Source: a bacterium (GTDB lineage Bacteria; Bacteroidota; Ignavibacteria; Kapaibacteriales; UBA7675). From it: 64,000 nt of DNA. This document shows positions 1-64,000 of the stretch, piece after piece (position 1 is the stretch's first letter; every line of letters starts with the position of its first letter). Position numbers and translations under genes: made by a program. The stretch covers positions 62,001 to 126,000 of the forward strand of contig JAUIKM010000005.1 of the NCBI GenBank assembly GCA_030430495.1, in the 5' to 3' direction. The notes beneath the pieces were generated by a model, which was not told the DNA's origin, did not search any database, and saw only the letters and a list, made by a program, of their open reading frames with translations.

Positions 1-22
1 ACCCTGGGCCGGAGGCCGGTTC

Positions 23-1699
<1,677 letters not shown>

Positions 1700-1807
1700 T
1701 CAATAATTAACAAAAGAAGGATAAGGGAGCCAGACCGGCGCAGCGGGCTGAGCTCAATCCGCGTGTGAACGACGGGAATGATTGTTCAGCGGCCGCAACG
1801 CGGACGA

Positions 1808-2095
1808 TCAGCTGTTGACGATAGCCAGAATGTCGCTTTCACGCATGATCAGATATTCGGTGCCGTCGATGTTGACTTCCGTGCCGGAGTATTTGCCGTA
1901 CAGAACTTTGTCGCCGGCTTTCACCTGCGGCGTAATCGTTTTGCCGTCTTCGGTTTTGCCGGGACCAACTGCAATGATTTCACCCTGCTGCGGTTTTTCT
2001 TTTGCGGTGTCGGGCAGGATAATCCCGCCTTTGGTCACTTCCTCGGGCTCCGAGGCTTTGACGATGACGCGATCGTGCAAAGGCGTCAGACTCAT
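1808..2095 (-). CDS. groES: Co-chaperonin GroES (Hsp10)
   Basis: 95 residues, the usual length of GroES, which forms the heptameric lid of the GroEL cage. The start is the ATG at 2095, giving [12 protein letters not shown], because it follows a GGAGG ribosome site (read as GGAGGACAAC before ATG) and matches the family N-terminus. The open frame continues 20 codons further upstream, but that stretch is not GroES-like. [18 protein letters not shown] corresponds to the mobile loop and following strand. It is the first gene of the groES-groEL operon, about 80 bp downstream of a perfect CIRCE element, so heat-shock control by HrcA is expected. Confidence 0.98.
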
Positions 2096-2176
2096 GTTGT
2101 CCTCCAAACAGAATTGGATTGGTAATTCCATTGAATAATGAATGCCGTGACGCATATGTGTGTGCTGTTCCGGCTA

Positions 2177-2203
2177 TTAGCACTCGCCATGGGTGAGTGC
2201 TAA
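2177..2203 (-). promoter_or_regulatory. CIRCE operator (HrcA binding site) of groESL
   Basis: A perfect inverted repeat TTAGCACTC, nine bases, GAGTGCTAA lies about 80 bp upstream of the groES start. This is the exact CIRCE consensus bound by the repressor HrcA. The site reads the same on both strands; the minus strand is given because groES-groEL is the regulated operon. hrcA itself is not in the window. Confidence 0.97.
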
Positions 2204-2537
2204 CGATGTCCGTTGACGAATGGAATCGCGGGATTATTGGGGGAATTGGCCCTGGCGGGCAAAAAATTTTGGAGCAGTCAAAAAATCGTCCCCTTTGTAG
2301 CGGCCGCTGCATTCGGGTGTTGGGCCCGGGTAAGTGCGGACCAGCAGAAATCGTTTTTTTTTGGGGTATGGCGACGGTGGATTAATTTTGTGCCGACTCC
2401 GGGAACTGCGCGCGAACGGGAACAAGGTGCGACACGCGTTTCCAGACAGCTCCCCGACTTCCGGCAGAATCCACTCGTGAAGACCCGCATTTCCACGGCG
2501 CCGCCCCGCGCGTCGCATTTGAGAAGAGGACTCCTCT
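2204..2537. other. Divergent intergenic region between groES and a glycosyltransferase gene
   Basis: 334 bp without a convincing gene. It must hold the outward promoters for groESL (candidate at 2233-2262) and for the glycosyltransferase gene. The small open frames here have no recognisable protein features. Confidence 0.5.
2233..2262 (-). promoter_or_regulatory. Possible housekeeping promoter of groES-groEL
   Basis: On the minus strand TTGCCC (2262-2257) is followed after 18 bases by AATAAT (2238-2233), a fair match to a sigma-70 type -35/-10 pair. Transcription would start about 20-30 bp before the CIRCE element and run through it into groES. The match is by eye only and the -35 is imperfect. 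Confidence 0.35.
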
Positions 2538-3758
2538 GTGACAGGCTCACGAATTCTCTTTTGCACACCCAGGTTTCCCTATCCCCTGATTGGCGGCGAC
2601 AGGATCAAATCCTATCACATGCTGCTGCATCTGGCGCGCCATCACGAGGTGCATCTGGTGACGTTTGCCAAGGGAGACCAGGCCGCACCCGAGAATGTTC
2701 AGGCCATTGAGCGCCTGGGCGTGACCGTTCACCCCGTACCTTTCCATCCGCTGCGCGCCGGCCTCAAGTCGATTGAGACATTATACACGGACCGACCGCT
2801 GGAAATCGCCTTTTACACCCAGCCGGAATTCCAGGCGCGCGTGGACGAGCTGACGCAGCAGATGAAGTTCGACGTCGGCATCGCCTTTTTTATGCGTACA
2901 GCCGAATACCTGCGCAAAAAATCCTTCCGCAAAATTCTCGTGGCTGAAGACTGCCGCGAACTGTATCAATTGCGCTCCTACGAAAGCAGCAACAACATGC
3001 TGCAGCAGCTGATCCGCTGGTGGGAAGTGCGCAAACTGCGCCGTTATGAACCCGAAGTCGTTCGCCACTTCGACTGCACGACCTTTGTGACCAACACGGA
3101 CATCGAGGCGATGCGCAAGGGCAACCCCTCCGCCGAGTACCGCCTGCTCACCAACGGAGTCGACCTGGACGAGTTTGCCTTTCTGCCGCAGCAGGACAAA
3201 CGCCACGGCGTGCTCTTTTTCGGCAAACTGGACGTCTGGGCCAACACCATGATGGTGACGCGGATCGCCGAGAAAATCCGGCCGCTGATTCAGCGAGACG
3301 TGCCGCGCACGCAGTTCCGCATTGTCGGCGCGCGCCCAGGTGAACTGGAACAGCGCTTTGCCGCCGCCGACTTTTCCTTTTTTGCCGACGTGCCGGACAT
3401 CCGCGAATACGTCAACAGCTCGGCGGTATTCCTGCACCCGCACCGCGGCGCGTCGGGCATTCAGAACAAAGTGTTGCAGGCCATGAGCATGGGCTGTCCC
3501 GTCGTCACAACGCCGACCGGCGTTCAGGGCATTGAAGCGGTGCACGGCGAACACGCGCTCATCGGCGAAAGCGACGCGGAGCTGGCGCAGCACTGCGTGG
3601 CTCTGCTTGAAGATCCCGCGCTGCGCGAGCGTCTGGCGCGCAATGCCCGCACCATGATAGCGCGGACCCACTCCTGGGACCTGGTCTACGAGCAGCTCGA
3701 CGAGATTCTCGCTCCGGCGGACGCAGACGTCCCCAACAGCGCGCATAGTCCTTCCTGA
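2538..3758 (+). CDS. GT4-type glycosyltransferase
   Basis: 406 residues with two Rossmann-like halves, as in GT-B glycosyltransferases. The N-terminus ILFCTPRFPYPLIGGDRIKSY resembles the nucleotide-sugar glycosyltransferases of exopolysaccharide loci that begin ILF.t.RFPYP..GD..R. The C-terminal half has the GT4 signature: GASGIQNKVLQAMSMGCPVV, followed by EALIGES. It probably transfers a sugar from an activated donor during surface polysaccharide or LPS synthesis on the cytoplasmic face of the membrane. The start is GTG at 2538, after AGAAGAGGA. The next gene, 40 bp downstream, encodes a heptose/histidinol-bisphosphatase-like enzyme, which supports an envelope-sugar role. Donor and acceptor cannot be told from the sequence. 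Confidence 0.85.
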   Translation: MTGSRILFCTPRFPYPLIGGDRIKSYHMLLHLARHHEVHLVTFAKGDQAAPENVQAIERLGVTVHPVPFHPLRAGLKSIETLYTDRPLEIAFYTQPEFQARVDELTQQMKFDVGIAFFMRTAEYLRKKSFRKILVAEDCRELYQLRSYESSNNMLQQLIRWWEVRKLRRYEPEVVRHFDCTTFVTNTDIEAMRKGNPSAEYRLLTNGVDLDEFAFLPQQDKRHGVLFFGKLDVWANTMMVTRIAEKIRPLIQRDVPRTQFRIVGARPGELEQRFAAADFSFFADVPDIREYVNSSAVFLHPHRGASGIQNKVLQAMSMGCPVVTTPTGVQGIEAVHGEHALIGESDAELAQHCVALLEDPALRERLARNARTMIARTHSWDLVYEQLDEILAPADADVPNSAHSPS

Positions 3759-3798
3759 CTTTCTTTCCCTTGAATTTTCTTGTTTGCCACGGAGAACC

Positions 3799-4323
3799 AT
3801 GTCATCCAGGCCGGCAGTATTTTTTGATCGCGACGGCGTGATCAATCGGCGCATCGTCGGCGGGTACGTGCGAAGTCCGGAGGAATTTGAGCTCCTGCCG
3901 GGATTCGGCGATCTGCTGCAGCTTGTGCGTTCGCGCAACTGCCTGGCGGTGGTGATCACCAACCAGCAGGGCGTCGGCAAACGACTGATGAGTCTGGCGG
4001 ACCTGACACGCGTGCACGCGCATCTGCGTTCGCTGCCGCCCGCCGCATTTGACGGACTGTATTCCTGCACCTCGCTTGCTTCCACTCCCGACAACGCCCG
4101 CAAACCTTCCCCGCATATGCTGCATCTTGCCATGCGGCGCTGGAATGTCGATCCGGCTGTGAGCTGGATGATCGGCGACAGCGCCACGGACATTGAAGCG
4201 GGACGCGCCGCCGGGCTGCGAACCATCGGCGTGCACATGCACGACGCGGGGACGCGGCCGCCGGATCACCAGGCCGCCAACCTGAGCGAGGTATACGACA
4301 TTCTGGCGGCGCGACTGGGCTGA
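3799..4323 (+). CDS. HAD-superfamily phosphatase, GmhB/HisB-N type
   Basis: 174 residues from the ATG at 3799, which is preceded by GGAGA; a TTG 15 bases upstream also opens the frame but has no such support. HAD motifs are complete: FFDRDGVIN (nucleophile Asp and acid/base Asp), VVITNQQGV, the Lys in ARKPSP, and GDSATDIEAG. Relatives remove a phosphate from D-glycero-manno-heptose 1,7-bisphosphate or from histidinol phosphate. The Cys/His cluster that binds zinc in E. coli GmhB is mostly absent here, with one Cys left in the YSCTS loop, so this is a zinc-less variant. Pairing with a glycosyltransferase favours the LPS-heptose role; the exact substrate is inferred. Confidence 0.8.
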   Translation: MSSRPAVFFDRDGVINRRIVGGYVRSPEEFELLPGFGDLLQLVRSRNCLAVVITNQQGVGKRLMSLADLTRVHAHLRSLPPAAFDGLYSCTSLASTPDNARKPSPHMLHLAMRRWNVDPAVSWMIGDSATDIEAGRAAGLRTIGVHMHDAGTRPPDHQAANLSEVYDILAARLG

Positions 4324-4723
4324 GCCAACAAGTGCGCAGGCGGCGGCGCTCGTGCACCGATAGGCGCTGAATCAGAGCTGCGGCGTTTCGAAATCGGCGT
4401 ATCAGAGAAAAAAATTTGACGAACAGGGCTGTCAAGTCAAATTTTCAGTTAAAGTTTCCGGGACAATTTGCCGACTCTTGGTGATGTACGGGCATGACGC
4501 ATGTTGTGCGGGCCGATCGCCGTCCGCGTTACACTCCGGATTCGCTTCCGGGAATCAGCTGAAGAGAGTGGCGCACGGCGGCAGACCGCAAAGAGGACGT
4601 AGAGAGGGAGAAAATCAACATGCATGTCGCTCCACGCGAACCAGACCTGCACTGTACCAAAATGGAATTCAATTACGCATCCACAGGACGTGGGTTAACA
4701 AATCACTTTTCACGGAGGACCGT
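4324..4723 (+). other. Gene-free leader of the giant secreted-protein gene
   Basis: 400 bp between the HAD phosphatase gene and the 2,114-residue protein gene. The frame of the latter is open back to 4478, but that part encodes a basic, low-likelihood peptide with no signal sequence, while the ATG at 4724 has GGAGG in front and is followed by a signal peptide. I see no RNA gene or clear promoter here. Confidence 0.45.
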
Positions 4724-7700
4724 ATGACGAGCTCGGTACGCGGATTATCGCGATCGGCGATCGGCTGTTTGACGGCGCTGATCCTCGTCGCCTTTGCGGC
4801 AACGGATGCCTTGGCACAGGATTGGACGTTTACGCTCAAACAGCGTCGGGCAAATGACCACATTTGCGTTGAAATCTGGGGCAAAGCACAGCCCGGCGAC
4901 GCCACACGCCTGGGCGAGGCGTCCCTGACGCTTGACTACAACTCAACCTACCTGCGTCCGACGACGACGACGGCGGGAATTACCATCCAGCGCACCGACT
5001 CCGTCGCTTTCGACGTCGATGTGGCGAATCCCGTCGTCGACATTGTGTCGAACTACAACAGCGCAAACGGCTACAACTCCCTCGGCGCGCAAGCTTACTC
5101 TTCCGGCCCGAACAACAAGTACGGTCTGGAAGTACGCATGGCGACGCTCGGTCAGGGCGGTCTGGCACTTTCCAGCACGGGGCGCGGCAGCTTCATCGGC
5201 AAGCTGTGGTTCGAAATTATCGGTTCTCCGACGGACGCGAGTCTGGCGGACATTACCTGGAACACAAACACCAGCGTCGGCGATCTGCGGATCTTCGACC
5301 ACCTGGGCAACGACGTTGAGAGCCAGGTGACCTTCGTCGACCCCGACGCCTTTACGGTCGTCGGCATCACGCTGCTGAACCCCAACGGTCCGTCCGAAGT
5401 GGTCGACCGCGACAAAGTGTACGCTTCGGTCAACTTTGCCAATAACGGCGGTTATCCGGTCTACTTCGAACGCAGCGCGCTTGACCTGGGCGGAACTTCC
5501 GGTACAAATGCTACGGCATATGTGCTCGAGTACTCGCTGAACGGCGGCTCGGCCTGGACGGAATTCGGCCGTGTAGCCGAAACGACGAGGCCGACGGTTG
5601 CTCTGGCCAACGTCGATCTGCACGTGTCGGGTGAAATTTCAACGGTGGCAGGTTCGCGCATTATCACGACGATGACGGGCGCCAGCCTGACGACGTCGCG
5701 CGATATTACCGCCGCCAACTTCTACGCGCCGCTGCGCGTGGTCTGGAGCAGCAATGCGCTGTTCTCCGCGCGTTCCGAGGACGTTCGCCTGCGCATCACG
5801 CAGCTGACGCAGACCACTCCGGCGAGCATCGACTCACGCTCAAAACTTACGCCCTTCGACATAAGCGACAACAGCTTTGTCATGGGACGACTGTTCTTCC
5901 TGCAACTGGACGGTGCGACCAACTACGGTCGCAGTGCGGGCAACTACAGCAACGCGACCCAGTTGACCGCGGAAACGTGGATCAACCTGAACAGCTACGG
6001 TTCGGACGGCGATGAAATCGGCGTTCTGGCTTCGAGCGCCGGCGCGCTCGGCAACGCTTCGGATGAAGAAGGCGCCTGGATGCTGTACCTGAAAGATGGT
6101 CGTTATCCGGCCTTCCGCGCACGCGAAATCGAGGGCCGCGGCCCGAACGGTTATATCGGCGTGCTTGAATCGACGGTGGCGCTGCCGCAGGCAAGTGATT
6201 CCTCACCGCTTGGCAGTGCACACGCCGGCAACTGGGTTCACCTGGCCGCCACGGTGGCGAACGGCACAATCACGCTCTACGTCAACGGTGAGATCGTCGA
6301 CCAGCTGACGAACGACCAGGCGGCCGACATCCGCATGGGCGTCGACCAGGCGGCGACGAACCACCCGATCTGGGCGGGTATCAACCCGAACGTCTCGGTG
6401 GATGCGAGCGACTATCTGAACGCCGGCTTGAAAGGCATTAAAATCTGGCGTACGGCGCTGACGCAGGACGAAATCCGCGCGCGCGTCGCCGGTATTCCGA
6501 ATCCGGCGGACACGCGTCTGGCCACGCGCATCAACCGCGCGCTGGAAATCTACTGGACGCTGGAAGGCGTGCGCCAGGATGCCGCTTCCGATGCATCCTT
6601 CCAGAACGCAACGGAAGACATCCAGTTCTGGAGCAACGGCGCGGTCGACAACTCGGTCGCCCGTTTCCGCCCCGACCAACCGCATATCAACCTGACATCT
6701 CCCGTCGGCTGTGAAGGCGTCAGCAACTCGACCGGCGCGACCTTCTCGGTGCGCTGGATCGGTTACGGCATCGGCACGCTGACGACCGCATCGGCCACGG
6801 CCGACGTCGACCTGCAATTCAGCCTCGACGACGGTACGAGCTGGACCTATATCCGCGGCACGACCGGCACTCAGACTACCGCCAACCTCGGCGGTTCCAA
6901 TGGGCAGTCCGTGGACCTGGAATCAGGCGAGATTCAGTGGATGCCGTATCGCAACACCGGTACCTACGCCGATGGTTCGGCCGGTTTGTCCCTGAACCCG
7001 CTTCCCAACACGGCTTCGTCCGTCAGCGCTCTGCTGCGCATCCGCGGCCGCAACGGCTCGGAACAGAATGTCAGCGACATTTCGGACGCATTTACCATTG
7101 CCAACAACTTCGCTTTTGAGCGTACGACCGGCCAGGTAATCTCCGTCGACAAACCGAGCTCCGCTGAAGCGTTCAGCATCTCGGGTCAGTCGGCCTTCTT
7201 CGAGGCATGGGTCCGCCCGTATCGCTTCCCGACGGCGGCGGAAGGCGGCTTCCCGATCCTCTCGAAAGTTGACGGCACGACGCAGGAACACTACTACTCG
7301 CTGAACCTGCTGCCGAGCGGCCGCCTGGAATTCCGCCTGACGGATACCAACGGCGACGAGCGCGTGGCCGTCAGCGACGCAAACGAACCGCTCGAAAAAC
7401 CGAACAGCGTATCGGTTGACTCGGCCTGGACGCACGTCGGCGTTTACGTGAATATCGGCGACGGCACGAGCTCCAGCGATATTCGTTTTTACATCGACGG
7501 CGCACCGCAGTCGGTGGACACGAATATCACGAACCAGCTCGGTTCGGCGATTGTGATGGAGCAGCTTAACTCGGCTCCCTTCCACATCGGCTACCAGCCT
7601 TCGTACGTATCTTCGACGGGCAGCACCATTTCCCAGCGCGGTTTCCTCGGCGCCATGCGCGAAGTCCGTTTCTGGAACGGCGATCCCAACGACAATGCGG

Positions 7701-10700
7701 CGACCGGCTCGGTTGAGCCGAATGCTCTCACTCTCTTTGTTCAGGGTGTGCAGTCGGTCAGCGGTGAAGACCTGTTGACAGCGTCGAGCGCCAATCTGGT
7801 GGCCTCGTTTGCGATGACCGGCGGCTCATTTGTCGCCAATGGATTTGATCAATCGATTGCTTCGAACTCGGCTTCGATCGTGGCGCGCCAGTACTCCGGT
7901 ACGGGTTGTTACCGCGCACAGGCTCCTTACCTGAAACTGGTTGAGCCATCGTATCGCCAGCAGGTCCGCAACATCGAAACGGCTCTGCGCGTGCGCTGGG
8001 TCGGCTTCGACTACAGCGGCTTTACGGTCGGTACCAACGCTCCCAGCGTTGCTCCCTCGCTCGAATACTCGGTGCGCGGCGGCGGCGGTCTGGTGATCCA
8101 GCCCTACCAGCACGTTTCCAGTCCTTTCTGGAACGCGTTGCAGGCGGCCAGCCTCAGCCTTCCCGGAACGGGCAACTATGCCTTCAACGGCACGGGCACG
8201 GCCGTTCAGTACGCAGGTCTGCTGAATGTTTCGACGGCCGATCCGGATCCGGATGACGACGAAGTCTACGGTTCGACGACCGCGGCTCTCTCCGCCGCTT
8301 TGACGAATGCCCGCCTGCGCCTTTCGGCCACGACCGGAACGATTACGACCGGTGGTACGGTCGTCGGCACAATCCGCTCCGAAGGTCCGCTTTTCACGAT
8401 CGTTCCGCAGAGTAACTTCACGGTTCGCGCGGTCCTCGAAGGTTATCACACTTCGGTGACGGGCGCGGATCTGACGAACATCGGTACGGCCTTCAGCAAC
8501 GGCGGTCTGCGCATTTCGCTCTACAACGACAATGCCGGCACGCCCGGCGCGCTTGCCGCTACCGGCGAGTCGGTATTCCAGTACGACGCTCTCGGTCTGG
8601 ATCCGGCGACGCGCGATAACAGCGGCCTGACGTCCAGCACATTCGCCAACGTTCCCTACGTGTTTGCGGAACTGGAAGACGGCGACTACTGGGTGGTTGT
8701 TGAGCACATCAACCACCTGCCCATCATGTCGCGCTTTGCGGCGCCCTTTATCTTCTCGGGCGACGACCGCGCGACCTACGCCATCGAATCCGGTTGGGAC
8801 TTCCAGTCCTGGAACGGAACCAACGGCAACGTCCTGGCGACGGCTGCCGCCGATCCCTATGCCGGCGCAATTCCGGGTCGTTTTACGGCCTATGGCAACT
8901 CGATCAACGTGACGACATCCAACCTGCCCGGCTACTCCGATACCGGTCTGATCTTTAACGAAGGTGAAAGCGGCCTCTCGCCGTCGACCAACGCACTGGC
9001 CGGTCTGGTCGGTGGTGATGTTGAGCGCGACGGTCAGATTAATGCCGCTGACCGCGTGCAGGTCAGCCAGGATCTGTTGAACACCGCGCAGCGCTCGGAC
9101 ATCAACGGCGACGGCGTCGTCAACGCGGTTGACCGCGACATCGTGATCCGCAACTTCGGTAAGATCTCGTCCATCCTGACGGTCGACTTTCCGAGCGGGA
9201 TGATCGACACTGGCGATGACGACAACAACGGCAACGGCATCAGCGCCGACATTGCGGAGATGATTCGCAAAGGCCGCGATCGCGATCCGTTTACCTACGT
9301 GGATCCGACCGCTCCCGAGGAGTCGGCGGCAATCCTCGAGGCAGCCAATCGCGCGCTTGACAACTTCGGCGGCGACCAGGATCGTTTTGAGCGCTTCAAA
9401 GCTGAAAAACGCGCCAGCGACCGCGTCCTGGCCGGCGGTGTGAATTACATCGTGACCGGTATTCCGCACAAAAGCGGCGACATCGTGGAAGTCGACCTGT
9501 ACATCCGCAACCGCGGCGCATCCTTCGGGCTCGGCAATGCAACCTTTGCCGTCAACTACAGCAGCTCCATGCTGGAATTTGAAGGCATGCAGAATGTGAG
9601 CAGCAACCCCTGGGCCGAAAACCCGGGAATCGGTTACTCCTCGATCGTCAGCGGTCCGCAGGCAGGCAGCAACCGTCCGAACCCGAACGTGCGTTCGATC
9701 GACGTGCGCTACGACTCCTACGCCCGGCTTCAGGGCGCTCAGGTGCCGACGCGTCAAACGCTGATCGGTACGCTGCGCTTCCGTCTGCGCAACAGCAATG
9801 ACAACGGCCGTCCGATCTACTTCAGCTGGTCGAACGCCACGGCGGTGCTCGCCATCAATGGTCAGAACCTGACGGGCGATGGTGAATTCCAGCCGATTCG
9901 CACGCTCCTGCCTTACAGCGTCGAGCTGCTTGCGCCCAACGGCGGTGAGCGCTGGCGCGCCGGCGGCACGCATGCGATCCTGTGGGATAACAAAGGCGCC
10001 GATCTGGTGTTTGTGCAGTACTCCTTTGACGGCGGTAAAACGTGGACGACGATCGGCAATGGCCCGGTTGAAGCCAACAAACAGCGCCTCAACTGGCTGA
10101 TTCCGACGGATGTTACGACCGACGTGGCGCTTGTCCGCATCGTCGATGAACAATCCGGTGAAGAACTGGATCGCAGCGAAAGCACCTTCGGCGTCGCTCC
10201 GGCCAATGGCAGCATTTCGCGCCCCGCGCCGACCGACGACATCTACGTTGCCGGCTCGGTCGACAACATTGAGTGGACCACGACGGGCATCGATCAGGTG
10301 ACCTTCCAGTTCTCCGGTGACGGCGGCGCCAACTGGCAATCGCTCAACGTCGACGGTCAGGGTTCGAACGGCCCGACGGCCTGGGTTGTGCCGGGCGGCT
10401 TCAACACGAAGGAAGCCGTCGTGCGCATGATCGACAAAAACACGAATGAAGAAATTGCCCGTTCGGGACTGTTCAAAGTCATGTCCGGCGACCTGACCTT
10501 CCGCGAACCGCGCGAAGGCGACCGCTATGACATGAACACGGAACAGCGCATCCGCTGGAGCTTCGAAAAAGACGTACAACTGTTCGACATCGACCTGAGT
10601 GTCAATGGCGGACAGACGTGGACGCCGCTTGAGCAGGGTGTAACGGCCAATGACTTCTTCACGATGTGGATGACTCCGGCCAATGTTGCGACCGACAACG

Positions 10701-11068
10701 CGCAGCTGCGCGCCTACTTCCCCGGCGATCCGGAGCTCGAATACGATCGTTCGCCCTTCTTTGGTCTGGGCCCCGTTTCTTCGGTGGAACAGGCTGCGGC
10801 GGCGGGTTATCTGTTCAACGACATTTACCCGAACCCGATCGACGGAAGCACGAGCATCAAGTTCACGGTTCCGGTGCAGACGCAGGTAACGCTTACGATC
10901 TTCAATGAATTGGGCGAGCGCGTCGCTACGCCGATTGAAGGTCGCATGTACGCCGGCGGTACGCACAGCTTCGACTTTGACGCCTATGACCTGGCTCCGG
11001 GTGCATACTTCATGCGCCTTGACGTGGGTGAGTTCACGCTCTATCGCAAAGCGATCGTAGCGCGTTAA
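4724..11068 (+). CDS. Giant T9SS-exported protein with two LamG domains, cohesin-like and dockerin-like modules
   Basis: 2,114 residues. The start is the ATG at 4724 behind GGAGG, followed by a signal peptide ending ATDALAQ. In order: a cohesin-like beta domain (about 25-185); a LamG/concanavalin-like domain (about 390-640); a second LamG (about 795-1060); a dockerin-like pair of calcium loops, DVERDGQINAAD and DINGDGVVNAVD (about 1430-1482); a second cohesin-like domain (about 1575-1720); three Ig-like repeats of the type NGGE.W..G....I.W (about 1732-2020); and a T9SS sorting domain with IYPNPIDGS (about 2025-2114). It should be exported and fixed to the cell surface, where the LamG parts may bind glycans. 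No catalytic domain was recognised. A strong terminator follows. Export is well supported; function is open. Confidence 0.85.
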   Translation: MTSSVRGLSRSAIGCLTALILVAFAATDALAQDWTFTLKQRRANDHICVEIWGKAQPGDATRLGEASLTLDYNSTYLRPTTTTAGITIQRTDSVAFDVDVANPVVDIVSNYNSANGYNSLGAQAYSSGPNNKYGLEVRMATLGQGGLALSSTGRGSFIGKLWFEIIGSPTDASLADITWNTNTSVGDLRIFDHLGNDVESQVTFVDPDAFTVVGITLLNPNGPSEVVDRDKVYASVNFANNGGYPVYFERSALDLGGTSGTNATAYVLEYSLNGGSAWTEFGRVAETTRPTVALANVDLHVSGEISTVAGSRIITTMTGASLTTSRDITAANFYAPLRVVWSSNALFSARSEDVRLRITQLTQTTPASIDSRSKLTPFDISDNSFVMGRLFFLQLDGATNYGRSAGNYSNATQLTAETWINLNSYGSDGDEIGVLASSAGALGNASDEEGAWMLYLKDGRYPAFRAREIEGRGPNGYIGVLESTVALPQASDSSPLGSAHAGNWVHLAATVANGTITLYVNGEIVDQLTNDQAADIRMGVDQAATNHPIWAGINPNVSVDASDYLNAGLKGIKIWRTALTQDEIRARVAGIPNPADTRLATRINRALEIYWTLEGVRQDAASDASFQNATEDIQFWSNGAVDNSVARFRPDQPHINLTSPVGCEGVSNSTGATFSVRWIGYGIGTLTTASATADVDLQFSLDDGTSWTYIRGTTGTQTTANLGGSNGQSVDLESGEIQWMPYRNTGTYADGSAGLSLNPLPNTASSVSALLRIRGRNGSEQNVSDISDAFTIANNFAFERTTGQVISVDKPSSAEAFSISGQSAFFEAWVRPYRFPTAAEGGFPILSKVDGTTQEHYYSLNLLPSGRLEFRLTDTNGDERVAVSDANEPLEKPNSVSVDSAWTHVGVYVNIGDGTSSSDIRFYIDGAPQSVDTNITNQLGSAIVMEQLNSAPFHIGYQPSYVSSTGSTISQRGFLGAMREVRFWNGDPNDNAATGSVEPNALTLFVQGVQSVSGEDLLTASSANLVASFAMTGGSFVANGFDQSIASNSASIVARQYSGTGCYRAQAPYLKLVEPSYRQQVRNIETALRVRWVGFDYSGFTVGTNAPSVAPSLEYSVRGGGGLVIQPYQHVSSPFWNALQAASLSLPGTGNYAFNGTGTAVQYAGLLNVSTADPDPDDDEVYGSTTAALSAALTNARLRLSATTGTITTGGTVVGTIRSEGPLFTIVPQSNFTVRAVLEGYHTSVTGADLTNIGTAFSNGGLRISLYNDNAGTPGALAATGESVFQYDALGLDPATRDNSGLTSSTFANVPYVFAELEDGDYWVVVEHINHLPIMSRFAAPFIFSGDDRATYAIESGWDFQSWNGTNGNVLATAAADPYAGAIPGRFTAYGNSINVTTSNLPGYSDTGLIFNEGESGLSPSTNALAGLVGGDVERDGQINAADRVQVSQDLLNTAQRSDINGDGVVNAVDRDIVIRNFGKISSILTVDFPSGMIDTGDDDNNGNGISADIAEMIRKGRDRDPFTYVDPTAPEESAAILEAANRALDNFGGDQDRFERFKAEKRASDRVLAGGVNYIVTGIPHKSGDIVEVDLYIRNRGASFGLGNATFAVNYSSSMLEFEGMQNVSSNPWAENPGIGYSSIVSGPQAGSNRPNPNVRSIDVRYDSYARLQGAQVPTRQTLIGTLRFRLRNSNDNGRPIYFSWSNATAVLAINGQNLTGDGEFQPIRTLLPYSVELLAPNGGERWRAGGTHAILWDNKGADLVFVQYSFDGGKTWTTIGNGPVEANKQRLNWLIPTDVTTDVALVRIVDEQSGEELDRSESTFGVAPANGSISRPAPTDDIYVAGSVDNIEWTTTGIDQVTFQFSGDGGANWQSLNVDGQGSNGPTAWVVPGGFNTKEAVVRMIDKNTNEEIARSGLFKVMSGDLTFREPREGDRYDMNTEQRIRWSFEKDVQLFDIDLSVNGGQTWTPLEQGVTANDFFTMWMTPANVATDNAQLRAYFPGDPELEYDRSPFFGLGPVSSVEQAAAAGYLFNDIYPNPIDGSTSIKFTVPVQTQVTLTIFNELGERVATPIEGRMYAGGTHSFDFDAYDLAPGAYFMRLDVGEFTLYRKAIVAR

Positions 11069-11094
11069 TCGATCGAACATCCGATTAAACAAAA

Positions 11095-11128
11095 GGGCCG
11101 GGAGCGTTTCTGCTTCCGGCCCTTTTTT
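11095..11128 (+). terminator. Rho-independent terminator after the giant secreted-protein gene
   Basis: GGGCCGGGAGC pairs with GCTTCCGGCCC (one wobble pair) around a six-base loop, followed by six T. It starts 27 bp after the stop codon. Confidence 0.9.
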
Positions 11129-11276
11129 GTTTCTGCGAATCGGCGGGGACTGTGTTTGGCAGCTGTCTGCTGTTTGTTAAACTTGCTGCGCGTTTAATCG
11201 CATGCTTTCGATTGTTTGACGGTGAAAGCTAAACGCTTTTATACTGCCGTTATCTGCCACTCAAGCCATCCCGCAC

Positions 11277-11888
11277 TCATCGCCCGTTGATCGGGCGCCT
11301 CGTGTGTTGTTCATATTTGTCGCTGTACCCCCACAGTGAAAGCTCCTCACCGCGCAACTCCAATTCGCAATTGGCACATTTGCCATAGGCGAGAATGGCC
11401 GTTTTGTTTTTTCTTAAACACCATTTCGACAGAATGGAGAATAGGTTGTCACTGCTCAGCGGAGCAAGGCCGCCGTCGTGCAGAATGCAGTAGTCGTGCA
11501 AATGAAAACAAATGTGAACTGCAGTGAACAATCGCTGCGCGGCGTTAATGTGGTCAAATCTGATGTTGTGGCCGGCCTCGGGGCGGTTGATGAAGTTCAA
11601 TACCACGTCGTAATCGGAGATCGAGTATTTCTCGAACAATTGTTTCAGCGTCATTCGACGATTAACTTTCTCAATGAAGTCCATGATGTTAAACGGCGCC
11701 GCAAATGAAGACCTGCTCGCCTGGCGTCCGGTTGAACTGAAAATCGACACAAGTTTGCCGTAAGACTCCTCAATCGGGCGATCGGCTGCGAAGCCGATGT
11801 GATACAACTTGCCCGGCAGAATCTCTATGTCAGGGTGATAGGATGTCGATCTGCCGGCCTGGGAGCGTCTGCCGTCTGCTGTGTTCAT
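11277..11888 (-). CDS. Orphan hypothetical protein with a CxxC motif
   Basis: 203 residues; I do not recognise the family. No signal peptide or membrane segment is visible, so it is probably cytoplasmic. The middle (about 68-100) carries two predicted helices around RRMTLKQLFEKYSISDYDV. The C-terminal third has CANCEL, a single CxxC that might bind metal or form a disulphide. The helical-then-CxxC order faintly recalls FlhC-type activators, but the second Cys pair of FlhC is missing and I do not press this. There is no clear ribosome site before the ATG at 11888; the internal ATG at the MDFIEK residues is an alternative start. It stands alone in a lower-GC stretch between terminated neighbours. 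Confidence 0.55.
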   Translation of the reverse strand: MNTADGRRSQAGRSTSYHPDIEILPGKLYHIGFAADRPIEESYGKLVSIFSSTGRQASRSSFAAPFNIMDFIEKVNRRMTLKQLFEKYSISDYDVVLNFINRPEAGHNIRFDHINAAQRLFTAVHICFHLHDYCILHDGGLAPLSSDNLFSILSKWCLRKNKTAILAYGKCANCELELRGEELSLWGYSDKYEQHTRRPINGR

Positions 11889-12273
11889 TGTTGGTTCGTT
11901 TGTTTACATCCGCCCGCATCTGCCTGATTCATTGGACTATCCCTTGCAACGAAGGTTGCATACCTGAAATTGCACAATTCCCAATAGCCGGACTCTTTCA
12001 ATTCAGCTCACACGGGTTGAATACAGCATTTAATTGGACATGTTATCAAATTGTTATAGATTCCCCGGCAATAACCGCAAAATGAATCATCAGCGCGTTG
12101 TTCAACAGCCATCTCCAAAGGCAGAGTTAATCGCCTGCGTAGCAATACATTCGATGAAAATGTTCGACATTTGACGAATTCCCGCTTGTGAACTTTCCAG
12201 TGCCGGAAATATCCTTGCCGATACGTCGCTTGTTGGCCTGTTATATGTCAAACCACTATTAACCGGGGTGTTT
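11889..12273. other. Gene-free, AT-richer spacer upstream of the multicopper oxidase gene
   Basis: 385 bp between divergent genes. It should contain promoters for both neighbours. I found no exact Bacteroidota promoter, repeat or RNA gene. Base composition is clearly more AT-rich than in the adjoining coding DNA. Confidence 0.4.
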
Positions 12274-14103
12274 ATGAAATTGCGTTTTACCACTTTGTTA
12301 TTCATGTGCCTGGCCCTGGCAGCCGGATTCTCATCCGGGCTCCAGGCTCAGAATTTTGCCAATCCATTGCCGATACCCTATCTCTTGCCGGGGCCGGAGT
12401 TCGACATCGACATTACTTCGGCGCAACACAACTTCGACCCCAACGCGACCCTGACCGATATCAATCTCAACGTCATGCTGTCCACCTATTGCTACAATGA
12501 AGTCGGCAATACGGGTATGACCTACAACGGTCCTACTCTGACCTTTGAAAAAGGCGGGGAGATGAATCTCGACATTAGCAACAACATCGACGAGGATATG
12601 GGGACAACTGTTCACTGGCATGGACTTAACGTTCCGGCAAAGGAGGACGGCGGCCCGCACCAGGTGATCGAACACGGTGCAACCTGGTCGCCCACACTGC
12701 CGATTGTGGACCCGGTTCAAACGATCTGGTATCACTCGCACCTTATGGACTTTACTACCGATCAGGTTATTCGCGGCATGGCCGGATTGATTGTCGTTGA
12801 GGATCCGCAAAACGATCCGCTCTATTCCGAACTGCCGCACGACTACGGCGTCAACGACATTCCACTTAACATCCAGGAAAAAGGTTTTGTGCTGGATTCG
12901 TCGACCACGCCGCCGACTGCAACGGCAATAAAAGCGGGCGAAAAACCCGGGAACGGTCCGTGGACTTTGGTCAATGGCGTTGTTAACGCTGTGGCGCGCG
13001 TGCCGCGTCAGGTCGTGCGCCTGCGCATCCTCAATGGTTCGCCGCGCAAAATGTTTCACATCGGGCTTTCAACCGAACTGGAAAATCCCACAACATTTGC
13101 GGACATGGTCATGATTGCTACCGGCGGCGGTTATCTGCCCGCAGCAATCCCGGTCAGCTCCTCCCTCATGGCCGTAGGCGATCGCATCGAATTTCTGGTC
13201 GACTTCTCGTCCTACGAAAACGGTACAACCCTCTACATGAGCAATCTGGCGGTGCCGTCGGACGCCAACTACGGTACGACTCTTGGTTCCGCGCTGATGG
13301 CTTTTGTCGTTGATGAGTCGATTACTCCCGATAATCCGGTGACGACCATCCCCGACGAACTGGATACGGAGTATAAACTGGCCGAGGGCGAGGTTGCCCG
13401 CACGCGCGACAAGGAATTACTCGGCAAAAAAGGCTCCGGCGATCTCTGGACAATCGACGGCACGCCCATGGACATGAGCGTCATCAATGACATCGTGCTT
13501 GTTAACACCAAAGAAAAATGGATTATTCACAACACAACCGATGTGGCGCACCCTTTTCACATTCACAAGGTGCAGTTTCAGGTGACGCGTTACGACGGCC
13601 TGCTCGGCACCATGGACGACCCGGGGCAGTGGGAATACCCCGACCTGCCGCCGGATCTGATCGGTTACAAGGATGTACAGTTAATTCGCGCCGGCGCGAC
13701 GCTCGAGTTTGAAGCGCGCTTCGATTTCTTCCCCAGTCCGCTGCTGGCTTCGGAAGGTTTTATGTATCACTGTCACATCCTCACGCACGAGGACAACAGC
13801 ATGATGCACCAGTTCGTTGTCGTCGATTCTGCGGATTTCCCCACAAGTGTTAAAGAGCCGACAACACAAAATGTGCTGATGGTTCATCCCAACCCGGTCG
13901 CCAACACACTGACCTTAAAGGGATCGTTTAACGAGCCGGGAACGCTGCGGATCTACAACCTGGCCGGTCAGATGATTAAAGAAGAGGCGCTTAACGTTCC
14001 TGCAGATGCGGTGCTGGACGTTCGCGATCTGCCGCGCGGTGCGGTCGTGGTTGAATTCAGTACGGTGAGCGATCGATTTATTCAGAAGGTGCTGCTCGAA
14101 TGA
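12274..14103 (+). CDS. T9SS-exported multicopper oxidase
   Basis: 609 residues from the ATG at 12274 (a GTG two codons earlier is possible). It has a signal peptide ending SGLQAQ and then three cupredoxin domains of the CotA/bilirubin-oxidase/FtsP kind. All four copper-binding motifs are present: HWHGLNVP, WYHSHLMD, HPFHIHKVQF and YHCHILTHEDNSMM. Type 1, 2 and 3 copper sites therefore look intact, the last with an axial Met. Such enzymes oxidise metals or phenols with reduction of O2 to water. The last 75 or so residues, from MVHPNPVAN on, form a T9SS sorting domain, so the enzyme should be on the cell surface rather than free in the periplasm. The substrate cannot be assigned. It is a single gene with its own terminator. 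Confidence 0.92.
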   Translation: MKLRFTTLLFMCLALAAGFSSGLQAQNFANPLPIPYLLPGPEFDIDITSAQHNFDPNATLTDINLNVMLSTYCYNEVGNTGMTYNGPTLTFEKGGEMNLDISNNIDEDMGTTVHWHGLNVPAKEDGGPHQVIEHGATWSPTLPIVDPVQTIWYHSHLMDFTTDQVIRGMAGLIVVEDPQNDPLYSELPHDYGVNDIPLNIQEKGFVLDSSTTPPTATAIKAGEKPGNGPWTLVNGVVNAVARVPRQVVRLRILNGSPRKMFHIGLSTELENPTTFADMVMIATGGGYLPAAIPVSSSLMAVGDRIEFLVDFSSYENGTTLYMSNLAVPSDANYGTTLGSALMAFVVDESITPDNPVTTIPDELDTEYKLAEGEVARTRDKELLGKKGSGDLWTIDGTPMDMSVINDIVLVNTKEKWIIHNTTDVAHPFHIHKVQFQVTRYDGLLGTMDDPGQWEYPDLPPDLIGYKDVQLIRAGATLEFEARFDFFPSPLLASEGFMYHCHILTHEDNSMMHQFVVVDSADFPTSVKEPTTQNVLMVHPNPVANTLTLKGSFNEPGTLRIYNLAGQMIKEEALNVPADAVLDVRDLPRGAVVVEFSTVSDRFIQKVLLE

Positions 14104-14485
14104 CCGTTGTTTAACACTGGTGTTTGACAAATGCACAGCCCGGGAGATTCTTGTCCCCCGGGCTGTATGTTTTTATTCGGCGTGAATCTGCATCACCACG
14201 TGTTTCTGTCCTGGCTGATTCTCTGACGGCTGCGCCCGGCCGGACCGCGCTTGCTTTAAATCCTTCTTGTTAGTCCTGCAGCCGGAAGTTTAAGTGTTTC
14301 AGGCCGCTGAGCTCTGAGCGGTTTTCGATTGCCGGGTTGGCAAGTGGAAATACAAACCGCCGGCCGCATGGTAAACCAGCGGCCGACGGTCAAGTCGACT
14401 TGTTTAACAGTTGTTCGGCAGCAATGGCGCTATGCGGTTAACAGAGACGCCGGCTGCTCTGGCGAGCATGAATTGTATTTGCGGC
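14104..14485. other. Convergent spacer between the multicopper oxidase and a small secreted-protein gene
   Basis: 382 bp. Apart from the terminator at 14135-14175 nothing recognisable is present. Short open frames on the plus strand overlap the end of the minus-strand gene and look like shadows. Confidence 0.4.
14135..14175 (+). terminator. Rho-independent terminator after the multicopper oxidase gene
   Basis: ACAGCCCGGG pairs perfectly with CCCGGGCTGT around a 12-base loop, followed by ATG and a T-rich run. It lies 31 bp after the stop. Confidence 0.88.
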
Positions 14486-15031
14486 TTAGGGAGTGGAAAC
14501 CTGAACCGGGCAGGTCGAGCCGGCTTTCAGTTTGATTTTGTCTCCACTTGCATTTGTGAATGTCTGATCTTGCAGCAGTTCAAGATGCATGACGCCCGTA
14601 TGCGGCCATGAATCGATCGTGCCGACCGATACCCACTCGGCTGCGGCCGGAGCTGTCAGTTCCTCGGAGCAGCCGAATACTTTGACTTTGCCCTTTACGA
14701 CAACTCTGACGTTCGCCGGGAACAGCGTAACGCCGTTATCGCTTGAAAGTTCAACGTAGCTGCTCGAACCGAGATCCAGGCTTCCTTCAAACAAGGAATT
14801 GACTGAACTGATCGACTCCAGATTGGCAGTCTGAAGTGTCGCAGTGCCGGACATGGCTCCGCACTCAACTGTTACATTGGAGTTCAGATTAACAGTGAAA
14901 TCATCATTCACAACGGTTTCATACACTGCCTGGTCACTGTCACATTCACTTACCGCGGCCTGCATTTCAACTGAAAAAAGCACGGCTACCGCCAGCAGAC
15001 TTAAAATCTGCAGAGTCTTGATCTTGAACAT
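14486..15031 (-). CDS. Small secreted protein of unknown function
   Basis: 181 residues from the ATG at 15031, chosen because AGGAG stands eight bases before it and a signal peptide follows at once (KIKTLQILSLLAVAVLFSVEMQAA). The frame is open a further 54 codons upstream without support. The mature part is rich in Ser, Val and Thr with alternating hydrophobic residues, consistent with a beta-sandwich or short beta-helix. Cysteines in VSECDSD, VTVECG, VFGCSEE and STCPV could form two disulphides. It has no T9SS tail or lipobox, so periplasmic or released. I do not recognise the family. Confidence 0.65.
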   Translation of the reverse strand: MFKIKTLQILSLLAVAVLFSVEMQAAVSECDSDQAVYETVVNDDFTVNLNSNVTVECGAMSGTATLQTANLESISSVNSLFEGSLDLGSSSYVELSSDNGVTLFPANVRVVVKGKVKVFGCSEELTAPAAAEWVSVGTIDSWPHTGVMHLELLQDQTFTNASGDKIKLKAGSTCPVQVSTP

Positions 15032-15836
15032 TGATATCTCCTGAGAAAGAAAAAAATGGAACATTAATTGACGGCAGTGGTCAACCGCTGGCCAGCGCTT
15101 GTTAACGACTTGGGAGACCGGCAAGGCCTTGCCGGTCACAACGCGATCACAAGTTGACGACGCAAGCCAGTGGGCTGTGGAGATGGCCTGCATTGTACAA
15201 CAGTGGAAAAGCTACAAAAAACTCTGGGAATCAGCACAAAATATTTTCGCATATTTTTGCAGCCGGGCCGTGATTGTTACGCATGTTCCATAAGGTGTTT
15301 GCAGAGAAGTAATTTAACAAGAGTATGGCGTCACCGCTTCAGGTAAGGCTGGGTAAGGGTTTTGCTGCTATTGGGTTTGGGTGTGCATCCTGATTGTTTT
15401 TGAATATTGATGGTTCGTTACTCTTCCTTGTGGAGCAGTACTTGCTGGGTATTGTGGTCTGGAATTTTGCGCGCAAGATATGTATCTGCACATCCTTCTG
15501 TCCGTCGGAGGGGGAAGGGGAGTGTTGTGAATGTAGTAAGCGTGTGTTTTCAGGTCTTTACACATTCTGTTGTGGATTCGTTTTCAGTTTGTGTCAGGGG
15601 CGGTCCCGGAAGTTGACTCTTCTTTGTTCCTTGTTGAAGGAGTGTGAAATCAGGCTGAGCAGAAGTATGGTTGATGTGACGAGCGACTGCACAGTCGCAG
15701 ACGTGCAGAATTAATCAACGACTTTCAAGTGTGCTCACAACTGTCAGCTGAACACTGCAATGTTAACAAAAGGGAAAAACAAGCCGCCGGGTGAAAAACC
15801 GGAGGCGAAGTGTTCTTGAGAAATGTTGAGGTGTGC
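15032..15836. other. Long gene-poor, AT-richer region
   Basis: 805 bp. The open frames of 60-106 codons on both strands lack ribosome sites and protein-like composition. One structured spot is visible at 15670-15719: an outer GTTGAT/ATCAAC pairing enclosing the hairpin GCGACTG/CAGTCGC (15683-15698). It has no T-run and could be part of an unannotated RNA or a binding site. Nothing else is evident. Confidence 0.4.
15783..15806 (-). terminator. Possible terminator after the response-regulator gene
   Basis: On the minus strand GCCTCCGG pairs with CCGGCGGC (one mismatch), followed by TTGTTTTTCCC. It is about 30 bp past the stop codon of the response-regulator gene and would end the csrA-fliW unit too. 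Confidence 0.5.
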
Positions 15837-16481
15837 TCAGCTCTCGCCTTCGTCTTTTTTGAGCAGCAATTCCTTGATTACGTCAATCTGCTGCTGGCGT
15901 TTGCTTTCGCGGCTGTAGCGTTTTGAGGCTTCGCCGGCGGCGGTGGAGGGATCGTTGGGTGCCCGGTCGGGTGGGCGCATCGCAGCTGCGGCGTCGGAGG
16001 CGGACTGCGTCTCGTCGCCGGATTTGACTTCCTGGTTTTCCTGTTGCGCCTGCACCTCGCGCAGTTCCTGTTCCGACATTTGTGATCGCTGGGTGATTTC
16101 GTTCAGGTATTCGCTGCCGAGAATGTGTTTAAGTTTGTCGAATATCGTGGCGCGTGTAAACGGTTTGGAAATAAAACCGACGGCGCCCGTTTTAACGGCC
16201 AGGCCCAGGTTTTCGGTGTCGCTCAGAGCCGAAATCATCACAACCGGGATGTTGCGTGTCTGTTTAAGGCGCTTCAGCATTTTGAGTGTTAAATGCCCCG
16301 ACAGCTCAGGCATCATGATGTCGAGAAAAACCACGACGGGCTGGTGCTCCAGGGCCAGCGCCACGCCGTCAAAGCCGTTGGTGGCGATATACGTGCGGAA
16401 GCCGAAACCCTCCAGAACCTTGGAGAGAATCCGCTGCATCCAGACGTCGTCATCGACTATGACAATCGGGTATTCCGCCAT
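15837..16481 (-). CDS. Response regulator with a receiver domain and no DNA-binding domain
   Basis: 214 residues. The start is the ATG at 16481 (MAEYPIVIVDDD); an upstream in-frame start has no support. Residues 1-125 form a CheY-like receiver with the acidic pair at 10-12, phospho-acceptor Asp54 in FLDIMMPE, Ser84 in VMISAL and Lys106 in ISKPF, so it should accept phosphate from a histidine kinase. The remaining 90 residues are polar and low-complexity (many Gln, Glu, Ser, Ala), ending in a Lys/Glu-rich helix, with no HTH or enzyme domain. It probably acts by protein contact. It lies 105 bp downstream of csrA on the same strand, which suggests a link with motility or surface behaviour. The partner kinase is not in the window. 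Confidence 0.88.
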   Translation of the reverse strand: MAEYPIVIVDDDVWMQRILSKVLEGFGFRTYIATNGFDGVALALEHQPVVVFLDIMMPELSGHLTLKMLKRLKQTRNIPVVMISALSDTENLGLAVKTGAVGFISKPFTRATIFDKLKHILGSEYLNEITQRSQMSEQELREVQAQQENQEVKSGDETQSASDAAAAMRPPDRAPNDPSTAAGEASKRYSRESKRQQQIDVIKELLLKKDEGES

Positions 16482-16585
16482 TGTACTACGCGCGTGAATT
16501 AAACAATAACTCTTCCGCGGGCGCCGTGCATCGGAGCGTCGCCGCAACGGAATCTGCCTTTTCCGGCAAGTGGCCGGCGCTCGAA

Positions 16586-16894
16586 TCAGTCAACGGAGCT
16601 GGGAACAAGCGTGCCGTTGCTCCTGCCGTTTGTCTCCGGCTGCGCACCGTTGGAGGAGGTTTCCACGATAAAACCGGCCTTGCGGAATGCATCGCGAACT
16701 TCATCCAATTCGGCATTGGCCGACTGCCGGTTCACTTCGACGATTTTATCCTGTATCTCCTGCCTGTGAACCGGGATGGAGCGCGGCGCTTCGATGCCGA
16801 CCTTCACGAAACCGCGATCGAATCCCAGGACGGTAATTCGAATGGAATTACCGATCACGACGGATTCACCGATTTTTCGCGAGAGGACGAGCAT
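16586..16894 (-). CDS. csrA: Carbon storage regulator CsrA with a C-terminal extension
   Basis: 102 residues. The first 60 are classical CsrA: MLVLSRKIGESVVIG, IRITVLGF and VKVGIEAPRSIPVHR. CsrA is a dimeric RNA-binding protein that blocks or stabilises mRNAs at GGA-containing sites, notably flagellin mRNA. The family usually stops at 60-75 residues; here about 35 extra residues follow, ending in a Ser/Asn/Gly-rich tail. Only three bases separate the fliW stop from the csrA start, so the two are co-translated. FliW is the known protein antagonist of CsrA, and the pair forms a partner switch tied to flagellin level. Identification is firm; the role of the tail is unknown. Confidence 0.96.
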   Translation of the reverse strand: MLVLSRKIGESVVIGNSIRITVLGFDRGFVKVGIEAPRSIPVHRQEIQDKIVEVNRQSANAELDEVRDAFRKAGFIVETSSNGAQPETNGRSNGTLVPSSVD

Positions 16895-16897
16895 GGT

Positions 16898-17410
16898 TTA
16901 CAGCGCCTCCTGAGCTTGCTCGGAACGCGCCCCGATCGGGAATTCGGGGGAGAAGCGTTCGGACGAGAGAATAATCTGGCGACCGGACTGGTCTTTGACA
17001 TTTAACAGTACCGGCGCACGCATATTGGCTGTCATCCTGCCGACTTCGTTGTTCAGCGTAACAATCACGAGGGGGATGGTCGAATCGGCCGTGTGTTCTT
17101 TGCCAAGTCGGTAGTCGAAGTCGATGACAAAGGGGCTGACGAGCGGAAAGCCGATTGTGCTGTCGTCCAGCGAGACCAGCCAGCGCAGGGGCAGCATCGA
17201 TTCTTCGCCGATGAGCACAAACTCGTGCAGGTGCTCAAAGCCGAACAGTCCGTCGGCAAAGCGAAAGATGTGGCGGGGATGAACTTCGATCTCCCCAAAC
17301 TGGCGTGTTGCGATGCGGCGGGTATCCTGGCTTTCGCCGGATTCTGCGCGGCCCGGAGAGACCGATGCGCTGAACGCCGTGGTTTCTACTGCTTCCTGCA
17401 TGAAACTCAT
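16898..17410 (-). CDS. fliW: Flagellar assembly factor FliW (CsrA antagonist)
   Basis: 170 residues. The conserved core is visible: FGEIEVHPRHIFRFADGLFGFE, then PLRWLVSLDD, IGFPLVSPF, and NVKDQSGRQIIL. FliW binds either flagellin or CsrA and so couples flagellin translation to filament assembly. The first 30 residues are unlike the family and probably flexible. The ATG at 17410 begins the frame; the ATG at 17401 is preceded by GGATGA at a good distance and may be the true start. Together with csrA (3 bp downstream) and motB (71 bp upstream) it indicates that the organism is flagellated or descends from a flagellated ancestor. Confidence 0.94.
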   Translation of the reverse strand: MSFMQEAVETTAFSASVSPGRAESGESQDTRRIATRQFGEIEVHPRHIFRFADGLFGFEHLHEFVLIGEESMLPLRWLVSLDDSTIGFPLVSPFVIDFDYRLGKEHTADSTIPLVIVTLNNEVGRMTANMRAPVLLNVKDQSGRQIILSSERFSPEFPIGARSEQAQEAL

Positions 17411-17480
17411 CCTGATGTCAATCCACGAAATCCGGGCAGAAAGCTACGGCAATCGCCCATGAATTCAAAAATATTTTACC

Positions 17481-18242
17481 TCAGCGTTCCTGCCGCGCGG
17501 AGGGAGGATCGTAGAGCCGCGTCGAGGGCGTATCGTTGGGCAATTCCTTGATCAAAATCTCGACGCGCCGGTTGCGGCTTTTGGCTTCGGCGCTGTTGTT
17601 CGGGACTTTGGGTTCCTTGTCCGCCCGTCCGCTGATGGTCATGTAGGCATCCGGAATAGCCTGGCTCAGGAAGTAGGCCACATTCGTGGCGCGCGCCACG
17701 GAGAGATGCCAGTTGGAAGCGTAGCGGAACGTATTGATGCTGTCGCTGTCCGTATGGCCCGATATTTCAATCTGCTTGTTGACGCCGGTCATGACGTTGC
17801 GCAGCGATTCGAGCGCCTGCAAGGCATTGACCTGAATCTCGGCGCGACCCGAGGCGAAGAGGAGCGATTCCGACAGCGTCAGAAGCACGCCGTCGTCCAC
17901 GCGCTCGACGGTTATCAGGCTGTCGTTGATCTGGCTGCTCAGCGAATCCGAAAACTCCGAGCTGATCTGCTCGATCGTTTTTTCGGTTCCGTCGACGGGT
18001 GCGTTGCTCTCGGGCAGCACGCCGACGTCGCCCGGCAGATTGCCCTCGCCGTCGCCGGCAAAGTACTGACTGAAAGCCTGTGACGCCTCCTGGTACTTGG
18101 AAGCATCGACCTGCGAGGTCGCATACAGTATCACAAACAGACCGAGCAGCAGCGTTATCAGATCTGCATATGTAATCAGATAGCGGTCGGTCCCCCCGGA
18201 GTGACCGTTCTTCGCCCGATCTTTTCGCTTTTTCATGGCCAT
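17481..18242 (-). CDS. motB: MotB-like / OmpA-domain stator protein
   Basis: 253 residues from the ATG at 18242, behind GGAGGAA; the open frame upstream is not coding. One N-terminal membrane helix carries the plug-like sequence YADLITLLLGLFVILYA, with Asp27 at the position of the proton-binding Asp of MotB. A linker with GDGEGNLPGD follows, then a C-terminal OmpA-like peptidoglycan-binding domain (LLFASGRAEI, ISGHTDSDS, SVARATNVAYFL, GRADKEP). In the flagellar motor MotB anchors the MotA/MotB ion channel to the cell wall. Unusually, no motA lies next to it: the upstream neighbour is a secreted Asp-box protein separated by a terminator. A MotB homologue in another complex cannot be excluded. 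Confidence 0.85.
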   Translation of the reverse strand: MAMKKRKDRAKNGHSGGTDRYLITYADLITLLLGLFVILYATSQVDASKYQEASQAFSQYFAGDGEGNLPGDVGVLPESNAPVDGTEKTIEQISSEFSDSLSSQINDSLITVERVDDGVLLTLSESLLFASGRAEIQVNALQALESLRNVMTGVNKQIEISGHTDSDSINTFRYASNWHLSVARATNVAYFLSQAIPDAYMTISGRADKEPKVPNNSAEAKSRNRRVEILIKELPNDTPSTRLYDPPSARQER

Positions 18243-18304
18243 GGAGCATTCCTCCGCGCTAATTGAGAATATCGGACGAAACTTGCCAATCTTGACAGCA
18301 AGAG

Positions 18305-18349
18305 GATAAAATACAACAGGCGGTGGATTCATTTCGAAGCCACCGCCTG
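18305..18349 (-). terminator. Rho-independent terminator after the Asp-box protein gene
   Basis: CAGGCGGTGG pairs perfectly with CCACCGCCTG around a 13-base loop; on the minus strand TTGTATTTTATCC follows. It lies 40 bp past the stop of the 1,200-residue protein gene and isolates motB from it. Confidence 0.82.
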
Positions 18350-18388
18350 CATTGGAGGATTTGCGAGTGCGCCGGGCGCACGTTTTTG

Positions 18389-21300
18389 TTACTTCATCAG
18401 CACCAGGTTCTGGGCCGCCACCGTGTGGCCGTCCACGCGGTACGTGACGCTGTAGACGCCGCTCGGCAGGTGGCTGCCGTCCAGCTGCATCGTATGGCTG
18501 CCTTCCGGCATGATGCCGCTGTGTACGCGCGTTACGAGGTTGCCGGACACGTCGTAGACATTAATTTCAACGTCGGCGCGGCGCTGCAACTGGAAGTCCA
18601 GCGAGGTGAACTCGGAGAAGGGGTTCGGGCGCGCCGGCGCCAGCACGATAGCCGGTGCAGCCGGCGTAACGCGCGCTACGCCTTCTTCCACCCCGACGGA
18701 GATGTCGGGGACTTCAAATCCGGCGACTTTGTAGATGTTGCCGCCGAAGTCGGAAATCCAGAACGACTTGTCGCGCGAGTCGAACTCAATACCGCGGGCG
18801 TTGATCGATCCCGTGCGGCTGTTGAGTTCGAAGCGATTGATCTCTGCGCCCAGGTTGTCGAGTTCGTACGCCACGTTGAACGAACCTTGCAGCTGATCGC
18901 CGGTAAAGTCCGTGTTGGCCTGGTAAAGCGTGCGGCTCTCCGAATCAAAACACAGGCCGCGCGGGCCGAAGCGTTTTTCAAACGGGTTGCGCGCCTGAGC
19001 GATAATCGACTGCTCCGCAAGATCGAAGTAGTAGATGTCGCGCGTGTTGCGGTCCGTAATGACAATTGTGTTATTGCCGATCCACGCCAGGCCGATCGGA
19101 TACGCTTTGGCGCGCGAAAGGTAGGTGTTGATCAGGTTGCCGTCGTAATCCATCTGGTAGATCCAGCCGCCGTCGCCGTTGGTTGAATTCATGCGCTGGA
19201 CGTAGAGATGTTTTTTCTCTTTGTCGATCGTGATGCCGGTGAAGAGGCTGTCGCCTTCCGGCATTTCAAAAAAGCGCTCGATAATCAGCGTTTCGGCGTT
19301 GAGTTTGTACAGGCGTTTGCCGTAAAAACTCGTCGTCCAGAGTCCGCCCTCGCCGTCGTAGGCGATGCCGTAGGGCACGTGGCCGACGCTTTCCTGCTGC
19401 ACCACCGCACCGGTGATCAGCTGGTTGATGCTGAACGTATTCGTGACCAGCTGCTGCGAGGGATTGCTGTTGCTGGTAACGCGGATGCGCGCGCGCACCG
19501 TCAGCACAGGCGGAACGATCCACTCAAGTGAGTTGCCGTCGACCGCGTCGTGCAGCACCGACCAGTTTGCGCCGTCGTCGTGCGAGAACTCAACGCGTAC
19601 GGCGCCTTCAAATCCGAACCAGGAAACGCGCTGTTTGGACGAGGGCGTGTAGAGCTCGCCGCCGGCAGGCGACGTAATGGCGTGTTCATCGACGACTTCC
19701 GTAGGCAGAGCCACTTCCCAGACCGAACGGCCGTGCGTGCCGGCGCGCAGAACGTTGGCGTCTTCGTAGATTTCAAGATCGATGACGGGCGAGCGCGGCA
19801 GGTTGCGGCCGAAGGGGAACCAGGTCTGGCCGCCGTCATAGGTCGCGTACACGCCGATGTCCGTTCCGACGTACAGCGTTTGTTCGTTGTTCGGGTCGAC
19901 TTCGATTGTGTTGGTCGGGACGTCCGGCAGCGTCTGGCTGATGTCCGTCCAGGACTGACCATAGTTATCCGTGCGGAAAACGTGGCCGGAGCCGTAGCCC
20001 GAGAAGGTGATATACGCCACCGCTTCGTTGACGTAGCTCGTCTGAATGTCCGTCACAAAGCGATTGACCAGGCCGTTGTTGTTGACCTGTTCCCAGCTTT
20101 CACCCAGGTCGCGGGAGACGTAGACGTCGCCGACTTCGGTGCCGAAGTAGAGTACGTCGGAACTCACGCGCGAGGGGAAAATCGCCGTGATGTCGACCTG
20201 CTCGCGCAGCTGCGGGAAATCGGTCGAAAGCGGTTCCCAGAGCAGGCCCTGGTCAAAACTGATGTAAATGATCGAGCGACCGTGATAGAGAATGTCCGGC
20301 TCCGACGGGTCGGAAACGATCGGACAGACCCAGTAACCGCGCGAGCTCAGGTCGATACCGTTGTTGATCCAACGCGACTGGCCGCCGAGGTCGATGCGCA
20401 GCAGCGCTCCGCTGGCGAGGTCCTGGCTGTAGATCAGGTCGGGATTGATGCGGTCAACCACGGCGCGACCGCCGTCGCCCGCGCCGAGCGATTGCCAGCT
20501 CTGACCGTTGAGCAGACCGCGCAGGTTGTTGTCCTGTGTGCCGCCGAAGGTGCGGCCGGTGGACACCTGGTCAATACCGATTCCGTAGAACTGCGTGATG
20601 GCCAGGTTGTTGTTGAGATTCTTGTACGACTCGCCGGAGTTGACGCTGGAGAAAATACCGCCGTCATTGGCGATGTACACTTTGTCGGGCTGTGAAGGCG
20701 CAAACATGGCGAAGTGGTTGTCCACGTGCACAAAGTCGCCGCCGCGGATCGGACCGCCGGAGTAGCCGCGCGTCATGTTCAGCCAGGTCGTTCCGCCGTT
20801 CTCCGTGCGCCAGACGTCGATACCCCCGGCCAGGACGATGTCCGGGTTGGTCGGGTGAACCGCGATGTACTGGTTGTACCAGCCCTGTTCGGCCAGGAAG
20901 GGATATTCCCATTGTCCGTCATTGCCGCGCCGCCCCGCATCGCGATAGACCTGCTGCCAGTTGCGGCCGCCGTCGACCGACTTGAAAATCTCGCAGTGCG
21001 GCAGGTCTTCAAAGTTGCCGTTGCCGCGGATCGTCGAAGTGTCGACTTCCATCAGCGTGTAAATAATTGCGGGGTTCGAAGGCGATTGCGAGAGCGAGGA
21101 GCGTCCGATGGCGTTGGCCGGCAAACCGTTGAGGAAGTCGCGGACCTCCCAGGTTTTGCCGCCGTCCGTCGTGGCGTAGAGTCCGTCGTCGTTCACGCCG
21201 ATCAGGAAGGAGTCTTCACTCTGCGGATTCAGGGTCATGTCCGTGACCGAGCGGTCAAAGACGCGCTCCCAGTTTTCGCCGGCGTCGGTGGACTTGTACA

Positions 21301-21991
21301 GGCCGCCGCCGTTGCGCGTGGCAGCCGCGTACACGAGGTTGGAATTGAGCGGGTGGACGAAAATCCGCGCAAATGCGCCGACGCTTGTCAGTCCAATCGG
21401 TTTCCAGGTCGCGCCGGCGTCGGTGGTTTTGTATATGCCGTTGCCGAAATAGGCATCGATATTTGTGCTCATCTCACCCGTTCCGGCGTACAAAACGTCG
21501 GGATTGTTCGGGTCCATGGCCAGCGTACCAAAGGCCAGCACGTTTTCAAAGTCAAAGATGGGCGTCCAGGTTTCTCCGCCGTCTTCCGTTTTCCAGATGC
21601 CGCCCGCCGCCGCCGCGATGTACACGATGTCGGCGTTCTGCGGATGCACCGCGATGCCGCGGATACGACCGCCGACGCGGAAGGGCCCGATACAGCTCCA
21701 TTCCGGCTGCGCCGCCAGCAGTTCGTCGCTTCCGAGTTTGGAAACGATCGATTTTTCCTGTGCGATGGCGTTAAAGATTCCCGTGCGCGGAATGCGCTGG
21801 AAGGGGTAGGCGCGCTGCGTGTAGAACGCCACTTCGCGATTTTTGGGTTTGACATCCGGCAGAGCGCGGTAGTTGGCCAGCGGCTGGTCCCCGGATGACT
21901 TGCCGTCCTGTGCAGATGAGGGAGTCAGTCCCACGAACAAAACGGTGCAGAAAATACTCAAAGCGTAACGGATAAACATGGGACGTCCCAT
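18389..21991 (-). CDS. T9SS-exported Asp-box (BNR/sortilin-like) beta-propeller protein
   Basis: 1,200 residues with a signal peptide (IRYALSIFCTVLFVGL, cleavage near PSSAQ). Residues about 95-720 hold at least eight Asp-box motifs, S/T-x-D-x-G-x-x-W, for example KTEDGGETW, KTTDAGATW, KSTDAGENW and ATYDGGQTW, the pattern of VPS10/sialidase-like propellers. An Ig-like repeat follows (ITSPAGGELY to FSHDDGANW), then a second propeller-like section with FDSESRTLY and FDSRDKSFW, and a T9SS tail (ARPNPFSEF near residue 1115). These folds bind proteins or glycans; sialidase catalytic residues are not evident. The alternative ATG at 21979 (MFIRYAL) gives a cleaner signal peptide. It is transcribed alone. 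Confidence 0.88.
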   Translation of the reverse strand: MGRPMFIRYALSIFCTVLFVGLTPSSAQDGKSSGDQPLANYRALPDVKPKNREVAFYTQRAYPFQRIPRTGIFNAIAQEKSIVSKLGSDELLAAQPEWSCIGPFRVGGRIRGIAVHPQNADIVYIAAAAGGIWKTEDGGETWTPIFDFENVLAFGTLAMDPNNPDVLYAGTGEMSTNIDAYFGNGIYKTTDAGATWKPIGLTSVGAFARIFVHPLNSNLVYAAATRNGGGLYKSTDAGENWERVFDRSVTDMTLNPQSEDSFLIGVNDDGLYATTDGGKTWEVRDFLNGLPANAIGRSSLSQSPSNPAIIYTLMEVDTSTIRGNGNFEDLPHCEIFKSVDGGRNWQQVYRDAGRRGNDGQWEYPFLAEQGWYNQYIAVHPTNPDIVLAGGIDVWRTENGGTTWLNMTRGYSGGPIRGGDFVHVDNHFAMFAPSQPDKVYIANDGGIFSSVNSGESYKNLNNNLAITQFYGIGIDQVSTGRTFGGTQDNNLRGLLNGQSWQSLGAGDGGRAVVDRINPDLIYSQDLASGALLRIDLGGQSRWINNGIDLSSRGYWVCPIVSDPSEPDILYHGRSIIYISFDQGLLWEPLSTDFPQLREQVDITAIFPSRVSSDVLYFGTEVGDVYVSRDLGESWEQVNNNGLVNRFVTDIQTSYVNEAVAYITFSGYGSGHVFRTDNYGQSWTDISQTLPDVPTNTIEVDPNNEQTLYVGTDIGVYATYDGGQTWFPFGRNLPRSPVIDLEIYEDANVLRAGTHGRSVWEVALPTEVVDEHAITSPAGGELYTPSSKQRVSWFGFEGAVRVEFSHDDGANWSVLHDAVDGNSLEWIVPPVLTVRARIRVTSNSNPSQQLVTNTFSINQLITGAVVQQESVGHVPYGIAYDGEGGLWTTSFYGKRLYKLNAETLIIERFFEMPEGDSLFTGITIDKEKKHLYVQRMNSTNGDGGWIYQMDYDGNLINTYLSRAKAYPIGLAWIGNNTIVITDRNTRDIYYFDLAEQSIIAQARNPFEKRFGPRGLCFDSESRTLYQANTDFTGDQLQGSFNVAYELDNLGAEINRFELNSRTGSINARGIEFDSRDKSFWISDFGGNIYKVAGFEVPDISVGVEEGVARVTPAAPAIVLAPARPNPFSEFTSLDFQLQRRADVEINVYDVSGNLVTRVHSGIMPEGSHTMQLDGSHLPSGVYSVTYRVDGHTVAAQNLVLMK

Positions 21992-22282
21992 TGATTTTCA
22001 ATTGATGCGTAAACAGGGCCGCCGCTTACGGTGACGGCATGTGCAATGATTGACTGGAAGGATTTGTTGTTGCCCGTCTGACCGGTGTTCGAAAGCGAAC
22101 ACATGTGTTGCAACACAATATACCCAATTCATCGCGACAGTTTCAATACCGTCGCGGCGAACTGCCTTCGCGTTTGCACACTTTTCATTGTGCGATTCGG
22201 AGCGGGGAGTCGACGACGGGCCGGACCGGCGCAAACAGCGATGAAGCGCGCGGGGTTCCGGCCGCGAGATGTGCCTCCGGCC

Positions 22283-23932
22283 CTACTGCTGCAGGCGGGT
22301 GAGGTCGCGGTCGATCTGGAAGTCGAGCCAGTCCTTGTAATCGTAGTCGTCGTAGACCTGGGATCTGTCGAGGTAGACGCGGTGGCTTTTTTTGTCGCCG
22401 AGTTCCCAGTAGACCTGTGAAAGGCGGAAGTAAGCCCAGGGAATCAGCCAGGTTTCGCCCTGCGGCTGCAGTTCAATCACCTTCTTGTAATACGTCAGAG
22501 CCTGGTTGTAGTCCTGTGTGTGGCGCAGCGCTTCGCCCACGAAATAGGCGGCTTCGGCGCGCTGGTCTGTGGTGGCGGCACTGTTGTTTACGATGGGCAA
22601 CAGCGTTTGGCGGCCGGCGTCGAATTTGTGCGCTTCGACGTCGTTGCCGCCCCGGATGAGTTCCTTCTCCACATTGTCGAGCGGCTCTTTAAGGTAAAGC
22701 GCCGCCTTGCGATTGGCGTACTGGTCTTCCGGCGTAACGGGCCGCAGCTCGGAGGCGCGCCGGTAGGCTTCCTCGGCATTTTTGCGGTCGCCGCGCATCT
22801 CATAAGCGATGCCCAGGCGGAAGTAGGCCAGGCAGCGCATGGTTTTGTCCGGCACAATTTTGAGGAAGCGCTGCATGCCGCGCATCGTTTCCACAAAGTT
22901 GTTCAGCCGGAATTGGGCTTCGGCGCGCCGCATGTTGGCGTAACCGGTAAAGTAGGAGAAGTCCTTGTTATCCAGTTCAATGATCTGGTCAAAGTACCAG
23001 ATGGCGCCTTCCAGTTTGCGCAGCTGCCCCTCGACGTTGCCCATGGAATACAGCACCGGAACGTTGGTGGGGTATTCCTTTAAGAGGTCTTTCAGCAGGC
23101 CGACGCCCTTGTCGTAGTCGTTTTTGTAGTACACGTATAGCAAGGCCAGCGTGAAGCGCGCATCATTGCGCACATAGGTCGCTTTGTTGGCGGCCGTTTG
23201 CAGCTGGCGCAGGCCGATCTCCCGGTTGCCGTCGAGACCGACGAGGTTCAGCACGGTGCGCGCCGAGGAAGGCAGCGAGCCGAGGGCGAACTGGAAGATG
23301 CCCATGCCGAGGTAAGCCTCGTATTCGTCGGGGTGTTCTTCTATCAGTTCGCCGAGATATTTGTAGCAGGAGCGCACGTCCCAGGAGGCCGTCAGGAAGT
23401 TTTCAGCTGTGATGTTGGCCAGGGCGCGGTAGCCGTAGGTGCCGCCGATCAGTGCGCGCGTAAAAGAGTCGTCTTCGTGAATGTCGAGGTAGTCCTCACC
23501 GATGTCGATGGTCTTCTCGCTCTCGCTCATGTAGGTCGAGAAGTCGCGTTCGTCCTTGTTGAACAGGTACTTCCACAGGTAGACGTTGGCGCGGAAGAAG
23601 TAACCGGTCGGGTCGTTGGGGTCGGCGTCGACAACCTGCGAAAAGATGCGGATCGAGGCGTCGACGCGCATGGAAAACAGGGAGTCCAGACCGCTGACGA
23701 TCTTGTCGTGGAATTTGGGACGCGGATAAGTTTTGCCGGCGTTTTGCGCCTGAAGCTGCGGGACAAACAAGAGAATCAGCAGGGTAAAAAGGCCTGCCGC
23801 AATTGCGAAGTGTCGGGCTCGGAGCATACGGAAATCTGCCGATCGGAGAAAAGTGCCGGGGAGCATGTTCGGCGCTAATAACGTATCGCGGCGATTGGTA
23901 GTGAGCCGCGGATCAGCTTTTTTCCACTCCAT
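22283..23932 (-). CDS. TPR-repeat protein linked to the efflux operon
   Basis: 549 residues as drawn. The more likely start is the ATG at 23827, which begins a signal peptide (RARHFAIAAGLFTLLILLFVPQLQAQ). The rest is helical with tetratricopeptide repeats, clearest at DKGVGLLKDLLKEYP, GAIWYFDQIIELD, CLAYFRLGIAYEMRGDRKNAEEAYRRASEL and YNQALTYYKKVIELQP. TPRs are scaffolds for protein contact, here in the periplasm or bound to the outer membrane. It follows the second MacB-type permease gene closely on the same strand, so it may be the last gene of the efflux operon, though a separate role is possible. There is no catalytic motif. Confidence 0.8.
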   Translation of the reverse strand: MEWKKADPRLTTNRRDTLLAPNMLPGTFLRSADFRMLRARHFAIAAGLFTLLILLFVPQLQAQNAGKTYPRPKFHDKIVSGLDSLFSMRVDASIRIFSQVVDADPNDPTGYFFRANVYLWKYLFNKDERDFSTYMSESEKTIDIGEDYLDIHEDDSFTRALIGGTYGYRALANITAENFLTASWDVRSCYKYLGELIEEHPDEYEAYLGMGIFQFALGSLPSSARTVLNLVGLDGNREIGLRQLQTAANKATYVRNDARFTLALLYVYYKNDYDKGVGLLKDLLKEYPTNVPVLYSMGNVEGQLRKLEGAIWYFDQIIELDNKDFSYFTGYANMRRAEAQFRLNNFVETMRGMQRFLKIVPDKTMRCLAYFRLGIAYEMRGDRKNAEEAYRRASELRPVTPEDQYANRKAALYLKEPLDNVEKELIRGGNDVEAHKFDAGRQTLLPIVNNSAATTDQRAEAAYFVGEALRHTQDYNQALTYYKKVIELQPQGETWLIPWAYFRLSQVYWELGDKKSHRVYLDRSQVYDDYDYKDWLDFQIDRDLTRLQQ

Positions 23933-23968
23933 TCCGCGAAATGCCCCGACAGATGTGCCGGACGGAGC

Positions 23969-25216
23969 CTATTCGTAGCGAAGCGCGTTGATCGGGTCCA
24001 TGGACGCCGCCCGCAGCGCCGGGTAAAAGCCGAAAACGACGCCGATCAGGGTGCAAAAAACGATGGCCATGATGGAGCCGGCGACGGGAAGCGTCGGTTC
24101 CAGTCCAATTCCCGAGCCGAAGGCCGCAAGCAGGGCGCCGACGAGCAGGGTCGCCAGGCCGATGCCGATAGCCGCGCCGAGCTGGCAGAGCGCCACAGCC
24201 TCAATCAGGAATTGCCACAAAATGGATGACCGCCGAGCGCCGAGGGCCTTGCGTACGCCGATTTCGCGCGTGCGTTCGCGCACGCTGACCAGCATGATGT
24301 TCATGATGCCGATGCCCGCCACCGCCAGCGCCAGGAAGGCGGAAAACGTGCCGAAGTATTTGGCCGCCGTGACCATCGTTGAAAACTGCTGCGTTAAAGC
24401 TTCGTTGGTGATGATCTCGAAATCGTTGTCCTCTCCCGGTTTCAGGTTGCGCAGGACGCGCATCCGGCCAATGGATTCATCGATGACATAAGGCATCGTT
24501 TCCAGCCCCGCTGCGCGCACCATGAGGCTGACGGAGGAGTGGTCGTCGCTGGAAAAACGGCTGACGTAGAGCGAAATCGGGATCATCACAACGTTGTCCG
24601 GGCTGCGGTCCTGCAGCCCTCCCTGAGACTTGAGCACGCCGACTACCGTAAATTCGCGTCCGCCTATTCTGATGCTCTGGTTAATCGGAGAGGTATAAGG
24701 AAAGAGCCGTTCTACGACGTCCGCGCCGACCACCACGACCGGGCGGTTGAACATGACGTCCTCGTTGGACAGGAAACGTCCCAATTCCACTTCGCGATTG
24801 GAGCAGAGGATGTAGTCCGCATCTGCGCCGAACAGGCTGACGTTCGGATCGGTTTTGACGCTGCCGCGCGATACGCGGAAACCGTTGCGCGAGTCGCTGA
24901 TGCTGATGCCGGAAGCGCCGTATATCTGTTCCTTGAACGAACGCGCCAGTTTGTAGGTAATATCGCGGCGTCCGTAGTCGGCGCGGCGCGCACCCATGCG
25001 GTGGCCCTGCGATTGTTTGGAGCGGCTGATGAGAAAAGTATTCTGGCCCAGCTGCGCCATTTCTGTGCCGAGCGATTCCTGGAAGGCGTCCGTTACCATC
25101 GTAATGGATATGATAGCGCCGACGCCTATCGCCAGACTGAGCAGCGTGAGTGAGGAGCGCAGTTTTTGCGCCCAGACAGCGCCGAACGCCTGTTTGACAT
25201 ACTCGAGGATCAGCAT
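23969..25216 (-). CDS. MacB-like ABC transporter permease (second of two)
   Basis: 415 residues: an N-terminal membrane helix (SSLTLLSLAIGVGAIISITMV), a large periplasmic MacB_PCD domain (about 45-250), and a C-terminal FtsX domain with three helices (FSAFLALAVAGIGIMNIMLVSV, the CQLGAAIGIGLATLLVGALL segment, and AIVFCTLIGVVFGFYPALRAAS). RTREIGVRKALGARR is the family's coupling-helix signature. There is no ATPase domain, so it needs the separate ATPase encoded upstream. It lies 112 bp behind a related but clearly different permease gene, and the two may form a heterodimer. Such pumps move peptides, lipoproteins or macrolide-like compounds through a TolC channel. Confidence 0.92.
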   Translation of the reverse strand: MLILEYVKQAFGAVWAQKLRSSLTLLSLAIGVGAIISITMVTDAFQESLGTEMAQLGQNTFLISRSKQSQGHRMGARRADYGRRDITYKLARSFKEQIYGASGISISDSRNGFRVSRGSVKTDPNVSLFGADADYILCSNREVELGRFLSNEDVMFNRPVVVVGADVVERLFPYTSPINQSIRIGGREFTVVGVLKSQGGLQDRSPDNVVMIPISLYVSRFSSDDHSSVSLMVRAAGLETMPYVIDESIGRMRVLRNLKPGEDNDFEIITNEALTQQFSTMVTAAKYFGTFSAFLALAVAGIGIMNIMLVSVRERTREIGVRKALGARRSSILWQFLIEAVALCQLGAAIGIGLATLLVGALLAAFGSGIGLEPTLPVAGSIMAIVFCTLIGVVFGFYPALRAASMDPINALRYE

Positions 25217-25328
25217 GGGGAAGTCCCTTGGTGCGGCTCCGCACCGCTATACTGCCGTGGAAGACAAATTGATGACTTTTTCCGGGCGACCCCTGCGTTT
25301 CGGGTTCGCCGGCAATTGTGCGCCGGGC

Positions 25329-26597
25329 TTATTCGCTGCGCAGGGCGTCGACGGGGTCCAGAAATGCGCCGCGGAACGCGGGCATGATTCCGGACAGCAC
25401 GCCGACCAGAATGGCCGCAACCGTGGCGTATATCAGGAAGTCGAGCGGCAGAGCCGACGGAAAGTCCCTAAAAAACTCCAGGGCCGACCCTTCCGCCTGA
25501 CCGAGCGAAACGACAATCAACACATTTATCTCGGCTATCACGAAGGAGATGAATGCGCCGATGACACTGAGCGAAGACGACTCGACCAGGAACTGGAAGA
25601 GGATGCTGCTGCGCCGCGCGCCGACAGCCTTGCGGATACCGATCTCACGCGTGCGTTCGGCCACGGAGACAAACATGATGTTCATGATGCCGATAGCGCC
25701 GACGATACAGGAAATGATCGTCACGCAAATCCCGACCGTAAACAGCAGCGAGTTGATGGACTGCAGGGCGTCCTCAAATACTTTTATCTCGTTGATTGAG
25801 AAATCGTCCTGCTCGGTGGGCGGCAGGTTGCGTATCTGGCGCATCTGCCCGATGGTTTCGAGCCGCAGGTCCTCGAGACTCTCGGAGTCGATTGCCTTGA
25901 TCGACACCGTAATTGATCGGTTGCCGGCGCCGAACAGACCCATGAATGTCTTCAGGGGCATGTAGAGTTCGTTGTCCATCTGGTCCATGCCAAGCATGGC
26001 GCGCGATTCCAGTACGCCGATTACGGTAAACTCGCGGCCCTTGAGCCACACGGTGCGTCCGACCGGATTTTCCTCGCCGAAGAGTTCTTCCGAGACGCTT
26101 GAACCGAGCGTCACAACGTTGTAGCCGAAGCGGTCTTCGACGGGTGAGTGGAAACGGCCGAAGCGCAGCGAGGGCAGGGCGATTGAGGCATTGGCGGCAT
26201 AGGTGGCGCTGATCATGACGCTGCTCAATTCGCGGTCGTTGGCGCGCACCAGCATGGCCATATCGCGCACAAAGGGCGTGGCCGCGTCGGCGTAGTGCAG
26301 GCGGCTGATCAGCTCTTCGGCCTGCTGCAAGGTGATGTCCTTGCGATTGCGCGCTTCGCGCCAGTCAGTGCGCCCGCTCCAGTCCCATTTGTCGACGTAG
26401 ATGACGTCCGCGCCGAGCTGGCCGATCAGCTTGCGGAAGACGCTGTCCAGCCCGTCGACCGACCAGCCGGTGAGGACGACGGTTGTGACGCCGATGATGA
26501 CGCCCAGCGTCGTCAGTATCGAGCGCATCAGGTTGGCGCGCAGCGCGCCAAGGGCGATGCCGATACCTTCGAATATTTCTATGAAAAAATGTTTCAT
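25329..26597 (-). CDS. MacB-like ABC transporter permease (first of two)
   Basis: 422 residues with the same plan as its neighbour: an N-terminal helix (SILTTLGVIIGVTTVVLTGW), a periplasmic MacB_PCD domain, and a C-terminal FtsX domain carrying GAIGIMNIMFVSVAERTREIGIRKAVGARRSS in three consecutive stretches. The start lies only 12 bp after the ATPase stop, so translation is probably coupled. It is a MacB half without an ATPase. Side by side with the second permease the coupling motif is conserved, but the periplasmic domain differs, which argues for two specialised subunits rather than a recent duplication. Confidence 0.92.
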   Translation of the reverse strand: MKHFFIEIFEGIGIALGALRANLMRSILTTLGVIIGVTTVVLTGWSVDGLDSVFRKLIGQLGADVIYVDKWDWSGRTDWREARNRKDITLQQAEELISRLHYADAATPFVRDMAMLVRANDRELSSVMISATYAANASIALPSLRFGRFHSPVEDRFGYNVVTLGSSVSEELFGEENPVGRTVWLKGREFTVIGVLESRAMLGMDQMDNELYMPLKTFMGLFGAGNRSITVSIKAIDSESLEDLRLETIGQMRQIRNLPPTEQDDFSINEIKVFEDALQSINSLLFTVGICVTIISCIVGAIGIMNIMFVSVAERTREIGIRKAVGARRSSILFQFLVESSSLSVIGAFISFVIAEINVLIVVSLGQAEGSALEFFRDFPSALPLDFLIYATVAAILVGVLSGIMPAFRGAFLDPVDALRSE

Positions 26598-26609
26598 GTG
26601 GGCGCCTGG

Positions 26610-27317
26610 TTAGCCGGCCTGGGCCGTTTGAGCATTCATTATGTCGGATTCCACCAGGCCGTCGCGCACGCGAATGATGCGGCGCGCTTTTTCGGCGATG
26701 TCGGGTTCGTGCGTGACGAGGATGACGGTATTGCCGTTCTGCCACAACTCCTTGAACAGGTTCATGATCTCCTCGCCCGTTTTGGTGTCCAGGTTGCCCG
26801 TCGGTTCATCGGCCAGGATGATCGAGGGTTTGGTCACCAGGGCGCGGGCTATGGCCACGCGCTGGCGCTGTCCGCCCGAGAGTTCGTTCGGTTTGTGGTC
26901 CATGCGGTCGGCCAGGCCGACGCGCGTGAGCGACTCGGCGGCGCGTTCGCGGCGTTCCGACGAGGAGCATCCGGCGTACACCAGCGGAAGTTCCACGTTT
27001 TTGAGCGCGCTGTAACGCGGCAGAAGGTTGAATGTCTGGAACACAAAGCCAATTTCGCGGTTGCGCACATCGGCAAGGTCGGCGTCGGACATGCGGCCGA
27101 CATCTTTGCCGTTGAAGTTGTACTTGCCGCGGCTGGGCGTGTCAAGACACCCGATGATGTTCATCAGGGTGGACTTGCCGCTGCCCGAGGGACCCATGAT
27201 CGCCACGTATTCATTCTCGCCGATTTTCAGCGAGACGTCGCGCAGGGCGTAGACAGTCTCAGCGCCCATGCGGTAGGCGCGTTGAACTTTCTGTATGTCG
27301 ATGATTGTCTTGGACAT
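26610..27317 (-). CDS. ABC transporter ATPase, LolD/MacB type
   Basis: 235 residues. The start is the ATG at 27317 ([11 protein letters not shown]), since the frame upstream overlaps the membrane-fusion gene and is not protein-like. All motifs are intact: Walker [11 protein letters not shown]-loop [10 protein letters not shown], signature [15 protein letters not shown], Walker [13 protein letters not shown] and switch His in VTHEPDIA. The [20 protein letters not shown] segment is typical of the LolD/MacB family. It powers the two permeases that follow and is the only ATPase in the operon. Confidence 0.96.
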
Positions 27318-27399
27318 GATTGCCGTTCGATGTTTTGTAGAACCTACTTGCAGTTTCACCGTGTCGGGCACTTGCATCCGCGCAGCGAGGACGCCGCTA

Positions 27400-28692
27400 T
27401 CAGCGGTTCGGGAACGGCGGACGAGCGCCTTTGGTTTTGCCGCTGTCGATTCTGACGATTGCGCCGTCGGTAAGCTCGCGCGTAATAGCGCGGAAACTGC
27501 CGGTGACGATGACGTCGTCGTCCTGCAGGCCGCCGCGAATCTCGATGAATCCGCGGTCGCTGATGCCCGTTTCAACATCGGTGGCGACGGCAGTGTTCTC
27601 GATGACTTTAAACACTATTGTCTTGACTTCCGCTTCCGCTTTTTCTTCCTTCTCGGCCTCGTCTTTTTCATCCTCCGGACTCATCAGTTGTTTACCCATT
27701 GCCGAGGGGCGTTTAAGCGTGACGGACTGCAGCGGCACGGCGATGACGTCGTTGCGCGTTTCGGTTCTGATTTCAGCTGAGCAACTCATGCCGGGACGCA
27801 ACTGGGGGTGCGACTCCAGCATGCGGATTTCCACCTGAAAGTTAACAACTTCGGACTGGGTGCCCAGGCCGGAAGTAATGGCCGTGTTGCCGATTTTATG
27901 TACTATGCCGCGAAAGGTCGTATCCTGCAACGCGTCGATTTTTACGTCGGCCGTGTCGCCCATGCTGATCAGCACAACGTCGTTCTCATCCACTGCAACA
28001 ACGGCGTTGATGACGCCGAGGTCGGCGATGCGCATCATAACTGTACCGGCCATCTGCGCGGTACCGACGACGGTTTCACCCACGTCGACGTTAAGCGCCG
28101 TGACGATGCCGGCGGCGGGCGCGTAAATTTCAGTGCGCTGCGCCGTGTATTTCATTTGTTCAAGTGAGGCCTCCTGACGGCGAAATTCTTCACGCGAAAC
28201 GGCGAGCGAACTTTCGGCCTGTTCCATGCGGTTTTTGGCCTGGTCGAGTTCTTCGGCCGAAATGACTTCGGAGTTAAACAACTTGAGCATGCGGTCATAG
28301 CTCTGTTTGGCTTGCGCAAAGTCCGATGCAGCCGAGTTGATACGCGCTTTGGCGGCGTCGCTGGCGGCTTTGCCCTGTTCCAGCTGGGACTGCACCAGGT
28401 CCGGACGGATGCGGATCAGGAGTTGGTTTTTGGATACCGTGTCGCCTTCATCCACGCCAAGGTACACAATCTCACCGCTGGTTTCCGGTGAAATCTTGAC
28501 CTCCTGTTCCGGCTCTATCTTGCCGGTGACCGAGACAGTCTGAACGATTGTGCGACGCGAGACCTCCTGCGTGGTTACTTCGATGCCGGACGGTTCCTTG
28601 GGCATCAGGAGATACCAGGCTGCAACAGCGAGGGCTGCAACAACGATGATCACGAGAAAAATGATTCCGCCTTTGCCTTTTTTGCGAGCCAT
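27400..28692 (-). CDS. Periplasmic adaptor (membrane fusion protein), MacA/HlyD type
   Basis: 430 residues from the ATG at 28692 (MARKKGKGG), with CGGAGAA upstream. One N-terminal membrane anchor ([20 protein letters not shown]) is followed by a barrel-sandwich hybrid domain ([21 protein letters not shown]), a long alpha-helical hairpin (about 100-180, many Ala, Gln, Glu), the second half of the lipoyl domain ([17 protein letters not shown]), and beta-barrel and membrane-proximal domains. It bridges the inner-membrane ABC permeases to the TolC channel. A very acidic insert ([17 protein letters not shown], near 325-342) is unusual for the family. It lies between the tolC-like gene and the ATPase gene on one strand. 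Confidence 0.93.
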
Positions 28693-28810
28693 GATATGCC
28701 AGTTCTCCGGTTTAATCCTGAAGGGAGTGAGCGGTCGCCGCACACGCGCGGCTCCTGAGCACCGATTTCCGTTGATCAGGTTGAAAGTATTAACAAAATG
28801 AGACGTCGGG

Positions 28811-30250
28811 TCAGTCGAGATCGCCGACGGCGAACTCGACGGCGTAGCGAGCGAGCAGGTAGTTGTATACAGCCGTGATGCGATCGATGCGCGTTGCGAT
28901 CAATCGGTTGTTGGCCGTTTGATAATCGAGTATGGTTCCCGCACCAACCTTGAAGCGCTCATCGGCGCTGAAGAAATTGGCTTCGGCGGATTTAAGCGAG
29001 CGATCGGTAATTGCCAGTTCCTTCTCGGCGGACGCCAGTTGCAGGTAGGCGCGCTGTAACTCAGTTGCAATTTGCTGTTCAATGCGCTCGACATCGATCA
29101 GGCGCTGTTGAACGCCGACTTCGGCGGTCTGAATATTGCGATTGACGCTGAAGCCGTTAAACACCGGAATGTTAAGGCTCAGGCCGATATAAGTGTTGCC
29201 GTCGGAAAAGTTGTCCAGATCGGTGTTGCTCCAGGTCCAGCCCGCATTGGCGGAGACCTGCGGGTAGTAACCGCTCTGTGCCGAGGCAACGGAGGACTCG
29301 GCGGCTTCGCGCGATTTGCGCGCGGCCATCAGGTCTTCCCGCTGTTCGATGGCGCGTTTAAGCGCCGTCGGATAGGTGCCGTTGCGGCGGCGGAATTCAT
29401 CGATTTCCGATTGCGGGATTTCAGAGGGCAGGCTGGCGTCGATAAAGTCCGCACCGCTCGCCGGATCGCGTCCCATGCTGGCCAGCAGAACCGCCTTGGC
29501 GATGTTAAACTCGTTTTCCGCCTGTACCACCGCCAGTTCCTTGGATCCGATTTCAGCCTCCTGGGCGTACATCGTGGCGGGGGCGACAACGCCGACTTCC
29601 AGCTGTGTCTTGATGCGCTCCAGTTCCTTCTGCGCCAGGTCGACGTCTTCGCGTCGAATTTCAACAACCTGCTGTGCACGCAGTACCGCGATATAGTTTT
29701 CGCGAACTGTTAACAAGGTGTTGGAGCGCGTGTAGGCGGCTGTCAGATCCGTTGCGGCCAGCGAAGCCTTCGATCTGTTGTAGTTGCTCTCGCGGTTAAA
29801 GCCGTCGAAAAGCGTCAGGTTGGCGCGCAGGTTGATGTTGTAATTGTCGGGGTCGCCCGTTGGAATGCGGCGCGAGAGTTCGCCGAAGTTAACAGTGACC
29901 GAGTCGCCTGTAAACAGCTGGCGCGAATATCCGGCTGAAACGTTAACACTCGGCAGAAACTCGCCGAAGGCGCTGGTGACTTCAGCTCCCGCGGAGCGCA
30001 GTTGCTCCTGCGCGTTGCGGATGTCCAGGTTGTTGTTTAAGGCGATTTGTAAACACTCCTCCATCGTATAAACGCGGTCCGAGCCGGTCGACTGCGCAGC
30101 AGACGTCAGAGGCGCACAGAGCGAGATAAACAAAAGCAGCGCGGAGATTTCCAGTATTCGCCGACCGGAGCCGGATTGTGTACTTTGCGGTCGCGCAGAC
30201 GAATAAAAACGCCCTGCGCGCCGGCAAACAAATTGTCTGAGTGTTGGCAT
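28811..30250 (-). CDS. TolC-family outer-membrane efflux protein
   Basis: 479 residues from the ATG at 30250; the frame extends 21 codons further without support. The signal peptide lies around ISALLLFISLCAPLTSAAQ. Two repeated OEP halves are seen, each with long coiled-coil helices: YTMEECLQIALNNNLDIRNAQEQL opens the first and QREDLMAARKSREAAESSVASAQS the second. NYNINLRANLTLFDGFNR and YIGLSLNIPVFNGFSVNRN are the two beta-barrel strand pairs. The protein forms the trimeric exit duct through the outer membrane. It is the first gene of the operon with the adaptor, ATPase and two permeases. Confidence 0.93.
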   Translation of the reverse strand: MPTLRQFVCRRAGRFYSSARPQSTQSGSGRRILEISALLLFISLCAPLTSAAQSTGSDRVYTMEECLQIALNNNLDIRNAQEQLRSAGAEVTSAFGEFLPSVNVSAGYSRQLFTGDSVTVNFGELSRRIPTGDPDNYNINLRANLTLFDGFNRESNYNRSKASLAATDLTAAYTRSNTLLTVRENYIAVLRAQQVVEIRREDVDLAQKELERIKTQLEVGVVAPATMYAQEAEIGSKELAVVQAENEFNIAKAVLLASMGRDPASGADFIDASLPSEIPQSEIDEFRRRNGTYPTALKRAIEQREDLMAARKSREAAESSVASAQSGYYPQVSANAGWTWSNTDLDNFSDGNTYIGLSLNIPVFNGFSVNRNIQTAEVGVQQRLIDVERIEQQIATELQRAYLQLASAEKELAITDRSLKSAEANFFSADERFKVGAGTILDYQTANNRLIATRIDRITAVYNYLLARYAVEFAVGDLD

Positions 30251-30422
30251 ATTACGAACTTCGATGTGGGAGAAATCAAACAACAACTCGGGATTGCGAG
30301 AGTAATTGCACACTGCAATTTACGCGGCCTCATAACGAACACCAATTTGAAAGGTTACAAATTTGTCACGGCGTCGCTGCGGGCGATTGCGCCGAAGCGT
30401 TGATACGGGCGGTTGATTGTGC

Positions 30423-31319
30423 ATGAATATTTATTACACCGATACATTTGAATTGCCGTTGCCGGAAGGACATCGGTTTCCGATCGACAAATACCGGCTG
30501 CTGCGCCTGGCGCTGCTTGAGCGAGGCGTCGTGGCGCGCACGCGCCTCCTGCAGGCGCTGCCGGCACAAGCCGATCTGGTGATGACGGCGCACGACCCGT
30601 CCTACGTGCGGGCCGTGCTGGACGGCAGTCTGGACCGACGCATGCAGCGGCGCATCGGCCTGCCCTGGAGCCCCGGATTTGTGACGCGCACGCTGGCGTC
30701 CGTCGGCGCGACCATCGAGGCCTCGCGCAGCGCCGTTCACCACGGTTTTGGCGCGTCGCTCTCCGGCGGTACTCATCACGCCTTCCGCGATTACGGCGAG
30801 GGCTATTGCGTGTTTAACGATGTGGCGGTCGCAATTGCCGTGTTGCGGCGCGAGGGACGCGCGCGCCGTCCCGCCGTGGTCGATCTGGACGTGCATCAGG
30901 GGAACGGCACCGCGGCGATGCTCGAAAACGACGGCCAGGCTTACACGCTCAGTATTCACGGGGCCGGCAACTTTCCCTTTCGCAAATACCCGTCCACACG
31001 CGATGTGGACCTGCCGGACGGCTGCGGCGACGCGGACTATCTGGACGCGCTGGCGCCCGAACTGGAACGCGTAGCGGCATTTGGTCCGGACATTATCTAC
31101 TATCAGGCGGGCGTCGACGTCATTGCCGAGGACGCGCTGGGACGTCTGTCGCTCAGTATCGAGGGAGTTGCGCGGCGCGACCGGATGGTGGGAGAGCTGG
31201 CGCAGCGTCTGGGTGTGCCGCTGGTGATGACCATGGGCGGCGGATATGCCAAACCGATCGCACACACGGTGGAAGCGCACTGCGCGGGTCACGTGGTCAT
31301 GCGGGAACTCTTCGGCTGA
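30423..31319 (+). CDS. Histone-deacetylase superfamily protein (AcuC/HDAC type)
   Basis: 298 residues from the ATG at 30423; a TTG two codons upstream is less likely. The arginase/HDAC fold signatures are intact: SGGTHHAFRD with the two catalytic His, DLDVHQGNGT with the Asp and His zinc ligands, YYQAGVDVIAEDALGRL with the third zinc ligand, and GGGYAKPI. Relatives remove acetyl groups from lysines, polyamines or acetoin-pathway enzymes. The N-terminus HRFPIDKYRLLR is typical of the short bacterial class. It is divergent from the tolC-like gene and followed by a two-way terminator, so probably monocistronic. The substrate is unknown. Confidence 0.93.
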   Translation: MNIYYTDTFELPLPEGHRFPIDKYRLLRLALLERGVVARTRLLQALPAQADLVMTAHDPSYVRAVLDGSLDRRMQRRIGLPWSPGFVTRTLASVGATIEASRSAVHHGFGASLSGGTHHAFRDYGEGYCVFNDVAVAIAVLRREGRARRPAVVDLDVHQGNGTAAMLENDGQAYTLSIHGAGNFPFRKYPSTRDVDLPDGCGDADYLDALAPELERVAAFGPDIIYYQAGVDVIAEDALGRLSLSIEGVARRDRMVGELAQRLGVPLVMTMGGGYAKPIAHTVEAHCAGHVVMRELFG

Positions 31320-31384
31320 TTTGATTGTCGCCTGGCTCCCAATCCGCTCAAATCCACTTTTGTTTGCCAATGGGCTAAAAAACA

Positions 31385-31412
31385 AAAGCGAGCCACGCAT
31401 GTGACTCGCTTT
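31385..31412. terminator. Bidirectional terminator between the HDAC gene and an orphan gene
   Basis: AAAGCGAG pairs perfectly with CTCGCTTT around a 12-base loop; T-rich sequence follows on the plus strand and A-rich sequence precedes it, so it can stop transcripts from both convergent genes. Confidence 0.85.
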
Positions 31413-31444
31413 AGTGTTTTGTTGTTTCCGATGGGTCTCGTCAT

Positions 31445-31789
31445 TCACTTTTTTTTGCGATTGCCGACGCGGTACACAATTTTGCGCAGTGTGTCGAACT
31501 GCAGATATGGGTACAACTGCTGCAATTTTTCAATTGCAAACGTTGTGTTCATCGTCTTGCGGAATTCTTTGAAAGACTTGCGGATGTGATAGTCGCGGAT
31601 TGCCTTCTCGTCGAACAGGCCGTGTTCCTGCAATGCGTAGTAAATCTCGTCAGACACAAGATCGCTCAGAACGTTATTGTCGAGCGTATCTTCTGGATCG
31701 CTGAGTTCGCGATGATTCGATTCCTGCGGGGTAATCTTCGTTAAAGGAAGGACACCTCCGACTTGTCTGGACTGCAATTTTTCCAACAT
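31445..31789 (-). CDS. Orphan small helical protein with a basic tail
   Basis: 114 residues; I do not recognise the family. The ATG at 31789 is backed by AGGAGAG eight bases upstream, so the start is reliable. The first 45 residues look disordered. From about residue 45 on a helical domain is expected: SDLVSDEIYYALQEHGLF, then EKAIRDYHIRKSFKEFRK, and finally AIEKLQQLYPYLQFDTLRKIVY, which has the spacing of a small helix-turn-helix. It ends NRKKK. A DNA- or RNA-binding role is possible but only inferred. It stands alone, with a terminator behind it and 600 bp of gene-free DNA in front. Confidence 0.7.
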   Translation of the reverse strand: MLEKLQSRQVGGVLPLTKITPQESNHRELSDPEDTLDNNVLSDLVSDEIYYALQEHGLFDEKAIRDYHIRKSFKEFRKTMNTTFAIEKLQQLYPYLQFDTLRKIVYRVGNRKKK

Positions 31790-32398
31790 GGTACTCTCCT
31801 GAAGTTAAAATGTTCGGCATTGAGTGCGCAGTGCCATAACTCGTCGCAAGTGTGTCGATACAAACCTCCAGTTTGAGAATCCGGGAGCCGGTCGTGGCCG
31901 GCGGCGGAAGGTAAGACACACGTTTTGAAAAATAGTTACACGTTTTCTGCACGGAATTGCGACTTGTTTTGGCGCGATGTCGGCTTCTTTCGACCATGTG
32001 TGGCGAAGCTTCCACACTTTTATCGAAATTGTCCAAAAGTTCGACACTACAGGACCCGAATTGCTTGCCGAATTCCGGCGGCGGACTCAAAATTTTTGAG
32101 ATAATTTTGTTCAGCGGCAAACTGGCAAGTCGAAGAATTGCAGTCCAGTCGAAATAATTGAACGGGAAGTGATCTGCGTTGAACGGGCAGCTGCTCGTGA
32201 AAAGCGAGAGATGCCGGGACTGTGTGATGCCGGCGTGGCGGCCTGGAAAACGCCGGACCGCGCCGCTGGAGGCGAATCGTTTATCCGATGCCGCGGTGCT
32301 GAAATGGATCAATGGCGCCCAAATCAAAAAAATGTTTGCATAAAATGCGGAGAGCATCTAAATTTGCGATTCTCAAAAAGACGATGATACGTCTTTAC
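31790..32398. other. Gene-free region upstream of tRNA-Gln
   Basis: 609 bp with no plausible gene. The last 65 bp hold a tRNA promoter (32335-32366) and a perfect hairpin at 32377-32396 (AAAGACG, six bases, CGTCTTT) directly before the tRNA. The 227-codon open frame on the minus strand has no ribosome site and no protein-like composition. Confidence 0.45.
32335..32366 (+). promoter_or_regulatory. Bacteroidota-type promoter of tRNA-Gln
   Basis: TTTG (32335-32338), 20 bases, then TAAATTTG (32359-32366) fits the Bacteroidota housekeeping consensus TTTG/TAnnTTTG exactly. Transcription would begin a few bases before the hairpin at 32377. The overlapping TTGCAT, 17 bases, TAAATT is also a passable sigma-70 pair. 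Confidence 0.55.
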
Positions 32399-32470
32399 AG
32401 GGCCGTCGCCAAGCGGTAAGGCACCGGGTTTTGGTCCCGGCATTCGTGGGTTCAAATCCTTCCGGCCCTG
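32399..32470 (+). tRNA. tRNA-Gln (anticodon TTG)
   Basis: 72 bases folding as a full cloverleaf. Acceptor stem AGGGCCG (32399-32405) pairs with CGGCCCT (32463-32469); the D-arm contains AAGCGGTAAGG; the anticodon stem CCGGG/CCCGG encloses the loop TTTTGGT with anticodon TTG; the T-arm has GGTTCAAATCC. The CCA end is not encoded. It sits 98 bp before prs and may share its transcript. Confidence 0.97.
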
Positions 32471-32567
32471 CAAACTCTCTTCAGAAGGAAGCGTCGATGC
32501 GTTCGGCGCTTCAGTCGTGAATCGAAACTACTGCGCCATTCGGCGCAGTACGTGTTTTTGAGCCTCT

Positions 32568-33503
32568 ATGCCGGATTTTAAAATTGCCTCGGGCAGGGCC
32601 AGCCATCAACTGGCCAATGCAATTTCAGGCCATCTGGGCGTCGAGCTGTGCAAAGTTGACATTCGCAACTACAGCGATGGTGAACTTTGGGTTAAGTACG
32701 AAGAAAATATCCGCGGCGTCGACCTGTTCATTGTGCAGTCGACCTTTGCTCCGTCGGACAACCTGATGGAGCTGCTGATCCTGGTGGATGCCGCCAGGCG
32801 CGCTTCGGCGAAGCGCATAACCGCCGTGATTCCCTACTTCGGCTACGCCCGCCAGGATCGCAAAGACCAGCCGCGCGTGTCGATTACGGCCAAGCTGGTG
32901 GCGAACCTGCTGACGACGGCCGGCGCGGATCGCGTCATTACTATGGACCTGCACGCGCCGCAGTTGCAGGGATTCTTTGACATCCCGCTGGATCACCTCT
33001 ACGCCTCGACGGTGCTGATCCGCGCGCTCAAAGACCTCGAGCTGGAAGACCTGGCGATTGCCGCGCCCGACGTGGGCGGCGCCAAAATGGCGCGGGCCTA
33101 CGCCAAACGCCTGCACGCCGACCTCCTGCTGGTGGACAAACGCCGCGTGCACCCCAACAAGTCCGAAGTGATGAATATCATCGGCGAGGCCAAAGGTAAA
33201 AACATTATCATCGTCGATGACCTGATCGACACTGCCGGAACCTTCGTTAATTGCGCCAGAGCGCTGATTGACGCCGGCGCCAAAGAAGTCTACGGGGCAT
33301 GTACCCATCCGGTGTTTTCAGGGCCTGCCCTGGACAAGTTGACGGAGAGCCCCTGTGCCAAAATTCTGGTGACGGACACGGTCCCGCTGACCAAACCGAT
33401 CGATAAAATCGAAGTGCTCTCGTCCGCCAAAATTTTTGCAGAAGCGATCATCAGAACGCATAACAATCGCTCGATTTCCTCGCTGTTCGATATTACGTTC
33501 TGA
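32568..33503 (+). CDS. prs: Ribose-phosphate pyrophosphokinase
   Basis: 311 residues, standard length. It makes PRPP from ribose 5-phosphate and ATP for nucleotide, His and Trp synthesis. Signatures: FGYARQDRK (ATP loop), DLHAPQLQGFFDIPLDHLYA in two parts, and the PRPP-binding loop IIIVDDLIDTAGT. The Ser-rich C-terminal end NNRSISSLFD binds the allosteric site in relatives. It begins a prs-rplY-pth group, a common gene order in bacteria. Confidence 0.98.
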   Translation: MPDFKIASGRASHQLANAISGHLGVELCKVDIRNYSDGELWVKYEENIRGVDLFIVQSTFAPSDNLMELLILVDAARRASAKRITAVIPYFGYARQDRKDQPRVSITAKLVANLLTTAGADRVITMDLHAPQLQGFFDIPLDHLYASTVLIRALKDLELEDLAIAAPDVGGAKMARAYAKRLHADLLLVDKRRVHPNKSEVMNIIGEAKGKNIIIVDDLIDTAGTFVNCARALIDAGAKEVYGACTHPVFSGPALDKLTESPCAKILVTDTVPLTKPIDKIEVLSSAKIFAEAIIRTHNNRSISSLFDITF

Positions 33504-33567
33504 CGCTCCCGCTTCCGCTGTTCCACGCGATAAAAACTTTCAGCAAGCTGATATAAGGTCTAATATC

Positions 33568-34167
33568 ATGAGTCTTATTCCCTTAACTGTCGAGCGCCGC
33601 GATTCGGGCAAAAGCGTTGCTCGCGCTCTCCGTCGCGACGGCCTCACGCCGGGCGTCTACTACAAAAACGGCGAAGAAGGCATCGCGATTTCGGTTCCGA
33701 CGCTCAATCTGCGTCCGATTATCTACACGCGCGACAAACACATCGTCGAGCTGTCGATCGCCGGCCAGGAAGGCGTTCAGCGCTGCATCGTGCGCGACGT
33801 GGTGTTCGATCCGATCACCGATGAAATCGTGCACTTCGATCTCTTCGGTCTGACCGAAGGCAAAGAGGTTCGCATCCGCGTGCCTGTGCGCTTTGAAGGT
33901 CAGTCCGTCGGTGAACGCGGCGGCGGTATCGCTACGGCGGTCATGTCCAGCGTGCGCATCGTGTGCCAGCCGGAAAACATTCCCGCCAGCATTAAAATCG
34001 ACATCAGTGCGATGAAAATCGGCGAGAATCTGCGCGTCCGCGACATGACGTGGGACGGCGGCGAGATTATCGAACCGCCCAGCGCTGTTATCTACCGCGT
34101 TGCTACCTCCCGTCGCGCCATGGCCGGCGCTCAGACGGATGCCGCGGCAGCCGGCGCCGAAGCCTGA
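33568..34167 (+). CDS. rplY: Ribosomal protein bL25 (Ctc/TL5 type)
   Basis: 199 residues from the ATG at 33568; the frame overlaps the end of prs upstream but that part is not L25. The N-terminal 5S-rRNA-binding domain carries RRDSGKSVARALRRDG and GVYYKNGEE; the C-terminal TL5 beta domain carries VRDVVFDPITDEIVHFDLF and VPVRFEGQSVG. It is the long form found in most bacteria outside the enterics. A short Ala-rich tail closes the protein. It lies between prs and pth. Confidence 0.96.
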   Translation: MSLIPLTVERRDSGKSVARALRRDGLTPGVYYKNGEEGIAISVPTLNLRPIIYTRDKHIVELSIAGQEGVQRCIVRDVVFDPITDEIVHFDLFGLTEGKEVRIRVPVRFEGQSVGERGGGIATAVMSSVRIVCQPENIPASIKIDISAMKIGENLRVRDMTWDGGEIIEPPSAVIYRVATSRRAMAGAQTDAAAAGAEA

Positions 34168-34203
34168 TTTCCGTAACCCCGCTCGTTCAGGAACCCTCTG
34201 CCG

Positions 34204-34929
34204 ATGGCGTCTGCGGATCATGTCGACTGGCTGATTGTCGGTCTCGGAAACCCCGGCGCGCGTTATGCGGACACCCGCCACAACATCGGCTGGATGGTTT
34301 GTGAAAAGCTCGTTCCCGCGGACGAGTGGCGGCAGGGCGGTCGGCTCTGGATGGAAGCGCGCCTGCGCGTCGGACGGCACAAGCTGCTGCTCGTCGAACC
34401 GCTGACCTATATGAATCTCTCCGGCGAGGCCGTCAAAGCCGTCGCCGCGAACCTGAAAATCGGAAGCGACCGGATCGTAGCCGTGGTCGACGAGTACAAC
34501 TTTCCCGTCGGCAGGGTGCACCTGAAGCGCGGCGGCAGCGACGGCGGACACAACGGTATCGCGTCGCTCATCGACGAACTCGGCAAAGCCGATTTCTACC
34601 GCCTGCGCTGCGGCATCGGGCGCGACTTCGGGCCGGGCGGCCTGGTCGACTACGTGCTGGCGCCCTTCGGCGCGGAGCAGACTGTTGAGCGGGATGTCAT
34701 GATCGACCGCGCGGGGATGGCGCTGAAACACCTGGCGCGCATCGGCGCCGGACGAGCGATGTCCGACATCAATTCCGGCGCACTGTGGGCTCCGCCCAAA
34801 AAAGCGCGACCGGAAACGCCGGGACAAAAAAAGGCGGATTTAACAAAGCCCCAACATCCCGCTCCCGCGGACAAACAGACTCCGGCGAACGGCAGCGAGC
34901 CGGAACGACCGTCCGAACCCGAACAGTGA
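34204..34929 (+). CDS. pth: Peptidyl-tRNA hydrolase
   Basis: 241 residues. The catalytic core (about 1-190) releases peptides from stalled peptidyl-tRNA. Key positions are present: Asn in LIVGLGNPG, catalytic His in DTRHNIGW, LLVEPLTYMNLSG, Asp in VVDEYNFP and GSDGGHNGIASL. The rest, from about 195, is a Pro/Lys/Glu-rich tail absent from the usual 190-residue enzyme and probably disordered. It is 36 bp behind rplY. Confidence 0.97.
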   Translation: MASADHVDWLIVGLGNPGARYADTRHNIGWMVCEKLVPADEWRQGGRLWMEARLRVGRHKLLLVEPLTYMNLSGEAVKAVAANLKIGSDRIVAVVDEYNFPVGRVHLKRGGSDGGHNGIASLIDELGKADFYRLRCGIGRDFGPGGLVDYVLAPFGAEQTVERDVMIDRAGMALKHLARIGAGRAMSDINSGALWAPPKKARPETPGQKKADLTKPQHPAPADKQTPANGSEPERPSEPEQ

Positions 34930-35064
34930 AAATTTGAAACGAGCGCCGCACAGGCGCAGCAGTTTAGAGCGGCTGCCTCTTTAGTCCGATTTGCCGTTGC
35001 CGACAGCGGGACGTGCCGGAGCGTAAAGAGCGTCGCATTTTCAAACTCCTTTCAGGATTGATCA

Positions 35065-35670
35065 ATGTCCAATTACAACGGCCCCAAGGTTCGTGTATCG
35101 CGTAAAATCGGCGTGCCCATGACGTCGAAAGCGAAAAAGTACATGGATCGCAAGCCCTACACTCCGGGGCAGCACGGCAACGCCAAACGCCGTCCCAAAG
35201 TGAGCGACTACGGTAAACAGCTGCTCGAAAAGCAGCGCCTGCGCCTGCAGTACAACATCCACGAGCGCCAGCTGCGCCGCTACATCGCCAAAGCCAACCG
35301 CATGCTCGGCAACACCGGTGAAATCCTGGTTCAGCTGCTGGAATCGCGCCTGGATTCGGTCGTGTACCGCTCCGGCCTGGCCCGTTCCATTTACGCCGCG
35401 CGTCAGTACGTGACGCACCGCCACGTGGAAGTCAACGGCAAACGCGTGGACATCCCGTCCTACCAGCTCAAGCCGAACGACACGATTTCGATCAAGGAAA
35501 AAAGCCGCAAACTGGAGTGTTTCCAGGAAGCGATCCGCACGAGCGCGCCTCCGGCCTACATCGACCTTTCGAAGGCCGACCTGAGCGCCAAGTTCATGTA
35601 CCTGCCGCCGAGCGAAGAAGTGCCCATCATCTGCGAAGTGCCGCTGGTGATCGAATACTACTCGCGTTAA
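35065..35670 (+). CDS. rpsD: Small-subunit ribosomal protein uS4
   Basis: 201 residues, normal length. It has the S4 RNA-binding motif (LESRLDSVVYRSGLARS, RQYVTHRHVEVNGKRVDIPSY) and the basic N-terminal domain without the zinc-binding cysteines of the C+ form. It nucleates assembly of the 16S 5' domain. It stands alone here rather than in the rpsM-rpsK-rpsD-rpoA cluster common in many bacteria. A strong terminator follows. Confidence 0.98.
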   Translation: MSNYNGPKVRVSRKIGVPMTSKAKKYMDRKPYTPGQHGNAKRRPKVSDYGKQLLEKQRLRLQYNIHERQLRRYIAKANRMLGNTGEILVQLLESRLDSVVYRSGLARSIYAARQYVTHRHVEVNGKRVDIPSYQLKPNDTISIKEKSRKLECFQEAIRTSAPPAYIDLSKADLSAKFMYLPPSEEVPIICEVPLVIEYYSR

Positions 35671-35711
35671 GCGCAGCGGCGGGCGGTCTGCCGTTCGCGC
35701 ATCCGACAATT

Positions 35712-35753
35712 GCAATCCCTCCGTGCCGCGGCGCAGAGGGATTGCTTTTTTTT
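35712..35753 (+). terminator. Rho-independent terminator after rpsD
   Basis: GCAATCCCTC pairs perfectly with GAGGGATTGC around a 14-base loop, followed by eight T. It lies 42 bp after the rpsD stop. Confidence 0.95.
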
Positions 35754-35850
35754 GGCCATATTCGAACACTGTCGCCTCCCGGATGTGCGTCTCCCGGGGG
35801 ACGCCGGCGGCTCGATCCGCCGATTCTGCACGATATACAGCGGGAACATC

Positions 35851-36084
35851 ATGGCACGCATGAATCACGAAAAACTGCCGAAAGAGGCGCGCCCGGACAA
35901 GGGCGGCACGTACACGGTGGCGCACGAGGGCCGCGAACTCTACCGCGCGGAAATCGTCAAATACGGCGGCGGCTGCTGGGCGACGGTCAAGATCGTCGAC
36001 CCCCTGTCGATGGCGGGCGATCCGTCGTTTGCGGCGGGCACGGAGTTCGACCTGCGCGTGGCGATGTACGAATTTCTTGCCTGA
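35851..36084 (+). CDS. Small hypothetical protein
   Basis: 77 residues, start at the ATG 35851 (MARMNHEKLPKE); the second ATG two codons on is equally possible. The sequence after residue 20 alternates polar and hydrophobic residues as in a small beta-barrel (GGTYTVAHEGRELYRAEI, then CWATVKIV), ending FDLRVAMYEFLA. GC-rich third positions support coding. There is no signal peptide. The family is not recognised. It lies between the rpsD terminator and dnaG. Confidence 0.6.
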   Translation: MARMNHEKLPKEARPDKGGTYTVAHEGRELYRAEIVKYGGGCWATVKIVDPLSMAGDPSFAAGTEFDLRVAMYEFLA

Positions 36085-36216
36085 GCGAGGGCTTTGGGGC
36101 TCTGAACGGGCTTCCGGCTGGGCGCTGCGCGCATGCGCCGGTCTTGAGCGCTGCGCGGCTCCTTCGTTCGCCGCTTACTTTTTTCTCTGTTGTTTGTCGC
36201 CGCATCAGGAAGGTCA

Positions 36217-38109
36217 ATGCGCTACCCCGAACATCTGATCGATCAGATTCGACACCAGTCCGACATCGTCGAGGTGGTGGGGGAGGTGGTGTCCCTGCGC
36301 CGCCGCGGCAGCAACTACGTGGGTCTGTGCCCCTTTCACAACGAAAAGACGCCGTCGTTCAACGTCAATCCCGAGCGCGGCATTTACAAGTGTTTCGGTT
36401 GCGGCAAGGGCGGCAATGTCTTCACCTTTCTGCAGGACTACCACCGCCTGAATTTTCCCGAAGCGGTCAAACAGCTGGCGCACAGAGCCAACGTGCCGCT
36501 GCCGGAGGAAGATACCACGCCGCAGGAACGCGAGCGCATCGACCGCCAGACGGCGGCGGGCAAGGCGATGGCCGAAGCGGCGGCGTACTGGCACCGCCTG
36601 CTGTTCACCGAGGCGGGCAAACCCGCGTTGGCTTATCTGCGCAAGCGCGGTTTCAGCGAAGACACGATCAAGATTTTTATGCTGGGTTTTGCGCCCGATT
36701 CCTGGGACGCGACGCTGCGCGAAATGGACCGTCTGGGATTTGAAATCGAGCAGCTGGAGGCGGCGGGCCTGGTGCGCGCACGCGAATCCGGCGGGCACTT
36801 CGACTTCTTCCGCAATCGCGTCACTTTTCCGATCTGGAACGTTTCCGGCCGCGTGATCGGCGCGGGCGCACGCATTCTGCCGGGCGACGACAATCCGGCC
36901 AAGTACGTCAACTCGCCGCAGTCGCTGATTTACGACAAAAGCACGGCGCTCTACGGTCTGTTCCAGGCGCGCGATGAGATCCGCCGCAAAGAGGCGGTGC
37001 TGCTGGTGGAGGGCTATGCCGACGTCATCGGCCTCTACCAGGCGGGCGTGCGCAATGTCGTGGCGGCCAGCGGCACCTCGTTGACGCCGCAGCAGGTGGC
37101 GCGGCTGAAGCGCTACTGCAAACGCATGTTCCTGGTGTTCGACGCGGACGCCGCCGGCGCGAATGCCGCGCTGCGCGGCATCGACACGGCGCTGCGCGAG
37201 GACATGGACGTGCAGATCGTCACCCTGCCCGAGGGCGAGGATCCCGACAGCCTGGTGCTGAAACAGGGCACAAAAGCATTCGAGCAGCGCCTGGCGGCGG
37301 CGGTGGACGCCATACAGTTTAAGGCCGAGCTGTTGAAGCGGCGCGGGGAGATGGACGCGCCGGACAGCGCGGCGCAGGCCCTGCGTTCCATCGTTTCCAC
37401 CGTGGCGCTGATTCCGGACCACCTGAAACGCGAACTGCACCTGAAACGCCTGGCCGAAACGATGCGCATCCGCGAGGAGACGCTCTACGCCGAGCTGCGC
37501 GAAGTAAACAAGGAATCGACCCTGCAACAGGTGCGCCGCGCCGAGTCATCGGGTCCGATCGTTGCGCGCGAAGCCAAACGTTCCGAGCGCGCCGCGCCGC
37601 AGCAAACAGCGGCGAAGGGGAACGACGCCGGGCTGAGCCAGGAAGAAGAATTGCTGCTGCGCTGCGCCCTGGCTGAGCCGCGTTCCTTTGAGTACATCGT
37701 CACACAGATGGAAGAGCGCTCGGTCGAATTCACGTCGGAAACCGGCAAGCGCACCTTTGCGATCCTGCTCACCAAGGCGGAGAACAGCGCCGACCCGCTC
37801 AACAGCGCGCTGAGCGACGAGAGCATCAGCGACGAGGACCGCTCGATCCTGAGCGGCCTGGCGGTGGACAATGCGGAGGAAAGCCCCAACTGGTCCCGAT
37901 TCGGCGTGTACTACGAAGCGCCCAGCCTGACCAAGATGCTGGACGACGCGCTGAGCCAGCTGTTGCGCAGCGCCTGCCGCGAGCGCCTGCGCGCCGTGCA
38001 GGCGCAACTGTCGAAAGGCGGCGGCGGCTCCGATCTGGAGCTGCTGCGCGAATTTCAGGAACTGCGCCGGCAGCTGAGCGAGCTGGACGAGCGCTTCTCG
38101 ACGAACTGA
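36217..38109 (+). CDS. dnaG: DNA primase
   Basis: 630 residues from the ATG at 36217, behind AGGAAGG. It makes RNA primers at the replication fork. The CHC2 zinc ribbon is complete (Cys38, His41, Cys59, Cys62 in CPFHNEKTPSF and CFGCGKGG). The RNA-polymerase/Toprim core has VLLVEGYADVIGL, ASGTSLTPQQ and LVFDADAAGANA. The C-terminal 130 residues (after about 470) are the variable DnaB-helicase-binding region, reached through a polar linker. rpoD and dnaB are not adjacent. Confidence 0.98.
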   Translation: MRYPEHLIDQIRHQSDIVEVVGEVVSLRRRGSNYVGLCPFHNEKTPSFNVNPERGIYKCFGCGKGGNVFTFLQDYHRLNFPEAVKQLAHRANVPLPEEDTTPQERERIDRQTAAGKAMAEAAAYWHRLLFTEAGKPALAYLRKRGFSEDTIKIFMLGFAPDSWDATLREMDRLGFEIEQLEAAGLVRARESGGHFDFFRNRVTFPIWNVSGRVIGAGARILPGDDNPAKYVNSPQSLIYDKSTALYGLFQARDEIRRKEAVLLVEGYADVIGLYQAGVRNVVAASGTSLTPQQVARLKRYCKRMFLVFDADAAGANAALRGIDTALREDMDVQIVTLPEGEDPDSLVLKQGTKAFEQRLAAAVDAIQFKAELLKRRGEMDAPDSAAQALRSIVSTVALIPDHLKRELHLKRLAETMRIREETLYAELREVNKESTLQQVRRAESSGPIVAREAKRSERAAPQQTAAKGNDAGLSQEEELLLRCALAEPRSFEYIVTQMEERSVEFTSETGKRTFAILLTKAENSADPLNSALSDESISDEDRSILSGLAVDNAEESPNWSRFGVYYEAPSLTKMLDDALSQLLRSACRERLRAVQAQLSKGGGGSDLELLREFQELRRQLSELDERFSTN

Positions 38110-38351
38110 GGGCCGCCGCGCGCCCGAACACTACAGGCCCGGCGACGGACGCAGCGACTTCCGGCTGAGCGCGCGACGACGAACAAAAATTCAGAAAGCG
38201 AGCCGGAAGGAGCCGCAAGGCGAAGGAGGGCGCTGCAATCCGGGCCGCACCACGTCCGCGCGAAAAAGATTTGAAGCGAATCCCCGAATTCTTGTAGTTT
38301 TGCACTTTCTATGCGCGTTGGCGTACTCCCGCAACCGAACGAGCAGATGAC

Positions 38352-38870
38352 ATGGATTATACCGCGATTGCCTTTTTTCTTCTGGCGGCCGGAGCAGTTG
38401 CAACCGCGATTCTGACGATTACGCGTCGCAATCCGGTCAGCGCCGCAATGTTTCTGGTGGTGCATTTTGTGTGCCTGTCAGGTTTGTATCTGACGCTCCA
38501 GGCGCAGCTTCTGGCCGCGCTGCAGGTGATTGTTTACGCCGGCGCCATCATGGTGCTGGTGCTGTTTGTGATTATGCTGCTCAATATGGGCGACGAAGAG
38601 AAACTGGCCGAGCGCGTCAACCAAAGGCGCATACTGCCGATGGCGCTGGGCCTGGCCTTTGCGCTGCAGCTGGCGATTGTTTTCCTGTCCGAACCCTCGC
38701 CGCAGTTTGCGAAGATGGCGGAAAACGCCGGTGAAATCGGCACGGTGGAAAGCATCGGGCAGACGATGTTTACGACCTATCTGTTCCCGTTTGAAGCGGT
38801 GTCGCTGCTGCTGCTGGCCGCAATTATCGGCGCGATTATCCTTGCAAAACGCCGCCTTGTCACTAACTGA
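38352..38870 (+). CDS. nuoJ: NADH-quinone oxidoreductase subunit J
   Basis: 172 residues with five hydrophobic helices. NuoJ is a membrane subunit of respiratory complex I. Characteristic stretches are [43 protein letters not shown] and the polar loop after it. The last helix is [16 protein letters not shown]. It is followed after 11 bp by nuoK. No other nuo gene is in the window, so the complex is encoded in pieces or this is an extra J-K pair. Confidence 0.95.
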
Positions 38871-38881
38871 GGGATAATCCG

Positions 38882-39193
38882 ATGATGACTTCAATTCCCC
38901 TGGAATACTACCTGACGCTGTCCGGCGTGCTGTTTACCATCGGTGCGGTGGGCGTGCTGACGCGGCGCAATGCGATTATCATTTTCATGTGCATTGAGTT
39001 GATGCTCAACGCCGTCAACCTGACGCTGGTCGGTTTTTCCGCTTACCTGGGCGATGTGACCGGACAGATCTTCGTCTTCTTTGTCATGACCGTCGCGGCG
39101 GCGGAAGCGTCGATCGGACTCGCTATCGTACTCGCGCTGTTCCGCAACAAAGAGACCATCTACGTCGACGAAGTCAACCTGATGAAACTCTGA
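38882..39193 (+). CDS. nuoK: NADH-quinone oxidoreductase subunit K
   Basis: 103 residues, three membrane helices. The family pattern is clear: [37 protein letters not shown] in consecutive parts, with the conserved membrane Glu in CIELMLN and the second in [11 protein letters not shown], both part of the proton path of complex I. The start is one of two adjacent ATG codons. A terminator about 80 bp downstream ends the nuoJ-nuoK unit. Confidence 0.97.
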
Positions 39194-39275
39194 TCGCGCC
39201 TGCGGATTTCGGCTGCCAGGGCCGCAAAACCGCGCTCCGGCGTCGACAGCCATTTTGCTGCATTATTAAATATTC

Positions 39276-39308
39276 AACCGGCCCAGCGCATGAAGGGCCG
39301 GTTTTTTT
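39276..39308 (+). terminator. Rho-independent terminator after nuoJ-nuoK
   Basis: AACCGGCCC pairs perfectly with GGGCCGGTT around a ten-base loop, followed by further T. It shows that the complex I genes here end with nuoK. Confidence 0.94.
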
Positions 39309-39408
39309 CGTTTTAGACAACAGCCCGGTTTTATGGCTTTGTCACAAAGGTGAAATACTATAATTTCATCGGCGGACGAGGGGTTTCATTGAGGAAGAGG
39401 AGCGCGGC

Positions 39409-40074
39409 ATGCGACGCCACCAGGTCAAAGAGATGATAGCAGACGGCGAGTCCGACACCGTTGAGTTCAAACGCAAGTGCGTCTCCCCCGAGAAAATAGC
39501 CCGCGAATTGATCGCCTTTGCCAACAGCGGCGGCGGTTTCCTGCTCGTCGGCGTCGATGACGACGGCAAGATCGTCGGCGTCGAGAGTGAAAAGACCGAG
39601 ATGGCGGTGATCAACGAAGCCTGCCAACGGTACATCCGCCCGGCCCTTGAACCGGACATTCACATTGTAAATTTCCGCCGCGACGACGTGATCGTCGTAG
39701 AGGTGGCCGAATCGCAGCTCAAGCCGCACCGCCTGGTCTGTCCCGACGACGACAGCCAGGACCGCGACAAAAATTTCTACGAGTCCGTTTTTGTGCGTCA
39801 GGGCGAGGCTTCGGTGCAGGCCAGCAAGGAACTGGCCAGGGTACTGGAGGCGCAGAACCCGGACGCGCAGCCGGTCACGCTCAGCATCGGCCGCCACGAG
39901 AAGACGGTCTTTGAATTTCTCGACAGCCATCCGCACATCACCGTCAGCGACTTCGCGCGCATCAGCAAGATATCCGAACCGCGCGCGGCCAAACTGCTCG
40001 TTCGTCTGGTGCGCGCCGGCGCGCTCAACATCAATCTTGGTCAGGAAGCCGACTTTTACACGCTCGTCGGCTGA
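39409..40074 (+). CDS. AlbA_2 (Schlafen-type) domain protein with a winged-helix tail
   Basis: 221 residues; the ATG at 39409 follows a GAGGAAGAGGAG purine run. Residues about 5-135 are an AlbA_2/divergent AAA_4 domain: GESDTVEFKRKCVSPEKIARELIAFANSGGGFLLVGVDDDGKIVG in sequence, and FYESVFVRQGEASV. The C-terminal 65 residues (KTVFEFLDSHPHITVSDFARIS onwards) look like a winged helix. Such proteins bind nucleic acids and often act as regulators, though few are characterised. It is a single gene after the nuo terminator. The target is unknown. Confidence 0.85.
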   Translation: MRRHQVKEMIADGESDTVEFKRKCVSPEKIARELIAFANSGGGFLLVGVDDDGKIVGVESEKTEMAVINEACQRYIRPALEPDIHIVNFRRDDVIVVEVAESQLKPHRLVCPDDDSQDRDKNFYESVFVRQGEASVQASKELARVLEAQNPDAQPVTLSIGRHEKTVFEFLDSHPHITVSDFARISKISEPRAAKLLVRLVRAGALNINLGQEADFYTLVG

Positions 40075-40240
40075 AAGCGCCGCATTTCTCCTTCCGCTCA
40101 ACTTTTGGCCTGCAATATCGTACATGCGGCCTTCGTTCGTCCGTGGGTCCATAATTGCGGGCCGCGGCGCGGCGCGCCTCTGAACGTTTTCTCCGCCCCG
40201 CGGAATTTTGACTCTGACCGACAGTTGACGACGGAAATAT

Positions 40241-42370
40241 ATGCAGTTCCTCAATCCCATTGTTTTGCTCGGACTGGCCGCCGCCGCCATTCCGCTGCTT
40301 CTGCACCTGCTCAACCTGCGCCGACTGAAGACGGTGGAATTCAGCAGCATTCGCTTTCTGCGCGAGTTGCAGAAGTCGCGCATCCGCAAAGTGCGCCTCA
40401 AACAGATTCTGCTGCTGATCCTGCGCACCCTGCTGATCGTCAGCATCGTCATGGCATTTGCGCGTCCGACGGTTGAGACCTCGCTGCCGGGCTTCGGCGC
40501 ACAGGCGCGGACGAGCGCCGTCTTCATCATCGACAACTCCTTCAGCATGGACATCGCCGACGAACGCGGCGTCCGCCTCAAACAGGCGCGCGACGCGGCG
40601 CTGGAGATACTGGGCGCGCTGGAGGACGGCGACGAAGCGGCATTGGTCCGCATGGCCGACCTGGACGACCAGCGTTTCTTTGAGTTCTCGCGCGACTTTG
40701 CGCTGATGGAAGAAGAAATCCGCAAAATTCCGATAGCCTGGTCCATTGGACGGCTCGAATCCAGCCTGCGGCTGGCTTCTTCGATTCTGGAGTCATCGGC
40801 CAACGTGAACCGCGAGATATTCCTGATCACCGATGCGCAGCGCAACATCGTCAGCGAGGATCTGCGCGATTCGCTGCAGCTGTTCGACAACAACGTCTCG
40901 CTCTTTGTTGTCCCGGTCGGCATCGGTTCCGCCGCGGGCGAACGCAATCTCTCTGTCGATTCCCTGGCCGTCCTCACCCGCATCTTTGAAGTAGACAAAC
41001 CCGTCGAGGTCGACGCGCGCATCCGCAACAGCGGCGCGGACGACGTCGAAGGCGTCATTGTCAGCATGTTGTTCAACGGCGAGCGCGTGGCGCAGCACGC
41101 CGTCGACATTCCGGCGGGCCAGGTGCGCAGCGTCTCGATGACGGCCAATCCGCGCGGCACGGGCGTGGTACGCGCCACGGTGGAAGTTGAAGGCGACGTG
41201 CTGGATGCCGATAACTCGCGCTACTTCGGATTCGTGATTCCGGACATTCCGCGCGTGGCCCTGGTCGGCGCGCCGGAAGACACGCAGTTCGCCGCGCTGG
41301 CGCTGACGCCGGACCGCAATGCCGCGCCGCGTGCGCAGGTGCGGCAGCTGACGCCGCAGGAGCTGGCGGCGGGCAACCTGAATCAATTCGACGTCATTTT
41401 CCTGCTGAACACGCCGGTCCCCGGCGCGGGCGAAATCCTGCGACTGCGCAACTACGTGGACGCCGGCGGCGGGCTGTACGTCGCGGCCGGTCCGAACATG
41501 GACGTGGAAGCCGCCAACCGCGATTTCCTGCCGCAGCTGGGCTTCGGTGCGGCGACGATGAAAACATTCCCCGAAGATGCGCCGGCCGAGTTCAGCGACG
41601 TCGACCGCGTGCACCCGCTGTTTACCGGCGTGTTCAAAGGCGTGACGGGCGGCGATGCGGGCGTGGTGGAATCGCCGCGCATGTTCACGGCCGTGCCGAT
41701 CGCCAGCGCGCAGAACATTATCTCGATGCCCGGCGGCGCTTTTCTGGCGGAAAACAAACTGGGCAACGGGCGCGCGCTGTACTGCGCGGTTCCGACGGGC
41801 GGCGGCTGGAGCAGCTTTCCCTTCACCGGCATCTTCGTGACTCTGGTCAACCGCTCGGTGGCGTACCTCTCGGCGCGCGAGTCTATCGGCAGCGATCTGC
41901 TGGTGGGCGAGAGCGCAAATGTGCAGCTGCCGCGCAAGTACGCGGGCGGCGGCAACTTCAAAATTGTGGACCCGGAGGGCACGGAGTTTTTCCGCCAGGC
42001 GGCTGTGCTGCCCGGCGGCGCGGTCCTCTCGCTTGAGGCTTTGCGCCGTCCCGGCGTCTACGTGGTTTCGGCGGCGGACGAGCGCGTGGTGCACACTCTG
42101 GCTGTCAACGTACCGGCGAGCGAGTCGCAGATCGACCCGCTTTCCGTCGAAGAGCTGCTGGACGTGATACGCGTGACGGTGCCGGACGAGGGTCAGGTGG
42201 CGGTGATCGACGACATCAACCAGGTGTCGACTTTGATAGACCGCGCGCGCGTGGGGACGGAGTTGTGGAAGATTTTTGTGATGCTGGCGATAGTGATCGC
42301 GCTGGCTGAAATGTTTCTGGCCAGATCGAAGCAGTCGGAAGCGGTGACGCCCGAGGCGGCCACGGCGTGA
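40241..42370 (+). CDS. BatA-type membrane protein with a VWA domain
   Basis: 709 residues. The N-terminal BatA domain has two membrane helices (FLNPIVLLGLAAAAIPLLLHLLNLR and ILLLILRTLLIVSIVMAFARP). A von Willebrand A domain follows (about 85-235) with the metal site DNSFSM and the conserved ITDAQRN strand. Residues 235-660 contain a CARDB-like part and a glutamine-amidotransferase-like fold (VPGAGEILRLRNYVDAGGGLYVAAGP). A last helix, IFVMLAIVIALAEMFLARS, ends in the membrane. Homologues are common next to MoxR and DUF58 genes in Bacteroidota; those partners are absent here. It probably organises an envelope or stress complex. Confidence 0.88.
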   Translation: MQFLNPIVLLGLAAAAIPLLLHLLNLRRLKTVEFSSIRFLRELQKSRIRKVRLKQILLLILRTLLIVSIVMAFARPTVETSLPGFGAQARTSAVFIIDNSFSMDIADERGVRLKQARDAALEILGALEDGDEAALVRMADLDDQRFFEFSRDFALMEEEIRKIPIAWSIGRLESSLRLASSILESSANVNREIFLITDAQRNIVSEDLRDSLQLFDNNVSLFVVPVGIGSAAGERNLSVDSLAVLTRIFEVDKPVEVDARIRNSGADDVEGVIVSMLFNGERVAQHAVDIPAGQVRSVSMTANPRGTGVVRATVEVEGDVLDADNSRYFGFVIPDIPRVALVGAPEDTQFAALALTPDRNAAPRAQVRQLTPQELAAGNLNQFDVIFLLNTPVPGAGEILRLRNYVDAGGGLYVAAGPNMDVEAANRDFLPQLGFGAATMKTFPEDAPAEFSDVDRVHPLFTGVFKGVTGGDAGVVESPRMFTAVPIASAQNIISMPGGAFLAENKLGNGRALYCAVPTGGGWSSFPFTGIFVTLVNRSVAYLSARESIGSDLLVGESANVQLPRKYAGGGNFKIVDPEGTEFFRQAAVLPGGAVLSLEALRRPGVYVVSAADERVVHTLAVNVPASESQIDPLSVEELLDVIRVTVPDEGQVAVIDDINQVSTLIDRARVGTELWKIFVMLAIVIALAEMFLARSKQSEAVTPEAATA

Positions 42371-42620
42371 TAGTTTGAAGTGTGTGGGCCGCGCGCTTGC
42401 ATGCTCGTGTGGAGAGATAACTTCGATCGCTGTGGCGTCTTCCGTTTATCACCAATGGCTGCCCGTTTGGGACTCAATCGTCGACAGCGGAATTTTTGGC
42501 ACGCAAGATTTTCGAGCTGTGTGCCCTTAGGGCTCACAACTCATACGTAGTTCTACGTATTTTTGGCCTCAATCCCCCTTTCCGCTGGCAATCCTCTCCG
42601 CTCCCGCGTAAATTGACCGC

Positions 42621-44624
42621 ATGTTGCGTTCTCAGTCCAGTCTTTTCCGTTTTGTCTTCAGCGCTCTGCTCGCGTTCACAAGCGCGATGCCCGCGGCTTT
42701 TGCCCAGGTGACGATCATCGCGCCGCCGCAAGGCGTCGCCGTCAATGGCGGCGAGACCGTGCGCATCAAGTGGCAGGTCACGCCGCCCGGAGTACCCGTC
42801 AATCTGGCGTATTCCGACGACGACGGGCAATCCTGGCAGCTCATCGCGACAGATCAGCGCGGGCAGTTCTTCGACTGGCAAGTGCCCGCTTCGGTGACGA
42901 ACAAAGTTGTGATCCGCGCCGCGCGCAGCGCCGGGGGCGACCCGACGGCGGTGCGCGAAATTGCGCACGCGCGCGACGAGATCCGCTGCCTGCGATTTAA
43001 CGCATCCGGCGATCGTCTGCTGGCGGCCGCGCGCAGCGGCGCGGTGGACGTCTACGATCCGCTCGACGGCTCATTGATCGGCTCGGTTGCGCCGCCGGCT
43101 CCGGCCGAGATCAGTTATCAGGCGCAGTTCCTGGCCGACGACGCCCAGCTGGTTTTTACCCAGGGCAACGCGCTCTATCACGCCGTCGACTACAGCTCGC
43201 CGCCGCTTCGGCTCGACATTCCCGAACACGAAAACTTTATCCGCGCCGTGGACGCGCATCCGCAGCGCATGCTCACGGTTTCGGCCGATAATGGCGGCGG
43301 CGTCGCCGTCTTCGACATTGCGGCGGGAACGACGCTCAAGCACTTTGAGACGGCCGGCGACAGGCTCTACGACGTGCGTTTCTCTTCGAGCGGTCGTTAC
43401 ATCATCTACGCCGGCGACCGCGGCCTCATCTACGTGCGCGACTGGCAAAACGAAGCACCGACCGATGCGCCGGCCTACATCGGCGGCACACACGGCATCA
43501 TAAGCGAACGCCCGGACGGCACGCTCGACACCAACTCCCGCCTGATCTGGTCGGTAGCGATGAACGACGAGGAGACCTGGCTGGCCAGCGCCGGAGCCGA
43601 CAGAACCATCAGGCGCTGGAACTTTGCCGCGGGAATTCCCGAGGCGACGGAAATTTTCAGCGGACATGCTGCGCCCGTCTGGTCCACCGCAATTGTGCCG
43701 CGCGGCGACCGGCTTCTGTCCGGCTCGCTCGACGCCAGTATCCGCCAGTGGGACCCTTACGGTTCGTTTGAAATCGGCCCGACGCTTATTCACGGCGGTC
43801 AGGTGCTCACAATCGACTACTCATCCTCGCGCGACCTCATCGCCTCGGCCGGGCGCGACCCCTTCATCAAAATCTGGGAAAGCGGTTATTCGGCTGCCGC
43901 GGCCGACACGGTTGAACTTGCCATCGGCCGCCGCGAAATAGTGCTGCGCATTCCCCACATCGTTTCGCGGCCGGGCAAAATTGTCACGATACCCGTCATC
44001 CTGGAAAACCGCGCCGAACTCCAGTTGGACGAGCCGATTCGTCTGCAACTGACGCTCGAATCGCCGCGCACGCTGGCCGACATTCAGGGTGCATTTTACG
44101 ACAGTGCCGTGCCGGACTACGGCGAGCTTAACGCCCTGACCGACACGCTGGACCTGACCGTTGAAATCGACGGCGCGACGGACACTCTGAATTTTTACCC
44201 TGCGCGCGTTCTACACGGCACGCCAACCACCCAGCCGATCAGGTTTCGACGCGTGCCGGCGTCTGGTCCTGCGGCGCTGGACATTGTGCAGATTGACGGC
44301 AGTTTGTCGATTGAAGATGAATGCAATGACGGCCTCACGCCCCGCGAACTGATCCTGACCGGCGCTTCGACCTTGCAGATTGTGGATCTTTCGCCCAATC
44401 CGGCGGATATCAATACGACGCTGGCATGGCGCTACAGCGGGCGGCGCAACCTGATTCTGGCGATCCTCGACAACCAGGGCGCCCTCATTCGCCGCCAGGA
44501 AGTGAGTGATTCCGGCGGCAACTCCGTGCTGCTCGACCTGCGCGCGTTGCAGCAGGGCCAGTATTTTGTGCGGCTCAGCGACGGCAGACAGAGCGTCAGC
44601 CGCAAATTTGTCGTGCTTCGCTAG
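42621..44624 (+). CDS. T9SS-exported WD40-type propeller protein
   Basis: 667 residues. Signal peptide ends AMPAAFAQ. An Ig-like repeat (about 30-110, NGGETVRIKWQV, YSDDDGQSWQLI) is followed by a seven-bladed WD40-like propeller: blades are seen at DEIRCLRFNASGDRLLAAA, LYDVRFSSSGRYIIYAG, LIWSVAMNDEETWLASAG, APVWSTAIVPRGDRLLSGS and VLTIDYSSSRDLIASAG. A beta domain comes next and the T9SS tail (LSPNPADIN to SRKFVVLR) closes it. It is a surface or secreted binding protein. The Ig-like repeat resembles those in the giant protein at 4724-11068 and in the Asp-box protein. Confidence 0.87.
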   Translation: MLRSQSSLFRFVFSALLAFTSAMPAAFAQVTIIAPPQGVAVNGGETVRIKWQVTPPGVPVNLAYSDDDGQSWQLIATDQRGQFFDWQVPASVTNKVVIRAARSAGGDPTAVREIAHARDEIRCLRFNASGDRLLAAARSGAVDVYDPLDGSLIGSVAPPAPAEISYQAQFLADDAQLVFTQGNALYHAVDYSSPPLRLDIPEHENFIRAVDAHPQRMLTVSADNGGGVAVFDIAAGTTLKHFETAGDRLYDVRFSSSGRYIIYAGDRGLIYVRDWQNEAPTDAPAYIGGTHGIISERPDGTLDTNSRLIWSVAMNDEETWLASAGADRTIRRWNFAAGIPEATEIFSGHAAPVWSTAIVPRGDRLLSGSLDASIRQWDPYGSFEIGPTLIHGGQVLTIDYSSSRDLIASAGRDPFIKIWESGYSAAAADTVELAIGRREIVLRIPHIVSRPGKIVTIPVILENRAELQLDEPIRLQLTLESPRTLADIQGAFYDSAVPDYGELNALTDTLDLTVEIDGATDTLNFYPARVLHGTPTTQPIRFRRVPASGPAALDIVQIDGSLSIEDECNDGLTPRELILTGASTLQIVDLSPNPADINTTLAWRYSGRRNLILAILDNQGALIRRQEVSDSGGNSVLLDLRALQQGQYFVRLSDGRQSVSRKFVVLR

Positions 44625-45068
44625 GGCTGTTCAACCGACTTCAACACCTTTCTGAATTCTCTTGTTAGTACCGGCTGCGCACTACGAGTTTGAAATGTCA
44701 AGCGGCTCAGCGCTCGTTGGACCGCCTTTTTATTTGGAATGCGTGTTCTCGGCGACTAGATTAAGCCACTGCCGAAACGCATTCGATTTATTGCCCAACT
44801 GCCCATAGTACGCCATACGATCGACAGCTTTGCCGACTGAATCTGCACCGAACCGCTGCACGAGTTAAATACTTGCCGGTCTGGTCATGTTAACTGATGT
44901 TCCGCCACTGCTCAGCCGCACTGCTCTCGCAAAAACTGAATTGCACTTAAACTGCCGTTTAACACCTTGTCCACGCACACGACCGCCCGTTTGCTGCGCG
45001 GCCCGCGCATGCCCGTTTAACAACCACAATTCAATACATATTCACAGAATTATACCGAGTGCCTTGTC
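44625..45068 (+). other. Gene-free, AT-richer leader of the 888-residue secreted-protein gene
   Basis: 444 bp with no convincing gene, RNA or exact promoter. Short open frames lack ribosome sites. It probably carries the promoter of the gene at 45069. Confidence 0.4.
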
Positions 45069-47735
45069 ATGAGCAAAGTATTATCGCTTCTTGCCATTGC
45101 CCTGTTTATTGCTCCCGCCCTGGTCCGGGCCGGAGAATTCCCCGACTCAAATACCGACTGCCCCGACGATACGCCGACCGGCGCCGTGATGAAAGTTCTG
45201 TTCCCCAACGGACAGGAAGTAGAAGTTAATCTCTACGATCCGCATACCATTATCGGTCGTTCCGATCCGTTTACGGAAGGCGACGCCGACGACGATGGCG
45301 CGCCCGTATGCGGCGCCGGTGCGGCTCCGTATGCCGATATGCTGGAAAACGTCCCCGACGCCTGCTTCAGACCGACCGGCTGGCTGGAAACGCCTTCGAC
45401 GCGCCGCGAAGTTCACACGGAAATTCTGTCCTTTGTTTTACAGGGCGGCGGTGTGACGATCAAAGCCGGCCAGCCCTACTACGACGCAGTTGCCGGTACT
45501 GATCAGGAGAGATTTTTTCGCTATTCAACCGGTGAAGTCTCGTCCGATTACGCCGGCAACCCGGTGGACGTGACAAAAGATTTTACGGCCAACAGCTACT
45601 TTAACGTTTACTGTCAGGTCGAAATCGATCTGCCGTTTTTTAAACACAAACTGTACAACAAAGACGTGATGCTGCTGCGGTCAAAGATTACGCAGTTTCC
45701 GCCGGACTTCGGCCTGCCCTCGTCCACCTATATTCACGATCCCAATTTTCCGCCGGTACCGCTCTACGATTCAACCGGCAGGCTCATCTGTTACCTGACC
45801 AGTGCCGGCCACGGTTCGCCGGATTCAACGACGGTGTTTCCGCATACGCCCAAACCCGATCCGTGGAAGTGTCCGATTCACTTCTGCGTGGACGCCACCT
45901 CGGCCGGCCTGAGCACGCTGGCCACCGGCGTGTCGCCCAATGATGTCAACTTTAATCACGGAACGGCGCAGCATCCGCTGGCCGTTTACCTTTCGTCCGG
46001 TCAGAACGTCGGGCAGGGGCCGGATATGTCGAACGTGATGGACGTCGTACCCGACATAGGTTTTGCAGCCGGGGATAACATGTTAAGTTTTTCCTACGGC
46101 GAAGATGGAACCTTGCGGCCGCACCTGCCGCCGAATAATTGTACGTCCCTGCCCGGCGCACTCTATTTCTCGGTTGGACGCAACTCGACCGGCGCCACCT
46201 GTACGGCCGTGTATCAGAATTCCACCGGCGTGCTTGTGCAGGTGACGGAAGCCGCGGCGGACGTCTACTCGTCAAAGGTTAACTCCTTCGGCAGTTATCG
46301 CGGTCACGGCGGCATCCACCCGCCTGCGCTGACAAACGTCACGGCTGTCGACAACGTGCAGCTCGGCCTCGCGCCGATGAATGTCAACCAGATTACGGAC
46401 AACGTCACCGGACTTGATCTGAACCGGCGCAGCAACAGCTACTACATGTACACCACGACCTCGGCGATGCGCATCTACGCAACGTTCGACGGTCCCTCGT
46501 TTACAAATTCAAATGCCAACATCTATACCGTCGACCTCTCGTTTAACACGCTGGATCCGTCCAACCTGGTGCTCTTTGCCACGCCGCAGGACATGGGCCT
46601 GCAGCAGGCCGACGTGATCGACGCCATATCGCTCTCGGATGTAACTCCCACGCAGCTCTGTCCGGCGCAGGCCAACGGCGCACGCGACGCCAATCTCGAC
46701 GAAGTGCTCTTCTCGCTTGCCCCCGGATCGCCGACGCTGACAAACAACGGCTACTCGGCGGCGGATGTGTTTTACTCGGATTTCGACGGCAGCTTTTCCC
46801 TGTTTGCCTCGCACTCCGTGCTGGGATTGTTAAGCAGCGACGATATCGATGCCGTCGATATTAAACCGATTTCGGTGCCCTATCTGCACTACAACGTCAC
46901 CAGCGCCGAGTACTGCCCGGACAGCTCCATGGTGAACGTGACGTTCAACGCCGTGCGCACCGGCGGCCGGTATCCGTTTACCATCGCGCTGGCGCCGGGC
47001 TCGGACCCGCTGCCGACGGGCTGGACGCTCGACGCAACCACGGGGAACATTAACGGCAATCTGGACAATCCGACGAACGGGCCGATTGACATTATCGTAC
47101 GCGTAACCGACTTCGACAATTACACGGCGGAAACGACGATCACAATCAACATCAAAGGGCCGCCAACCTGTTCATATTCATCGCCGACGGTTGTGGTTGT
47201 CGGCACCTGGGCCAGCATTACGCCGACGGTGACGGGCGGCACGCCGCCCTACTGGTTTGGCGAGGTAGGTTACAACCTGCCCTGGACATTCTATCTCGAT
47301 TCCTACACGGGTGAAATTTCCGGAGCTTCGGATTCCACCGGCGTGTACGACGTCGAGATAGAATGCGTCGATGCCTGCGGCAGCGTCACGACCTGTTCGA
47401 TTCAAATCATTTCGGTGACGAGTTCCGGCCTGGTTGTGGGCGTCAAGGATATGAATACCTCGATTGTGCGCGGCAACACTATGTCGACGCGCATTCGCCC
47501 CAATCCTTCAAGCCACAGCGCCGAAATCGAGTATGAGCTGAGCAAAGCCGCCCATATCGAAATAGTGCTCCACGACGTACGCGGTCGGGAGGTGCTGCAA
47601 CTCTACGAAGGCGACCGCAGCGCAGGCGAACACGTCTTGCGCCTGAACAGCGCGGAACTTGAACCGGGGCAGTACTACTACACCATTAAATCGCCGACCG
47701 AAAGCATCGTCAACACCGTCGTGATTGTGCGTTAA
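45069..47735 (+). CDS. T9SS-exported protein with putative-Ig repeats
   Basis: 888 residues. Signal peptide SLLAIALFIAPALVRA. The first 600 residues are of unknown type, with an Asp-rich segment (EGDADDDGAPVCG) and many Tyr/Asn/Ser, as in secreted beta-rich proteins. From about 600 come two putative-Ig (He_PIG-like) repeats: AEYCPDSSMVNVTFNAVRTGGRYPFTIAL with the GWTLDATTGNINGNL signature, and PTCSYSSPTVVVVG with DSYTGEISG. The T9SS tail follows (RIRPNPSSHS to NTVVIVR). It is convergent with the tandem peptidase array and separated by two terminators. Export is clear, activity unknown. Confidence 0.83.
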   Translation: MSKVLSLLAIALFIAPALVRAGEFPDSNTDCPDDTPTGAVMKVLFPNGQEVEVNLYDPHTIIGRSDPFTEGDADDDGAPVCGAGAAPYADMLENVPDACFRPTGWLETPSTRREVHTEILSFVLQGGGVTIKAGQPYYDAVAGTDQERFFRYSTGEVSSDYAGNPVDVTKDFTANSYFNVYCQVEIDLPFFKHKLYNKDVMLLRSKITQFPPDFGLPSSTYIHDPNFPPVPLYDSTGRLICYLTSAGHGSPDSTTVFPHTPKPDPWKCPIHFCVDATSAGLSTLATGVSPNDVNFNHGTAQHPLAVYLSSGQNVGQGPDMSNVMDVVPDIGFAAGDNMLSFSYGEDGTLRPHLPPNNCTSLPGALYFSVGRNSTGATCTAVYQNSTGVLVQVTEAAADVYSSKVNSFGSYRGHGGIHPPALTNVTAVDNVQLGLAPMNVNQITDNVTGLDLNRRSNSYYMYTTTSAMRIYATFDGPSFTNSNANIYTVDLSFNTLDPSNLVLFATPQDMGLQQADVIDAISLSDVTPTQLCPAQANGARDANLDEVLFSLAPGSPTLTNNGYSAADVFYSDFDGSFSLFASHSVLGLLSSDDIDAVDIKPISVPYLHYNVTSAEYCPDSSMVNVTFNAVRTGGRYPFTIALAPGSDPLPTGWTLDATTGNINGNLDNPTNGPIDIIVRVTDFDNYTAETTITINIKGPPTCSYSSPTVVVVGTWASITPTVTGGTPPYWFGEVGYNLPWTFYLDSYTGEISGASDSTGVYDVEIECVDACGSVTTCSIQIISVTSSGLVVGVKDMNTSIVRGNTMSTRIRPNPSSHSAEIEYELSKAAHIEIVLHDVRGREVLQLYEGDRSAGEHVLRLNSAELEPGQYYYTIKSPTESIVNTVVIVR

Positions 47736-47760
47736 ACAGGATTGAAATCCCCGACGTAAA

Positions 47761-47790
47761 GCGGCCGGGTTCCCGTGGGAGCCCGGCCGC
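47761..47790 (+). terminator. Terminator after the 888-residue secreted-protein gene
   Basis: GCGGCCGGG pairs with CCCGGCCGC, and the stem continues through TCCC/GGGA to a tiny loop; TGTTGTTT follows. The T-run is weak but the stem is very stable. Confidence 0.7.
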
Positions 47791-47911
47791 TGTTGTTTGC
47801 GACGGAATGGAATCTCTGCGCTTGAAGACTTGAAGTGAAAAAGTTGAGAACACCGCGCCGTGCCGTTGATCTCCCGGTGGTTAACAAGGGAGGATTTTGA
47901 AGGCTGTTTAA

Positions 47912-47947
47912 AAAGCAACGGGGACGTTCCTAAGTCGAAACGTCCCC
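47912..47947 (-). terminator. Terminator of peptidase paralogue 1
   Basis: GGGGACGTT pairs perfectly with AACGTCCCC around a ten-base loop; on the minus strand GTTGCTTTTT follows. It lies about 40 bp past the stop of the gene at 47986. Confidence 0.85.
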
Positions 47948-47985
47948 GATACGCGGCCGGGCGGCGCAGGGCAGGAAATTCCGGA

Positions 47986-50900
47986 TTAACGGGAAATTAC
48001 AATGCGCGCAACGGAGGAATAGTGCGAGCTTTCCAGTAAGACAAAGTATGCGCCGACAGGAAGGCCGGAGGCGTCCCAACGAAAGCTCTGGCGGCCCTCC
48101 ATAAGATAACCTTTAAACAGTACGGCCACCTGTTGCCCGCGCAGGTCCACCACGCGCAGCGTCGCGTCGACCAGCTCGGGATTGTTTAAGCTGATGTTCA
48201 CGTCGTTGACCGCCGGATTGGGCGTCACCTCCAGCTGCGGGCCGACAGGTTGCTGAATCCGGTCGCCCGCATCGGTAATGAGCGGTGTGGCGATCACAAG
48301 ACTGTGCATCGCCTGTTCGTCCGCCGTATACTGCGTCAAGGTCGTGGAGTTGTTGTAGATAACCTCGACATAGTGCGGCGTGAAATAAGTGGATGTGCCG
48401 CCGCTGTTAACGTATTCGACCAGATTGACGTTGTCGGTGAAACCCTCCGCATTGGCCGTGGTCGACGACACCAGTGTCATGGTCGCGTCATAGACATTAA
48501 CGGTCGCGTTGGTCAGTGCTTCGTCATCCTGGTTCTTAACGTTAAATGTCGTGGACCAGGTGCGTTCCAGCGTCGATCCGGCCGGTACGTTTTCCTTGTT
48601 GCTGTCGTAGAGGGAATTTAACATGTAGAGGTAGGCGTTGTTGCTCAGCTCGACGTCGTCGCCGGCGGAGCCGCTTATATCGGCGCCCTCAACGGTAAAG
48701 TTGGACACGCCGTCGGCCAGAATGCCGTCATCGCCGGAATCCGTAATGTGAAAGCCGTCGATCGTCAGGCCGGAGAGCGAGCCGCTTAACACAAGGCCGT
48801 CGCCGCCGCTCTCGTGCACGGCGCCGCCGTCGATGACTCCTGAAGCGCCGGTTAAATGCAGACCGTCGTCCGGCCCCACCAATGCAATCGCCATCCAGTC
48901 CACTGTGCCTTCAACGTCGGCGGTCCAGGTGACGTTATACTCCGGGTCGATGATCGAATTGCCAAAGATGAACGTGCCGCCGGGATCGATGTCGAGCGAG
49001 CCGGATGTGTACAGATGCACGTTTGAGTTGGTGATTTCAATCGTGCCGTTGGTCGAGAGAATGCTGCCGAAGAGATGCGCCTGGTTAAACACCAGCTCAT
49101 CGCCGTCGACGATGTTGGTGTTGATGGTCGTGTGCACCAGAGCGTTAACGATCTGGAGCGTTGTACTGTTGTCGTAGGAGTCGACAACCATCGCCGTAAT
49201 CAGCGTTCCCTGCGTGGCAGTCGTCGGCACCGTGCCGGAGAGGTTGACAGTCTCCGGGTTGATGAGCGTCGAGGTTGTTAAAGTCGTCGGGTTAACTTCC
49301 AGCTGCCAGCCGGTGATGGGCACGACGGTGGCGTTCAGCGTGTGGTTGGGCTCTTCCTCGATCGGAATGGCGTAAAACAGATTCTGGCCGGGCAGGTAGG
49401 CGGTTGTGTTGAAGTATAACACCTCGTCTTCATTATTGACGCTAGCGGTGCGGTCGCTGCCGCGCGGTTTGGCGGAGTTGGTCGACTCAACTAACCGGAA
49501 CTTGCGGCACTTGCCCGGCCCGCCGGCTATGCACTTTTTAACGTCCCGCTGCAGCGAACCGTCAAAACTGCCTATTTTAACGTCGTCGCACATAACGTCC
49601 ACAGAAGTGCCGACAGGTCGGTCATTTCTCTCCTCCGCATAGACGCGTGTGTACCAGGTTGACGATTTCTCGATCTTGGTGCCGCCGCCCGGTTTAGGCA
49701 CCGGCGTTTCATTCACATAACAGGTGCGGCAGATCGTATAGTGAACGTGTCTGCCTGTCGTATTTTTCTTGCGCTTGTACGATGATTTGCTCGTAGCCGT
49801 CGTGCGCGCGCCGTTGTCCAGATCGGTCCAGCCCGGATGGCGATTGCCGACCGCGGTGTCGCGATTGGCGGCCCACATTATTGCTTCCTTGATTGATATT
49901 TTTGAATCGCCGTTAACATCGGCGGAATCATTCTGGCTGCAGGCTTCCAGCCCCTTGTAAAAGTAGGTGCCGCAGCTGTCCCGGCGATACGTCGTCCGGC
50001 CGGAAGAGGATGAATAAACCAGCTCGCCGCTCAGCGTCTCGGATGTGCCGCCGTCTCCGGGCACGGACTTGTCCTGCATGGCGCTTTCCGAGGTTCCCGC
50101 GTAACAGGCTTCGATGCAGATACAGACTTCCTCTGCGCCGTTTTCAATGAGTTTGCACGCCAGTGTTTTCCACTTCATCTGACCGCCCTGCAGGTACGCG
50201 CTGCCGCCTTTGTCGCCGTGACCGCCGTAGAAAAAGTAGAGTTTGTCGCAGTCCTGCAGCGATTCCAGCATGTCGCAGACTTCCTGTTCGGTGGCGCCGT
50301 CCATGCCCGCGCCGCCGGTCAGTGTTTTAATGTTTTCATCGGCAATTTGCGGGCCGCGTGGATTGTTGTTTAAGTAGTTCTTGATGCGGTTGACGTCGTT
50401 GGCGCGCGCTACTTTTTCACCGCTGTTGTCGCCTTCTTCAGGTTTGCCGGTTACAATCAGCGCCCAGGTTGTTGTGACGGGATTGTCCTCGGGTGAATAG
50501 GTGACAACATCGTAGTGTGCGGCCTCATACGTACCGTAGATCTGATCGGCGCTGGTATTGTGGGCGTCCAGCAGGGAGGGGATTTCCAGTCCGTCGATCA
50601 GCGGCCAGGAGTCCGCGTCGAGCACTTCGTACGCGCCCGTCCAGACGTTAAACAGAATAAAACTGGTCGAGTGATTCCACTCGGCTATTGGTTCGTTGTC
50701 GAACCAGAAGAAGTAGGTCTTGGCGTCGAGCGTGCGGTCAATGATTCCCTCGTTGTCCGTCACCTGCGTGCCCACCGGCAGCCAGGTCGTCGGCTCACTG
50801 TAGTTGTGCAGAAAAGCCACCAGCGTGGACGCTATCGGGCTTGGGTTGATGAGATCATTCGTGATGGTCGCGATGGCGTCGCCCGTCGAAATGATCGTCT

Positions 50901-51309
50901 CGTTGACAAACACCGTTGAAAAATCCTGGTTGTTAAACGGATCCAGATCCGCCAGCGTGCTGGTGACAATCACCGTGTGCTGGCCGGTCTGGTTGGGCGT
51001 CCAGGGGCCGGCGGCGGCCACGGCGCTCTGTCCCATCGGCAGCGCGCCGAGCATGATGTTCTCGGGGCCGTAAACGACCATGCCGTTCATGTCTTCCACG
51101 ACAAATTCAACAATGACAAACGGTGCGTCGCCCGGGCCGTTGTTTGTTATCATGGCTTCCAGCGGAACGTCGAAACCGGCGTCCAGCGCTGCCAGATCCG
51201 GTGGGGAGATAACGTCGTCCACGCTGAGGTCGTAGTTCTGAGCTGCGGCGCTCGAGCTCATGAGTATCGCCGCCGCCAGTCCGTAGATAGTGCGTTTGAA
51301 ACAGTTCAT
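47986..51309 (-). CDS. T9SS-exported clan CD cysteine peptidase, array copy 1
   Basis: 1,107 residues. Signal peptide to about 24 (SSSAAAQ). Order: CARDB-like domain (25-135); propeptide-like domain (137-280) with KTYFFWFDN and WPLIDGLEIPS; clan CD peptidase domain (about 282-485) with WALIVTGK, catalytic His364 in FFYGGHG and Cys402 in CIEACYAG, then YSSSSGR; a perfect EF-hand loop DVNGDSKISIKE (464-475) directly after CGTYFYKGLEAC; a Cys-rich module (about 520-605) with CRTCY and MCDD; beta domains; a right-handed beta-helix (about 740-905); and a T9SS tail from VTPNPAVND. It should act as a calcium-influenced surface protease. Cutting specificity is unknown; the fold lies between caspase (C14) and legumain (C13) types. 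Confidence 0.82.
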   Translation of the reverse strand: MNCFKRTIYGLAAAILMSSSAAAQNYDLSVDDVISPPDLAALDAGFDVPLEAMITNNGPGDAPFVIVEFVVEDMNGMVVYGPENIMLGALPMGQSAVAAAGPWTPNQTGQHTVIVTSTLADLDPFNNQDFSTVFVNETIISTGDAIATITNDLINPSPIASTLVAFLHNYSEPTTWLPVGTQVTDNEGIIDRTLDAKTYFFWFDNEPIAEWNHSTSFILFNVWTGAYEVLDADSWPLIDGLEIPSLLDAHNTSADQIYGTYEAAHYDVVTYSPEDNPVTTTWALIVTGKPEEGDNSGEKVARANDVNRIKNYLNNNPRGPQIADENIKTLTGGAGMDGATEQEVCDMLESLQDCDKLYFFYGGHGDKGGSAYLQGGQMKWKTLACKLIENGAEEVCICIEACYAGTSESAMQDKSVPGDGGTSETLSGELVYSSSSGRTTYRRDSCGTYFYKGLEACSQNDSADVNGDSKISIKEAIMWAANRDTAVGNRHPGWTDLDNGARTTATSKSSYKRKKNTTGRHVHYTICRTCYVNETPVPKPGGGTKIEKSSTWYTRVYAEERNDRPVGTSVDVMCDDVKIGSFDGSLQRDVKKCIAGGPGKCRKFRLVESTNSAKPRGSDRTASVNNEDEVLYFNTTAYLPGQNLFYAIPIEEEPNHTLNATVVPITGWQLEVNPTTLTTSTLINPETVNLSGTVPTTATQGTLITAMVVDSYDNSTTLQIVNALVHTTINTNIVDGDELVFNQAHLFGSILSTNGTIEITNSNVHLYTSGSLDIDPGGTFIFGNSIIDPEYNVTWTADVEGTVDWMAIALVGPDDGLHLTGASGVIDGGAVHESGGDGLVLSGSLSGLTIDGFHITDSGDDGILADGVSNFTVEGADISGSAGDDVELSNNAYLYMLNSLYDSNKENVPAGSTLERTWSTTFNVKNQDDEALTNATVNVYDATMTLVSSTTANAEGFTDNVNLVEYVNSGGTSTYFTPHYVEVIYNNSTTLTQYTADEQAMHSLVIATPLITDAGDRIQQPVGPQLEVTPNPAVNDVNISLNNPELVDATLRVVDLRGQQVAVLFKGYLMEGRQSFRWDASGLPVGAYFVLLESSHYSSVARIVISR

Positions 51310-51365
51310 GATGTGATAATCCTTTGATTTGTTAAAAAGAAGTCAGGTCGGCAGTGTGCAGTCCC

Positions 51366-51399
51366 AAAGCGGGTTGCGCCCGTCGATGCAACCCGCTTT
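51366..51399 (-). terminator. Hairpin behind peptidase paralogue 2
   Basis: AAAGCGGGTTGC pairs perfectly (12 bp) with GCAACCCGCTTT around a ten-base loop, about 70 bp past the stop of the gene at 51469. There is no real T-run, so it may also protect the mRNA end. Confidence 0.7.
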
Positions 51400-51468
51400 G
51401 TCGAATGATCAGCTGAATGAGATCTCTCAGTGTTGCGTTCTGTCCGCGCCGGCCCTTCCCGGCGCAAT

Positions 51469-54400
51469 TCAGCGTTGTATTGCTATTCGTGCAACTGAGG
51501 AATAGTGCGAGCTTTGCAGCAGGACAAAGTACGCCCCGGCGGGAAGGCCGGAGGCGTCCCAACGAAAGCGCTGCCGGCCCGTCGTCAGGTAACCATTAAA
51601 TAACGTTGCGACGCGGCGGCCGCGCAGGTCGACTATCTGCACCGTTGCTTCAACAAGCTCGGGGTTGTTTAAGCTGATCGTCACGTCGTGGGCGGCCGGG
51701 TTGGGCGTCACCTCCAGCTGCGGTCCGATCGGGCGCTGCAGCTCGTCGCCCGCGTCCGTTATCAGCGGTGTGGCAATGACGATGCCGTGGACATCCTGCT
51801 CGTCCGCCGTGTACAGCGTCAGCGTCGTGGAGTTGTTGTAAATCACTTCAACGTAGTGCGGCGTAAAATAGGTCGTTGTGCCGCCGATGTTGCCGTATTC
51901 AACCAGGTCGACGTTATCCGTGAATCCGTCGGCGTCGGCCGCCATGGAGGAAACCAGCGTCAGCGTGGCGTCATAGACATTGACGGTTGCATTTGTCAGC
52001 GCCTCTTCGTCCTGGTTTTTGATGCTGAACACCGTTGACCAGGTGCGCCCGAGAATCGAGCCGGCCGGTACGTTCTCCTTGTTGCTGTCATAGTTCGAGT
52101 TTAACATGATCAGGAAGGCGTTGTTGGTCAGCTCAATGTCGTCACCGCCGGAATTGTCGATGTCTGCGCCTTCAACGGTAAAGTTGTACACGCCGTCGGC
52201 GTAAATGCCGTCGTCGCCGCAATCCGTGATGTGAAAACCGTCAATCGTCAGGCCGGAGAGCGTGCCGTTTAACACCAGGCCGTCGCCGCCGCTGTCGTGC
52301 ACGCCGCCGCCGTCGACAATGCCGGATGCGCCGTTCAGGTGCAGGCCGTCGCTCGGCCCCACCAGTGCGCCGCCGTGCCAGTTAACGGACCCTTCGATAT
52401 TGGCCGTGTACGTCACGCCGTATTCGGGATCGACAACGGCATTGCCGTAAACAAGTGCGCCGCCCGGTCCGATGTCTATTGCGCCGGATTGAAACAGGTG
52501 CACGTTGGAGTTGGTGATTAGAACAGTGCCGTTGGTCGAGAGAATACTGCCGAAAAGGTGCGCCTGGTTAAACACCAGCTCAGCGCCGTCGACCATGTTG
52601 CTGTTGATGGTCGTGTGCACCAGTGCGTTAACGATCTGCAGTGTCGTGCTGCCGTCGACGGCGTCGCACATGGTTGCAGTAATAATCGTTCCCTGCGTTG
52701 CCGTTGTCGGCACCGTGCCGGAGAGGTTGACGTATTCGGGGTTGACGAGCAGGGAGGTGGTCAGCGTCGTAGGATTTACCTCCAGATCCCAGCCCGGCAC
52801 CGGCACGACGCTTGCGTCTATCTGGTGGTTGGGCTCTTCGTCAACCGGGATGCTGTAAAACAGGTTCTGTCCGGGCAGGTAGGCCGTGGAGTACATGTGA
52901 ATCACCTCCTCGTCGCCGCCGCTGGACGTCGTGCGGTCGCTGCCGCGCGGTTTGGCCGAGCTGGTGGACTCAACCAGATTAAACTTCCTGCAGCCGCCCG
53001 GCGCTGCGGCGATGCACTTGAGTGTTTTTTTGCCGACTTTGCCGTCAAAGGTGCCGATTTTAACGCCGTCGCACATAATGTCCACCTTGGTGCCGGGATC
53101 GCGCGCAATGCGGGACCAGGCGTAAATGCGCGTGTACCAGGTGGTTGTCTTCTGGATTTCAACGCCGCCGCCTTCCGTTTCCACCGGCGTTTCGTTCAGA
53201 TAACAGGTCGGGCAGATCTTGTACTGGATCTTTTTTCCGGTCGTTTTTTTCGTGCGTTTAAATGTGAACTTGCCGGTCACCGTCGTGCGTGCGCCGTTGT
53301 CCAGGTCGGTCCAGCCGGGGTAGCGTTCGCTGACGAGTGAGTCGCGGTTGGCCGCCCACAGGATCGCTTCTTTAACAGTGATCTTCTGGTCCTTGTTGGC
53401 GTCCGCACTGTCGTTCTGGCTGCACGACTCCAGTCCTTTGTAGAAATATGTGCCGCAGCCGTTCTTGCGATAGGTCGTGCGGCCGGACGAAGACGAATAT
53501 GTTAACTCGCCGTCCAGCGTCTCGGTCGTGCCGCCGTCGCCCGGAATGGACTTGTCCTGCATCGCGCTTTCGGCCGTGCCCGAGTAACAGGCTTCAATGC
53601 AGACGCATACTTCCTTGGCGCCGTTTTCAATCAATTTGCAGGCCAGGTCCTTCCACTTCATGCTGCCGCCTTTTAATATGGCGCTGCCGCCGCGGGAGCC
53701 GTGACCGCCGTAGAAGAAGTAGAGTTTGTCGCAGTCCTTCAGCGATTCGAGCATGTCGCAGACTTCCTGTTTGGTTGCGCCGTTCATGCCGTCGCCGCCG
53801 GTCAGTGTTTTGATATTGCCGTCGGCAATCTGCGGGCCACGTGGGTTGTTGTTTAAGTAGTTTTTGATGCGGTTGACGTCGTTCTTGCGCGCTTTTTTCT
53901 CTCCCGCTTTGTTCTCGCTTCCGGGTTTACCAGTTACAATCAGCGCCCAGGTAGTCGTCACGGGGTTGTCCTGCGCCGTGTAGGTGACCGTCTCGTCGTG
54001 CCCCTTGTCGTAGCTGCCGTAGATCTGGTCGCTGCTTGTATTGTCTTCTTCAACAAATGACGGTATTTCCAGCCCGTTGATCAGCGGCCAGGAGTCGGCG
54101 TCGAGTACTTCGTACGCACCTGTCCAGGCATTAAACAAAATGAAGCTGGTCGAATGATACCAATCCGCTTCTTGTTCGTTGTCGAACCAGAAGAAATAGG
54201 TTTTTGCGTCCAGTGTTCGGTCGATAGTTCCCTCGTGATCGGTCAACTGCGTGCCGACGGGCAGCCAACTGTTGACCATGCCGTTGTTGTGCAGAAAAGC
54301 CACCAGAGTCGCGGCGATCGGACTCGGAGTGATCAGCTCGTTGGTGACGGTCCCGATTGCGATGTCCTTCGCAATAATCGTTTCATATACCATCGCCGTC

Positions 54401-54792
54401 GAGGCGGCCTGGTTGTTTGTCATGTCCAGATCCGTCAGCGTGCTGGTTACGACTACGTTGTGTTCGCCGACGGCATTGGGCGTCCACGGCGTGGCGGACA
54501 CCTCCGCGCTTTCGCCCTGGGCCAATGCGCCGATCAGGACACTTTCCGGGCCGTGAACAATTTCGCCGTCCAGGTTTTCAACGTAAAATTCAATGATGAC
54601 AAAAGCCGCATCGCCCGGGCCGTTGTTGTGCAAAAACGCTGAGAGTTCAACCGGAAAGCCCGCCGGTACTTCGGCAAAGTTCGGCGGTGAAATGATCTCC
54701 TCCACGGCGATGTCGAAGTCCTGAGCGACAAGCGCCGAGTTTAACAGCAGCAGCGCCGCAAGGCATGAAAAAAAGCGTGAGAAATGTTGCAT
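51469..54792 (-). CDS. T9SS-exported clan CD cysteine peptidase, array copy 2
   Basis: 1,107 residues from the ATG at 54792 (MQHFSRFFSCLAAL), behind AAGGAT; ten upstream codons are unsupported. The length and domain order equal copy 1, and this is its closest relative by eye. His364 (FFYGGHGSRGG) and Cys402 (CIEACYSGT) keep the same positions. The EF-hand loop is DANKDQKITVKE. Cysteines of the Cys-rich module are kept (CPTCY, MCDG, KCIAAAPGGCRK). The C-terminal tail RWDASGLPAGAYFVLLQSSHYSSVARI is almost that of copy 1. A 60-nt tract (54154-54213) is identical to copy 3. Role as for copy 1: surface-displayed protease, target unknown. Confidence 0.82.
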   Translation of the reverse strand: MQHFSRFFSCLAALLLLNSALVAQDFDIAVEEIISPPNFAEVPAGFPVELSAFLHNNGPGDAAFVIIEFYVENLDGEIVHGPESVLIGALAQGESAEVSATPWTPNAVGEHNVVVTSTLTDLDMTNNQAASTAMVYETIIAKDIAIGTVTNELITPSPIAATLVAFLHNNGMVNSWLPVGTQLTDHEGTIDRTLDAKTYFFWFDNEQEADWYHSTSFILFNAWTGAYEVLDADSWPLINGLEIPSFVEEDNTSSDQIYGSYDKGHDETVTYTAQDNPVTTTWALIVTGKPGSENKAGEKKARKNDVNRIKNYLNNNPRGPQIADGNIKTLTGGDGMNGATKQEVCDMLESLKDCDKLYFFYGGHGSRGGSAILKGGSMKWKDLACKLIENGAKEVCVCIEACYSGTAESAMQDKSIPGDGGTTETLDGELTYSSSSGRTTYRKNGCGTYFYKGLESCSQNDSADANKDQKITVKEAILWAANRDSLVSERYPGWTDLDNGARTTVTGKFTFKRTKKTTGKKIQYKICPTCYLNETPVETEGGGVEIQKTTTWYTRIYAWSRIARDPGTKVDIMCDGVKIGTFDGKVGKKTLKCIAAAPGGCRKFNLVESTSSAKPRGSDRTTSSGGDEEVIHMYSTAYLPGQNLFYSIPVDEEPNHQIDASVVPVPGWDLEVNPTTLTTSLLVNPEYVNLSGTVPTTATQGTIITATMCDAVDGSTTLQIVNALVHTTINSNMVDGAELVFNQAHLFGSILSTNGTVLITNSNVHLFQSGAIDIGPGGALVYGNAVVDPEYGVTYTANIEGSVNWHGGALVGPSDGLHLNGASGIVDGGGVHDSGGDGLVLNGTLSGLTIDGFHITDCGDDGIYADGVYNFTVEGADIDNSGGDDIELTNNAFLIMLNSNYDSNKENVPAGSILGRTWSTVFSIKNQDEEALTNATVNVYDATLTLVSSMAADADGFTDNVDLVEYGNIGGTTTYFTPHYVEVIYNNSTTLTLYTADEQDVHGIVIATPLITDAGDELQRPIGPQLEVTPNPAAHDVTISLNNPELVEATVQIVDLRGRRVATLFNGYLTTGRQRFRWDASGLPAGAYFVLLQSSHYSSVARIAIQR
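54154..54213. repeat. 60-nt tract identical to 57596-57655
   Basis: These 60 bases inside array copy 2 match array copy 3 base for base. They encode LDAKTYFFWFDNEQEADWYH in the propeptide-like domain. Synonymous positions are identical too, unlike the flanking sequence. Confidence 0.9.
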
Positions 54793-54845
54793 GATGTCGA
54801 AATCCTTCAAGATGTTTAACACTGGTCCGGTCGGCAGTGAAAAGG

Positions 54846-54885
54846 CACGGCGCGGCGCGCGCCGGAATGCGCCCGCGCCGCCGTG
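54846..54885 (-). terminator. Imperfect GC-rich hairpin behind peptidase paralogue 3
   Basis: CACGGCGCGG-type sequence faces CCGCGCCGCCGTG with a bulge. It lies 17 bp past the stop of the gene at 54902; no T-run. Confidence 0.5.
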
Positions 54886-54901
54886 ATTTCGGTTCCGGGC
54901 T

Positions 54902-57900
54902 TTAACGTTGAATGACGATGCGGGCTACGGAAGCAAAGTGATCCGATTCGAGCAGCACAAAGTACGTCCCCGCCGCCGCCGCGCCGCAGTTCCAGCGGAA
55001 CAACTGATCGCCCGCCGGAATCCTGCCTTTAAACACATGCGCCGTTTCGCGGCCGCGCACATCAACCACGCGCAGGCTGCCGTTGAATGCGGCGTCGGAC
55101 CTGAAAGCTATCGCCGCAACCTTGTCGGCCGGATTGGGCGAAATGTTTAATGGCGGTCCGGCGGGACGCTGCGACGGCTGCGGCTCTTTGACATCGGTGA
55201 TCAGCGGCGTCGGGAACAGAATCTCGACGAGGTCCGGGCTGTCCGCCGTGTGCACCGTCAGCGTCGTGGAGTTGTTGTAAATCACCTCGACGTAGTGCGG
55301 AGTGTACCAGGCGGTTGTTCCGCCGATATTGCCGTACTCGACCAGATCGACCGAATTTGTGTAGCCCTCGGCGTCCGCCGTCAGCGCGGCGACCATCGTG
55401 GCCGTGGCGTCGTAAACATTGACCGTCGCATTTGTGAGCGGCTCGCCGTCCTGATTGATGATGTTAAAGGACGTAGTCCAGAGGCGGCCCAGCAGCGAAC
55501 CCGCGGGCACGTTTTCCTTGTTGCTGTCGTACTCGGAGTTTAACATCAGAATAAAAGCGCCGTTGCTCAGCTCGATGTCGTCGTCGCCCGAATTCTCGAT
55601 GTCCGCGCCCTTGATCGTGTAGAAGTAGGTGCCGTCCACAAAAATGCCGTCGTCGGCCGCGCCGGTGACGTGAATGCCGTCGATTGTCATTCCCGCCATA
55701 TTGCCGCTTAACTTCAACCCGTCGCCCTGGCTGTCGTGAATGCCGCCGCCTTTGACAAATCCCGCCGCGCCGTTGAGCTCCAGCCCGTCGTTGGGGCGTA
55801 TCAGCGCGCTTGCCATCCAGTTCAGCGTACCTGCGGCGGCCGCGTCGTAGGTGACGCCCAGATACGGTTCGATAATGCCGTTGCTGAAGTTCAGCGTGCC
55901 GCCGCCCGCGACGTCGACCGCGCCGCTCTGCATCAGGTGGATCGAGCCGTCCGTGATGTCGATGACGCCGGTCGTGGAAAGTATGCTGCCGTACAGATCG
56001 ATTTCGTTAAACACAATGTCGTCGCCGTCGACGATGTTGCTGTTAATCGTCGACTGAATGAGCGCATCCACGAAGTAGTAGGTGCCGCTGCCGTCGTCGG
56101 CGTCGATCGCCTCGCTGTAGATCGACGTGCCCGTGGTGGCCGTCGTCGGCACTGTACCGCTCAGGCTGTAGTACTCGGGATTGATAAGCACCGATGTTGT
56201 CAGCGTCGTCGGGTTAACACCCAGGTTCCAGCCGGGCGCCGGATTGACCGAAATGTCGATCGTGTGGTTCGGCTCTTCGTCGACCGGATTGCTGTAATAC
56301 AGGAACTCGCCCGGCAGATAAGTGGTCGTGTACAGGGTGAAAACCGATTCGTCGGGGTAGAGGGCGGTGGTCCGGTCGCTGCCGCCTTGTTTAATGCCTG
56401 GAACGGTCTTTTTTAAGTGGAATTTTTTCCAGTTGGCCGGCCCGGCGCCGATGCATTTAACTTCGTGGCGTTGCAGTTCGCCGTCGAACTCGCCGATCTT
56501 GGTGCCGTCGCAAATGATGTCCACCGTGGTTCCTTTTTTTCGTGGATTGTTGGACGTTGCATAAACGCGCGTGAACCAGGACGGCGTCTTTTTGGTGGTC
56601 GTTCCGCCGCCCTGTTTGGGCACTTCCTCGTAGGTTAAGTAACAGGTGCGGCAGAGGTAGTAGGTGATGTTGTCGCCGGTGTTTTTTAACCGCATATTGC
56701 CGCTGCGCTTTTTACGCGTCACCGTCACGCGGCTTTCGTTGTCCAGATCCGTCCAGCCGGGTTGTTTAACCGACACGAGGGAGTCGCGATTGGCGGCCCA
56801 CAGGATGGCTTCTTTGACTGATATCTTTTTGTCTTTGTTGACGTCTGCGCTGTCGGACTGGCTGCAGGCTTCCAGACCTTTGTAAAAGGGCGTACCGCAT
56901 TTGTTGATGCGCAGTGTGGTGCGGCCTTTGGAGCTGGAGTAAACCAGTTCGCCGTTGAGCGTTTGTTCCGTGCCGCCCGGTCCGGGGATGCTTTTTTCCT
57001 GCATCGGCTTTTCGGCCGAACCCGAGTAACAGGCCTCGATGCACACGCAGACTTCTTTGGCGCCGTTTTCGATGAGTTTACACGCCAGCTCCTTCCACTT
57101 CATGTCCGAACCCTTAAGAATGGCGCTGCCGCCGCGGGAGCCGTGGCCGCCGTAGAAAAAGTAGAGTTTGTCACAGTCTTTGAGTGCGTCGAGCGAGTCG
57201 CATATTTCCTGTTTGGTCGCGCCTTCCATATCGTCGCCGCCGGTGAGAACTTTGATGTTTTTATCGGCTATCTGCGGTCCGCGCGGGTTGTTGTTTAAGT
57301 AGTTTTTGATGCGGTTGACATCGTTTTTGCGCGCTTTTTTCTCGCCGGCTTTGTTTTTGCTGCCGGGCTCGCCGGTGACGATCATCGCCCAGGTTGTATT
57401 GACGGGCTGGTCGACCGGCGTATAGTTGACGGTCTCGTCGTGGCCTGTTGAATACGTGCCGTAAAACTGGTCCACCGTACTGTTGTCCGCCTCGAAAAAG
57501 GACGGGATTTCGGCTCCGTCGATCAGCGGCCAGGATTCGGCCTCGATGACTTCGTACTGGCCGTTCCAGGCATTAAACAAAATAAAACTTGTCGGATGAT
57601 ACCAATCCGCTTCTTGTTCGTTGTCGAACCAGAAGAAATAGGTTTTTGCGTCCAGCGTTCGGTTTACAGTGCCTTCGTGATCGGTAACCACCGTGCCGAC
57701 GGGCAGCCAGGTGGTCGTCTCACCGTAGTTGTGCAGGAAGGCCACGAGCGTCGCGGCGATCGGGTTGGGCGTAATCAGATCGTCGGTAACTGTTTCGATC
57801 GCCGACTCTTTGTTAATGAGAACTTCATATACTTCCACCGTGGACGTCAACTGATTGTTGCCGGGGTCCAGGTCGCTGAGCGTGCTGGTCACCACGACGG

Positions 57901-58234
57901 TGTGTTCGCCGAGCTGATTCGGGGTCCAGGGCGTGGCGGATATGTCCGCGCTTTCGCCCTCGGCCAGTGCGCCGATCAACAGTGTCTCCGGGCCGTGAAC
58001 GATATTGCCGTCGGAGTCCTCAACGTGAATATCGACAATCACAAACGCGGCGTCGGATGGACCGTTGTTAAGTATCAGCGCTTCAAGCGCCACTTCGTAT
58101 CCCGCCTGAACTTCGGACAGATTTCCAGGGGAGAGAACCTCCTCCACGGAAATGTCGAAATCATGAGCGGCGCTGCGCTGGAAGCCAAGTGCGGCAATGA
58201 TTAAACAAAAGATGCTGGTGCAGAGTGTGCGCAT
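54902..58234 (-). CDS. T9SS-exported clan CD cysteine peptidase, array copy 3
   Basis: 1,110 residues from the ATG at 58234 (MRTLCTSIFCLIIAAL), with CGGAGACA upstream; 13 earlier codons are unsupported. The domain order is as in copies 1 and 2, with His364 (FFYGGHGSRGG) and Cys402 (CIEACYSGS) at identical numbers. The EF-hand loop is DVNKDKKISVKE. In the Cys-rich module one of the conserved cysteines is lost (GPANWKKF where others have GKCRKF or similar). The T9SS tail has NISPNPADKV and ends SVARIVIQR. Divergence from copies 1/2 is moderate overall, but the 60-nt tract at 57596-57655 equals copy 2, pointing to gene conversion. Confidence 0.82.
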   Translation of the reverse strand: MRTLCTSIFCLIIAALGFQRSAAHDFDISVEEVLSPGNLSEVQAGYEVALEALILNNGPSDAAFVIVDIHVEDSDGNIVHGPETLLIGALAEGESADISATPWTPNQLGEHTVVVTSTLSDLDPGNNQLTSTVEVYEVLINKESAIETVTDDLITPNPIAATLVAFLHNYGETTTWLPVGTVVTDHEGTVNRTLDAKTYFFWFDNEQEADWYHPTSFILFNAWNGQYEVIEAESWPLIDGAEIPSFFEADNSTVDQFYGTYSTGHDETVNYTPVDQPVNTTWAMIVTGEPGSKNKAGEKKARKNDVNRIKNYLNNNPRGPQIADKNIKVLTGGDDMEGATKQEICDSLDALKDCDKLYFFYGGHGSRGGSAILKGSDMKWKELACKLIENGAKEVCVCIEACYSGSAEKPMQEKSIPGPGGTEQTLNGELVYSSSKGRTTLRINKCGTPFYKGLEACSQSDSADVNKDKKISVKEAILWAANRDSLVSVKQPGWTDLDNESRVTVTRKKRSGNMRLKNTGDNITYYLCRTCYLTYEEVPKQGGGTTTKKTPSWFTRVYATSNNPRKKGTTVDIICDGTKIGEFDGELQRHEVKCIGAGPANWKKFHLKKTVPGIKQGGSDRTTALYPDESVFTLYTTTYLPGEFLYYSNPVDEEPNHTIDISVNPAPGWNLGVNPTTLTTSVLINPEYYSLSGTVPTTATTGTSIYSEAIDADDGSGTYYFVDALIQSTINSNIVDGDDIVFNEIDLYGSILSTTGVIDITDGSIHLMQSGAVDVAGGGTLNFSNGIIEPYLGVTYDAAAAGTLNWMASALIRPNDGLELNGAAGFVKGGGIHDSQGDGLKLSGNMAGMTIDGIHVTGAADDGIFVDGTYFYTIKGADIENSGDDDIELSNGAFILMLNSEYDSNKENVPAGSLLGRLWTTSFNIINQDGEPLTNATVNVYDATATMVAALTADAEGYTNSVDLVEYGNIGGTTAWYTPHYVEVIYNNSTTLTVHTADSPDLVEILFPTPLITDVKEPQPSQRPAGPPLNISPNPADKVAAIAFRSDAAFNGSLRVVDVRGRETAHVFKGRIPAGDQLFRWNCGAAAAGTYFVLLESDHFASVARIVIQR
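57596..57655. repeat. 60-nt tract identical to 54154-54213
   Basis: Second copy of the tract, inside array copy 3 in the same orientation and at the equivalent protein position. Flanking bases differ at many third positions. Confidence 0.9.
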
Positions 58235-58300
58235 GATTGCTGTCTCCGAATGATGTGAAAAGGTGAGTTGCATTGCGGAGTCGCTCTCCGCACGCAGAAG

Positions 58301-58330
58301 CCGGGAATTCCCCGCGTGGGGAAATCCCGG
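58301..58330 (-). terminator. Hairpin behind peptidase paralogue 4
   Basis: CCGGGAATTCCCC pairs with GGGGAAATCCCGG (one mismatch) around a four-base loop, about 70 bp past the stop of the gene at 58402. No T-run on the minus strand. Confidence 0.65.
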
Positions 58331-58401
58331 TCTGTAGTCGGGCCGGATCGCAGTGAGGAGTGGAGGCGCCGCTGTCGAGCGGCGTGGCGATCAGGCCGAG
58401 A

Positions 58402-61400
58402 TTAACGTTGAAGGACGATGCGGGCGACCGAAGCGGCGCCGTTTATTTCCAGTACCGCAAAGTACGCGCCGACAGGAGTCTCCGCAGCGTCCCAGGCCAG
58501 TTTGTGTTCGCCGGCGCTTAAACGTCCGCTGAAGGGACGCGCAACTTCGCGCCCGCTCAGGTCCAGAATGCGCAGGACCGCGGGGCCGGTGCGTTCCAGC
58601 GTGAAGCCCACCGCCACGTTGTTAAACGCCGGGACAGGCGTGACTGTTAACTCCGGACCGCTCGCCCGCTGCTGCGCCGGTCTGTCGCCGACGTCCGTAA
58701 TCAGCGGCGTCGCGATAACAATTTCGTGTACATTGGGACTGTCGGCCGTGTACAGCGAAATCGTCGTTGAACCGTTGTAGGTTACTCCGATAATGTGCGG
58801 CGTGTAGAAAGCCGTTGAGCCGCCGGCGCGCGCGTATTCGTACAGGTCCAGCGTACTGGTGAATCCTTCGGCGTCGACGGTCAGTGTCGTGACGGGAGCG
58901 GCGTTGGCGTCAAGGACGGTCACCGAGGCATTCGTCAGCGGCTCGCCGTCCTGGTTCTCGATGTAGAACGCCGTCGACCATGAACGCACGAGAATGGAAC
59001 CGGCGTCCAGCACTTCTTTGGACTGATCGTAGAAGCTGTTTTTCATGAATACAAAGGCGGAGTTCTGCAGCACGAGGTCGTCGCCCGTCGAGCCGGTGAT
59101 ATCCGCGCCTTCAACCGTAATGTTAAACGATCCGTCAATTACCATGCCGTCGCCGCCGGAGTTGCTGATCTCGAGTCCGTCGAATGTTAAACCAGACAGG
59201 TTGCCGGTGAGTGTGACGCCGTCGCCCTGGCTGTCGTGGATGCCGCCGCCTTCGATGAAGCCGTCGGCGCCGTTGAGGTACAGACCGTTAACGGGACCGA
59301 TCAGGCCGCTGCCGCGCCATTCCAGCGTACCGGCGATATTGGTCCAGTAGTCGACGCCGCCCGCCGGTTCGATGATCGAATTGCTGAACTTCAGGGTCCC
59401 GTTCGCCGCCACGTCAAAGTCGACGTTGTCCTGCAGGTAGTGGATGCTCGCGTCGGTGATGTCGATCAGGCCGTTGCTCGCGTAAATGCCGCCGTAGAGA
59501 TCGACTTCGTTAAACGACAGGTTGCCGCCGTCGACGATATTGGAGTTGATCGTGGTGTGGATCAGGGCGTCCACCAGTTGATAGGTTAAACTGCCGTCGT
59601 CCTGGTCGGTCATCGTTGCGATAATCGCCGTGCCTACAGTCGCCGTCGTCGGCACAGTGCCCGTCAGAACAACCGTCTCGGGGTTAACCAGCACCGAAGT
59701 TGTCAGGGTCGTCGGGTTGACGCCCAGGTTCCAGCCGGCAACGGGGTCGACGCTCGCGTTGATCGTGTGGTTGGGTTCCTCTTCTATGTGGGTCGCCCAG
59801 TAGAGATTCTGACCGGGGAAATAGGAGTGCGTGGCCTGATATACAACGGCGTCGTCCTGGTTCAGCAACGAGGTGGTGCGGTCTTTGGTCACCGGTTTGA
59901 TCGTGTTGGACGATTTCTTGATTTTAAACTTTTTGCAGCGCGCATTGGCCGTTGCGATGCAGACCTTGGTTTTCTTCGGCAGTTTGCCGTCGAATGTGCC
60001 GATTACGACGCCGTCGCAGCAGAGGTCGACTTTGTCGCCGGTTTTGCGTGGATTGGTTGCGTAGGCGTAGACGCGCGTTATCCAGCTCGTGTCGCGCATT
60101 GTTTCGCCAGTGCTTCCACCGTCGCCGTTGTTGTCGCCCGCGTCTTCCTCGGTCTGCTGGGGCGGCGTCTCGGTGATGTAACAGGTTGAGCAGACGGTGT
60201 ATTTAATCGACTTGCCGGTTTTGCTGCTGCTGCTTTTTTTGCTGCGTTTGCCGGTAACCGTGGTTGTGCTGCCGTCGTCGAGGTTCGTGCAGCCGGGCAT
60301 CTGATTGGCGACGAGCGGGTCGTTGGCGGCGGCCCACAGCATGGCCTCTTTGTTGCTGACCTTGCCGTCGCCGTTGGCGTCGCCCTGCAGATCGGCCGTG
60401 CAGCTTTCGAGCCCTTTGTAGTAGGGCGTGCCGCAGCCGTCGATCCGTTTGGTGACTTTGTCCGAGGAGGAAGAGTAGGTCACTTCGCCGCTGAGTCCTT
60501 CCTGTTCGCCGCCTTCGCCTTCCTGCGTTTTTTCCATCAGCGCCTCGCAGGCCGTACCGGAGTAACAGGCTTCGATGTTGGCACAGACCTCTTTCGCGCC
60601 GTTGTCGATGAGTTTACACGCCAGCTTTTCCCAGCTCATCTTGCCTCCGCGCAGGCAGGCTTCGCCTTTTTTGCTGCCGTGGCCGGCGTAGTAGATGTAG
60701 AGTTTGTCGCAGTCCTCCATAGCGTCCAGGGCGTCGCAGACTTCCTGCTCGGTTGCGCCGCTGAAGTTGGTGCCGGTCAGAACCGTGATGTTGTCGTTGT
60801 CGATCTGCGGTCCGCGCGGGTTGTTGTTAACATAATTGCGGATGCGGTTGACGTCGTTTTCACGTGCGCGTCGTTCGCCGCCGCCATTGATGTTTTTACC
60901 GCTGAATATTAAACACCAGGTGGTATTGGCCGGTTGATCGATGCCGGTGTAGTTGACAATTTCCGAGGGGTGGCTGACGTAAGTGCCGTAGACGCGGTCC
61001 GGACTGGCATTGCCCTGCTGCGTGAACGTCAGAATCTCCGTACCGTTGACGACGGGCCAGCTTTCAGCCTCCGTGACGGTGTACGCGCCGGTCCAGGCGT
61101 TGACGTACACATACGTGGCCGGGTGCATCCAGTCGGCATCCTGTACGTTGTCAAACCAGAAAAAGTAGGTTTTGGCCGTCAGCGTGTTGTTGAAGGTCTC
61201 GGCGTAGTCCGCTACCGAAGCGCCGACGGGCAGCCAGGAATTAACCGCCTGGCTGTTGTATAGAAAAGCCACCAGCTGATCGGCGTACTGGCTCTGCGGA
61301 ATGACGTTGTTTAACACGGTCGTGATTGCCTGGTCCTGCGTGATCAGGACCTCGTAGGTAAACACATCGTTGGTCAACTGATCGTTGAGCGGATTCAGAT

Positions 61401-61764
61401 CCGTCATTGTGCTTGTCACGACAACGCGGAAGTAACCGGTTTGCAGGGGCGTCCATGGCGAATAACTCTGGGCAACAAAGGAATCGCCCGCTCCAAGGTT
61501 GTCGACAAAGATGTTTTCAGGGCCGTGCACAACTTCACCGTCTTCCGTTTCCACGCGGAATTCAACAATGGCAAAAGGCGCATCGGAAGGTCCCAGGTTT
61601 GTTAACACGGCTTCCAGATCAATCGGGTAACCGAGCGGGTGTTCACTCTCGTGTTTGGGTGAGGTGATTTCCTCGACCATAATATCGTAATCCTGCGCCT
61701 CCGCGCTCAGGCAAAAGCTGAACGCCACAGCGGCGCAGACCAGGATTTGACGCAAATTTCTCAT
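58402..61764 (-). CDS. T9SS-exported clan CD cysteine peptidase, array copy 4
   Basis: 1,120 residues; signal peptide ends LSAEAQ. The same architecture but more diverged. Catalytic His362 stands in YYAGHGSKKG and Cys400 in NIEACYSGT, again 38 apart. The EF-hand loop is DANGDGKVSNKE, the nearest to the textbook form. After CSTCY there is an acidic, Gly-rich insert (QQTEEDAGDNNGDGGSTGE) where the other copies have a short linker. The Cys-rich module keeps LCCDG and ARCKKF. The beta-helix and T9SS tail (TPVPAFNNV to SVARIVLQR) are present; the tail has VPAF in place of the usual NPA. Export by T9SS is still likely. Its target may differ from copies 1-3. Confidence 0.8.
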   Translation of the reverse strand: MRNLRQILVCAAVAFSFCLSAEAQDYDIMVEEITSPKHESEHPLGYPIDLEAVLTNLGPSDAPFAIVEFRVETEDGEVVHGPENIFVDNLGAGDSFVAQSYSPWTPLQTGYFRVVVTSTMTDLNPLNDQLTNDVFTYEVLITQDQAITTVLNNVIPQSQYADQLVAFLYNSQAVNSWLPVGASVADYAETFNNTLTAKTYFFWFDNVQDADWMHPATYVYVNAWTGAYTVTEAESWPVVNGTEILTFTQQGNASPDRVYGTYVSHPSEIVNYTGIDQPANTTWCLIFSGKNINGGGERRARENDVNRIRNYVNNNPRGPQIDNDNITVLTGTNFSGATEQEVCDALDAMEDCDKLYIYYAGHGSKKGEACLRGGKMSWEKLACKLIDNGAKEVCANIEACYSGTACEALMEKTQEGEGGEQEGLSGEVTYSSSSDKVTKRIDGCGTPYYKGLESCTADLQGDANGDGKVSNKEAMLWAAANDPLVANQMPGCTNLDDGSTTTVTGKRSKKSSSSKTGKSIKYTVCSTCYITETPPQQTEEDAGDNNGDGGSTGETMRDTSWITRVYAYATNPRKTGDKVDLCCDGVVIGTFDGKLPKKTKVCIATANARCKKFKIKKSSNTIKPVTKDRTTSLLNQDDAVVYQATHSYFPGQNLYWATHIEEEPNHTINASVDPVAGWNLGVNPTTLTTSVLVNPETVVLTGTVPTTATVGTAIIATMTDQDDGSLTYQLVDALIHTTINSNIVDGGNLSFNEVDLYGGIYASNGLIDITDASIHYLQDNVDFDVAANGTLKFSNSIIEPAGGVDYWTNIAGTLEWRGSGLIGPVNGLYLNGADGFIEGGGIHDSQGDGVTLTGNLSGLTFDGLEISNSGGDGMVIDGSFNITVEGADITGSTGDDLVLQNSAFVFMKNSFYDQSKEVLDAGSILVRSWSTAFYIENQDGEPLTNASVTVLDANAAPVTTLTVDAEGFTSTLDLYEYARAGGSTAFYTPHIIGVTYNGSTTISLYTADSPNVHEIVIATPLITDVGDRPAQQRASGPELTVTPVPAFNNVAVGFTLERTGPAVLRILDLSGREVARPFSGRLSAGEHKLAWDAAETPVGAYFAVLEINGAASVARIVLQR

Positions 61765-61877
61765 ACAACAGGTTCCGTGAAATAAGTTTGATGGTATGGT
61801 TCATGGCAGCGTGCTTCCATTGTCGTCGATTTGGCACAGGCAATGGCATGATTTTCTTGTTTGTCACGGAGCCGTAA

Positions 61878-61924
61878 ACGGACCGACTGAAAACAGGGTC
61901 TCCGGCCGGTCCGTTGTACGGGCT
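61878..61924 (-). terminator. Hairpin behind peptidase paralogue 5
   Basis: ACGGACCG pairs perfectly with CGGTCCGT around a 31-base spacer that itself may fold. It begins seven bases after the stop of the gene at 61931. The downstream run is TTTACGG, so termination strength is uncertain. Confidence 0.5.
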
Positions 61925-61930
61925 TCGGTG

Positions 61931-64000
61931 TCAGCGCAATACTCTGATTCGCGTGAGCGCTTCCGTGCTTCCGACCTGCAGAATGCAGTAGTATCCGCCG
62001 CTGCTCCAGCGGCTGGTATTTATCTGCATGGTGTTAATGCCGGCGGGCATGGCGGGCATGCGTCGGCTTTCCACGATGCGGCCATGCGCATCAAAAACCG
62101 TGCATTGTCCTTCGCCCGCCTGCGTAAGTTCAAAGGTCAGGTTGACGCGGTCGCCGGCCGGATTCGGAAATACTTCGACATCGGGCCGGATGCGCGGCGA
62201 CGGGCCGGGCTGCGGCGCATCCGTTACAATCGGCGTCGTCATCACAATCGTTTCGGTGTTGAGGTCGTCGGCCGTGTACGCCTGCACGTAGTTTGTTGTG
62301 TTCCAGGTGATCTGCAGGCTGTGCGGCGTGAAGTTGTAGAAGGTGTTGCCGATGCGGCCGTATTCCGTTAACTCCACATTGGGCGTATTGCCCTCGGCAT
62401 CCACCAGCAGGTTTGTCACCACGGTTCCATAGGCGTCCAGAACGGCAACATTGGCATTCGTCAAAGCCTCGCCGTCCTGGTTAAGCACTATGAATGAGGT
62501 GGTCCAGTTTCGCAGCAGAATGGAATTGACATCGGCCGTCTCCTTGGCGGCGTCGTAGTAGGAGTCGAGCATGCTGACAATCGCACCGTTAATTAACACC
62601 ACGTCATTGCCGGTGGAATTGGTAATATCGGCGCCGCCTACCACGCAGTTGAAGGCGCCGTTTGCCACCAGTCCGTTGTTGGTTGCATGACTGATCTCCA
62701 CGCCGTCGAAAACAAAATTGGCAAAGTCCCCGGTCAGAGTTAAACCGTCCCCATGACTGTCGTGAATGCCGCCTCCGTTGATATGTCCCGACGGACTGTC
62801 GAGCAGCAGCCCGCCGTCGGGCCGCACGATCATGGATGCGTCCCATTCCAGCGCGCCTTCGACGTTGAGCGTCCACGTGGTGCCGAGTTCACAACTGATA
62901 CTCGAGTTAAACATGCGCAGCGTGCCGGTGGAGTGGATCGTGCAGTTTGCCGACGTCCGCATGTGAACCGTCGATTCCGTCATGTTGACAAGTCCGGTGT
63001 AAACATTGATGGCGCCGTAGAGGTTAAGTTCGTTGTACGAGGCGATTTCACCGTCGTCCAGGTCGTTGTTCTGTGTGCGCCGCACGAGCGCGTTAACATA
63101 AACTTCGGAGGTGTCGTTCTCCGTGGTGTCGCGTATCTCGGCAAAGATGCGCGTGCCGTAGACCGCCGTGGTCGGCACGTCTCCGGTGACGAACAATTCG
63201 ACCGGGTTAATATATCCCGCGGCGGCCATGGTCGTGTGGGAGAGAGCCAGTCCCCAGCCCGAGACCTGATTGATGGTGCTCCGGATAGTATTGCCGGTGG
63301 CGGCTTCAATCGGAAAAGCGTGAAAAATGTGTTCGCCCGGATCGTAGGTGCGCGTGCGGTATTCGGCGTGTGTAAAGTTGTCTTCGAACTGCACCTGAAC
63401 TCGGTCGGACGCTCCCTTGGGCGCGACTTTTTTGGCCGGTTTAAAGCTCGGTTTGTGGCGGCAGGGTTTGTCCAGCGTGGCAAAGCAGATTTTTTTGTTG
63501 CCGGTTACTTCGGTCGGAGGGAGTGTGCCGACCTTTTCTTTGCCGCAGTAGATGTCAATTGTTTTTTTTGTGGTTCGACTCTTGCCTTTGGAGTTTGCGT
63601 ACAGGCGCGCTTCCCAGACGCGACTCTTTTTAACTTTTGGTTTTTTGCCTCCACCTTGTGGGATGTATTTCTGCCTGATAAAACAGGTGTTGCAGTAGAA
63701 GAAGTCCACGCCTTCCTCGGATTCCCGGCTGTTTCCCGGTTTTGCCTTGCGGACAAAAGTGAATACTTCATCATCGTCGATCGTGCCGTACTGCGGATTG
63801 CGTCCGCCGACGTCCGGGTCGATTTCGGACGCCCAGATAATCGCTTCGCGCACGGATATTTTGTTGTCTTCATCGCGATCCGCGTTTGGATCCTGCGAAC
63901 AGGTTTCAAGCCCCTTGTAAAACTGCGTGCCGCAAGGGTCCTTGCGTTTGGTCTTTTTCCCGGCAACCGAAGAAACGACATATTCGCCTTTTAACTGCTC
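61931..64000 (-). CDS. T9SS-exported clan CD peptidase paralogue, array copy 5 (cut by window end)
   Basis: Only the C-terminal 689 residues are visible; the frame is open through base 64000. Reading from the edge, EQLKGEYVVSSVAGKK aligns with SGELVYSSSSGR of the other copies, then CGTQFYKGLETCSQ and the EF-hand loop DRDEDNKISVRE follow, so the catalytic His and Cys must lie beyond the window. The Cys-rich module (CNTCF, IYCGKEK, ICFATLDKPCRH), the beta-helix (GGGIHDSHGDGLTLTG) and a T9SS tail (VFPNPAGDR) are complete. It is the most diverged copy. Whether the active site is intact cannot be judged. An ATG-less internal GTG at 63853 is not the start. Confidence 0.78.
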   Translation of the reverse strand, partial: EQLKGEYVVSSVAGKKTKRKDPCGTQFYKGLETCSQDPNADRDEDNKISVREAIIWASEIDPDVGGRNPQYGTIDDDEVFTFVRKAKPGNSRESEEGVDFFYCNTCFIRQKYIPQGGGKKPKVKKSRVWEARLYANSKGKSRTTKKTIDIYCGKEKVGTLPPTEVTGNKKICFATLDKPCRHKPSFKPAKKVAPKGASDRVQVQFEDNFTHAEYRTRTYDPGEHIFHAFPIEAATGNTIRSTINQVSGWGLALSHTTMAAAGYINPVELFVTGDVPTTAVYGTRIFAEIRDTTENDTSEVYVNALVRRTQNNDLDDGEIASYNELNLYGAINVYTGLVNMTESTVHMRTSANCTIHSTGTLRMFNSSISCELGTTWTLNVEGALEWDASMIVRPDGGLLLDSPSGHINGGGIHDSHGDGLTLTGDFANFVFDGVEISHATNNGLVANGAFNCVVGGADITNSTGNDVVLINGAIVSMLDSYYDAAKETADVNSILLRNWTTSFIVLNQDGEALTNANVAVLDAYGTVVTNLLVDAEGNTPNVELTEYGRIGNTFYNFTPHSLQITWNTTNYVQAYTADDLNTETIVMTTPIVTDAPQPGPSPRIRPDVEVFPNPAGDRVNLTFELTQAGEGQCTVFDAHGRIVESRRMPAMPAGINTMQINTSRWSSGGYYCILQVGSTEALTRIRVLR

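Follow-up and report, generated by a model that had tools for sequence, protein, structure and literature searches.

From position 47986 to its end, the window analysed here (a 64,000-nucleotide stretch of a bacterial genome, GCA_030430495.1 JAUIKM010000005.1:62001-126000) is occupied by a series of large minus-strand genes, which an earlier note described as a tandem array of at least five T9SS-exported proteases of caspase/legumain type. Why would one bacterium carry so many secreted proteases of a single kind side by side? Do they share one cutting activity, or have they diversified toward different targets or for antigenic variation, as the note suggested? And to which peptidase family do they belong? 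The host genome comprises 5.6 Mb in 80 contigs. The MAG Candidatus Kapaibacterium IP29b_bin.46 (Bacteroidota) belongs to the host family, as seen from its protein L046, which is the same as a protein of the family-mate G001 (L030).

The array is real, and it is larger than first described. Open reading frames within the window give four complete copies and one truncated paralogue, and the contig continues with the remainder of copy 5 and then two further complete copies, making seven intact tandem paralogues of 1,107–1,137 aa. The other end of the array, which the note had left to be found, lies 8.2 kb past the end of the window, and the whole spans approximately G000:C71:109986-134216. Copy 1 (47986..51309, 1107 aa), copy 2 (51469..54822, 1117 aa from a GTG start, although an internal ATG is the likelier true start), copy 3 (54902..58273, 1123 aa) and copy 4 (58402..61764, 1120 aa) are followed by copy 5, which has its C-terminal part at 61931..64000 and runs on to L003:6345 in the contig continuation (L003:2932-6345), and by copies 6 (L003:6391-9786) and 7 (L003:9852-13217). 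Copy 3 is the reference copy and its residue numbering is used throughout. With it as the query, a whole-genome search returned these seven as full-length matches and no others. Their alignment runs the full length of all seven proteins (1,172 columns), with 41–64% identity to copy 3, much more than chance would give. A remote paralogue elsewhere in the genome (L012, 823 aa) has the pro-domain/peptidase region in common with them and a T9SS-like tail of its own. The array is bordered on one side by an opposite-strand gene for a T9SS-tailed protein (window 45069-47735) and on the other by a gene for a protein in which two CxxCH haem motifs were seen by eye (L003:13804). Plasmid records contained no match to the array, and Rfam and tRNA searches had a tRNA-Gln at 32399 as their sole match.

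A GC-rich stem-loop is present behind each of the seven genes, as had been noted for the copies in the window. The one behind copy 1, at the array end, is an intrinsic terminator with a 12-bp stem and a T tract (47919..47948, minus strand). Those behind copies 2 to 5 lie in intergenic sequence at 51366..51399, 54846..54885, 58301..58330 and 61877..61915, also on the minus strand. Such hairpins are ordinary for this region, being found behind many neighbouring genes as well (mean stem of 12 pairs in the array versus 9), and a special role for them was therefore rejected.

The proteins have a common layout comprised of a signal-peptide-like start (identified by eye), a CARDB domain, a pro-domain, a clan CD peptidase core, an EF-hand-type loop, a Cys-rich module, an Ig-like part, a right-handed beta-helix, a CnaB-like part and a T9SS tail. 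The CARDB domain of copy 3 (aa 36-150; 57824..58168, on the minus strand like all features below) matches the CARDB structure 3idu in Foldseek (TMt 0.81) and has weak Pfam CARDB/DUF11 matches; in copy 5 the Pfam CARDB match is below threshold. The pro-domain-like alpha+beta domain (aa 151-275; 57449..57823; pLDDT mostly 84-95) adjoins the peptidase in all relatives and matched no family in Pfam. After the peptidase core (aa 290-505; 56759..57406) comes the Cys-rich module (aa 515-645; 56339..56731), in which Cys541, 544, 588 and 607 are invariant. The beta-helix (aa 736-925; 55499..56068) is a strand ladder in the model (pLDDT mostly 80-92) and matches Pfam Beta_helix at 5e-5. This profile is over its cut-off in copies 1 (4.1e-8), 2 (1.8e-7) and 4 (2e-7) and under it in copies 3, 6 and 7, and copy 5 has no Pfam beta-helix match. 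Next is a tentative CnaB/carboxypeptidase-regulatory-like beta domain (aa 926-1030; 55184..55498), with weak bMG3 and CarboxypepD_reg matches, and then the T9SS type A sorting tail (aa 1036-1123; 54905..55168). The full-length model was poor (pLDDT 61, pTM 0.37) and its fold search returned mainly low-TM multi-Ig matches, the CARDB domain alone being informative. The shared architecture previously claimed is upheld by the end-to-end alignment, the tails and the beta-helix, but the profile matches are not uniform, the exceptions being the tail of copy 4 and the beta-helix of copies 3, 5, 6 and 7.

Six of the seven tails (copies 1, 2, 3, 5, 6 and 7) exceed the PF18962 or TIGR04183 cut-off, with Por_Secre_tail values of 4.4e-11 in copy 1 and 3.3e-10 in copy 2 and a TIGR04183 value of 1.2e-7 in copy 3. 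The tail of copy 4 falls below the cut-off, yet it aligns with the tails of the other copies and is recognized on that basis. The note was right in assigning T9SS-type tails to the array. The export route is present in the host, since its genome encodes the SprA translocon (6.6e-223) and at least 150 T9SS tails.

The predicted catalytic residues are His377 (codon 57143..57145) and Cys415 (codon 57029..57031), which correspond to His364 and Cys402 of copy 1 as picked out in the earlier note. Both are invariant in all seven copies and in all of the relatives aligned, and each terminates a core strand in an AlphaFold model of aa 140-530 (pLDDT 75, pTM 0.63). Foldseek matched this model to caspase-3, legumains, a metacaspase and GPI transamidase with a probability of 1.00, the TM-scores being modest (TMt 0.24-0.54) for a query that also included the pro-domain and loose ends. 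This bears out the caspase/legumain-like clan CD fold that had been proposed.

Searches with C13, C14 and C25 profiles had been recommended in the earlier note. The best Pfam match of the peptidase region is C13, with whole proteins under the PF01650 cut-off and the copy 3 domain alone just over it (24.2 vs 22.8 bits). Searched with a 16-sequence profile, the PDB yielded plant asparaginyl endopeptidases (4e-5), with ligase variants among the best matches. The PF00656 (C14) cut-off is reached by none of the array copies but is passed by other relatives with the same module, and 14 of the 16 modules weakly match NF047832. Within the host genome PF01364 (C25) matches two other genes only (on C73 and C38) and leaves the array unmatched, ruling out membership of the gingipain family, in agreement with the note. 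From sequence and model the enzyme class is well supported. Because of the C13 profile and fold matches, the relatives scoring with C14 and the exclusion of C25, we place the array peptidase in clan CD between C13 and C14, firmly in neither.

Like the C13 legumains, the array peptidases have a GHG...EACxSG active-site stretch; to this are added the fold match and, for the copy 3 domain alone, a PF01650 score narrowly over the cut-off. They differ in being T9SS cargo with an N-terminal rather than a C-terminal pro-domain, an EF-hand loop and a beta-helix. The C-terminal LSAM-type pro-domain of legumain is absent, the region behind the core being the EF-hand-type loop and beta-rich modules; identity to legumain structures is 14–18%, and the S1 arginine appears by eye to be out of register. 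The C14 enzymes (caspases, metacaspases and the NCBIfam EACC1-associated caspases) have the fold in common with the array, and are linked to it by the module relatives over PF00656 and the weak NF047832 matches, but the copies themselves fall short of PF00656 and have a layout of extracellular multi-domain export. Gingipains and PorU are the best-known T9SS clan CD peptidases. These C25 enzymes are likewise multi-domain surface enzymes with an N-terminal pro-domain, differing in the PF01364 profile, which falls on host genes other than the array. The KLIKK loci of Tannerella forsythia contain six secreted-protease genes in two clusters with a near-identical C-terminal tail (PMC4404884). The array resembles them as a cluster of secreted protease genes with a common C-terminal domain, but its seven paralogues all come from a single clan CD family and their tails diverge. 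Searches of an open-access library of papers for T9SS with metacaspase or peptidase C13, or for bacterial legumain, found no paper, and broader searches returned gingipain and KLIKK work. The view that no system of this layout has been described stands for that library, as weak evidence of novelty.

Among 123 genomes of the order, 8 carry the pro-domain/peptidase module; outside of the order it is present in three genomes only of a 395-genome phylum sample. It was also found in Saprospirales and Armatimonadota MAGs, the Armatimonadota protein showing no detectable T9SS tail. The module occurs twice per protein in L051, L052 and L053 and three times in L050, each time as pro-domain plus core. 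That the two are duplicated together supports their being one functional unit. The full architecture was recovered from the window genome and, beyond it, from the family-mate only, which has one copy at 42% identity and a further two at about 24%; the expansion to seven was observed in the window genome alone. The family-mate's closest copy (42%) sits in unrelated surroundings. Conservation of the array by synteny was rejected, as the single copy of the relative (L041/L042, L046) has different neighbours. Comparison of the locus across related genomes, which the earlier note had recommended, recovered the full layout in one family-mate only.

Has the activity itself diversified between the copies? 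When the array copies are compared in pairs, the peptidase has the highest identity (56–83%), and the Cys-rich module (23–60%) and the tail (24–77%) have the lowest. The tree has two supported groups, copies 1-4 and copies 5-7, which is consistent with tandem duplication; the position of L030 relative to these two sub-clades was not settled by domain-wise trees, which give no basis for claiming recombination. Synonymous distances are about 1 or saturated and dN is less than dS in nearly all comparisons (Nei-Gojobori, as a rough guide), and the longest DNA tract identical between any two copies is 60 nt. No silent cassettes were seen; every copy is of full length and has a start and a hairpin to itself. 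Judged by these comparisons, the set is old and maintained under purifying selection, neither recent nor exchanging. A conserved peptidase in old copies under purifying selection argues against both antigenic variation and diversified catalysis. Of the suggested diversification toward different targets, the part that survives is that it may involve, if anything, the Cys-rich module or other accessory parts, and not the catalytic domain. This suggests one common cutting activity mounted on differing surface parts.

We therefore favour, at somewhat better than even chances, a reading in which the array encodes seven secreted clan CD cysteine endopeptidases, surface-displayed or released, that are zymogenic, possibly calcium-dependent, and of one specificity, with divergent targeting parts. 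The signal peptide would direct Sec export and the C-terminal tail would bring about crossing of the outer membrane by the T9SS. The conserved domain directly before the peptidase would impose latency, a role argued from position and analogy since this domain has no Pfam family. Calcium in the EF-hand-type loop directly after the core may then order the active site outside the cell. In every array copy this loop, D477VNKDKKISVKE488 in copy 3 (56810..56845), follows the pattern D-x-[ND]-x-[DN]-x-K-[IV]-x-x-x-E; Glu488 and Trp492 are invariant across the 16 module sequences. Latency is common among clan CD enzymes, several of which require Ca2+ (PMC4357240); PmC11, on the other hand, has no such requirement (PMC4850288), so the possible calcium dependence of the array enzymes stays a prediction. 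Once active, the His377/Cys415 dyad would cleave proteins with one specificity for all copies, tentatively after an acidic or amide P1 residue (Asp/Asn). The Cys-rich module, the beta-helix and the CnaB-like parts, among which are the most divergent regions, would hold or place each enzyme.

The proposed specificity is drawn from three candidate S1 residues, Arg315, Glu413 and Arg455. These are R/E/R in eight proteins (the seven copies and L030) and V/T/V in L031 and L032, two remote full-length proteins that are related to one another, making this effectively one evolutionary contrast. In the remaining relatives, positions 315 and 413 are mostly occupied by Phe and Asp, and position 455 is poorly aligned. 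That the three residues change together would fit with a single pocket. Arg455 would correspond to an arginine in the S1 site of caspases. In legumain, helix 1 and the loop behind the Cys strand contribute the residues of the S1 pocket (PMC4357240), while in PmC11 the main S1 residue stands two positions ahead of the Cys (PMC4850288). The candidate residues suggest a single specificity common to all copies, perhaps for Asp/Asn. From the alignment and from motif positions, our lean is toward Asp/Asn at P1, itself short of an even chance, over Arg/Lys, which we consider somewhat less probable, with the remaining probability assigned to neither. Glu413 also resembles the acidic S1 residue of PmC11, which speaks against Asp/Asn.

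Might these instead be general nutritional proteases with a basic P1 (Arg/Lys), as are gingipains, clostripain and metacaspases, amplified to seven copies for dosage? An acidic residue two positions ahead of the Cys serves as S1 Asp in PmC11 and clostripain, with an Arg/Lys preference in PmC11 (PMC4850288), and most other members of the family have Asp there. Increased dosage would also fit the conserved peptidase. However, two invariant arginines lie near the candidate pocket in the array, and dosage alone would not be expected to bring strong divergence of the accessory domains, and we regard this explanation as unlikely.

Still less probable is that the array enzymes are transpeptidases, ligases or sortase-like processing enzymes, which would join or mature surface proteins and not degrade them. 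C13 includes enzymes of this kind, namely plant asparaginyl ligases and GPI transamidase, and both turn up among the profile and Foldseek matches described above. Clan CD also includes PorU, which is a T9SS sortase (PMC4560394). A housekeeping sortase would not be expected to have a cargo-type tail or to exist in seven copies, and the C25 matches elsewhere in the genome may be PorU. It is very improbable that the proteins are non-catalytic adhesins with a relict protease fold; the accessory part is large and beta-rich, but all seven copies, and relatives too, retain His377, Cys415 and the EF-hand-type loop, and no domain is better conserved than the peptidase. A reservoir for antigenic or phase variation, to which tandem paralogues of a surface-type protein might point, is hardly credible given the synonymous divergence, purifying selection, short shared tracts and full-length copies.

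Our preferred reading of seven secreted endopeptidases has a more specific form, in which one secreted caspase/legumain-type activity, specific for an acidic or amide P1 and held latent until calcium is bound, has been copied onto seven different targeting parts. This full combination we judge to be improbable as a whole, though not remote. If true, the specificity of eukaryotic caspases and legumains would have a T9SS counterpart in this array, which would then make up a new family placed between C13 and C14. Should the predicted Asp/Asn specificity hold, it would make for a useful extracellular enzyme. The array represents a distinct exported branch, positioned between the legumains and the caspases, amplified and with a pro-domain of its own, and it bears on the spread of the caspase fold in bacteria. 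With their well-conserved catalytic domain, its seven natural variants offer material for understanding the function of the accessory domains.

The array of tandem exported clan CD peptidase genes converges at its end with a gene for a T9SS-tailed protein (window 45069-47735), which has two putative Ig (He_PIG) stretches and is a possible partner or substrate of the array enzymes. Elsewhere, the same genome encodes C14 caspase domains. Two are in a pair of genes that lie side by side and are distinct from the array, L085 and L087 (G000:C13:9129-11035), and another, L086 (G000:C73:4083-4604), is within a long protein and has a tyrosine-recombinase-like ORF nearby.

The pro-domain/peptidase module of the array is also present in Armatimonadota MAGs (Chthonomonas, Fimbriimonadaceae), where it is adjoined by a bacterial Ig-like domain (L054:6700-7797 and L055); no T9SS tail was detected there. 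Three tandem pro-domain/caspase modules are contained in a single reading frame at L050:8108-12463, encoding a T9SS-tailed protein of 1451 aa, and two-module versions are found at L051, L052, and L053. One module homologue, L077 (G002:C241:10732-11532), is interrupted by a single in-frame TAA, possibly marking a pseudogene or an assembly error.

Two remote full-length homologues of the array proteins were identified in the family-mate genome (L031:1351-4794 and L032:1363-4803). Both have Val/Thr/Val at the positions of Arg315/Glu413/Arg455, the candidate S1 residues of the array, and this replacement suggests that their specificity differs from that of the array enzymes.

Follow-up and report, generated by a model that had tools for sequence, protein, structure and literature searches.

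Organisation of the array

A tandem array of seven genes, each encoding a protein of 1107-1137 aa, reaches the end of the window (the whole stretch of DNA analysed, 64,000 nucleotides). Four genes lie fully within the window, one is clipped by its end, and two lie beyond it on the contig (Table 1). The catalytic core of copy 1 is encoded at 50093-50235 on the minus strand.

Table 1. Coordinates in the window of the array genes and of the features of copy 1.
Feature	Position	Strand	Description
Copy 1	47986..51309	-	1107 aa; signal-like start, CARDB/DUF11-like region, N-domain, clan CD peptidase, beta-helix, T9SS sorting tail
Copy 2	51469..54822	-	1117 aa; 72% identity with copy 1
Copy 3	54902..58273	-	1123 aa; 59% identity with copy 1
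Copy 4	58402..61764	-	1120 aa; 51% identity with copy 1
Copy 5	61931..64000	-	1137 aa, clipped by window end; copies 6 and 7 next on contig (L009)
Type IX secretion sorting tail, copy 1	47995..48222	-	PF18962, E 4.4e-11, and TIGR04183
Right-handed beta-helix region, copy 1	48595..48870	-	PF13229, E 4.1e-8
Peptidase domain, copy 1	49810..50481	-	aa 277-500
EF-hand-like loop, copy 1, DVNGDSKISIKEA	49882..49920	-	Strict loop pattern; weak Dockerin/EF-hand Pfam matches
Arg442, copy 1	49984..49986	-	Invariant in 8/8 Glu-type domains; aligned with caspase-3 S1 Arg (SWR) in 8/12 alignments
Catalytic Cys402, copy 1	50104..50106	-	Invariant in family alignments
Glu400, copy 1, two before Cys	50110..50112	-	Column of caspase-3 Gln (QAC); caspases have a loop-L4 S1 residue here
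Catalytic His364, copy 1	50218..50220	-	Invariant in family alignments
N-domain, copy 1	50482..50904	-	aa 136-276

From the N terminus onward, the array proteins consist of a signal-like start, a CARDB/DUF11-like stretch, the N-domain, the peptidase, a beta-helix, and a type IX sorting tail. When copies 1-4 were scanned, the T9SS C-terminal sorting domain TIGR04183 scored above cut-off in copies 1-3; the sorting-domain profile scan reported no T9SS tail for copy 4. For the first 136 residues, the CARDB label was not retained: the sole match was to DUF11 in copy 3 (E 0.0026), and beyond it there is a resemblance only. Near the array, 42621-44624 encodes a protein with WD40 repeats that ends in a type IX sorting tail. 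The same genome contains two C25 genes; their frames span 1336 and 2022 residues, and the shorter one is of PorU size.

The peptidase is the best conserved, that is, the slowest-changing, domain of the array proteins. Among the seven copies, the peptidase averages 63% identity and the N-domain 51%, with 38-54% across everything outside the peptidase. NG86 dN was lower than dS in all seven copy pairs computed (of 21 possible), for example 0.14 vs 0.94; these values are rough because dS is near 1.

Catalytic dyad, family profiles and predicted fold

The active-site motifs described in the original prediction were confirmed. The spacing of 38 residues between His364 and Cys402 in copy 1 was confirmed and holds in 7/7 copies, three of which lie outside the window or are clipped by it. 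The dyad of copy 4 is at 362/400, as predicted; the numbering 364/402 claimed for copies 2 and 3 holds from internal ATGs, and the longest ORFs give 374/412 and 377/415, respectively. In alignment A3, which comprises 19 N-domain-plus-peptidase rows, the dyad (His-Gly and Cys) is invariant in 19/19 rows. The predicted legumain-like Glu before the Cys is present as E-A-C in all seven copies (human legumain, EACESG; human caspase-3, QACRG), and the residue after the Cys is Tyr, Phe, or His. The statement that caspase-like proteins usually have Asp at this position agrees with 35 of 35 C14 loci with a recognisable motif. The 41 loci examined were those labelled C14 or placed in the C14 clade, six of them had no motif, and the recount was done without the D/E/Q motif filter.

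The segment after the Cys follows the described order. The D.N.D...E loop within it, claimed as part of a caspase-like order, is not caspase-specific and also occurs in bacterial C13. Searched with a strict pattern, which overlooks near forms, the loop was found in 7/7 array copies, 18/25 relatives, 11/38 C14 rows, 2/5 C13 rows, 0/3 C11 rows, and 0/4 C25 rows. Legumain-like and caspase-like features do occur together in this active site.

Profile searches placed the domain close to both families. For Pfam C13, the domain of copy 4 scored 23.8 bits (E 3.8e-5; cut-off 22.8) and copy 3 scored 24.5 bits in the genome search; within the array only these two reach the cut-off, by about 1 bit, and copies 1, 5, 6, and 7 fall below it. 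For Pfam C14, the domain of copy 6 scored 24.0 bits (E 3.6e-5; cut-off 21.4), copies 4 and 5 were below the cut-off, and the scan gave no match for the domains of copies 1 and 7. At E ≤ 0.01, 15 of the 19 A3 rows matched PF01650 (C13) and 12 matched PF00656 (C14). Against PDB sequences, the array profile matched legumains best (E 0.0056), with metacaspase-4 ninth of 15 (E 0.16).

An AlphaFold2 model of copy 1 aa 129-517, built on 19 aligned rows, had a mean pLDDT of 80.8. The closest PDB chain among the 998 aligned was legumain 4n6o (Z 17.7, rmsd 2.7 over 192 residues), followed by PIGK of the GPI transamidase (Z 16.9; 3.2, 192), metacaspase-4 (Z 16.9; 3.2, 200), and caspase-7 (Z 16.1; 3.5, 191). 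Since Z differences below 1 are ties, the sole real gap is that of legumain over the caspases. Together with the Pfam E-values given above, the Z of 17.7 to legumain indicates more than a chance resemblance. Judged from the model and the His/Cys dyad, the array peptidase is a clan CD (caspase/haemoglobinase-fold) domain; by profile it stands between the C13 and C14 families of Pfam. Some enzymes with the C13-type fold are ligases, and the top rows included both the GPI transamidase (Z 16.9) and ligases of the peptide asparaginyl type; these matches are what could be cited for surface transpeptidases or ligases, like PIGK or plant peptide ligases, in place of proteases, a reading that we consider very improbable.

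The N-domain and the separate branch

The N-domain is about 140 residues long, lies N-terminal to the peptidase, and did not figure in the original prediction. Modelled alone, it had a pLDDT of 89.5. Searches of 19 members against Pfam gave only isolated matches of one member each, the best at E 0.0038 to an unrelated-looking family; Foldseek against PDB gave 0 matches at E ≤ 0.001 (239 up to E 10), and the best VIA-align match against PDB had a Z of 4.2. A PepSY/propeptide fold had been guessed from sequence and was dropped, having no support from Foldseek or VIA-align; a family missing from such a listing excludes nothing.

A profile of the N-domain, built without C13 sequences, matched 7 of 296 Bacteroidota genomes. 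Eight matches are in the genome of the array (the array and L008). In all six matches outside it, the N-domain is either fused with a clan CD peptidase or encoded immediately before one, and this peptidase is C13 in 5/6 cases. The N-domain and a C13 domain share one ORF in G116, G094, and G141; in G145 and G161 (2/2 genomes of one genus), a free N-domain ORF stands just before a fused N-domain/C13 gene; and in G219 the N-domain is in one frame with a family peptidase. A further locus, in G335, has the N-domain at the end of a 411-residue ORF, and the next gene is clan CD-like, with VGHG and SCHSG (the peptidase was recognised by eye). Together with the six outside matches, this locus brings the N-domain paired with a peptidase to 7/7 outside loci examined. 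None of the six outside matches, from 296 genomes, was on a C14-clade locus.

At L054:403-3024 (G145) and L050:403-2874 (G161), a single stop codon and AAAGGAG lie between the free N-domain ORF and the ATG of the N-domain/C13 gene. The free N-domain ORF and the gene downstream are a possible inhibitor/protease pair. Streptopain is known to have a prodomain-like inhibitor. By analogy, and because each N-domain that turned up is either fused with a clan CD peptidase or has one encoded next to it, we read this domain as a putative prodomain or a cognate inhibitor for the peptidase.

The closest relative of the array, from a Kapaibacterium MAG, is 52% identical; the other relatives, from Bacteroidota, Ignavibacteriota, and Armatimonadota, are 23-30% identical. 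The set is not the four copies originally counted but seven copies together with these relatives. Twelve loci in genome contigs came from a motif-seeded search that misses distant members. A3 matched at E ≤ 1e-5 in 85 of 294 genomes of the class, and the matches covered both domains in six of the 294 (G000, G421, G437, G475, G416, and G511). Some relatives, namely L013 (bacterium MAG 3_bin.102), L015 (Ignavibacteriae MAG), and L021 (Lewinellaceae MAG), carry two to three consecutive N-domain-plus-peptidase modules per protein, with three in L013. In the genome of the array, L011:768-4736 (contig C73) encodes a 1323-residue protein in which a caspase-like domain is combined with a part resembling a RecG-type ATPase, with NB-ARC, and with TPR repeats; it has weak PADLOC matches and resembles signalling or defence proteins.

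L174:738-4313 (G511) is a full-length array homologue in which KYLGHS and TTSR replace the dyad motifs, and its sequence marks it as a probable pseudo-enzyme with array-type architecture. Dyad-lost relatives, L174 and L036 (DAPY), would fit adhesive surface proteins that keep the caspase-like fold without catalysis. For the array itself we hold this to be extremely improbable, given the intact dyad in 7/7 copies and a peptidase that is the slowest-changing domain.

Two trees were built from the peptidase domains. The first contained 82 domains (7 array, 27 relatives, 5 bacterial C13, 36 C14, 3 C11, and 4 C25). For the second, C11 was dropped and human legumain, human caspase-3, and Arabidopsis metacaspase-4 were added. 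The C14 rows were cut with a filter requiring D, E, or Q two before the Cys. Two C14 loci, L064 and L066, which lack the motif at which domains were cut out, were kept out of the trees, as were the loci L034, L038, and L088-L090 and most C11 and C25 matches. In the first tree, C25 formed a distant separate clade (100/99), C11 was separate (99/96) with long branches, and the relatives L022 and L023 were placed within C14. In the second tree, 32 family domains formed one side of a branch at 99/93, and the array grouped with L012 at 100/99. The nesting inside a characterised C13 or C14 clade that would have spoken against the original prediction was not seen: the family lay outside these clades when analysed with C13, C14, and C25 sequences and, in the first tree, C11.

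The trees bear on two simpler classifications. According to the first, the array proteins are ordinary divergent bacterial caspase-like proteins (C14B, orthocaspase type) of Arg/Lys specificity, in which the Glu is a near-neutral Asp-to-Glu change. The PF00656 matches of 12/19 A3 members, Asp in 20/32 family rows, and a union of the family with C14 that was not rejected (p-AU 0.467 and 0.587) are consistent with it. The alpha1 Asp (D305) is also kept; however, legumain and caspase-3 have Asp in this column as well (one alignment), and D305 therefore does not discriminate. Against it, 40 C14 rows including caspase-3 and metacaspase-4 formed a clade at 93/91 that excludes the family, PF01650 also matches 15/19 A3 members, the model is nearest legumain, and 0/6 outside N-domain matches are on a C14-clade locus. 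We regard it as unlikely.

According to the second, the array is a bacterial branch of the true legumain family C13, with Asn-specific cleavage or ligation. The Glu two before the Cys, legumain as the best PDB profile match (E 0.0056) with a fold Z of 17.7, and the N-domain common to the C13 loci of G116, G094, G141, G145, and G161 argue for it, as does the G116 C13 protein, which has the EF-like loop and whose 1040-residue frame ends like a T9SS cargo (by eye). However, human legumain groups with the five bacterial C13 rows at 96/89, apart from the 32-domain family; array copies over the C13 cut-off are 3 and 4 only, by about 1 bit; and the legumain Arg44-His45 pair is unmatched. This makes a C13 assignment quite improbable.

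The order of the family, C13, and C14 groups is another matter, and either C13 or C14 may be nearer to the family: support was 91/59 for the family with C13 (first tree) and 38/0 for C13 with C14 (second tree). As regards the separate subfamily suggested originally, a clade of its own (99/93) supports it, and the Glu as its mark and the set of four copies did not hold. The N-domain marks the subfamily better than the Glu does. The data support a genuine clan CD branch of its own, in which C13 and C14 features are mixed and which the N-domain defines best.

The S1 pocket and comparison with known clan CD peptidases

The residue two before the Cys is Asp in 20, Glu in 9, and Thr in 3 of the 32 family domains. 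It changed three times on the tree (twice when scored as E vs not-E). The Glu is thus a nested trait, gained about twice or more on the tree, and most relatives have Asp. Both types occur in the genome of the array, which has the Glu-type array and L008 with IDACHSGG. The nearest relative of L008 is L016, from a Candidatus Kapaibacterium MAG that additionally encodes L012, of Glu type, and two long paralogues of Thr type. In the Kapaibacterium MAG G296, the long paralogues L167 and L168 have VTACHSG, with Thr in place of Asp/Glu at the S1 position. The L017 protein contains one Glu module and one Asp module, and has Glu without the L5 Arg.

We take legumain Glu187 to be the residue at the position of the flagged Glu, and MALT1 Asp462 and TbMCA2 Asp211 presumably stand two before their Cys. 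The dyad Cys of caspase-7 is Cys186, its Gln184 is an S1 residue, and MALT1 Asp462 and TbMCA2 Asp211 are S1 residues on loop L4 like Gln184 (PMC4357240). In 12/12 alignments, legumain and all eight Glu-type rows had Glu in the column of the caspase-3 Gln. The caspase-3 Arg of SWR fell on Arg442 for all eight rows in 8 of the 12 alignments, for six rows in two, and for none in two. Among 74 invariant columns (of 238) in the eight Glu-type rows, only three are Arg, and Arg442 is one of them. The Asp-type rows shown have no Arg in the Arg442 column (one alignment). Four of the Asp-type rows (L008, L016, L018, and L171) have an Arg one place beyond it (WTR/YTR; one alignment), which weakens the contrast: an L5 Arg may not be peculiar to the lineage with Glu.

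Legumain Glu190, after the Cys, is described as a further tuning residue (PMC9604545). It is not kept in the array. The RH pair is kept in 4/5 bacterial C13 rows and is lacking in the array copies. Equivalents of legumain Arg44/His45 in alpha1 were also sought; one alignment had Arg302 at His45, the register was shifted in others, and the equivalence was set aside because the alpha1 register is unstable between alignments. From the aligned positions of the Glu and of Arg442 we infer that the S1 pocket of the array lineage has changed, with a possible shift to Asn/Asp cleavage.

The interpretation that we favour, with moderate confidence, is that the array encodes seven exported, zymogen-like clan CD cysteine endopeptidases of a third branch beside C13 and C14, with an S1 pocket that may accept Asn/Asp. 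The proteins would be made as zymogen-like precursors and leave the cell via the type IX system, the beta-helix and CARDB-like parts would anchor or display it on the cell surface, and the N-domain would work as prodomain or cognate inhibitor. Most members of this putative third branch have Asp at the S1 position, as in metacaspases, and probably cleave after Arg/Lys. Bacterial caspase homologues are described as cleaving after basic residues (PMC6426788). The array lineage would combine a Glu at S1, as in legumain, with an Arg on loop L5 that is invariant and stands where caspases have their S1 Arg, and its pocket may therefore carry both charges, like that of legumain, and prefer Asn/Asp at P1.

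A stronger version is doubtful: a third clan CD family whose cognate domain inhibits the peptidase in cis and, where a separate gene encodes it, also in trans, and in which one lineage independently built a legumain-Glu/caspase-L5-Arg S1, giving Asn/Asp-specific exported proteases. If the bacterial branch had a legumain- or caspase-charged S1, it would show how a specificity switch can occur within one family; the switch would be visible inside one family because Asp-type and Glu-type paralogues share one genome. Our literature search (bacterial legumain, T9SS caspase-like proteins, Kapabacteria) had most subscription journals outside its scope and returned nothing on the family; the N-domain partner is previously undescribed, and the bacterial family is little known.

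Among known systems, gingipain and PorU (MEROPS C25) share clan CD membership, an extra N-terminal domain, and the type IX export predicted for the array proteins, but the dyad spacing is 34 in 4/4 C25 rows vs 38 in the array, and their clade is distant. Animal caspases (MEROPS C14A) are alike in fold (caspase-7, Z 16.1), and the array L5 Arg with the following GT.[FY] aligns with SWR....GSWF of caspase-3 (one alignment). Unlike them, the array proteins have Glu in place of Gln161, are multidomain and predicted to be exported, and have no identified p20/p10 cleavage site. Metacaspases and orthocaspases (MEROPS C14B) share the fold (metacaspase-4, Z 16.9), the GHG and DAC motifs of family relatives, and, in 11/38 C14 rows, the EF-like loop; however, they form their own clade, the array has Glu against their S1 Asp, and none of the six outside N-domain matches from 296 genomes was on a C14-clade locus. 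Legumain (MEROPS C13) differs in its separate clade, its C-terminal LSAM prodomain, of which no counterpart was identified in the array proteins, its Arg44-His45 pair, which has no match in the array, and Glu190, where the array has Tyr/Phe/His after the Cys. It is nevertheless the best fold match (Z 17.7), shares Glu-Ala-Cys, and has a similar first strand (WALIV.G vs WVVIVAG; one alignment). The N-domain, common to bacterial C13 proteins and the array, links bacterial C13 to the family and offers a way to test how zymogens of clan CD are controlled.
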